Source: Promethearchaeota archaeon (GTDB lineage Archaea > Asgardarchaeota > Lokiarchaeia > Sigynarchaeales > SOKP01). Taken from it: DNA of 28,136 nt. The notes under the pieces were generated by a model, which worked only from the letters and a program-made list of their open reading frames with translations, had not been told where the DNA came from and did not search any database. Location: NCBI GenBank assembly GCA_030620005.1, contig JAUXAJ010000028.1, positions 1 to 28,136 of the forward strand. Direction: 5' to 3'. Below, in pieces: positions 1 through 28,136 of the stretch (position 1 is its first letter; every line of letters begins with the position of its first letter). The position numbers were made by a program, and so were the translations under genes.

Positions 1-40
1 AGTTCTCACGACCTTCTCGAAGTTCATATTTAAAATCGAG

Positions 41-56
41 TATTATCGCGATAATA
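41..56. promoter_or_regulatory. 16-bp perfect palindrome
   Basis: TATTATCGCGATAATA is self-complementary over its full length, with a CGCG centre in very AT-rich DNA. This is the size and shape of a dimeric regulator operator. No gene is visible immediately beside it in the window, so the regulated gene, if any, may lie to the left. Confidence 0.45.
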
Positions 57-201
57 TTATGGTGTGATATGCTCGTGATACCTTGAAAAGAAAAATTTTT
101 TATTTTTTAACCCATACAAAAAACTTAACATTTAATCAAAAATATAAAATAAAAATAATTGATACGAGTAATTTAGGTGTTATTCTTTTCTAAAAATTTG
201 G

Positions 202-227
202 TTTCCAAACGATTATCTTGAACCTAT
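202..227 (+). repeat. 26-bp direct repeat, copy 1 (possible attachment site)
   Basis: This segment matches 2954-2979 at 25 of 26 positions (A versus G at one base). Both copies contain CGATTAT followed by CTTGAACCT. Here the sequence to the right of the shared core is ATCAATTCC, so the symmetric right arm found in copy 2 is absent. Two direct repeats around 2.7 kb, one beside a broken gene fragment, are what site-specific integration would leave. No recombinase gene is visible. Confidence 0.5.
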
Positions 228-323
228 CAATTCCATTTTAGCATTCCAAAAGCTTATATCGACAATGGATTAGCAAGAATGGATAAAAAGTATCGGATCT
301 ACTTGGAAGAGTTAGAAGAATGA
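222..323 (+). pseudogene. 3' fragment of a small AbrB-like gene
   Basis: An open frame with no start codon reads through the motif SIPKAYIDNGLARMDKKYRI and ends in an acidic tail (YLEELEE) before TGA. The pattern IPK...GL...KYRIYLEE resembles one half of an AbrB/SpoVT beta-strand repeat, the fold suggested for the intact genes at 9188 and 16526. The frame is blocked by a stop at 219-221, inside the direct repeat, so the 5' part seems to have been replaced. It could also be a chance open frame; the short length keeps confidence low. Confidence 0.35.
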
Positions 324-330
324 GTTCATT

Positions 331-2796
331 TTATTTTAGTTGGTTAAGGTTATCTAGATATTTTTGAATTGTTTCTTTATTTGAAATAGTTTCAAGTATT
401 TCAAACACAATTACTCCAACCATATTTCCTCCTGCTTCTACACCACAATTAATAGAATTTACTATCATATAAATATCATTTTCAGAACCCAAGTACATAT
501 CATCGCGTTTCGAGTTTATTAAAAATGCTTCTTTAATATTCTTTGTATTATTTAATAATTCTTTCTCCCAATGAAACTTATCTAAATCATTTTTAAAAAA
601 CTCCTTAAGAATTACTATTATTCCAAAGACTATTATTATTCCATTTTTATCTTGTGGTATTTTATCTCTCAAAAAAGTTTTAAAATTTTCTATTGAGCTT
701 GTTAAAACTGCACCAATAATTATTGGAGCACCCATTAAATAACGAAAATCTACATGGTATTCGGAATTTCTAATATCCTCAATGAACTTGAAATAGTCCT
801 CAAAGATTACATGAGAAAAATCCTTAATATTATCATGAAATGAGGATTTTGAGGATTTTGAGGATTTTGAGGTTTTGGTATAAAGATTGCTTAGGTGGAA
901 AGCAAGATCTACGTAAACTCTATGTATTTGGGATAAATATGAAGAAGAAATACCAATACTTTCCTCGATAGAACGAAAAACCGAATTCTTAGCAGGGATT
1001 AAGATTTTTTCATTTATATTCCTTGCATACTTATCTATTGAAGTGTTAATAGTATAGGGATTCCTAAAAAAATCTAATGTTAGATAATTATTCCAAATAG
1101 AGCTAAAATAATATGAGAAATTCGTGTCAAAGGAGATTTGAGGATTATCAAGTATTTTTTGAAGAACATAAATTATAGCATCAAAAATGTGTTTTTTAAT
1201 CTTTAAGGATTTCTCCAATTCAAGAATCTGATTTAATCGATCTAATTTTCCAGCAAAATCATAGGCTAAGATTTCATACCTGTAATCCTTTTTAGCAATA
1301 GTATCTACTATGGTTTTCAAGATCATTCCTCTGGTTGACTCTAATGCAAGATTATCATCTTTAATTTTAAGAGCCACAATTTTTTTAGAAATTGTATAAA
1401 GGATCTTATTCTTTTCATCTATATTAATTACTGATTTAAATGTACCATCGCTCATATCACTACCAATTAAAATCATTTCTCTCAGAATAAGTTCTAATCC
1501 ACTTAACATTATATTGTCTAAAAAATCAGAATCAAGAATCCCCTCAATATAACCATTTATGAAATGTATATAGCTCATTCTATATTTAGGAAAATCCTCA
1601 ATATATCTCTTTAATAAAACCATGAAATGATTATAGATAAAATCCTGACTAGTATATGGAGGGACTAATGATTTAGCTATCTTATGAAATAATTTGGGGT
1701 TAATAGGTTTTGATTTATCTTGAATTTCTTTAATTAAAATTATAGCATCTTCAAGAATTTCATCGAATTGATCTTGAAATTTTTTTACTACTGAACGCAT
1801 AGTAGTTGTGTTTCTAATAGATTTAAAATATTTAGTAAAATAAGTTTTTTCATTCTTTGACGATTTTAAATTGAAATAATACAGATTATAACACTCTTCT
1901 TTAAGTCTATCAGAATTATCAGTAAAAAATTTTATACTCCCCTTAATTGATGTTGCTGATAAAATTTTTAGAATTTGCGTACCTAGGGCAAAACCGATTA
2001 TTATTATCATAGGAAATATAACAATGAATAGAACAGATAATATATTTGTGTAAATGTCAAAAATAAAGAATATCAGATATGTAGTAATTTGAATAATGAC
2101 CATCATTAAATATACAATGCAAAATTTTCTTATTTTTAAATCATCTTGCATATAGTCACTTATAGTCTCGCCCTTTGTCAGTTTTAGAATTAGGGAATAA
2201 ATAGTTAAAGAGATTCCAAAAATAGATATCAAGAGACCTATTAGCAGAGAAAAAAATGGCATTAGAGATTGACTACTTATAAAATTTAATTCTTTCGATA
2301 GTAAGAAGGTGAAAATAACTCCTGAAATTATAAGGAAACAGAAAGAGAAAAATACAATGGGCACGATATATCGTTCCAAATAAAGTTTAATATATTTTGG
2401 ATTTTGCTTTATGTAATTAAATCCACTTAAAAATAAAAAACCAATGGCTAATAAAAATAGATAAAAGTTTTCATAAATAAAGGCTCCTTCAATAATCATT
2501 GCAGCAAAAAGTAAAAGAAATCGCCCGATAAAAAAAAATATAAGAGTTATTGACAAATTCTTTACTTCCTCATCTTGCTTTTTTAACCTCTTCTTAAAAA
2601 TGAAGAAGAATATAACATGTCCTAAAAGTAATAGAATAGTAAAGAACCAAAATAATATTATTTTTAGATCTTGAAATAGGTGTATTATAATGAGTGTGAT
2701 TAAATAACCTAAATCAATAATATTCATTAATTTTTTCCCATTTGAATTTATACTCCAAAATTTCTTTTTGATTCTTTTGATTTCTAATATTGACAT
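331..2796 (-). CDS. Large polytopic membrane protein of unknown function
   Basis: An 821-residue protein. Roughly the first 275 residues hold about eight hydrophobic segments (near 26-40, 43-67, 80-103, 108-127, 143-167, 178-205, 225-247 and 252-272). A soluble, charged and mostly helical domain of about 500 residues follows. A serine/lysine repeat (KSSKSSKSS) lies near residues 645-655, encoded by a 9-bp tandem repeat. A late hydrophobic stretch (IIIVFGIIVIL) may be buried rather than membrane-spanning. I recognise no family. It is the only intact gene between the two 26-bp direct repeats, and it is isolated on its strand, so it may be a cargo gene. The start is the ATG at 2796; about 180 bp of AT-rich DNA upstream can hold a promoter. 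Confidence 0.85.
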   Translation of the reverse strand: MSILEIKRIKKKFWSINSNGKKLMNIIDLGYLITLIIIHLFQDLKIILFWFFTILLLLGHVIFFFIFKKRLKKQDEEVKNLSITLIFFFIGRFLLLFAAMIIEGAFIYENFYLFLLAIGFLFLSGFNYIKQNPKYIKLYLERYIVPIVFFSFCFLIISGVIFTFLLSKELNFISSQSLMPFFSLLIGLLISIFGISLTIYSLILKLTKGETISDYMQDDLKIRKFCIVYLMMVIIQITTYLIFFIFDIYTNILSVLFIVIFPMIIIIGFALGTQILKILSATSIKGSIKFFTDNSDRLKEECYNLYYFNLKSSKNEKTYFTKYFKSIRNTTTMRSVVKKFQDQFDEILEDAIILIKEIQDKSKPINPKLFHKIAKSLVPPYTSQDFIYNHFMVLLKRYIEDFPKYRMSYIHFINGYIEGILDSDFLDNIMLSGLELILREMILIGSDMSDGTFKSVINIDEKNKILYTISKKIVALKIKDDNLALESTRGMILKTIVDTIAKKDYRYEILAYDFAGKLDRLNQILELEKSLKIKKHIFDAIIYVLQKILDNPQISFDTNFSYYFSSIWNNYLTLDFFRNPYTINTSIDKYARNINEKILIPAKNSVFRSIEESIGISSSYLSQIHRVYVDLAFHLSNLYTKTSKSSKSSKSSFHDNIKDFSHVIFEDYFKFIEDIRNSEYHVDFRYLMGAPIIIGAVLTSSIENFKTFLRDKIPQDKNGIIIVFGIIVILKEFFKNDLDKFHWEKELLNNTKNIKEAFLINSKRDDMYLGSENDIYMIVNSINCGVEAGGNMVGVIVFEILETISNKETIQKYLDNLNQLK
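842..872 (-). repeat. 9-bp tandem repeat inside the membrane-protein gene
   Basis: GAGGATTTT occurs three times in a row, followed by a partial unit. The unit is a multiple of three, so copy-number change would keep the frame. On the coding strand it encodes the Lys-Ser-Ser repeats of the 821-aa protein. Confidence 0.8.
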
Positions 2797-2953
2797 TATA
2801 ACTACTTCAATTTTTTATCTTTCTTATTATTTTATTATCAATTTAATTATTTAAATATATTAAGCCTAAAATAACATATAACTCTACTGAATGATGAAAC
2901 CAGCATTTCTAAAAGTTTTTTGTCAAATTTTCTAAAAATTCTTCGACTTTCGT

Positions 2954-2987
2954 TTTCCAAGCGATTATCTTGAACCTATAATCGCTT
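2954..2987 (+). repeat. Direct repeat copy 2 with symmetric arms (candidate recombination core site)
   Basis: Positions 2954-2979 repeat 202-227. Here the site is also symmetric: AAGCGATTAT (2959-2968), a 9-bp spacer CTTGAACCT, then ATAATCGCTT (2978-2987), which is the exact reverse complement of the left arm. Ten-bp arms around a short spacer is the layout of tyrosine-recombinase core sites. It overlaps the last codons of the CoiA-like gene, so a transcription-termination hairpin is the main alternative. Confidence 0.5.
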
Positions 2988-3584
2988 CATGTCTCTAAAA
3001 TATGCTAGTCTAACGCCATTAAACACTAAGCACCTAATTTCTAACGTCCTTATTTCTTTAAACCAAGCGTCCCTATAATAAAATCTCTCGTATCCTTTTA
3101 TTACCTTCCCTAAGCCCTTATTCTTGCACGGCGTGAACTTTAACGCAAATATAAAATGCTTTACTTTACGATTGCTTTTTCTAACTTCAATATACACGAC
3201 GTTTGAAAAATATAAATTGTGTAAATAAAGCTCCTGAGGACTAATTTTTACATTTCTTTTATTTTTCCTTTTTTTTTTTGGAGATATCAATATTTTACCT
3301 TTAGTACATAAACAAAACAAGACGTGAATTCCTAACCTACTATAAAACTTGATTCTACGATAAATCTCTTTCACGCTAATATAAGAACATTGAATTTCTA
3401 TTACTATTTTCTTTCCTTCTTCTAACTCAACAAAAATATCTGCTCTTCTTTTACTTCCCTTCTTATCTTTGATTACTTTCTCTTTATGAATTTGTTTAAT
3501 GTTGTTATCGCTTTCAAGAAAAAAAAATAAAAAATCCTTAATACAATCGTGTAAGTTATTACTCTTCGATTTCAACGTTATCAA
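2976..3584 (-). CDS. CoiA-like PD-(D/E)XK nuclease
   Basis: A 202-residue protein. The central region shows the CoiA/competence-nuclease pattern: RRAD with Asp49, then VIEIQ with Glu63 and Gln65 (a PD-(D/E)XK variant ending in EIQ), followed by YISVKEIYRRIKFYSRLGI. In CoiA proteins this region reads IEIQxSxIS..E..xR...Y. In Gram-positive bacteria CoiA is induced with natural transformation and acts after DNA uptake. The C-terminal part is basic and tyrosine-rich and may contact DNA. The gene start overlaps the end of the HerA/TraG-like ATPase gene by 26 bp, so the two are probably co-translated. This is the last gene of the RPA-led operon. Family call from motifs; role inferred. Confidence 0.72.
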   Translation of the reverse strand: MITLKSKSNNLHDCIKDFLFFFLESDNNIKQIHKEKVIKDKKGSKRRADIFVELEEGKKIVIEIQCSYISVKEIYRRIKFYSRLGIHVLFCLCTKGKILISPKKKRKNKRNVKISPQELYLHNLYFSNVVYIEVRKSNRKVKHFIFALKFTPCKNKGLGKVIKGYERFYYRDAWFKEIRTLEIRCLVFNGVRLAYFRDMKRL

Positions 3585-5088
3585 AGAATCCCCTATAACT
3601 AAGATAATTATTCAAATAAATTTCTTCTTCTGATAACCAATACCTTTCTTGTAACGGTGTGTAAATTAAAAACGGTCTATTCATCGAACCAACCTTAACC
3701 AAGCATTCCCCTTCCTTCAACATTGAAATTAAGTCTTCTTTATTTTTGTGTAAATTAATTAATTCTCTTATAAATTTTTTAGACACGTTGTTCCTAAATA
3801 TTACTATTACTCCCGCGTTTTGTAAAACCTCTTTACTAATAGATGGTTTTGTGGCTAGTGTTATTAAACATTCTCCCGTACCTCTCAATAACATTGCAAT
3901 ATCTTCTATATAAGAACTTAACTTTGTACTCTCTGTAAAAGTATCTGGTACAAAATATTGCGCGTCTTCAACTATTGTAACATGTTCCATCCCAGTATAA
4001 TCTTTTGCGCCAATTTTTAAATTGCTATCCCATAAATATTTTAAAACCATGTTAAGAAAAAATATTGCGTCTTCCTTCCTCCCTCCTAACCTTATTATAG
4101 AACTTAAATCTAACAAAACATTCATTTTAAAAAACTTTTTTATGTTTAACTCTTGACTTACAGCAAATATCTGTTTTAATGATCCCGTACTATATCTCCG
4201 AATTCTATTTCTTATTGCAAAAACTGTTTGCTCTAAAGATTTAATCACCCTTCTATTTTCTGCTAAATACCAAGAACAAACTTCGTTAAAATTCTCCCAA
4301 TTTCTTTTTTCGCTATCTTTACAAACTTCTAAAAGAATGTCATAAAAAACCTTTTCCATTTGTGGCGTATATTCCACCTCCTCAAACATCCCTCCTTCTT
4401 TAAATATCTCTAAAATGCGCTCTACGTGAATTTCCACATTTGACTCAAGTGGATCAAATATGTTTATCGAATAATTCTCGCCGGGTTTCAATACTACTAA
4501 ATTGTGAATTATTTCTTGTAAATAAACGTACTCTCCTTTAAATTCGCTCAATAGAAACGGTACATTGTAATTCTTAACAAAATTTTTTAATAAATACTGC
4601 AAAAAATTAGATTTGCCCGTTCCCGAAGCGCCTATTATGCACATGTGGTGTTCTAAATCCCCTTTATTAAGATAATAAGAATATAATTTCCTCCCCTTGT
4701 AAACTATTTTTCCAATTTTAATTTTACCCTTTCTGGCTCGTAAAAACGAAGGGTGTTCTAAATTTAATTCTTGAACGTCTCTTATTTTCTTAATTATTAA
4801 AACAAATCCTAAACTCACGAATAAAGAAGTTTGTGAACAAAAAACTAAAACACTTGATATTAAATCATCATGAACGTAATTATTAACATTAATAAAAAAT
4901 ACAACAAACAATAAACAACAAAAAATCAATAACAATTTATTTATTACTTTCAATAAATTAACTCTTAATATTTCTCGCTTTTCTGATCTATATCTAAAAA
5001 AATAATATATAACACTAATAACAAAAATCATACTACAATACCAGAAATAATCCAATAATTTAATATCTTTAATAAACACTTTAATCAT
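3559..5088 (-). CDS. Membrane-anchored HerA/TraG (VirD4)-type DNA-pumping ATPase
   Basis: A 509-residue P-loop ATPase. Three hydrophobic segments occupy about residues 14-32, 50-67 and 77-99. Walker A is GASGTGKS at 153-160 and Walker B is VTIVEDAQ at 370-377. It is followed by an ITLATKPSISKEVLQNAG segment like the sensor region of HerA/VirD4 ATPases (TQxP...N). N-terminal membrane anchors plus this motor fit a type IV coupling protein or a CedB-like ATPase more than the soluble HerA of DNA-end resection. Immediate neighbours are a polytopic membrane protein upstream and a CoiA-like nuclease overlapping downstream, a set suited to moving DNA through the membrane. Start: the ATG at 5088 has GAGGG only 1-2 nt before it, so the GTG at codon 4, better spaced, is possible. 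Confidence 0.82.
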   Translation of the reverse strand: MIKVFIKDIKLLDYFWYCSMIFVISVIYYFFRYRSEKREILRVNLLKVINKLLLIFCCLLFVVFFINVNNYVHDDLISSVLVFCSQTSLFVSLGFVLIIKKIRDVQELNLEHPSFLRARKGKIKIGKIVYKGRKLYSYYLNKGDLEHHMCIIGASGTGKSNFLQYLLKNFVKNYNVPFLLSEFKGEYVYLQEIIHNLVVLKPGENYSINIFDPLESNVEIHVERILEIFKEGGMFEEVEYTPQMEKVFYDILLEVCKDSEKRNWENFNEVCSWYLAENRRVIKSLEQTVFAIRNRIRRYSTGSLKQIFAVSQELNIKKFFKMNVLLDLSSIIRLGGRKEDAIFFLNMVLKYLWDSNLKIGAKDYTGMEHVTIVEDAQYFVPDTFTESTKLSSYIEDIAMLLRGTGECLITLATKPSISKEVLQNAGVIVIFRNNVSKKFIRELINLHKNKEDLISMLKEGECLVKVGSMNRPFLIYTPLQERYWLSEEEIYLNNYLSYRGFFDNVEIEE

Positions 5089-5099
5089 GCCCTCTTATA

Positions 5100-5708
5100 T
5101 TATAAAAATAAAGGTAAACAAGTAGTAAATCCCATTAAAAGTCCGTCTATAATAGCAAATACTAAAGTTTTAAATGTAGCGTCTATGATTCTTGAACCTT
5201 CCTTATTTATTATTTTATACAAGCATAATACAATTGTTAATAATGACATGAACGAACCAAATGCTACTAAATAATAAATCGTTCTTTCGTGAGGATATTT
5301 TGACGTTTCAATATCTTCAATTCTATTCATTAAACTTGGATCTATTACTCCAGCAAAATTAAAAAAACTAAAAATAAATCTATCAGGTAAGAAATCTAAT
5401 GCATGTATTAAAACGTAAATCATGTAATCAAAAAACATTCCATACCCAATAGAAACATATAATAAACCTACAATCACTTTAGGAACTATCATCGCCTTTT
5501 TTTCGTAATAACTCGTTGCTCTATGAACTTTATAAACTCCTCTCATTCTAACTAACGTTAAAATTCCAATAATCACCAAAATAATCCCAAAAATATATTT
5601 TAAATATTGAAAAATGATAATAATAAAAAAATTAAATTGACTACAAAAGTTCTCTAATCCAACAATTATTTCACTAATTAACTCATTACCCATTTCCTTT
5701 AACAACAA
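5100..5708 (-). CDS. Polytopic membrane protein, paralogue of the one at 12303
   Basis: A 202-residue protein with about four membrane helices (near residues 26-48, 76-100, 145-165 and 178-198). The middle reads ALDFLPDRFIFSFFNF and the end GFTTCLPLFL. The 206-aa protein at 12303-12923 has the same layout, with CFDFLPTPLFLNFFNK and GVTPS...YLPLLP at matching places. A third, decayed copy lies at 9521-9640. The TTG start is supported by GGAGG about 8 nt upstream. It sits 11 bp before the HerA/TraG-like ATPase gene, so a channel or membrane-platform role with that ATPase is plausible. No named family recognised; VirB6/CedA-like function is only an analogy. Confidence 0.8.
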   Translation of the reverse strand: MLLKEMGNELISEIIVGLENFCSQFNFFIIIIFQYLKYIFGIILVIIGILTLVRMRGVYKVHRATSYYEKKAMIVPKVIVGLLYVSIGYGMFFDYMIYVLIHALDFLPDRFIFSFFNFAGVIDPSLMNRIEDIETSKYPHERTIYYLVAFGSFMSLLTIVLCLYKIINKEGSRIIDATFKTLVFAIIDGLLMGFTTCLPLFL

Positions 5709-5712
5709 TCTT

Positions 5713-6573
5713 TTATCCTCCTTCCTTAACTAATAATCTTTCAATTTCTTTTTCTAATTCATTTAAATAATAACTTTGCAATATCTGTTCCCTTTTTTCC
5801 TCATCAATTCTCTTCTTTCCTTTCTTCTTACTATCCTTCCTTTTTTTCTCTTCTCTTCTTTTATCCTTCTTTTTTTTCTCTTCTCTTCTTTTATCCTTCT
5901 TTATAAATTCTCTAAACTCCTCATTATCATCATCAATGAATTCCCTAAATTCCTCGTATATTTCCTTATCTGTCATTCTTTTCTTCTTAATTTCCTCATC
6001 ATCTATTCCCTCATGTAAATCAATATCACCTAATATTTCGTCATCTGTCATGACCTCACGCTTCTTTTTTTTCTCTTCTTCCATGACTTTTAACATGCCC
6101 AACAAGTTTTCATCCCTGCTCTTTTTGTCGTTTTCTTCTTTAGATACTCTATAATCGTCGTTTTTATAACCTCTTACTTGAAAATTTTTATCAACAAAAG
6201 CTTGAAAACCATGTTCACACGCTAAACCCTTATCAATATAAATAGTCGCTAAACTCCTGCTTTCTTTTACTACACTTTCGGGAATATCAACTTCCTTGCG
6301 CTCGTGACAAATTGGACAAACTACTAAAACCTTCTTAAAAGTTTTAGAATCGTTCCTTTTCTCGCCGATTTCTTCTTTTATTAAATTTGAAATCTTTGCG
6401 ATCTCTACCCCTAAATTCTCTTTTTTTGGTCTAACTACTTTATGTGCCTTCTTGATGTACGAAACTGCTTGTTTTGTTTTTCCAAATTTGTCTCCAATTT
6501 CTTGTAAAGTTAAATCAGTCGTTTCCAATAACTTGGTTATCTGTCTAGTACTTTCCTTAATTTTTCTTCCCAT
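5713..6573 (-). CDS. HTH plus zinc-binding protein with a highly charged tail
   Basis: A 286-residue protein. Residues 18-45 form a helix-turn-helix (LTLQEIGDKFGKTKQAVSYI), typical of sigma-70-r4-like or resolvase-type HTHs. Residues 86-121 hold CPIC (C86, C89) and CEH (C119, H121), a likely zinc site in a compact beta domain ending in VDKNFQVRGY. The rest is a Lys/Glu/Arg-rich tail with an exact two-copy 10-residue repeat (KDKRREEKK-type). The ATG start has GGTGA about 9 nt upstream. It sits between the RPA module and the transfer-type genes in one operon, so it may be the operon regulator or a DNA-bound scaffold. Function inferred. Confidence 0.75.
   Translation of the reverse strand: MGRKIKESTRQITKLLETTDLTLQEIGDKFGKTKQAVSYIKKAHKVVRPKKENLGVEIAKISNLIKEEIGEKRNDSKTFKKVLVVCPICHERKEVDIPESVVKESRSLATIYIDKGLACEHGFQAFVDKNFQVRGYKNDDYRVSKEENDKKSRDENLLGMLKVMEEEKKKKREVMTDDEILGDIDLHEGIDDEEIKKKRMTDKEIYEEFREFIDDDNEEFREFIKKDKRREEKKKKDKRREEKKRKDSKKKGKKRIDEEKREQILQSYYLNELEKEIERLLVKEGG
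5841..5900 (-). repeat. Exact 30-bp tandem duplication in the HTH/zinc gene
   Basis: Positions 5841-5870 and 5871-5900 are identical. On the coding strand each unit gives ten residues of the Lys/Arg/Glu-rich tail. The identity at DNA level points to a recent in-frame duplication. Confidence 0.85.
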
Positions 6574-6814
6574 TACTCTTCGTCACCATTGCTTCTATCA
6601 TTTCCCGTTTTATTCCGATTTCTTTCAAATCAATTAAAACCGACAACATTTCAACTACTTCTAACCTTCTTGCCCGAGGAATTTGCGTGCCGTAAACAAG
6701 CAAGATTAATCGTCTAATAAATGTTTCAGATAAACGCTCGGATTGTTCTACTTTCTTGTTAATCTTTTTAGTAACTCCAATTAACCTGAACAATTCTAAG
6801 CTTTCTTTTATCAT
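6557..6814 (-). CDS. Small 85-aa protein of unknown function in the RPA operon
   Basis: An all-helical, charged 85-residue protein with no recognised family. Its ATG overlaps the stop codon of the OB-fold gene upstream (ATGA overlap at 6811-6814), and its 3' end overlaps the start of the HTH/zinc gene by 17 bp. This translational coupling supports it as real. By position it may work with the RPA pair or be a small DNA-binding regulator. Nothing in the sequence decides between these. Confidence 0.65.
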   Translation of the reverse strand: MIKESLELFRLIGVTKKINKKVEQSERLSETFIRRLILLVYGTQIPRARRLEVVEMLSVLIDLKEIGIKREMIEAMVTKSNGKKN

Positions 6815-7266
6815 ATTAAATCTACAAATTTTTTAGCTTCTTCCAAATTAATAATTCCTTTAGTCTTAATCTTTAGAGCGATCAATAACTCGTGGTATCT
6901 CTTGTGTAATTGAAAACTTTCAAGTTCCATCTTTTTAATGATTTCAATATTCACGTATTTTTTCCCGTCTACTTCTTTGATTAATCCTATTACCTTAACG
7001 AGATCTCCTTCCTTTATCGAATCGTTATCTTCGTACAATAACGCCCTTAACTTCCCAGTTCCGTCTCCTAACATGTAATTAACTCCCTTGTTGTCAACCG
7101 TGTTAAAAAATTCCCGCCTTTCTAATATCTTCCCCATTAATTTCAATCTCTTTACCTTGCCTAATACCGTGAATAAAATCCCTAATTTATTGGTAAAAAA
7201 TCCCTCGTCAACGTGACTTATTAACAATCGTTTAGTAGGATACCTTTCATACCGTCTCGTTACCAT
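6811..7266 (-). CDS. OB-fold RPA-associated protein (RPA2/RPA3-like)
   Basis: A 151-residue protein. The central part has the OB-fold pattern of archaeal RPA-associated proteins: a strand-rich start (GILFTVLGKVKRLKLMG), YMLGDGTGKLRALLYE in the middle, and a closing strand after EGDLVKVIGLIKEVDGKKYV. Residues 1-20 are basic. It follows and overlaps the RPA gene by 20 bp, with GGAG before its ATG, the usual arrangement of an archaeal RPA with its small partner (COG3390-type). It probably forms a complex with the 565-aa RPA on single-stranded DNA. The C-terminal helices (after about residue 115) may carry the partner contact. Confidence 0.8.
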   Translation of the reverse strand: MVTRRYERYPTKRLLISHVDEGFFTNKLGILFTVLGKVKRLKLMGKILERREFFNTVDNKGVNYMLGDGTGKLRALLYEDNDSIKEGDLVKVIGLIKEVDGKKYVNIEIIKKMELESFQLHKRYHELLIALKIKTKGIINLEEAKKFVDLI

Positions 7267-8944
7267 TATCTTGCTCCCCTATTTTTTTTATAAGCTCCTC
7301 TATTTCCTTTTTAATGTCCAAAAATTCGTAATCGTGAACAAATAACTCAAAAGATTTTGAAAAATTTGAAAATCGCGCTTTTCCGCGAACAACAAGGTCT
7401 TGTCCTAATAACTCCTCTGAACGCTCGTTTATGAACCTCTTGTAATCAAGAGTATCTTCGATTTTTTTTAACTTCCCTGCCTCGTGTCCTAACACCCTCT
7501 CTGCTTGATCCCCAATAAACACTACTCTTATTGTACCGCTTCCGTCGTCCATTATGACGCTGAGTATCGTTTTTAATTCAAAACCATTATCGCCCTCACA
7601 CTTGCAATTTTCTTCCTTTTTCATGCATTTTAAACACGCTTTATATATAGTGACCTTACCACTAAACCCCTTTACAACTAACCCTTTTACCTCGTAATAT
7701 CCGCTATCTACGATCTCGTCAATTTCACTAAACTTGTAATTACCAATAATATGTTTAACAATATTATCAAAATTTAAATCTTCTGTAACTTCTATTATAC
7801 TTTCGTTTAAAATAGAAACTTCGTTTACTCTAAGATAACCGTTAAATTTCACCAAAATATTTCTTAAAATTACTGAATTCCCTTTTTCTAATAAACTCTT
7901 GTACTTTTCTATCATTTCATTCCATAATACTACTCGTATTGTACCGCTATCATCGCTTACCGTGACAACATGATTTGTTTTCTTATTAGAATCGAGCGCT
8001 TTTCTATTAAACACGTTATTAACTATTCCCTTAAAACTTGAAATTTCTCCTTTTTTCAATTCGTTTATCTTTACAAATGAACTTATAAATAAATCTAAAG
8101 ACATTTTCACTTTTTTAACTTCAGTATTTAAAGTACTATTCAATTCAATAGAATTTTTATATTCGTTAAATCTTGACAATAAATTTGTAATCATTATAAT
8201 ATCATCTAATTTGAAAGCCCTAATCTTTTCAACAAAATCATCCCAAAAATTAATTATTATTGACTTCGTAGAATCTAACAACAAGATGGTTAAAATTTTT
8301 CCCTTCTCTCCAGTCTTTTTTCTAAATTCCTTCTCTTGAAATATCTGAACAATCTTTCCCTTAACTGAAACAGAATAATTCCTCTCGTTAATATCGCTTA
8401 TCAAAACAATTTCGTTCTTTATTTTCTTAATTTTCTTTGTATCATCTGAAATTATTTCTATTTTACCATCCATTGCTAAATGAATTTCAATTCCTCGATA
8501 TTTCCCGCTCTTCACATTACCATTACTCAACCTTAATAAAGTATTCACTTTAAAATTTTCATCGTTCAAAATTTTTACTTGATCGTTCCACAATACAACC
8601 CAAACACTCCCAGTATTATCTTGCATTAAAAAAGATCCCACGTGACCTTCTACTCCATTTGAAACAAAAGATCTAACATTATCTATTTGCTTTATCCTAC
8701 CTATTAAAGTCACGTCAACCATGCCAATTTCAATACCAGAAATATTTAATTCTTCTTGGTCTAAATCCTTTAAATCTTGTTGCTTTTCTCCCTTTATATT
8801 AACATTTAACTCTTTAGCAATAAGAAAAACTGCCCCTTCTTTTGAAAGTAAACCTTTAAATTCTTCTTCCCTCTCTTTAATCATCGCGTTAATTTCCTTT
8901 TTACCTAACCCCGTGGCTTCTATAATTTTATTAATGGCACTCAT
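7247..8944 (-). CDS. Single-stranded DNA-binding protein RPA, large subunit with zinc finger
   Basis: A 565-residue archaeal RPA. The N-terminal 50 residues are helical with the typical LLSKEGAVFLIAKELNV segment. Four OB folds follow at about 70-165, 180-275, 295-385 and 412-540, with the repeated signature DxSGTIRVVLWN (DNTGSVWVVLWN, DDSGTIRVVLWN, DDGSGTIRVVF). The last fold carries a zinc finger with C437, C440, C447 and C449. RPA coats and protects single-stranded DNA in replication and recombination. It heads a minus-strand operon continuing through the OB partner to the HerA/TraG-like ATPase and CoiA-like nuclease. This context suggests an element-encoded copy for transferred DNA rather than the housekeeping gene, but the host copy is not in view. 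ATG start, GAGG about 10 nt upstream. Confidence 0.9.
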   Translation of the reverse strand: MSAINKIIEATGLGKKEINAMIKEREEEFKGLLSKEGAVFLIAKELNVNIKGEKQQDLKDLDQEELNISGIEIGMVDVTLIGRIKQIDNVRSFVSNGVEGHVGSFLMQDNTGSVWVVLWNDQVKILNDENFKVNTLLRLSNGNVKSGKYRGIEIHLAMDGKIEIISDDTKKIKKIKNEIVLISDINERNYSVSVKGKIVQIFQEKEFRKKTGEKGKILTILLLDSTKSIIINFWDDFVEKIRAFKLDDIIMITNLLSRFNEYKNSIELNSTLNTEVKKVKMSLDLFISSFVKINELKKGEISSFKGIVNNVFNRKALDSNKKTNHVVTVSDDSGTIRVVLWNEMIEKYKSLLEKGNSVILRNILVKFNGYLRVNEVSILNESIIEVTEDLNFDNIVKHIIGNYKFSEIDEIVDSGYYEVKGLVVKGFSGKVTIYKACLKCMKKEENCKCEGDNGFELKTILSVIMDDGSGTIRVVFIGDQAERVLGHEAGKLKKIEDTLDYKRFINERSEELLGQDLVVRGKARFSNFSKSFELFVHDYEFLDIKKEIEELIKKIGEQDNGNETV

Positions 8945-9010
8945 GACTTATTCCTCATTTTATTTACATGCATTTTTTATTACAAAATTATTTAAATCAA
9001 ACCATTTTTT

Positions 9011-9039
9011 TGTGTAAAATATGCTTTCTATGTGTAAAA
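9011..9039. promoter_or_regulatory. Direct-repeat operator candidate in the RPA/AbrB divergent region
   Basis: TGTGTAAAA occurs at 9011-9019 and again at 9031-9039, exactly 20 bp apart, or two helical turns. On the minus strand the repeats lie just upstream of an AT-rich TATA-like box (ATTTAAAT region near 8985-8998) for the RPA operon. They are within the 243-bp region shared with the divergent AbrB-like gene, so this protein is a natural candidate to bind here. Inferred. Confidence 0.45.
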
Positions 9040-9187
9040 CATTGTAATGCATGACCTTTTTGGTAATAAAATCGAACTATTTGTTAGAAAATACTAATCT
9101 CTAACTTAGTCGAAAATTATCGATCTTAAAATATCTTTTTTTTAAAATATACCATGAAAGAGAATAATAAAATATTCGTGGTAAAAA

Positions 9188-9529
9188 TTGAAATTTAGCG
9201 TCCCGTTAAGAGAAATCGAAAGAAGGACTAAAAAAGGCGTCTCAAAATCGATTAGCTTCATCATTCCTCCGGCTAAAATTAAAGAACTTGAATTAATCCC
9301 CAAGGACGTGATATATATACACGCTTGTGGGATATTCGCCGAAAAAAATCAAACCGATCCCTCCCCTTTAGACCTGTCCTTCTACGCCGAAGTGTCGAAA
9401 GCGGGCGGATCTTCCTTGCAAATTACTATTAGAAAAAATTACGTGAATCGATACAACTTAAAAAACGAAAATGAACTCGTCATTGACCAAATGGTAGTCA
9501 CTAAAAAAGTTAAGCCGTTTCTACAATAA
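9188..9529 (+). CDS. AbrB-like protein with two internal repeats (first paralogue)
   Basis: A 113-residue protein starting at TTG (GGT about 6 nt upstream). It looks like two AbrB/SpoVT-type half-barrel repeats in one chain. The first is SKSISFIIPPAKIKELELIPKD followed by the strand VIYIHACGIFA. The second is SKAGGSSLQITIRKNYVNRY followed by LVIDQMVV. It is a paralogue of the protein at 16526 (shared GI-strand, VSK.GG.SSL.ITI core). Both are transcribed away from a recombination gene, here RPA. AbrB-fold proteins bind DNA as regulators or antitoxins; autoregulation of the divergent operon is the simplest role. The fold call is from pattern only. Confidence 0.68.
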   Translation: MKFSVPLREIERRTKKGVSKSISFIIPPAKIKELELIPKDVIYIHACGIFAEKNQTDPSPLDLSFYAEVSKAGGSSLQITIRKNYVNRYNLKNENELVIDQMVVTKKVKPFLQ

Positions 9530-9640
9530 AGACAAGCTTAAAATTATCTGTAAAGAAGGCGTGACTCCAAATACTATCAATAAGAACAAGTACAAACACT
9601 ATCAATAAGAACGTGTTTTTCACTATTCGTGACTTCTTTC
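9521..9640 (-). pseudogene. Decayed third copy of the island membrane-protein gene
   Basis: Reading the minus strand from about 9589 to 9521 gives FLLIVFGVTPSLQIILSL and a stop. This closely matches the C-terminus of the protein at 12303 (FLLIIFGVTPSLRIILYL). Upstream, SRIVKNTFLLIVF in another frame resembles SRIIDATFKTLVF of the protein at 5100. A 25-bp imperfect duplication (15-bp core repeated) shifts the frame between them. Only about 40 codons survive, with no start, and the stop overlaps the end of the convergent AbrB-like gene. It is a remnant rather than a working gene. Confidence 0.6.
9573..9612. repeat. 15-bp direct repeat, 25-bp period
   Basis: ACTATCAATAAGAAC at 9573-9587 is repeated at 9598-9612. 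The 25-bp period is not a multiple of three and breaks the frame of the membrane-protein remnant in which it lies, which explains the decay. Confidence 0.75.
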
Positions 9641-9687
9641 GTTGTTGTCATTAGCGTTTCTCTCTTTTTTTATTTCAATTTCAAAAC

Positions 9688-10566
9688 TCAAGGTTTTTTT
9701 AATTCTTTTTTTAAAATTTTACGCATCTTTTCGGTGAATTCCCTTTTTTCTTTGGATTCTACAAGAATTTTTTTTACGACAAAAAGTAAACTTTCCCGTA
9801 AAATTTCTGCGTCTATTAAACAATCCTCATCAGATTTCTTATGAATACCCCCACTGAGTTTCTTATGGATGGTCTTTAATGGGTTAAATTCTTCAGGATT
9901 TAATACGGGAGGTAATAAATCGTAGACTAATTCTATTTTTTTGGATGTGTTTTTAGTCTGCTTAACTTGTTTTAAAGCTTCTTCGTATATTTCTTTATCC
10001 CTTCCTTCCATTAATTCAGGAATTGAATCTAACAGGTAGTCGATTATTTCTTCAATTATCCGTCGGTAGTAGGCAAATGCACCAATTCCATAACTCTGGG
10101 ATTCGCAGATTTTACCATTTTTATAATATTTTTCGCATTTATTCAATATCTCTTTTAATTCCTTTTCAATAGATATATCCCATGGTGGATACTGTCCAAT
10201 TTTCTGTACATAACTCAGATTCTTATCGATCTTTAATAAAAAATATCTATTATAATCATTACAAGAAGCACAGTAATAGGCACATCTAACTATTATATCT
10301 TCATTATATCTTTTAGTGAATTCTTTAAAATTTATCTCACTATAATTTGTAGACATATCCTTCTGGAAAGGACTATAAAAACTATTTAAGGAATTAAATG
10401 TGCGAACACTTTTACATATTTTACAATACATGTTTATGTTTACAACCTTAATATCAGATAAATAATATGGTAATTCACCAATATTCATTTTTTTATATAA
10501 AGGATATTTCTCAAATAGTTCTTTAGTAAAGACTTTAATTTTTAGTTTTTTAAGACGCATTATCAC
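9688..10566 (-). CDS. DUF4145-like zinc-ribbon protein
   Basis: A 292-residue protein. CxxC pairs at C48/C51 and C99/C102 (plus C95) make a zinc ribbon. Then come VQKIGQYPPWD and a helical C-terminal region with YGIGAFAYYRRIIEEI, the pattern of DUF4145-type proteins (A..RR..E in a helical, HEPN-like domain). Such proteins occur in bacteria and archaea, often beside restriction or abortive-infection genes, and their function is not established. The lysine-rich tail ends next to the membrane-protein remnant. The neighbouring AbiJ-like gene supports a defence setting. It is a single gene with its own AT-rich upstream region. The start may be the second Met (MRLKK), two codons in. Confidence 0.6.
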   Translation of the reverse strand: MIMRLKKLKIKVFTKELFEKYPLYKKMNIGELPYYLSDIKVVNINMYCKICKSVRTFNSLNSFYSPFQKDMSTNYSEINFKEFTKRYNEDIIVRCAYYCASCNDYNRYFLLKIDKNLSYVQKIGQYPPWDISIEKELKEILNKCEKYYKNGKICESQSYGIGAFAYYRRIIEEIIDYLLDSIPELMEGRDKEIYEEALKQVKQTKNTSKKIELVYDLLPPVLNPEEFNPLKTIHKKLSGGIHKKSDEDCLIDAEILRESLLFVVKKILVESKEKREFTEKMRKILKKELKKP

Positions 10567-10940
10567 AAATTTTTTATTCCGTTTTTTTTTTATATCAATT
10601 TATTTATAGTATTTTTTTTATAAAAATCATTAACATTTTAATTATTAAAGGTGAATAAGTTAATTTTTCTATTTTTTTCTTTTGATCTCTTTTTAAAATG
10701 CCAAAACATTTAAGGTTATGAACGATTGTCCCTCTGAGCGTGTAACCTTGAAGTTAGAATTTCATTGAGGTTTTCTTGAGATGATAAATGAACTTGAAAA
10801 TAATAATGTAAGTCATATTTTACTCTATTGTAATTTTTAATAATTTTATTCAAAAATCTCATGCTAACCTATTTCAAATTTTATGGATGTGTTTTTTACT
10901 TTTAATTTTGACATATTCAAATTGCACCTATCATTTATAC
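10567..10940. other. 374-bp non-coding stretch
   Basis: Very AT-rich. It holds the upstream region of the DUF4145-like gene, and a short inverted pair AAGGTTA / TAACCTT (near 10711-10750) flanking a less AT-rich 25-nt segment. No convincing open frame, tRNA or C/D-box RNA was found. Confidence 0.5.
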
Positions 10941-11816
10941 CTAACTTTTTGTAGTCTCCAATCTCGAATATTTCTCTTTTAGATAATTAACAAATGCACT
11001 GCAAGAAACGAGCATGTATTTCGCGTCTTCAAATCGTAAATCTTCGTCCTTAACGTCCATTAAACCGTGCCTTATTCCACTTGCACCACTAGTGTAGCTA
11101 TAGAGATTTCCAAAAGCCTTTCTCAATTTAGCGTGCAAAGGAAAATATTCATTGATTTTTTTTAACGCATTCGTTAATGTGCTACTTTTTTTGCCTGTAA
11201 TGATATTACACATTGATTCTACTGCTGATATTGATTCCTTAATGGAATTTCTATAATCTGGGTTTTCTTTTTCTGATAAATGTATTAACGCTTGGTTTAA
11301 ATGCACTTCAACGGGTTTAAATTGATTTTCTTGAGTCATCGCCCTTTCAATCTCGTCAATCTCTAATTTTGAAGTAATTGGAGATATTATTTCGCCAACA
11401 AATCTATATCCTGAATTTTCTCTCTCAAAAACAATATTGCATTCTTTAATAAAATCAATCTTATATTGACTATGTTTATAAGAACTGTGCTTGTACAATA
11501 AGTTAGCAATAACCTCTAAAAAATTTAATATCTCATACCATCTAAAATTAGAGATATATTCATCTTTTAACGATTTTCGGGCAGTTAAATAAAAAAAATC
11601 ATCGAGAATTTGGTGTAAAAACTCTCCCCATACAACGATCTTAAATTGTTTGAAATATAAATTACTTGCTATATTTCGATGTACAATCGGAGGTTTAATT
11701 TTGTCTAAAAAATGGAGGCTTATTTTATTGTATAAGCCAATTTTTAACTCTTGGTCGATATTTTCCAACGAAAATGGTTTTTTCATGGTATAACCATATC
11801 TTTCTGAAAATTTCAT
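10941..11816 (-). CDS. AbiJ-like abortive-infection protein (NTD4 type with HEPN-like C-terminus)
   Basis: A 291-residue protein. The N-terminus (FSERYGYTMKKP...IDQELKIGLYN) matches the opening of AbiJ N-terminal-domain-4 proteins (F.ER.G.....+Q...+...LR..LWN). The C-terminal third has SIKESISAVESMCNIITG, then TNALKKI, and YTSGASGIRHGL with R249-H250. This is the helical HEPN-like region seen in this family, whose RxxxxH-type residues often make an RNase. Such proteins are implicated in phage-resistance abortive infection. It is a monocistronic minus-strand gene beside a DUF4145-like gene, inside an island that otherwise looks like a transfer element. Catalytic activity is inferred. Confidence 0.72.
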   Translation of the reverse strand: MKFSERYGYTMKKPFSLENIDQELKIGLYNKISLHFLDKIKPPIVHRNIASNLYFKQFKIVVWGEFLHQILDDFFYLTARKSLKDEYISNFRWYEILNFLEVIANLLYKHSSYKHSQYKIDFIKECNIVFERENSGYRFVGEIISPITSKLEIDEIERAMTQENQFKPVEVHLNQALIHLSEKENPDYRNSIKESISAVESMCNIITGKKSSTLTNALKKINEYFPLHAKLRKAFGNLYSYTSGASGIRHGLMDVKDEDLRFEDAKYMLVSCSAFVNYLKEKYSRLETTKS

Positions 11817-11917
11817 TTTTAATTGAATAAAAATTCTTTCGATACTAACCTAAGGTAATCCTAAGAATTAAATTCATCTATTAAACTTCTAATAATGTAG
11901 ACAGTACGCTTGTTTTT

Positions 11918-12271
11918 TTAACCAATATAATCAAGTTCTTCTTGTACTACTGCTATAACTACCATTTTTTTTTCAAAAAATAATAGATGTAATTTTACAA
12001 ATTCTTCATTGATATTATCAAGCTTTTTGGGATCTTTTGAAAAAGATGCTAAGTAATTTGTTCTTATATTCTCTTTAATAATTGGATGATAGATTGTTAT
12101 TGGCGGATCGTAATGAATGATTCTACCCTTGCATCCTTTTATGTCTAAACATTCCCTATTTGTACCTATAAATTTCATTATCATATCCATTGTATTCTCG
12201 GTATCTTCTTTCTTTTCTCTTTTTTCTTTCTTTTCTTTTAACTTTTCAATTTTTTTAAAGTTTACACCCAT
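11918..12271 (-). CDS. Small lysine-rich protein of unknown function
   Basis: 117 residues from the ATG at 12271, chosen because GAGG lies about 7 nt upstream; a TTG nine codons earlier is possible. Residues 4-25 are almost all Lys/Glu/Arg and may form a charged helix. The rest has a beta-rich look (GRIIHYDPPITIYHP, VVIAVVQEELDY). No family recognised. It begins 32 bp downstream of the membrane-protein gene at 12303 and is probably the last gene of the RadA-led operon. Confidence 0.6.
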   Translation of the reverse strand: MGVNFKKIEKLKEKKEKREKKEDTENTMDMIMKFIGTNRECLDIKGCKGRIIHYDPPITIYHPIIKENIRTNYLASFSKDPKKLDNINEEFVKLHLLFFEKKMVVIAVVQEELDYIG

Positions 12272-12302
12272 ATTTTTCCTCTTTAATTTTTTTTTCAATT
12301 TT

Positions 12303-12923
12303 TTAATTCTGTGGTAATAAGGGCAAATATAAGATGATCCTTAGTGATGGAGTGACTCCAAAAATGATCAATAAAAACACTCCTAAAAGGAAAAACGACA
12401 TTGGCTTATACTTCGTTCTCAAGATCGATTTATTAAACGCAATTAAATAAATACCAATGCTAAAAAAGATGATCCCCAAAAAAGAAAGCAATCCCGTGAA
12501 ACGAGCGAAAAATAATTCAAAAATCTTTAATTCGCTGTCCGTTAAATTAATCTCGTTAAAGAGATTTTCTTTATTGAAAAAGTTGAGGAAAAGCGGTGTC
12601 GGTAAGAAATCAAAACATATTAACAACAAATACGTTAAAAGTTTGAATAAAAAGCCAAATCCAATTAAAATATAAACTATCGTCCCTATTCTACCTTTCT
12701 TCTTGATATATTCTAAATTAACTCCGTGAATCATCTCGTCATTTTCCTTGCTCTTCGCACTCCACAATAGGTTCACTCCTAACCCCAAGTGTACCAAGAA
12801 CAAAATGAAATTCGCGAACTGAAAGATGAGAAAAGATACATCGTTAAAACTCTCTGCAAAACTGCTTAAGGTGTCCCATATTTGACTCATGACATCATCA
12901 AAAGGATTCATTTTAACTTTCAC
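12303..12923 (-). CDS. Polytopic membrane protein, paralogue of the one at 5100
   Basis: 206 residues with four to five membrane helices (near 29-52, 80-103, 143-163, 172-190). It aligns end to end with the 202-aa protein at 5100: shared IVYILIGFGFLF.../IVGLLYVSIGYGMFF, DFLP.x.F..FFN and a C-terminal TP.../LPL segment. Here the gene is not next to the HerA/TraG-like ATPase but ends the second operon, so the two copies may be subunits of one membrane complex. The reading starts at GTG 12923; an ATG four codons in is equally possible. The upstream gap holds the large inverted repeat at 12960-13031. Confidence 0.78.
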   Translation of the reverse strand: MKVKMNPFDDVMSQIWDTLSSFAESFNDVSFLIFQFANFILFLVHLGLGVNLLWSAKSKENDEMIHGVNLEYIKKKGRIGTIVYILIGFGFLFKLLTYLLLICFDFLPTPLFLNFFNKENLFNEINLTDSELKIFELFFARFTGLLSFLGIIFFSIGIYLIAFNKSILRTKYKPMSFFLLGVFLLIIFGVTPSLRIILYLPLLPQN

Positions 12924-12959
12924 GCTCTTTCTTTAAATATTCTTCGTTCAATAAATGAA

Positions 12960-13031
12960 GGGAGAACCGGAGGCGGTAAAAAGACCAAAATTTTCCCCGC
13001 AATTTTGAAAAGAAGATCCTCCCGTTCTCCC
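12960..13031. repeat. Large nested inverted repeat
   Basis: GGGAGAACCGGAGG (12960-12973) pairs with CCTCCCGTTCTCCC (13018-13031) with one mismatch in 14. Inside lies a second hairpin, CAAAATT ... AATTTTG, around a CCCCGC loop. The arms are far richer in GC than the surroundings. It lies between the RHH regulator gene and the membrane-protein gene in the same orientation. It could be a terminator or processing hairpin splitting the operon, a regulator site, or a recombination/transfer-origin element. Confidence 0.7.
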
Positions 13032-13066
13032 ATGATTATCCTGATGTTTTTTAACAATCCTCATTC

Positions 13067-13273
13067 TTATATTATTTTAACATCTGAATTTTTCTTTTTC
13101 GTGAAATTTGAATTAATTTTCTTTAACTGCTCTAATTGCTCAATTCTCCTTCGTGTAGCCTCGATTATGAATTCAGAATGCGACCTATACCCTAATTCAT
13201 TATCAATTTTTATTAGTGTTAATATCGTTTTTACCAAATCTTCTGGTACCCTTACCGTTCTATAAGTCACCAC
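13067..13273 (-). CDS. Ribbon-helix-helix DNA-binding protein
   Basis: 68 residues with the classic RHH/CopG layout: strand YRTVRVPEDLV (residues 4-14), then two helices including DNELGYRSHSEFIIEATRRR. A short basic tail follows. RHH proteins bind operators as dimers of dimers and are common on plasmids as copy-control, partition or antitoxin proteins. Its GTG start lies within the 3' end of the upstream 87-aa gene (14-bp overlap). The nested inverted repeat just downstream is a possible target. Confidence 0.82.
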   Translation of the reverse strand: MVTYRTVRVPEDLVKTILTLIKIDNELGYRSHSEFIIEATRRRIEQLEQLKKINSNFTKKKNSDVKII

Positions 13274-13523
13274 TAGTTTTATCGCCTCTGTCTTTTATTC
13301 TAAAAGGATTAAGTATCGTGGTGGCTCGAAAACTACCAACAGTGAGGATTCCTAACTTCCTAAAAATCCACTCGTAAAAAGAATGACTAAGTAAGGGATC
13401 GTACAATACCATCTGAATCCCCTTAATTAAGTCGTTATCGTTGTTTCTTTTCTCGTTTTCTTCTTTCTCTTCTATTTCTTGGTTGATTTTTTTTAACCTA
13501 ATATCCTTCATTTTTAACTCCAT
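13260..13523 (-). CDS. Small charged protein upstream of the RHH gene
   Basis: 87 residues from the ATG at 13523; a TTG five codons earlier is possible. The N-terminal half is a Lys/Glu-rich helix, and the C-terminal half is mixed (LIKGIQMVLYDPLLSHSFYE). No family recognised. The 3' end overlaps the RHH gene, and an antitoxin-toxin-like or partner relation is possible but unsupported. Confidence 0.55.
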   Translation of the reverse strand: MELKMKDIRLKKINQEIEEKEENEKRNNDNDLIKGIQMVLYDPLLSHSFYEWIFRKLGILTVGSFRATTILNPFRIKDRGDKTSGDL

Positions 13524-13602
13524 GTTATATTTTTCCAATATAAATATAAAAAATGCGTTTTTTTATCGGTAACTCCCTTTCTTTCACGCGATCACCCATT
13601 CT

Positions 13603-13761
13603 TTAATCTCCTCCCTTTCCGTTGCTGTCGTTTATAATATTTTCTGTTTTCCGTTCAAGCAACCTATAAATTTCGTAAATAACGTACAAAATAACTAACG
13701 AAATTACCCAATGAAGTTCTACATAATTGTAAATTTCAATCAAAATATCAAGCCAATTCAT
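13603..13761 (-). CDS. Small single-span membrane protein
   Basis: 52 residues from the ATG at 13761, with AGGAAGAAAG upstream. An upstream in-frame extension is only Lys/Glu filler overlapping the previous gene. One helix, about residues 14-35 (WVISLVILYVIYEIYRLL), is preceded by an amphipathic start and followed by a polar tail. Size and context suggest an accessory subunit of a membrane complex. No family recognised. Confidence 0.55.
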   Translation of the reverse strand: MNWLDILIEIYNYVELHWVISLVILYVIYEIYRLLERKTENIINDSNGKGGD

Positions 13762-13777
13762 TTTTCTTTCTTCCTGA

Positions 13778-14059
13778 TTATATCCATTTTTTTTTCTTTT
13801 TTCTTTTTTCTTTAATTTCTTCAATTTTTTTCTCTAAATGAGAAAAAAGGACACCATGATTTTTTCTAAATTTTATAACCTCTTTGTATACCGATATTTC
13901 GTCTTTAAATTTTTTATAATACTTTTTGTTTTTTTTACAAGGACATTCAAAAGTTATGAAAAATTTCTTGCCTTTTTTTATCATCCTTATTTTGTGTGGA
14001 AGATCTAATATAGTTTCGTTGTCTAATCTAAACAATGCGCTATATTGAATTTGATTCAT
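13778..14059 (-). CDS. Small basic protein with a CPC motif, unknown
   Basis: 93 residues. The first half is strand-rich (ALFRLDNETILDL, GKKFFITFECPCKKNKKYY). The second is a Lys/Glu-rich helix. The CPC pair could bind metal but has no obvious partner pair. It lies 17 bp upstream of the single-span membrane-protein gene. No family recognised. Confidence 0.5.
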   Translation of the reverse strand: MNQIQYSALFRLDNETILDLPHKIRMIKKGKKFFITFECPCKKNKKYYKKFKDEISVYKEVIKFRKNHGVLFSHLEKKIEEIKEKRKKKKKWI

Positions 14060-14082
14060 TTAAACCTTGTAAATTTTTTTTC

Positions 14083-14107
14083 CTTTCTTTCTTTCTTTCT
14101 TTCTTTC
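14083..14107. repeat. CTTT microsatellite
   Basis: Six CTTT units plus one base between two minus-strand genes. It reads GAAAG repeats on the coding strand, just upstream of the 93-aa gene, and could vary in length by slippage. Confidence 0.85.
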
Positions 14108-14113
14108 AAGTGG

Positions 14114-14602
14114 TCACCAATTCTTTTCGATCACGATCTTCTGTGCAATAATTTCTCTCGCAATTTGAACCAAAGCTTGTCTCCATTCTTTTTTTTGTTC
14201 TAATTCAGCCCATTGCTCTCCAGTTAACTTGTAATAATCTTCTCCGAGCGTTGCTTTCATTCTCTCAAAAATCTCTTCGTAAGCGCACCATTGCTCGACT
14301 ATTTCTGGACATTTAAAATACAGCCGACCATTAATCTTGATTGTATCCGTGAATTTCTCCGTTAATACCTCCGATAGTTCGGATTCAAGATTTTTTTTTT
14401 TAATCCTGTAACTTTTCACATTAAACGGTCTTATTATCATTATAAATATCTTACCACTCGTCAAACCTCTGATTTCTTTTTCACCAATCGTTACGCCATG
14501 CTCTTCTTTAAGTTCAAAAATAACTTCTTCTTCTTCTTCTCCCGTTTCTCTAGCAATTTTTTCCAACAATAATAACGCTTCCTTAAAGATATTCTCGCTC
14601 AC
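14114..14602 (-). CDS. Unknown 162-aa protein in the RadA operon
   Basis: The GTG at 14602 is chosen as start because GGAGG lies 7 nt before it; the upstream in-frame ATG (14620) would bury that site within the gene. The N-terminal 45 residues look like a small helical domain (ALLLLEKIARETGEEEEEV). The middle is strand-rich with a YFKCPEIVEQW segment, and the C-terminus is helical with KKEWRQALVQIAREIIA. No family recognised. It overlaps the preceding acidic gene by a few bases only if the ATG is used. Confidence 0.6.
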   Translation of the reverse strand: MSENIFKEALLLLEKIARETGEEEEEVIFELKEEHGVTIGEKEIRGLTSGKIFIMIIRPFNVKSYRIKKKNLESELSEVLTEKFTDTIKINGRLYFKCPEIVEQWCAYEEIFERMKATLGEDYYKLTGEQWAELEQKKEWRQALVQIAREIIAQKIVIEKNW

Positions 14603-14616
14603 ATCGTTCCCTCCTT

Positions 14617-14820
14617 TCATTTTCCGTCTAATTTCTTCTCAAGATCTGTTTTATCGTTTTTATCTTCTCCTTCCTTTCCTATGCTGTCGTTTTCTTCTAA
14701 TTTTTTAGCAAATCCCCTAAATAAGTTTATCTCAATCATATTTTCTAAGAATTCTTTTTGCATTTCTACACTTACTTCATTTTCTTGGTCTTCGCTTTCT
14801 TCAAGTTCCTCATCGCTCAT
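14617..14820 (-). CDS. Small acidic protein, unknown
   Basis: 67 residues from the ATG at 14820, with GAGG about 10 nt upstream. A TTG-started longer form would run through the 56-aa frame at 14840-15010. The composition is dominated by Glu/Asp/Lys, with one hydrophobic helix-like piece (NMIEINLFRGFAKKL). Acidic small proteins of plasmids and viruses often bind basic partners, but nothing here fixes a function. Confidence 0.5.
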   Translation of the reverse strand: MSDEELEESEDQENEVSVEMQKEFLENMIEINLFRGFAKKLEENDSIGKEGEDKNDKTDLEKKLDGK

Positions 14821-14839
14821 GTTATCATCCTCATGGTTT

Positions 14840-15010
14840 TTAAGGCGGGAAAACGCACGAATTTCCAATGAAGTCCCCACGACTTTGCGAGTTATTGCAT
14901 AAAAAAAATTTAGGAAAATCTTTTTTCGTGCGTTCTCCCATGATTTCAACAATCATGCCGTAATCGTCTACCTTATCTTGCCTTAACCCTTGATACCCGT
15001 AATTAATCAT
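14840..15010 (-). CDS. Candidate 56-aa gene directly after radA
   Basis: Begins at the ATG 4 bp after the radA stop and reads MINYGYQGLRQDKVDDYGMI, continuing to a TAA at 14840. The first 30 residues look coding (DDYGMIVEIMGERTKKDF). There is no clear ribosome-binding site. It competes with a TTG-initiated frame that extends the acidic protein, and only one of the two is likely real. Spacing to radA favours this one. Confidence 0.35.
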   Translation of the reverse strand: MINYGYQGLRQDKVDDYGMIVEIMGERTKKDFPKFFLCNNSQSRGDFIGNSCVFPP

Positions 15011-15014
15011 TTTT

Positions 15015-16151
15015 TTAAATCGTTATTTCGTTATTTTTCGCTTTTCTTTTTAATTCTTCAACATTAGGATCGTAATAAATATCTCGAATGCCATCTTTTG
15101 TAATTTTAAATATTGCCTCCGTTCCATTTTCGTGAATTGGCGATTGTAATAGTTGAGCATTTTTTATGTCGCTATCTCCGTTCCCATATAAAGAAACTCG
15201 AATCACCGAACCGTGAGCCACGATATTACCTCCAGCCCAAAAATTTTTTCCCGCCCCGCCTCCTTTTAAATCTGGTTTCATGGTGACTTGATTCGTTACC
15301 ACGAACGCAACATCTGGAAACTCTTCTGCAAGCCTCTTCAACTGTTGAATGTGCCTGCCAAGTAATTGTTGCCTTACTTTAACTGCGCCTCCAATGTACT
15401 CGCTTCGAAAATTGGCAATTATCGAATCAATTACTACTAACTTGATGTTTTTAGCTTTAATGTAAATGGGAACTTTCGCTTTTATTATACGAATTTGTTC
15501 GTCGCTATCTAGAGTTTTTTCTAAAAAAATATTTTTTCTGGCTTTTGAAGGATTTAATCCGTAGGGCGCGCACATTTGTCCAATTCTTCCCGATCTAAAT
15601 GTGGTTTCCGTTCCAATATACAAAGCGTTACCGTTCAAGCCTCCTTTATCGAGTGGTAATTGAGCGTTCACGCACAATTGGTGTGCCAATTGAGTTTTTC
15701 CCATGCGTGATGCCCCAAAAAACTCCGTAATTGCCCCTGTTTCGACACCGCCTCCTAAAATATTATCCAAGGATTTAGAAGAAGTTGTTATCCTTCGCAT
15801 TTTCAACCTTTTATCGTGATCTTCCTCAGCAGACATTAAGCCTTTTTTCGTTAACAGTCTAGCCCCGTGTAAAAGCTTCGTTGCGTACTTTTCCCCGATC
15901 CCTTTTATTCCTATCAGTTCTTTTCTATTCGCCAAGCTTAAGCTTCTCAAAGAAGTGATTCCTGCTGAAACTAATTTCGTTAAAATTAATCCGCTAATCC
16001 CCTTTATCTGCAAGATTTCTTTCGCCTCTTCTATGACCTTTTTAAGTTCCTCATCTGTTAATCTTGCCTGATTTGCCTCAGGTTCTCCCTTTTTTTCGCT
16101 TTTTCCGTTATCTTTTTTAATTTTCTCTAATTCTCTATTCATGACTAACAC
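15015..16151 (-). CDS. radA: RadA recombinase (RecA/Rad51 family)
   Basis: A 378-residue archaeal RadA. Residues 30-110 are the helix-hairpin-helix N-domain (GISGLILTKLVSAGITSL, GIKGIGEKYATKLL). The ATPase core has Walker A GASRMGKTQ near 146-154, where usual RadA has GEFGSGKTQ, and Walker B LVVIDSI. FRSEYIGG...RQQLLGRHIQ matches the FRAEYxGRGxLxxRQQ.LxxH block, and VVTNQV is the L2-region start. It assembles on single-stranded DNA and performs strand exchange. The variant P-loop and the setting among small plasmid-like genes with a divergent AbrB-like gene suggest an element-encoded copy, not the chromosomal housekeeping gene. The first codon may be GTG 16151 or the ATG three codons in. Confidence 0.92.
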   Translation of the reverse strand: MLVMNRELEKIKKDNGKSEKKGEPEANQARLTDEELKKVIEEAKEILQIKGISGLILTKLVSAGITSLRSLSLANRKELIGIKGIGEKYATKLLHGARLLTKKGLMSAEEDHDKRLKMRRITTSSKSLDNILGGGVETGAITEFFGASRMGKTQLAHQLCVNAQLPLDKGGLNGNALYIGTETTFRSGRIGQMCAPYGLNPSKARKNIFLEKTLDSDEQIRIIKAKVPIYIKAKNIKLVVIDSIIANFRSEYIGGAVKVRQQLLGRHIQQLKRLAEEFPDVAFVVTNQVTMKPDLKGGGAGKNFWAGGNIVAHGSVIRVSLYGNGDSDIKNAQLLQSPIHENGTEAIFKITKDGIRDIYYDPNVEELKRKAKNNEITI

Positions 16152-16525
16152 TATTAATAGATTTGTAATTTTCCATTAAGTTTATTAACCAATTAACAAC
16201 AAATCGCTAAGTTTTATAAAAGAAATTTTCATATTTAAATGTTGGGATTTCTTGGTATTAATTCAAATTAATTTATGTTTTTTCATTTATAAACCACTCT
16301 TAAATAATTTCTTTTTCTAATTATTAATTAAAATTACTTCTTTTTACAAACATTTTCTAATATATAATCTATAAATCGTTTTTCCAATGCAATTATAAAA
16401 ATTACACTTTAATTGACTTAAATTGTCGGACTTTTTATTTATTCTTCAAGAATACACACAAAATAAAAGTTTAAATCAGAAAAGGAATTAAATTTAATTA
16501 AAAGGTAATTATAAGTGGTGTTTAA
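16152..16525. promoter_or_regulatory. Divergent radA/AbrB intergenic region
   Basis: 374 bp, extremely AT-rich, holding both divergent promoters. A TATA-like TTTTATAAAA lies near 16213-16222 for radA. On the other side AT-rich boxes precede the AbrB-like gene, whose ATG has GGTG about 6 nt upstream. The TGTGTAAAA repeats of the RPA region are not seen here. No open frame supported. Confidence 0.45.
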
Positions 16526-16867
16526 ATGGAAGAATTGCCGTTTCGCGTGTCTTTAGTCTCTGCTGGTGAACCTGACGAAAAAGGTTTACGATCTCTTAGG
16601 TTCAATCTTAAACCTTCTATTAAAAAAGCTTACAAACTTGCTAAAGACGACGTGTTGTATATTATAGTTATCGGAATTTACAAAAATAAATCTTCAACTG
16701 AAATAAATCCTGTCGAATTCTCGTTTTTTGGAACGGTGAGTAAAACGGGTGGAAGGAGTTCTTTAGGAATAACTATTGAAAAAGACGAAATAAGACGGAG
16801 AAATTTAACTGAAAATACTGATCTTGAAATAAAAGTCAAAGTTATCTCTAGAACTAAAAGAGAATGA
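16526..16867 (+). CDS. AbrB-like protein with two internal repeats (second paralogue)
   Basis: 113 residues, the same length as the protein at 9188 and clearly related. The first repeat is RSLRFNLKPSIKKAYKLAKDD with VLYIIVIGIY. The second is GTVSKTGGRSSLGITI, then RRRNL and LEIKVKVI. Each half has the strand-helix-strand look of an AbrB/SpoVT half-barrel, so one chain may act as a pseudo-dimer. It is transcribed away from radA, as its paralogue is from RPA. The simplest role is a regulator of the neighbouring operon. ATG start with GGTG upstream. Confidence 0.68.
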   Translation: MEELPFRVSLVSAGEPDEKGLRSLRFNLKPSIKKAYKLAKDDVLYIIVIGIYKNKSSTEINPVEFSFFGTVSKTGGRSSLGITIEKDEIRRRNLTENTDLEIKVKVISRTKRE

Positions 16868-16960
16868 GCAAATAGTTAAAATAATCACCCTTATTACCTA
16901 TTTCATGATTCCTCGCTTTTGACTTCGGATCGAGACGGTTCTAACAGTAATTTTCTTATT

Positions 16961-17137
16961 CTATTGAATTCTTGAGTCCATTCTAAGATTTTTCAGTAAA
17001 ATTTTTAACGCGTGGCTAGGAAAAATTATTTCGTTTTGCTCTGAAATAATACGAGTAACTTCGTCTCGGATGTCTTCTATTGAAAGGCTAGTTTCTTTTT
17101 GAATTATAGTAATGTAATAATTATCGCTTTTTCTCAT
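16961..17137 (-). CDS. Small 58-aa protein, unknown
   Basis: Starts at the ATG at 17137 (MRKSDNYYITII); a TTG three codons earlier is possible. A helical middle (LSIEDIRDEVTRIISEQ) and FPSHALKILLKNL could form a small helical domain. Convergent with the AbrB-like gene, and 337 bp from the next gene. No family recognised, no clear ribosome-binding site. Confidence 0.4.
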   Translation of the reverse strand: MRKSDNYYITIIQKETSLSIEDIRDEVTRIISEQNEIIFPSHALKILLKNLRMDSRIQ

Positions 17138-17225
17138 TTTGAACAAAATTATTTATTTCTTGCTATCGAGTCTTAAAAAGAATATAAAAACCCCCAAGTA
17201 TATTTATCTTAATATTTCTGTGAAG

Positions 17226-17258
17226 TTTTTACGTTTTAATTCAAATTTAACGTAAAAA
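17226..17258. promoter_or_regulatory. 10-bp inverted repeat in a 337-bp non-coding stretch
   Basis: TTTTTACGTT and AACGTAAAAA are exact complements separated by 13 bp. They lie in the non-coding stretch 17138-17474 between the 58-aa gene and the end of the nuclease cassette. It could be an operator or a terminator hairpin followed by A/T. The rest of the stretch shows nothing coding. Confidence 0.45.
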
Positions 17259-17474
17259 AAAGCATTTTAAAACGGGATTTTTTTATCTCGGTTTATAACC
17301 TTAACTTTTTCGATTGCACCCTTTCCATTGAATATATAAAAATTCAAAGATATTTTTCTTGGATTATGAAAAAGGAAATTTAGCTAATTCTTTTTAAACT
17401 CAAGTATTAGATTTTACCTTCCCTCAAGAAGTTTCGTGCTTCCGTGAATATTTCCTTGTACTTTTATTGTTCTT

Positions 17475-18629
17475 TTATTGTTCTTTATTATTTTTTATAA
17501 ATCTATCTAAAGAAATATATCTTGGTCTTTTGGATTTTCTGGGTTTTACTACTTTAATTGCTTCATTCAAAATATCCATTCCATATCTTCTATTTATTTT
17601 TTTTTTAATAAGATTCTCTATTATTCTATCTTCTATATTATATACCCGTTTTAAAAATAAACCAGTTCCAACTCTCTTAGATATATTGATTTCTTCAAAA
17701 CCTCTTTTAATATTTCTAATCATTATAGCTAACATAAGATCATCATCGTAAAAATCACCTCCTCCTGTTTGCCTTATGATTTCCATTAAGTTGGAGTCAA
17801 TAAATTCATAATCATATTTATTTACATAAAGATCATATATGAATTTTGAAATTAAATTGATGGGTGTTGCACATGTAAAACGAATGAATTTAGATTCTAT
17901 AAATATTTTGCTTCTAAGGTGATTCAACATTTTTTTATAGGGATTATCTTCTTTTATGGGAGGAATGCTTAATTTTAACAGTTTGTCATACTTATGAGGA
18001 TTAATTTTGTATTTTTGTCTTATTTTGTCTACGCTAATTTCCCAGATATTAACTGGTAATCCACTATCGATTATTGATTGTTCATAATCAGCATAGTAAA
18101 AATTTTGAACAACTAATACGAATTCAATTCTAATATTTTTTTTATTAAAATTGAGATTTGTGTCTTTTTCAATATAATTATATATATAATCAAGACATTC
18201 CCGTTCTTGATAAGTATTAATTAAGGATGATAGATTACCTACATTTCGTGCTCTCTGACCTTTAACTTCTCCAAGAATTAATCTCTTTATGTTATTATCA
18301 ATTATTTCAGCTAAAATAAAATCAAATAATGGAGTTTTTTCATCAATTCTTTTATTAATTTTTAAATAATATAAGGGTTCTAAAAACAATAAATGGTAAT
18401 CGCAAAAACCTTCTTTCAGAAAAGGCTTCAACGCACAGGAAAGCAAATTGTTATGAGATTTTTGATCTAAATCATTGTTCTTGTAATCATCGTTAACTTC
18501 CTTTTTTATAGTCTCTATCCTGCCTTCATAGATTGTTTTATATTGATTTTTAATTTTTTGATGATCCAGCTCATTAAAATTTTCTAGAATTTCTCCTATA
18601 TTGGAAGGAAAATAAATTTTTTTCGCCAT
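17475..18629 (-). CDS. PD-(D/E)XK nuclease of an uncharacterised two-gene cassette
   Basis: A 384-residue protein. A compact nuclease core is visible: PLFDFILAE (Asp103) followed by a strand LILGEVKGQ with E121-V-K123, the D...ExK pattern of the PD-(D/E)XK fold. A helix with Q/R/R (QRARNVGNLSSLINTYQ) follows, as often in restriction-type enzymes. Residues 250-384 are helical and basic, with no recognised domain, ending in a Lys/Arg-rich tail that may bind DNA. The gene follows its 358-aa partner after 6 bp on the same strand, so the two form an operon. By analogy with nuclease-plus-unknown pairs this could be a defence module. Target and partner chemistry are unknown. Confidence 0.7.
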   Translation of the reverse strand: MAKKIYFPSNIGEILENFNELDHQKIKNQYKTIYEGRIETIKKEVNDDYKNNDLDQKSHNNLLSCALKPFLKEGFCDYHLLFLEPLYYLKINKRIDEKTPLFDFILAEIIDNNIKRLILGEVKGQRARNVGNLSSLINTYQERECLDYIYNYIEKDTNLNFNKKNIRIEFVLVVQNFYYADYEQSIIDSGLPVNIWEISVDKIRQKYKINPHKYDKLLKLSIPPIKEDNPYKKMLNHLRSKIFIESKFIRFTCATPINLISKFIYDLYVNKYDYEFIDSNLMEIIRQTGGGDFYDDDLMLAIMIRNIKRGFEEINISKRVGTGLFLKRVYNIEDRIIENLIKKKINRRYGMDILNEAIKVVKPRKSKRPRYISLDRFIKNNKEQ

Positions 18630-18635
18630 TACAAA

Positions 18636-19712
18636 TTAGATCAAAACACATATTTTGTTTTTTGGTTGAGTATAATCTATAATATCTAAAACGGGGAAAA
18701 CACTTATAAAAGGATTATCTATTATTTGTGTTAATTGGGCTGAAATTGGACTAATTGATAAGTGAAAAGCTCCTTTCTTTTTAATATTAATAAATTCAAT
18801 ATTAAAGGATATAAATTGATCAATTTTATATCTCATTTTAGAGATTATTTGAATATCTTCTGATTTAATTATTTCATTTATCATTTCAGAAAAAACATTC
18901 TTTGGAATTGGTTCATTGAATTCAATTAAAAGATTATTACTAAGTCTGTAATGTCGATTTAAAAAGACCGAACGATATAATTCTTTTTTAAATTTTCTTA
19001 TTTCTTTAAGATAATTGTCTGAATTAGCAAATATCCATTCTCCGATTTGTCGGTAGAATTTTAAATCGCCATATTTAATAGATAACATTGCTTGTTTTCT
19101 TCTAAAATGAAATCCATTACCAGAAACTCTCCCTTTAAATTCTTCAATATTTATTCCGTAAAGATCTTCTAATTCACTGTAAGAAAACAATGCATCTATA
19201 CCTTCGTATGTTATCCTACGACGATAATCTGGTCTTAATTTTGACTGTTTACTTGAAGAAGGTGAATAATCTCCTTTAATATAATTCAAAGTTGCATTGT
19301 GATCAAATTTGAAAAGACTTAATAAATCGATTGTTAATTTATGTGTTATCCACAATACATCAATCAATGGATTTTTAATTAAAAAACGAGTGTAGAAATA
19401 ACTATTAATTCTTTTAGTGGTAGAAAATGAAAACAGAATCATAGAATCATTATTAGGTAGAAACATTAAATAACCAGTAAATAGAATCCTTCCTGTTTCT
19501 TTTTCATTCTTTTCAATCTTATATAAATCTGTGATTTTTGATACAATAAAACTTTTATGAAATTCATTTAAAATTTCTTTTTTTTTAGAAGTATAACTAA
19601 TTAAAAAAATCATTTTAAATTTACTTCTAAGTTTATGATGAGTTAATAGAAATTCATACATACTTTCAAAACTTTTGAATTCAGGATCATTTTGTTGTTT
19701 TTTCAAATTCAT
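18636..19712 (-). CDS. Unknown partner protein of the nuclease cassette
   Basis: A 358-residue protein, first gene of the cassette. I recognise no family and see no Walker, HEPN, methyltransferase or zinc motif. The first 150 residues are mixed alpha/beta with hydrophobic strands (KMIFLISYTSKKKE, RILFTGYLMFLP, MILFSFSTT). A basic linker (SSSKQSKLRPDYRRRITYEG) near 160-180 follows. Then come GFHFRRKQAMLSIKYGDLKF and a strand-rich C-terminal part. Many basic and aromatic residues would suit nucleic-acid recognition, so it could be the sensor or specificity subunit for the nuclease. AT-rich DNA of about 170 bp upstream provides the promoter. Confidence 0.7.
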   Translation of the reverse strand: MNLKKQQNDPEFKSFESMYEFLLTHHKLRSKFKMIFLISYTSKKKEILNEFHKSFIVSKITDLYKIEKNEKETGRILFTGYLMFLPNNDSMILFSFSTTKRINSYFYTRFLIKNPLIDVLWITHKLTIDLLSLFKFDHNATLNYIKGDYSPSSSKQSKLRPDYRRRITYEGIDALFSYSELEDLYGINIEEFKGRVSGNGFHFRRKQAMLSIKYGDLKFYRQIGEWIFANSDNYLKEIRKFKKELYRSVFLNRHYRLSNNLLIEFNEPIPKNVFSEMINEIIKSEDIQIISKMRYKIDQFISFNIEFINIKKKGAFHLSISPISAQLTQIIDNPFISVFPVLDIIDYTQPKNKICVLI

Positions 19713-19885
19713 AACTTTTTTTTTTTTGGTATATGATATTGTTATATTGAATTAATTAAAATACAACTCTTTCGAATAAAGATTTTTGTTTAATATTACT
19801 AATATTTTAGTACATTATTATTTGTATTATTTAATTTTTTACATTTCAATTATTGATTATAAAAAGGGGTTAATGATCAATATTA

Positions 19886-20362
19886 TTATGACAAGTCTTG
19901 ACGATCCTCTTCCAATGCTTCTACAATTTCATTCTTTTCCTGAATCGCTAATACATCTGACTTATCAAATTGTTGCAAATCTCTTTTTTCAAATTCGAGC
20001 TTGCAGGAAGTACACTCTATTGTATCTCCCAAATCAACGCAAACCATTCCACAACGAGGGCATTCGGGCGTGTTACCATTATCGTGAATCTTCATGTAAA
20101 TATAGTTAAATGTGTTTGCTAATTCGAGGAATTCGCTTTCTTTTTCGAGTTTAATCGCGCAATCTAAATGAAACGAAATGTAATATTCTCTACCTTCATC
20201 CCATAAGATTAAGGGAATGTAAGGTTCTTCAATTTCTTTTTTGCATAGTTTACATCGCGACTGTTCCCTTAAATTGGTTTCTTTTGAGTAATTGCTAACG
20301 TCGTTAAGTATTAACAAAGCTTCTTTTCTCAACAAATCGTCAAGATTAATTTTCTTTTCCAT
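19886..20362 (-). CDS. Two-zinc-site protein, paralogue of the one at 25223
   Basis: 158 residues. Site one: C37, C40 (CKLC), then H65 and C68 (FHLDC). Site two: C101, C104 (CPRC), C117, C120 (CTSC), a classic zinc ribbon. The stretch LCKKEIEEPYIPLILWDEGREYYISFHL is almost repeated in the plus-strand protein at 25223. Function unknown; zinc ribbons of this kind usually bind nucleic acid or mediate protein contacts. The start (ATG 20362) lies inside the end of the 43-aa gene upstream. Confidence 0.7.
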   Translation of the reverse strand: MEKKINLDDLLRKEALLILNDVSNYSKETNLREQSRCKLCKKEIEEPYIPLILWDEGREYYISFHLDCAIKLEKESEFLELANTFNYIYMKIHDNGNTPECPRCGMVCVDLGDTIECTSCKLEFEKRDLQQFDKSDVLAIQEKNEIVEALEEDRQDLS

Positions 20363-20477
20363 CTTGTTTATTTTTTGAATGTTCTTTTAACTTTTCTAGA
20401 TCTTCAGCTTCTTGCAAGATTTTATCAAAGTCAAGGCGCGCGGGGAACTTAATGAAATTCTTTAAGTAACGCCTCAA
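20346..20477 (-). CDS. Very small gene overlapping the zinc protein
   Basis: A 43-residue frame from TTG 20477, reading RRYLKNFIKFPARLDFDKIL, then a charged helical tail to TAA at 20346. It overlaps the start of the two-zinc-site gene by 17 bp, an arrangement seen repeatedly in this window for coupled genes. The codons look coding and the peptide is amphipathic. The start is uncertain (an in-frame stop lies a few codons upstream). No family recognised. Confidence 0.45.
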   Translation of the reverse strand: MRRYLKNFIKFPARLDFDKILQEAEDLEKLKEHSKNKQDGKEN

Positions 20478-20838
20478 TTTTACCTTTTGTTAATAGATAG
20501 TTTAAAAATGAGTTTGCTATTTAAACCTATTTTTCATTGCAATACTTTCATTTCCTTTCTTAAGGCGGTTAAAATTCATTTAACAAATCAAGGAAATAAC
20601 GCGCAATCTTTCATTTTGGCGGTTAACAAAGTAGGTAATGAATGTATTTTACATTCATGTATAATAAATTAGATCGCGTGAAATTTAACACAAGACAAAA
20701 GAAATAAAAATGTTAATCAGTAACAACCAAGGGAAGTAATTTCCAAACTAGTTTCGTGAAATTGGTTAAATTTTTTTACGCGCATTTAATTTAATTTCGC
20801 CTTTACGTTACTTGATTTAACTTTGACTGCTTGTAGAA

Positions 20839-20853
20839 GGGAGGGCGGGAGGG
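20839..20853 (+). other. G-quadruplex motif 1
   Basis: GGGAGGGCGGGAGGG: four G3 tracts with single-base loops, the most stable class of predicted G-quadruplex. It is striking in a genome this AT-rich, and a nearly identical motif occurs at 21797-21811 on the same strand. Confidence 0.7.
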
Positions 20854-21014
20854 TTAATACAAGAAGAAGTAATGTGGGCGGGTGAGCGGAATACAATCAA
20901 CAAAAAGCACGCGTAGTTGTTTTTGTTATATACTTGCAAGCAAATGTAATCTACTAAACAATGTAATAGTAACCAGACATGTACAAATTAAAAAATTAAA
21001 AAAAGAAATGTTTC

Positions 21015-21094
21015 TTTACTTGACATGATTTTACCTTGACTTGATCTTTACGTTTTTGTAAAAATTAAAAAAAATCTAATTTTTTTTACTTGAC
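21015..21094. repeat. Iteron-like TTTACTTGAC repeats
   Basis: Two exact 10-bp copies at 21015-21024 and 21085-21094, with CTTGACTTGATCTTTAC between them. A partial copy lies at 20808-20815. Confidence 0.5.
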
Positions 21095-21144
21095 TAAATT
21101 TATGCTTTACTTTTTTTTTACTTTACCTAAAAAAACTTTGACTC

Positions 21145-21248
21145 GGTAAAAGTAAAACTAAAAATGGTAAAAGTAAAACTAAAAATAGTAAAAGTAAAAG
21201 TAAAAAAAGTAAAGGTAAAACAAAAAAAAGTAAAGGTAAAAAAACAAA
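21145..21248 (+). repeat. GTAAAA-type tandem repeat
   Basis: Two exact 21-bp units (21145-21165 and 21166-21186) start with GGTAAAAGTAAAACTAAAAA. Degenerate GTAAAAG/GTAAAGG units follow up to the end of the 121-aa gene. Just to the left, TTTTTACTTTACC (about 21115-21127) is a near-inverted copy, so the region can fold. The apparent plus-strand protein here is low-complexity and not believed. Confidence 0.75.
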
Positions 21249-21255
21249 AAGAAAA

Positions 21256-21621
21256 TTATTCAAAACACGACAAAACAAACTCGTCCCATGTCTTATCGTC
21301 TCTTCCTATAAATTTGTCCAATCTAACGAAGTCGTCTCGAAAATTCCATTTCTTCTCGCTCAAAATGTCATACTCGTGAACTAAAGAACCAACAATATTT
21401 CTAATCCACGATCTTTCTTTTCCAACATGGTAAAAACCGTGAATAAAGAAATTCTCCTCGTTTTTATACACTAAAATCTTCTCCCGATAATTTCCTTTCT
21501 TTTTGTCTCTCTTTACCTCAACATATTCGCTTAAGAAATCGTGAACTAATCTCGCCCTCCGTGTGGCGTCCGTAATGCCTACTACAATCCTTAATTTATT
21601 ACTTAAAACTTTATTTTCCAT
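21256..21621 (-). CDS. Unknown 121-aa basic protein
   Basis: Residues 1-25 (LRIVVGITDATRRARLVHDF) look like the start of an alpha/beta domain. Later segments are strand- and aromatic-rich (FFIHGFYHVGKERSWIRNIVG, EYDILSEKKWNFRDDF). No family recognised. Its ATG overlaps the end of a 51-aa gene upstream, and the 3' end abuts the tandem-repeat region. Confidence 0.6.
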   Translation of the reverse strand: MENKVLSNKLRIVVGITDATRRARLVHDFLSEYVEVKRDKKKGNYREKILVYKNEENFFIHGFYHVGKERSWIRNIVGSLVHEYDILSEKKWNFRDDFVRLDKFIGRDDKTWDEFVLSCFE

Positions 21622-21766
21622 GATAGTAGTAAATTAACCAAAATATATAAATCCAAGAACCCCGACAAAATTCTAATTTACTATCAAATTTTTCCTTTAA
21701 ATAAAACGGTTTCCAATCCCAAAATCTTGCCTTTTTGCATGTATCTTTGTTACAGTACGAAATCAT
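21611..21766 (-). CDS. Small Cys-containing 51-aa protein
   Basis: Starts at the ATG at 21766 (MISYCNKDTCKKARFWDWKP). A longer frame from 21862 would run through a G-quadruplex motif and is rejected. Three cysteines (C5, C10, C34) and many aromatics could suit a small zinc or membrane-surface protein. The stop overlaps the ATG of the 121-aa gene by 11 bp, implying coupled translation. No family recognised. Confidence 0.5.
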   Translation of the reverse strand: MISYCNKDTCKKARFWDWKPFYLKEKFDSKLEFCRGSWIYIFWLIYYYHGK

Positions 21767-21796
21767 AATTTTAGTGTAGAAATAATGAGTAAGAAA

Positions 21797-21811
21797 GGGC
21801 GGGAGGGAGGG
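21797..21811 (+). other. G-quadruplex motif 2
   Basis: GGGCGGGAGGGAGGG, four G3 tracts with one-base loops, on the same strand as motif 1 and built from the same units. It lies about 31-45 bp upstream of the 51-aa minus-strand gene, where it could affect promoter opening. Confidence 0.7.
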
Positions 21812-21823
21812 AAACCCTAAAAC

Positions 21824-21952
21824 ATGGAAGTACCATCTGAGAAGGCACATGAAATGAAACAAGGTAGGATCGGAGAGCCTCTAGTAGTAGGTATTGTATG
21901 CAAAGCGTCTGTCGGTACGCGAACCGACTCGTCCGCCGGGCGAAACCGGCTT
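21824..21952 (+). mobile_element. GC-rich double-hairpin segment interrupting a host gene (possible IS200/IS605-type end remnant)
   Basis: Two perfect hairpins stand in tandem: GTCGGT-ACGCGA-ACCGAC (21911-21928) and GCCGG-GCGAAA-CCGGC (21935-21950), 6 nt apart. They are much richer in GC than anything nearby. Immediately to the right, TTCTGAAC begins host sequence: the GDPD gene is broken at 21952/21953. Subterminal hairpins next to a short cleavage sequence are typical of IS200/IS605 right ends, where a TnpB guide-RNA scaffold also lies. The plus frame upstream (about 40 residues, ending ASVGTRTDSSAGRNRL) could be a tnpB tail but is too short to recognise. Alternatives are a structured RNA gene or another element's end. 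Confidence 0.35.
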
Positions 21953-22075
21953 CTGAACATCAAATTCGATGTAATCGGCTCCATGTTTGAATGCTTTTTC
22001 AAAAGCCATAATAGTATTTTCATCTGCATTTACTCGACACCCTCTATGGCCTATATAATAGAAATTTCTTCTCAT
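21953..22075 (-). pseudogene. Glycerophosphodiester phosphodiesterase, truncated after 41 codons
   Basis: From the ATG at 22075 the frame reads IGHRG, ENT, AFEKAFKHGADYIEFDVQ. These are the first conserved blocks of GDPD proteins (HRG with the catalytic histidine, ENT metal region, GAD.IE.DV). Normal proteins are about 230-250 residues. After Q41 the frame runs into unrelated GC-rich hairpin sequence, so most of the enzyme, including the second catalytic histidine region, is missing. The remainder is not found elsewhere in the window. It lies 36 bp after a membrane-protein gene on the same strand and was probably the last gene of that operon. Strong marker of an insertion or rearrangement boundary. 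Confidence 0.8.
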
Positions 22076-22110
22076 AACAATAAAGCTAAAAATATTACAT
22101 TTTAATATCT

Positions 22111-22548
22111 TCAACCCATTTGTACTAGATACAAATAACACAATATAATTATTAACCCTATTAATGTAATAAGAAAAACTAACGGATTTCTAATTGTTTG
22201 AATTATTGATAAGCCTAATAACATTAAAATTTCTTTCCAATTAGCTGGTTTTCCCATTAAATCCTTATAATTTCCAATACTTACCACCATGAACAAAAAG
22301 GATAACAATATTGCACTAACTTTTATTGTTATATCAATAATATCAAAAATATCAATAGTTTCAAAAATAATCTCGTCAAGATTCGCAAAAATTGTAATGA
22401 TACCAGCGTTAAATAAAAATGAGATTATTAAAAATACGCATCCAAGGGCAGCAGATATTTTTAGAGATTTATATGCTTGTACCTCATCAAGAATTAACTT
22501 TTTCTTTGTGGTAACCCCTTTTTTCTGTTCTTTTTTAACTTTTGGCAT
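22111..22548 (-). CDS. Small polytopic membrane protein
   Basis: 145 residues with a basic N-terminus (about 25 residues) and three hydrophobic segments near 32-54, 74-92 and 117-141. No family recognised. The gene abuts the end of the surface-protein gene upstream (stop and start are adjacent), so the pair are co-expressed. The truncated GDPD gene follows, suggesting a former three-gene envelope operon. Confidence 0.7.
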   Translation of the reverse strand: MPKVKKEQKKGVTTKKKLILDEVQAYKSLKISAALGCVFLIISFLFNAGIITIFANLDEIIFETIDIFDIIDITIKVSAILLSFLFMVVSIGNYKDLMGKPANWKEILMLLGLSIIQTIRNPLVFLITLIGLIIILCYLYLVQMG

Positions 22549-23358
22549 TTATCGTTTTAACCGTAATATTTTTTTCTTTAATACTGCAATTTTATAGATA
22601 TAAAACCCAAAAAGACCATATATAATAATAAAAATAATAATTGATAAAATATAAAGGATTTCTTCCCAATTTGTTTCTTCAGGAGGGATGGGGGGATATT
22701 GAATGTTAATCTGAACAATACAACTTTTTTTAGTTCCACTCCAATAAGAATGAGAGCTTGTCTCGCCATATATAATTTTAAAGCTATATTCCGATCCATA
22801 ATCTAAAAAAACATCGTTATCATCTTGAGTATTATTCACAGGTATGGAAAATTCGCATGTTACTGTTTTACCTTCTAATTTCGCCTTACCCATTCCGTTG
22901 TAGATTGAATCTTCTTTAAATACGCCATTTTCAATGTAATAATCAAGGAATTTAGATTTGTTTAATATTGGATCAGTAAATTGAATAATTTTTGCATCTA
23001 CAAATTTTTCTTTAGTATCTTTAGAAATTAATATACCTATAAATTCTTTAGAATTATGAAACTCAAGGTCATATTGAATAGATAAGTAAAGATTTGAATC
23101 ATTTTGCATTACCCATAATTTAAATAATAACCCTAAATCTGTTGAAGATTGGCTAGAATTTAAAATGATAGAAATCTTCTTTGCGCTATTCCATTCATTT
23201 GCGTCGGTATCTATATAACCGTCAACTTCAGGAGCGTCTCCAAATACAGGAACTATTTCTTCTGTGACCGCCAATGATTCAATTACAATGAAGCTCGAAG
23301 TTAGGATTAAATTAATGAGTAATGCATAAATGAAAATCTTAACGATAGGTTTACCCAA
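22549..23358 (-). CDS. Secreted, membrane-anchored CBM9/DOMON-like surface protein
   Basis: 269 residues. Residues 1-31 form a signal peptide or anchor. Then comes PEVDGYIDTDANEWNSAKKISI, followed by LGLLFKLWVMQNDSNLYLSIQYD. This is the pattern of carbohydrate-binding-module-9-like (DOMON-like) beta-sandwich domains: DG..D..W..A, then W.....LY....V.D. A hydrophobic helix near residues 237-260 and a short basic tail anchor it in the membrane with the domain outside. Ligand unknown; the fold is used for sugars or haem. Its operon partner is the small membrane protein at 22111. Confidence 0.72.
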   Translation of the reverse strand: MGKPIVKIFIYALLINLILTSSFIVIESLAVTEEIVPVFGDAPEVDGYIDTDANEWNSAKKISIILNSSQSSTDLGLLFKLWVMQNDSNLYLSIQYDLEFHNSKEFIGILISKDTKEKFVDAKIIQFTDPILNKSKFLDYYIENGVFKEDSIYNGMGKAKLEGKTVTCEFSIPVNNTQDDNDVFLDYGSEYSFKIIYGETSSHSYWSGTKKSCIVQINIQYPPIPPEETNWEEILYILSIIIFIIIYGLFGFYIYKIAVLKKKILRLKR

Positions 23359-23450
23359 GATATGATGCCACTTATTATGTATAATTAAGTTTTCTCTTAT
23401 TAAAATTGATAATTAAATTTTGTTAAAGTTTTTTTCGTTTTTTTTCACTT

Positions 23451-23915
23451 TCATGTATATTTTGGGAGGAAATTAGGGAGAAGTACCCAAATTTTAAACT
23501 TATTTAAATATACTATGATATAATTCATAATACTTTTTATTTCACGCTTTGCATCAGAATTACTATTATTATATACTGCAAATGATTTTGGTCCAATAGC
23601 TACTAACTTCCCTGATAAATCTTTTTCTCTTTTAATAAAAAACCAAAATGGCTTATTTTTTTCGTTGTCTTTTGCAATTATGAGCATCCATGGGTTATAT
23701 GTCCAATCTTCATTGTCAGGATTTAATACTTTTTCAATTACTCGTCTTGTAGAATATTTTTTAGTCATTTTGATTGTTTTGAACAATGTTTGAAAATAAC
23801 TTCTTTTTATACTGATATATCCTTTAAAATAAGATTTCGCATCAATTAATTCGAGTTCTTTATCGAATTCGAGTTCCGAATCCGAATATTTTAAAAAAAT
23901 CTTCCAATTATTCAT
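23451..23915 (-). CDS. Unknown 154-aa protein
   Basis: Soluble, mixed alpha/beta. Segments include KYSDSELEFDKELELIDAKS and WMLIIAKDNEKNKPFWFFIK, then a C-terminal helix and an aromatic tail. No family recognised. It lies 42 bp downstream of the 141-aa gene on the same strand and is probably co-transcribed with it. Confidence 0.6.
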   Translation of the reverse strand: MNNWKIFLKYSDSELEFDKELELIDAKSYFKGYISIKRSYFQTLFKTIKMTKKYSTRRVIEKVLNPDNEDWTYNPWMLIIAKDNEKNKPFWFFIKREKDLSGKLVAIGPKSFAVYNNSNSDAKREIKSIMNYIIVYLNKFKIWVLLPNFLPKYT

Positions 23916-23956
23916 GATTTTTACAATCTATATTAAATATAAGAAATATAATATTT

Positions 23957-24382
23957 TTATCCAATTTCTTCTATTATTATTTCTTTAAACATATTTCTAA
24001 TCTTATCTAAAGAAGTTTTTAAATTTTCACTTTTTAATTCAGATAAATTTAAATTCAAATAGCATTCATATAAGAGTTGATTTTTTTTCAAGCAAAGTCC
24101 AGATGAGTGAATTATATCGTAATTTTGAACAATTTTTATCATATTTTCTAAAGCCTTTTCTGGTACGCTCGAACCATATAAACTGATTTTCAATATTTTT
24201 TCTTTATTAATAGGATAAACAGTGATCCTAATAGATTTCTCTGTCTCTGATTGAATCACTAATAAATACGGTTTATCGACGGATTCTATGATATTAGATA
24301 ACGAGACATGTAATCTGACTTCTAAAGTGTCATCAATTCTTTGAATGTTTGCTTTGGTTAATAGATCTTTTGATTGTTTCAT
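23957..24382 (-). CDS. Small protein with an ACT-like pattern, unknown function
   Basis: 141 residues. After a helical start, KPYLLVIQSETEKSIRITVYP gives two strands. Then come KILKISLYGSSVPEKALENM, YDIIHSSGLCLKKNQLLYECYL and a long C-terminal helix (LKTSLDKIRNMFKEI). The order strand-helix-strand-strand-helix, with an HSSG turn, resembles the ACT regulatory fold used for small-ligand sensing. No ligand motif is certain, so this is a structural guess. It is the first gene before the 154-aa gene, with an inverted repeat about 80-107 bp upstream of its start. Confidence 0.5.
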   Translation of the reverse strand: MKQSKDLLTKANIQRIDDTLEVRLHVSLSNIIESVDKPYLLVIQSETEKSIRITVYPINKEKILKISLYGSSVPEKALENMIKIVQNYDIIHSSGLCLKKNQLLYECYLNLNLSELKSENLKTSLDKIRNMFKEIIIEEIG

Positions 24383-24461
24383 TGTAATAAGTGTATTGTA
24401 AATCTTTTTTTATTGTTTTCTTTTATTTTATTTTATTATAATGAAATATAATTCAGATCAT

Positions 24462-24489
24462 TAAAATTAATGACAATACATTAATTTTA
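24462..24489. promoter_or_regulatory. 11-bp perfect inverted repeat
   Basis: TAAAATTAATG and CATTAATTTTA are exact complements around a 6-bp spacer ACAATA. The site lies upstream of the 141-aa minus-strand gene, so an operator is the simplest reading. A recombination core is possible by its geometry. Confidence 0.5.
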
Positions 24490-24726
24490 TTTCATGTACT
24501 ACTATCAAACCCATCATTTGAAGTTTTTTGCGGTTGTATTACTACCCTAACAATTATGTCAACCGAAATGGCGGTTGGGAACATATTTCTCAAAATATTT
24601 TATCCTCCGTTCACATCTGCCTTAATCATAAAGCCATTCGAGACTAAATTCATTATTAATTATTTTTTTTTTTTAATTCACGAATTTAACATTAATTAAA
24701 TGCGAATTTAGGCTGTAAATTACTGA

Positions 24727-24843
24727 TTTCATGTACTTGGGTTTGGATCTACGATTCTTAAAGATGAATTTAGAAAAATATTCACGAACGATGGATATGT
24801 GAATAAGGAAAAACGGAAAGAAGTTTATACCACGGTCAATTAA
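24727..24843 (+). pseudogene. Short coding remnant, origin unknown
   Basis: After an in-frame TGA, the plus strand reads LGFGSTILKDEFRKIFTNDG and continues through YVNKEKRKEVYTTVN to TAA. The composition is protein-like and unlike the surrounding AT-rich filler, but there is no start and no family is recognised. It may be the 3' end of a lost gene or transposase. Confidence 0.3.
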
Positions 24844-25222
24844 TTGTAATAATAAAATTAAAAAAAAAAGAATTATAAAATTTAGCTCATTCAAGTCAAT
24901 GCTCTCATTAAATAGTTCCCTTCATTTTAAACGATTCAAATTTTTATTTTTTCGCCTTTATTTTAAATTTAACAAGATTTATTTTTAGTTACATGAATGT
25001 CAAAAAGATTTTTTACTTATGACATTGACCATATAATGGGATATTGTTTACTATTTCCTTGATTTGTTAAACAATTTTTAAACATTCTAATAAAGAAAAT
25101 GAAAAAAATATATGTCAAGATAAGTTTAAATAGAGAACAGTAATTGTTTAATAATTTAATCATGAATAACAAAAAGAAAATGTTAGGCTCCCACAAGTGC
25201 CTATCTTTCAAAGTGAATTACA

Positions 25223-25543
25223 TTGAAAAAAGACGATGATCCAGAAAGATATGAAGATTTGTTAAAAAAAGATATGTTGAGAGAAGACACCTTATTGATA
25301 CTTAACGATATTAATAATTACTCAACAGATTACGATTTAAGTAAAAAACTATATTGTAAACTATGCAAAAAAGAAATTGAAGAACCTTATCTCCCTTTCA
25401 TTTTATGGAATAAAAATCGGGAACTTTACATTTCATTCCATTTAGAGTGTATTATTAAACCAGAAAAAGTGAATGAATTCTTTGAAATAGTGGAAAAATT
25501 TAACTATACTTACGAGATAAAAGACGAAAAGGCGAATTTTTGA
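25223..25543 (+). CDS. Shortened zinc-site paralogue of the protein at 19886
   Basis: 106 residues from a TTG start. LCKKEIEEPYLPFILWNKNR continues with LYISFHLEC and aligns residue for residue with the two-zinc-site protein at 19886, keeping the first site (CKLC plus H and C). It ends where the other continues into its CPRC/CTSC zinc ribbon, so the second site is missing. Either this is the natural short form or a 3' truncation. The DNA just after is degenerate coding sequence, which favours truncation. The copies sit 5 kb apart on opposite strands. Confidence 0.65.
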   Translation: MKKDDDPERYEDLLKKDMLREDTLLILNDINNYSTDYDLSKKLYCKLCKKEIEEPYLPFILWNKNRELYISFHLECIIKPEKVNEFFEIVEKFNYTYEIKDEKANF

Positions 25544-25576
25544 TATTAATGTTAAAAACGATAAATGTGAATAAAA

Positions 25577-25790
25577 AGTTTCTTATACAGAAATGCATTT
25601 CTAAAGGATGGCGAAATTATTTTAGATCTATCTATTCTTACAGAAAAGTTAGCAAGAATTTTTATATGGATATTGTGTTAATTGTAAAAAGCTTCTTAAT
25701 AGTCTGGTGGGGATTCCAAAAATATTTTTTGTTATAGGTGTTCTGGTTTCAAAAAATGAAAATATCTCTATTTATTATGAGGAAGATATG
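25577..25790 (+). pseudogene. Frameshifted gene remnant converging on pop5
   Basis: One frame reads AFLKDGEIILDLSILTEKLA and ends at a TAA. Another continues as FLYGYCVNCKKLLNSLVGIP and runs on to ISIYYEED. The switch lies at a T5 run near 25655. Joined, they would give a soluble protein piece with a CVNC pair. The end overlaps the 3' end of the convergent pop5 gene. No family recognised. A sequencing indel is possible. Confidence 0.35.
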
Positions 25791-26116
25791 TGCGTATGTG
25801 CGTATGTGCGTATTTTACGAATCGTTGCGCTAGTTTTTATTGGAGCTAGGATAATTCTTTTATTATTATGTTCTTTTATCATTGTTAACGCTGTAATTAT
25901 AATTTCTTTTGTAGTATTTGAACACCTTAATATTCCATAGCTTTCTTTTAAATTAAGTTCCAATAACCATAATCCTATTTTATTTGCTTCTTTCATCCCA
26001 AAATACCTCCATATTGAACGCCAAATGGTTCTTAAAAAATCTTGTTTTTCAAGCTTAATTGCACCCTCTACATAGATTTTGAATAAAATATATCTCTGCC
26101 TTTCTTTTTTAACCAT
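25775..26116 (-). CDS. RNase P protein subunit Pop5
   Basis: 113 residues from the ATG at 26116, chosen because GGGAG lies 6 nt upstream; an upstream GTG (26131) would overlap the rpp30 stop. The sequence follows the Pop5/Rpp14 family: RYILFKIYVEG at the start, a middle FLRTIWRSIWRYFGMKEAN, LLELNLKESYGILRCSNTTK, then a helix and IILAPIKTSATIRKI. Pop5 pairs with Rpp30 in the catalytic-domain subcomplex of archaeal RNase P, which trims tRNA 5' leaders. The C-terminus overlaps a TATGTGCG tandem repeat and a convergent gene remnant, so the last residues (YAHTHISSS) may be recently altered. Confidence 0.85.
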   Translation of the reverse strand: MVKKERQRYILFKIYVEGAIKLEKQDFLRTIWRSIWRYFGMKEANKIGLWLLELNLKESYGILRCSNTTKEIIITALTMIKEHNNKRIILAPIKTSATIRKIRTYAHTHISSS

Positions 26117-26127
26117 TTTTACTCCCT

Positions 26128-26859
26128 TCACGAAACTAATTTAACTCCGGGTTCAAAAGCTGTCTTATTTTGGCGATTTTGGACCCTTTTTAATAATTGT
26201 ATCAAGTTATCTTTAAAAGATTTTTTTGCTTCAGCTATAGGCATCTGAAGGAGTGTATGACAAATACTCACTAGACATCTTTGATGTCTAATATCATAGA
26301 TATCGTCAAAATTTCCATTAATTATAAAATTAGCTTTCTTCTTCATTGCCAATTGAATAAAACGATACAAGATCCTAGAGTTTTTTGATTGAACTGATTT
26401 TACATTTGCCATCATCGGTGCTAAAGAAAATTCTATAAATGAATTGTTTTGTTTTGTTAATGATATCACTCCAGGAGTAAGAGTTCTTAATATATTTTGA
26501 TTTGAAAAAGATATTAAATCAACTCTTGAATCGCTAGCAGCAGCTATTTGAATTTTTTTATTAGATGTTTCAACCGAAAGAATGTGAGGAAAATTATTGA
26601 AGTTCTTTACGCTTTTCTTAAATTCTATTAAATTCTTAGGCCTTAAATTTAATCTAAAAAATATGTTAATGTTTATATCGTTCTCAATTTTTTTTTTTAT
26701 GTTTATAGGCATTTTTTTTACATTATTTTTTGGTTCTAAAATTACATTCTTAATGCCTAATTTTTCGCAAAATTCTAATTTTTCCTTAATTTTATTGAAA
26801 TCTTCGAAATCCACCGGCATTCTGGAATTAAAATACGACAAACAACATTTTCCTCGCAA
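26128..26859 (-). CDS. RNase P protein subunit Rpp30
   Basis: About 243 residues. The N-terminal region (CCLSYFNSRMPVDF, then KLEFCEKLGIKNVILEPKN) and later ININIFFRLNLRPKN, AAASDSRVDLISFSNQN and LTKQNNSFIEFSLAPMM follow the Rpp30 TIM-barrel: RL..k, D.....vD....p, d..l...a...e....l. Rpp30 forms a heterotetramer with Pop5. The gene ends overlapping the first possible Pop5 start codon, the usual archaeal pairing. Start: the TTG at 26859 gives the full first strand, while ATG 26820 (MPVDF) would remove it, so TTG is preferred. These genes are core host functions and mark this side as chromosome. Confidence 0.85.
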   Translation of the reverse strand: MRGKCCLSYFNSRMPVDFEDFNKIKEKLEFCEKLGIKNVILEPKNNVKKMPINIKKKIENDININIFFRLNLRPKNLIEFKKSVKNFNNFPHILSVETSNKKIQIAAASDSRVDLISFSNQNILRTLTPGVISLTKQNNSFIEFSLAPMMANVKSVQSKNSRILYRFIQLAMKKKANFIINGNFDDIYDIRHQRCLVSICHTLLQMPIAEAKKSFKDNLIQLLKRVQNRQNKTAFEPGVKLVS

Positions 26860-26906
26860 ATCTCACTTAATTCATAAAAAACAATCTTAAGATTTTAATT
26901 AAAATT

Positions 26907-26927
26907 ATAATAAAAAAATTTTATTAT
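26907..26927. promoter_or_regulatory. 9-bp palindrome between rpp30 and the HcyBio gene
   Basis: ATAATAAAA and TTTTATTAT flank AAA in the divergent promoter region. An operator or simply AT-rich symmetry; no regulator is assigned. Confidence 0.3.
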
Positions 26928-26975
26928 CATTAAGTATTTAAAATGTTATTCTTTAGCAAAAAATAAGTGTATTTT

Positions 26976-28136
26976 GTGATTAAAAAAAGAAGTTTATCTG
27001 AGATAAGAAAAAGAATCGAGAATGGCACGGCAAATGTTTTAACTGTCCAAGAGCTTATAGATCGTTTAAGCAACGGTGAGAAAGTTCAATTTGAAGATGT
27101 AGATGTTATAACAACTGCCACCAAGGCTTTAATGAGCGGAATTGCGGGAATATTTTCTTTCCGACTATCGCCTCCAAAAACTTTAAGAAAATTTACTGAA
27201 GTGAGTATAAATGGGATACCTGCATTTCCGGGACCATGTCCTAACGAATATTTAGGCATTGTAGATTTAATGATTTATGGAACAGCTCAAAGTAGAACTC
27301 GTGATAATTATTCTGGTGGTTTACTTTTTAGGGATTTAGTTGATGGAAAAAGTGCAAAAATAATCGCAAGAAGTAGTGAAGGCGAAAAAGTAGAAAAAGA
27401 ATTGACTTTAGACGAAATGCAATTTGCTAGATTAATGGGGACTCGACAAGCGATAAAAAATTATAATGCAATGATAAATTGTGAATCCTATGATGTTAAC
27501 ACTATCTTTTCGTGCCTTCCATTTAAAGGGAATAAGATAGAAATTACATTTTCTGGCTGTGGCGCCTTGAATCCCTTTCAAAACGACCCTGAATTCGAGA
27601 GTTTCGGAGTAGGGACGCCATTATTAGTAAATGGAGGGGTTGGTTACCTCGTGGGTCCTGGAACTCGCAACTATATCCTAAAGCCTAACATGATGACAAT
27701 CGCAGATTTTCGGGGAATGAAGCCTGAATACATGGGAGCATTTAAAACATCTTACGGGCAAGAGCCAATTTGTAGCATTGCCATTCCTATTCCAATTATA
27801 AACGAAAAAGTATTCAATAACATTGTTAAATCGGATAAAGATGTTAAATTAACCATCTTAAGCCTTGTAGGGAGAGAGAAAGTTGGAGAAATAAGCTATG
27901 CTGATGTGTGGGATAAGAATTTTCAAGTAAAATTCGATTACAAAGCATGTGAAAACTGCGATGAATGTAATGTAGCTGAAATGTGTCCTACAAGCGCCCT
28001 GATTACCAAAAATGATAAAATAATTTCGATAGATCGTAACCGCTGTTTTAATTGTGGAACTTGTGCAACTTTATGTTCAGAGGCGTTTCATTTAGATTTA
28101 AAAAAAATAAAATTTGAAGGAAAGGAAATACCCGTG
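26976..28136 (+). CDS. Homocysteine biosynthesis (HcyBio/DUF39) protein with ferredoxin motifs, 3'-truncated by the window
   Basis: 387 codons from GTG 26976 (GTG 26967 also possible), open to the window end. The HcyBio domain covers about residues 10-310: FEDVDVITTATKALMSGIAG, then FPGPCPNEYLGIVDLMIYGT, FSGCGALNPF and GTPLLVNGGVGYLVGPGTRN. This enzyme family makes homocysteine from aspartate semialdehyde using sulfide in methanogens and other anaerobes. Two 4Fe-4S binding motifs follow, starting at C325 (CENCDECNVAEMCP) and C357 (CFNCGTCATLC), which probably deliver electrons. In methanogens the ferredoxin part is often a separate protein; here it is fused. It points to an anaerobic host with sulfide-based methionine synthesis. 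Confidence 0.88.
   Translation, partial: MIKKRSLSEIRKRIENGTANVLTVQELIDRLSNGEKVQFEDVDVITTATKALMSGIAGIFSFRLSPPKTLRKFTEVSINGIPAFPGPCPNEYLGIVDLMIYGTAQSRTRDNYSGGLLFRDLVDGKSAKIIARSSEGEKVEKELTLDEMQFARLMGTRQAIKNYNAMINCESYDVNTIFSCLPFKGNKIEITFSGCGALNPFQNDPEFESFGVGTPLLVNGGVGYLVGPGTRNYILKPNMMTIADFRGMKPEYMGAFKTSYGQEPICSIAIPIPIINEKVFNNIVKSDKDVKLTILSLVGREKVGEISYADVWDKNFQVKFDYKACENCDECNVAEMCPTSALITKNDKIISIDRNRCFNCGTCATLCSEAFHLDLKKIKFEGKEIPV

Follow-up and report, generated by a model that had tools for sequence, protein, structure and literature searches.

To our knowledge, it is an open question how Asgard archaea exchange DNA. A cluster of genes in a Promethearchaeota contig (JAUXAJ010000028.1, positions 1 to 28,136, hereafter termed the window) raises it in a specific form: does an operon that joins single-strand DNA-binding proteins, a membrane ATPase, and a competence-type nuclease encode a DNA-transfer and recombination machine, as originally predicted? 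We tentatively favor, with somewhat less than even confidence, a mobile DNA-pump and recombination module within a foreign island, which resembles the Ced system in concept but is not a Ced system, since no match to CedA was obtained.

Two operons in probably foreign DNA

ORF calls on the window place seven minus-strand genes in operon 1 (2976–8944), which encodes RPA, an OB-like protein, an 85-aa protein, an HTH/CxxC protein, the small membrane protein TMP1, a membrane DUF87 ATPase, and a CoiA nuclease (Table 1). ORF calls, junctions, and Pfam families confirm the operon, and its archaeal origin is upheld. The tight overlap first described for all seven genes holds at four of the six junctions (-20, -4, -17, +4, +11, and -26 bp); the other two are short gaps. 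Given these overlapping junctions on one strand, the genes are presumably co-transcribed, and they are more than chance ORFs because homologs of the ATPase, CoiA, and TMP are found in other genomes. The region first outlined ends at 9529 and includes the plus-strand gene SW1, which lies outside operon 1.

RadA heads a sister operon (operon 2) approximately 6 kb away, as the original prediction stated, and scores above the NCBIfam cut-off for PRK04301 (283.7 vs 259 bits) and under that for TIGR02236 (273 vs 361). Each operon holds one TMP and diverges from a small regulator-like gene, SW1 and SW2 being two copies of one kind; by eye, SW1 looks AbrB-like.

Table 1. Features of the two operons and their divergent small genes.
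Feature	Position	Strand	Description
CoiA-type nuclease	2976..3584	-	202 aa; Pfam CoiA_nuc 9e-11
DUF87/HerA-fold ATPase, membrane-anchored (predicted)	3559..5088	-	509 aa; Pfam DUF87/HerA 2.5e-12
TMP1, small membrane protein	5100..5708	-	~4 TM helices; recurrent neighbor of the ATPase family
HTH + CxxC...C.H domain + charged tail	5713..6573	-	286 aa; weak Pfam Sigma70_r4
85-aa protein	6557..6814	-	no Pfam match
OB-fold-like protein	6811..7266	-	151 aa; weak Pfam OB match
RPA large subunit	7247..8944	-	565 aa; Pfam OB folds + C-terminal Rep_fac-A_C
SW1	9188..9529	+	113 aa; diverges from operon 1; no Pfam match
TMP2, second TMP-family member	12303..12923	-	in operon 2
168-aa protein	14114..14620	-	homologs in G117 and G120 regions
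RadA recombinase	15015..16151	-	head of operon 2; Pfam, NCBIfam
SW2	16526..16867	+	SW1 paralog (37% identity, 1e-18); diverges from operon 2

Both operons differ from most flank genes in base composition. Operon 1 has a CpG o/e of 1.45 and a coding skew of +0.43, compared with 0.87 and +0.10 for ten pooled flank genes, a pool that leaves out three short genes with CpG o/e of 1.27–2.02. Wobble C before T is likewise rarer in operon 1 (15/227 vs 65/360 in flank genes; p = 6e-5). In composition the three intervening genes match the flanks (CpG o/e 1.04), and single flank genes reach 1.14; because of these and the high-scoring short genes, the island stands out less clearly than the pooled values imply. 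The window shows no recognizable integrase, replication initiator, relaxase, or pilin. The operon stretch looks foreign, and the chromosome that carries it probably belongs to a Lokiarchaeon of the Asgard group.

The membrane ATPase and its small neighbor

The ATPase has a motor fold of the HerA/VirB4/TrwB type, a GASGTGKS Walker A motif, and three predicted N-terminal TM helices, in agreement with the membrane anchor first proposed. Its supposed closeness to Ced rather than HerA is borne out in NCBIfam, where CedD is the top match (2.4e-15; 56.2 bits, far below the equivalog cut-off of 600) ahead of VirB4 (2e-5) and HerA (1.6e-3), but not in the PDB, where HerA is the top match both by sequence (1.9e-7) and in Foldseek (4d2i). 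The NCBIfam CedB model left the window ATPase unmatched at E 0.01. Across 38 aligned family members, CedD matches 28, HerA_Thermprot 27, and CedB 19.

ATPase relatives of some kind, many of them distant, occur in 172 of 227 genomes, and pattern scans of a viral contig collection found none. Two thirds of the close copies (44 of 66 ORFs) have a thermosome or OBG-GTPase gene no more than 3.5 kb away, a single recurring chromosomal place that suggests a housekeeping role. This distribution favors a maintenance module, in which the ATPase and TMP would be a copied host machine that moves or segregates DNA at the membrane (an FtsK-like role), and the island would employ it, together with RPA, RadA, and CoiA, to repair, replicate, and partition itself rather than for cell-to-cell transfer. 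The same reading draws on one genome (G122) with RPA, ATPase, Cdc6, and TMP within ~53 kb, and on long ATPase relatives in other genomes with at least three N-terminal hydrophobic stretches (L139, L140, L141, L145, and L149), although L142, L143, and L148 have just one. However, the window ATPase clusters with accessory and metagenomic copies, apart from the core ones (SH-aLRT 99, quick tree), and its Pfam match to FtsK_SpoIIIE is weak (1.3e-4, under the cut-off). We consider a maintenance role doubtful.

TMP1 returned only a chance-level match in Pfam, and a crude helix count gives five peaks. TMP recurs beside the ATPase: nine of 65 ATPase loci contain a TMP ORF, either next to the ATPase or within ~2.1 kb, and the pairs are tandem, divergent, and convergent in three loci each, several of which are probably kin by descent (L002/L003 and L012/L043). 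In one locus of 8.8 kb (L016), the ATPase and TMP are accompanied by a GmrSD protein and by a Phage_integrase match that is weak and under the cut-off (9.9e-5). JGI contigs hold an ATPase relative at 70% identity (P0002; longest contig 9701 bp) and a TMP relative at 61% (P0122; longest contig 9709 bp), which may or may not come from one stretch of DNA.

Processing proteins and related loci

The original gene assignments are supported. Pfam recognizes RPA and CoiA and gives weak matches under the cut-offs for the OB partner (3.2e-4 for OB in the 151-aa protein) and the HTH/zinc protein (0.0031 for Sigma70_r4 in the 286-aa protein). RPA carries OB folds and a Rep_fac-A_C domain above the Pfam cut-off (3.2e-9), falls below the cut-offs of the NCBIfam replication factor A models, and shares 36–42% identity with 15 Lokiarchaeal RPA rows over 429–551 positions. 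The CoiA protein, compared with 20 rows, keeps the conserved R.AD and E.Q motifs; it is shorter than most listed relatives (mostly 270–305 aa, some 340–374). Of the 227 genomes of the phylum, 52 encode CoiA relatives. Lokiarchaeal genomes commonly encode relatives of the HTH/CxxC protein's Cys domain.

The original prediction named two refuting outcomes, one of them a gene order conserved in no relative. The combination of RPA, OB, HTH, TMP, ATPase, and CoiA was present in none of the relative loci examined, and a protein search with the OB-like protein found only itself; within that range of loci, this refuting outcome holds. Chromosomal relatives of the ATPase, TMP, CoiA, and RPA exist in Lokiarchaea, usually at separate loci, and those of the HTH/CxxC and 168-aa proteins also lie mostly in separate places. 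Both this scatter and a whole gene order seen only once would be expected if host-chromosome gene copies had gathered on a mobile element with no common task. We find such chance cargo unlikely, as it accounts poorly for the one-strand overlapping junctions, with the co-transcription they imply, and for a TMP–ATPase pair that recurs in three orientations. A defense role against invading DNA for the HerA-type ATPase and CoiA-type nuclease is improbable: anti-phage systems are named in the titles of solved HerA complexes, a phage-defense screen yielded a CoiA-domain protein (PMC9519451), and the nearby protein at 10941–11816 matches the candidate defense family PDC-S32 (PADLOC, 1.6e-91), but in PADLOC the ATPase has no more than weak matches (mad8, DndH, and HerA; 7e-9 at best), CoiA and TMP have none at all, and RPA, RadA, and the membrane anchor are left unexplained.

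Some operon-2 genes have relatives in two Lokiarchaeal regions that also carry Cdc6. In one region (G117), the small regulator, 168-aa protein, and RadA accompany Cdc6 and an A24 prepilin peptidase; in another (G120), the small regulator and TMP accompany Cdc6, with the 168-aa protein ~40 kb on. Both regions contain a T2SSE-type (pilus-type) ATPase and an 8–9-TM protein. Each also encodes another large TM ATPase; the two are homologous (907 and 874 aa), and DUF87 is absent from the G117 protein and under the cut-off in the G120 one.

A candidate transfer module among known systems

Under the preferred reading of a mobile pump and recombination module, the operons within 2976–16867 would form a foreign island, part or remnant of a mobile element, in the Lokiarchaeal chromosome. 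The ATPase may form a membrane ring seated on TMP and pump DNA across the membrane or along it. Trimming or opening of the DNA would fall to CoiA and coating of the single strand to RPA and the OB protein, while RadA would recombine it. The whole could serve the element in either direction, with a pilus, if needed, supplied by the host. The original interpretation is partly supported, and import or export of DNA by operon 1 is a prediction. More speculatively, and rather unlikely at present, Lokiarchaea may own a DNA-exchange apparatus, consisting of a CedD-like membrane pump on a new TMP partner and a Tad/archaellum-like pilus (T2SSE-type ATPase, 8–9-TM protein, A24 peptidase), encoded near a chromosomal Cdc6 gene and copied onto Cdc6-bearing mobile elements; the window would then carry it in compact form, with CoiA, RPA, and RadA of its own to process and recombine the incoming strand. 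If the TMP–ATPase pair is a DNA pump, it provides two concrete genes for testing and would mark out one kind of mobile element in Lokiarchaea.

Aloposons, the transposons of Heimdallarchaea, are likewise mobile DNA in Asgard archaea, but the window has no giant genes, and the main text of the aloposon paper (PMC8813620) does not mention HerA, RadA, conjugation-type terms (conjugat-), or competence. Relative to type IV secretion and conjugation (VirB4, VirD4/TrwB), no relaxase, VirB6, or VirB2 was recognized; among 30 window ORFs, no relaxase family was found and the VirB4/HerA-fold ATPase is the sole conjugation-type part, although the element may extend past the window. HerA-NurA end-resection shares the motor fold and provides the top PDB sequence and Foldseek matches, but the ATPase here has three TM helices and CoiA stands in the place of NurA, for which the same 30 ORFs gave no Pfam match. 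The CoiA competence nuclease is alike in its Pfam domain and conserved motifs and differs here in its position beside an ATPase and RPA.

The proposed conceptual likeness to Ced holds in part. Compared with the Ced/Ted systems of Crenarchaeota (CedA, CedA1, CedA2, CedB, and CedD), TMP has ~4 TM helices rather than the 6–7 of the CedA/VirB6-like channel, and CedA is absent from the NCBIfam matches of 29 TMP rows (E up to 1). The CedA model (NF041796) matched none of four Lokiarchaeal genomes, with a positive control in Sulfolobus acidocaldarius. The ATPase scores 56 bits against a CedD cut-off of 600, operon 1 contains a nuclease and RPA, and no CedA1-like pilin was recognized by Pfam in the 30 window ORFs (14617–14952 lies outside the scan). 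On the supporting side, TMP accompanies the ATPase in nine of 65 loci, and relatives of some operon-2 genes occur in the regions described above, where Cdc6 and pilus-type motors are also encoded. As in Ced/Ted, a membrane-anchored HerA/VirB4-fold ATPase, nearest CedD in NCBIfam, is found with a small polytopic membrane partner and recombination genes nearby.

Layout and composition of the two operons

The window is AT-rich (24-38% GC per kb) and carries two minus-strand gene runs (see Table). Operon 1 is filled by seven ORFs with junctions of -20, -4, -17, +4, +11 and -26 bp. We regard it as a genuine operon; the original prediction of seven tightly overlapping genes stands for the operon itself and for the four junctions that overlap, and fails at the two short gaps. 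The RadA gene likewise predicted for a second operon is there, at its head. Each operon also encodes a small membrane protein, TMP1 or TMP2. These are homologous (pair 6e-7), and iterated profiles from either collect 28 matches in 27 loci. On the right flank, genes for Pop5 and RNase P p30 give that part of the contig a chromosomal appearance. The relatives found suggest a Lokiarchaeon as host.

Table. Features of the window and of two related loci
Feature	Position	Strand	Content
Operon 1	2976-8944	minus	In transcription order: RPA 565 aa, OB-like 151 aa, 85-aa, HTH/CxxC 286 aa, TMP1 202 aa, DUF87 ATPase 509 aa, CoiA nuclease 202 aa (last)
SW1	9188-9529		113-aa gene, candidate AbrB-like regulator; diverges from operon 1
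Inter-operon genes	9688-12298		Three genes
AbiJ_NTD4 protein	10941-11816		Between operons; matches candidate defence family PDC-S32 (1.6e-91)
Operon 2	12303-16151	minus	First gene RadA, last gene TMP2
168-aa protein	14114-14620	minus	
SW2	starts 16526		SW1 paralog (37% identity, 1e-18); diverges from operon 2
Short right-flank genes	19886-20362, 21256-21621, 25223-25543		
Broken-looking ORFs	21817-22141		May be pseudogene or assembly fault; by eye, they resemble a glycerophosphodiester phosphodiesterase start
Nuclease-OB protein	L012:6599-7714		371 aa, fuses a staphylococcal-nuclease domain with an OB-like stretch; an ATPase-TMP pair lies 2.2 kb away
Reverse transcriptase	L176:2842-3990		RVT_1 1.2e-21

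Observed/expected CpG is 1.45 in operon 1, 1.38 in operon 2 and 0.87 in ten pooled flank genes, a pool that omits the three short right-flank genes (1.37, 2.02 and 1.27). Coding GC skew is +0.43, +0.27 and +0.10, respectively. In a comparison devised after the pattern had been noticed, wobble C in operon 1 is scarce before T (15/227 versus 65/360 in flanks, p 6e-5) and retained before G (84/220 versus 63/293, p 5e-5). The inter-operon genes (CpG 1.04, wobble use resembling the flanks), single flank genes reaching 1.14 and the omitted short genes argue against a sharp island. Neither convincing terminal repeats nor a recognisable integrase was found.

The ATPase and its recurrent membrane-protein neighbour

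A protein search with the ATPase scored 7994 candidates, 437 at E <=0.001; named rows among the 120 matches listed are mostly Lokiarchaeota or Promethearchaeota. Some relative occurs in 172 of the phylum's 227 genomes (57 at 1e-60 or better). A scan of contigs found 65 loci, of which 64 bear a Lokiarchaeota/Lokiarchaeia label and one (L016) a Patescibacteria label, perhaps a binning error. On the 8.8-kb L016 contig, perhaps a misbinned Lokiarchaeal element, the ATPase and a TMP are accompanied by a GmrSD protein and a gene weakly matching an integrase. Forty-four of 66 ATPase ORFs lie <=3.5 kb from a thermosome or OBG-type GTPase gene (core copies) and 22 elsewhere (accessory copies), although neighbours may be missed at the 33 ORFs whose flanking DNA on one side is shorter than 2.5 kb. 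A quick tree was built from 67 rows (core thinned to every second, rows <300 aa dropped, long branches on outgroup rows); in it the window copy groups with P0002 (100), then P0003 (99), inside a 21-row set (99) comprising 14 metagenomic rows, six accessory copies and the window.

The model (pLDDT 84) predicts transmembrane helices at 11-35, 43-66 and 76-102 with the motor domain after them. Structure comparison matches it to HerA, DndH, VirB4 and TrwB, with Z too similar to rank the first three; the top PDB sequence match is HerA (1.9e-7). Elsewhere in the phylum are long relatives of about 800-1440 aa (L139-L149), some with three or more N-terminal hydrophobic stretches and others with one. 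We know of no described role for this widely held Asgard family.

TMP matches at E 0.001 occur in 49/227 genomes, some weak or partial. None of the 90 protein-search rows (window's own included) has a Pfam domain, and the TMP model (pLDDT 81.5) gave no significant fold match. The 65 ATPase loci (953 kb) contain nine TMP ORFs at E 1e-5, accompanying 8/22 accessory versus 1/44 core ATPases. Six lie 25-61 bp and one 101 bp from the ATPase; a 93-aa gene intervenes in one remaining case and two genes in the other. Tandem, divergent and convergent arrangements occur three times each. Because some pairs, for example L002/L003 and L012/L043, are closely related, fewer than nine of the cases are independent. 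No member of the ATPase family is seen in 14 of 20 fetched TMP loci, and RPA lies near TMP in L103 and L110. We consider TMP-ATPase a genuine recurring gene pair. Among 33 TMP rows, a quick tree places TMP2 with L007, L012, L043 and the G120 copy (100), and TMP1 with P0122 (100).

Conservation beyond the pair

CoiA relatives, present in 52/227 genomes, have neighbour family c8 or c15 close by in 17/20 fetched loci and an ATPase or TMP in 0/20; the window CoiA retains the conserved R.AD and E.Q. A protein search with the OB protein turned up no homolog besides itself (62 candidates). The expectation that relatives keep the order of the whole operon thus lacks support. RPA relatives lie 8-10 kb from a core ATPase at 13 loci; 15 rows share 36-42% identity with the window RPA over 429-551 positions, and a sixteenth is the nuclease-OB protein of L012 (29% over 156). 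Relatives of the HTH protein's Cys domain occur in 92/227 genomes.

SW1 relatives occur in four of the 227 genomes. The G117 region (L176-L178) combines SW with Cdc6/Orc1 (TIGR02928 1.6e-72, over cut-off), RadA (5.7e-55, over the PRK04301 cut-off), an A24 prepilin peptidase (5.6e-8) and a homolog of the 168-aa protein (1.4e-21); it also holds a reverse transcriptase (Table). The G120 region (L175, L179, L180, L198) has SW, Cdc6 and TMP (1.2e-17), with the 168-aa protein about 40 kb further. Of the two regions, G117 alone showed RadA and G120 alone showed TMP. Common to both are an 8-9-TM protein of 520/508 aa, homologous TM proteins of 907/874 aa (DUF87 4.6e-4, under cut-off, in G120; none in G117) and a T2SSE ATPase of 730/726 aa, which in G117 matches archaellum FlaI (4.4e-29) and TadA (1.4e-17). 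The other two SW1 loci (a 3.8-kb G002 contig; G157) yielded none of the region genes save a weak G157 RadA match (6e-6). The 168-aa protein occurs in 10/227 genomes and adjoins a ~990-aa protein in 6/7 other genomes with a fetched locus. A link between the window genes and these Cdc6-bearing regions with pilus motors is plausible.

Sixteen of 23 chosen genomes encode the 8-9-TM protein, G117 and G120 having two copies apiece. A single G122 contig (C35:127000-180100, ~53 kb; L213-L215) carries RPA (127.1 kb), ATPase (144.7), Cdc6 (158.3), A24 peptidase pieces (159.8), the 8-9-TM protein (161.9), T2SSE (163.9), a small pilin-like ORF (176.0) and TMP (179.5). Ribosomal and other genes are interspersed; the set is a case of proximity, not an operon. 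The small ORFs are candidate Flp-type pilins by motif rather than by family match.

Proposed function and comparison with Ced

Judging by its family and gene pairing, the motor, seated on TMP, would pump DNA at the membrane. Operon membership suggests that CoiA would process the DNA, RPA and the OB protein would hold the single strand, and RadA would recombine it. Cell-to-cell DNA transfer is a possible role of this module; a role in maintenance or repair is a rival explanation, as are defence and chance cargo.

CedA was not detected among NCBIfam matches of 29 TMP rows or by its model on four Lokiarchaeal genomes, and we therefore do not class the module as a Ced system, the crenarchaeal DNA-import machinery that the original prediction had likened it to. 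CedD is the first NCBIfam match of the window ATPase (2.4e-15, then VirB4 2e-5 and HerA 1.6e-3), all under curated cut-offs; across 38 family members, CedD matches 28, HerA_Thermprot 27 and CedB 19. Ced is described as working jointly with Ups pili (PMC11868833), and Ced/Ted pili are described (PMC9905601). The G122 neighbourhood recalls both.
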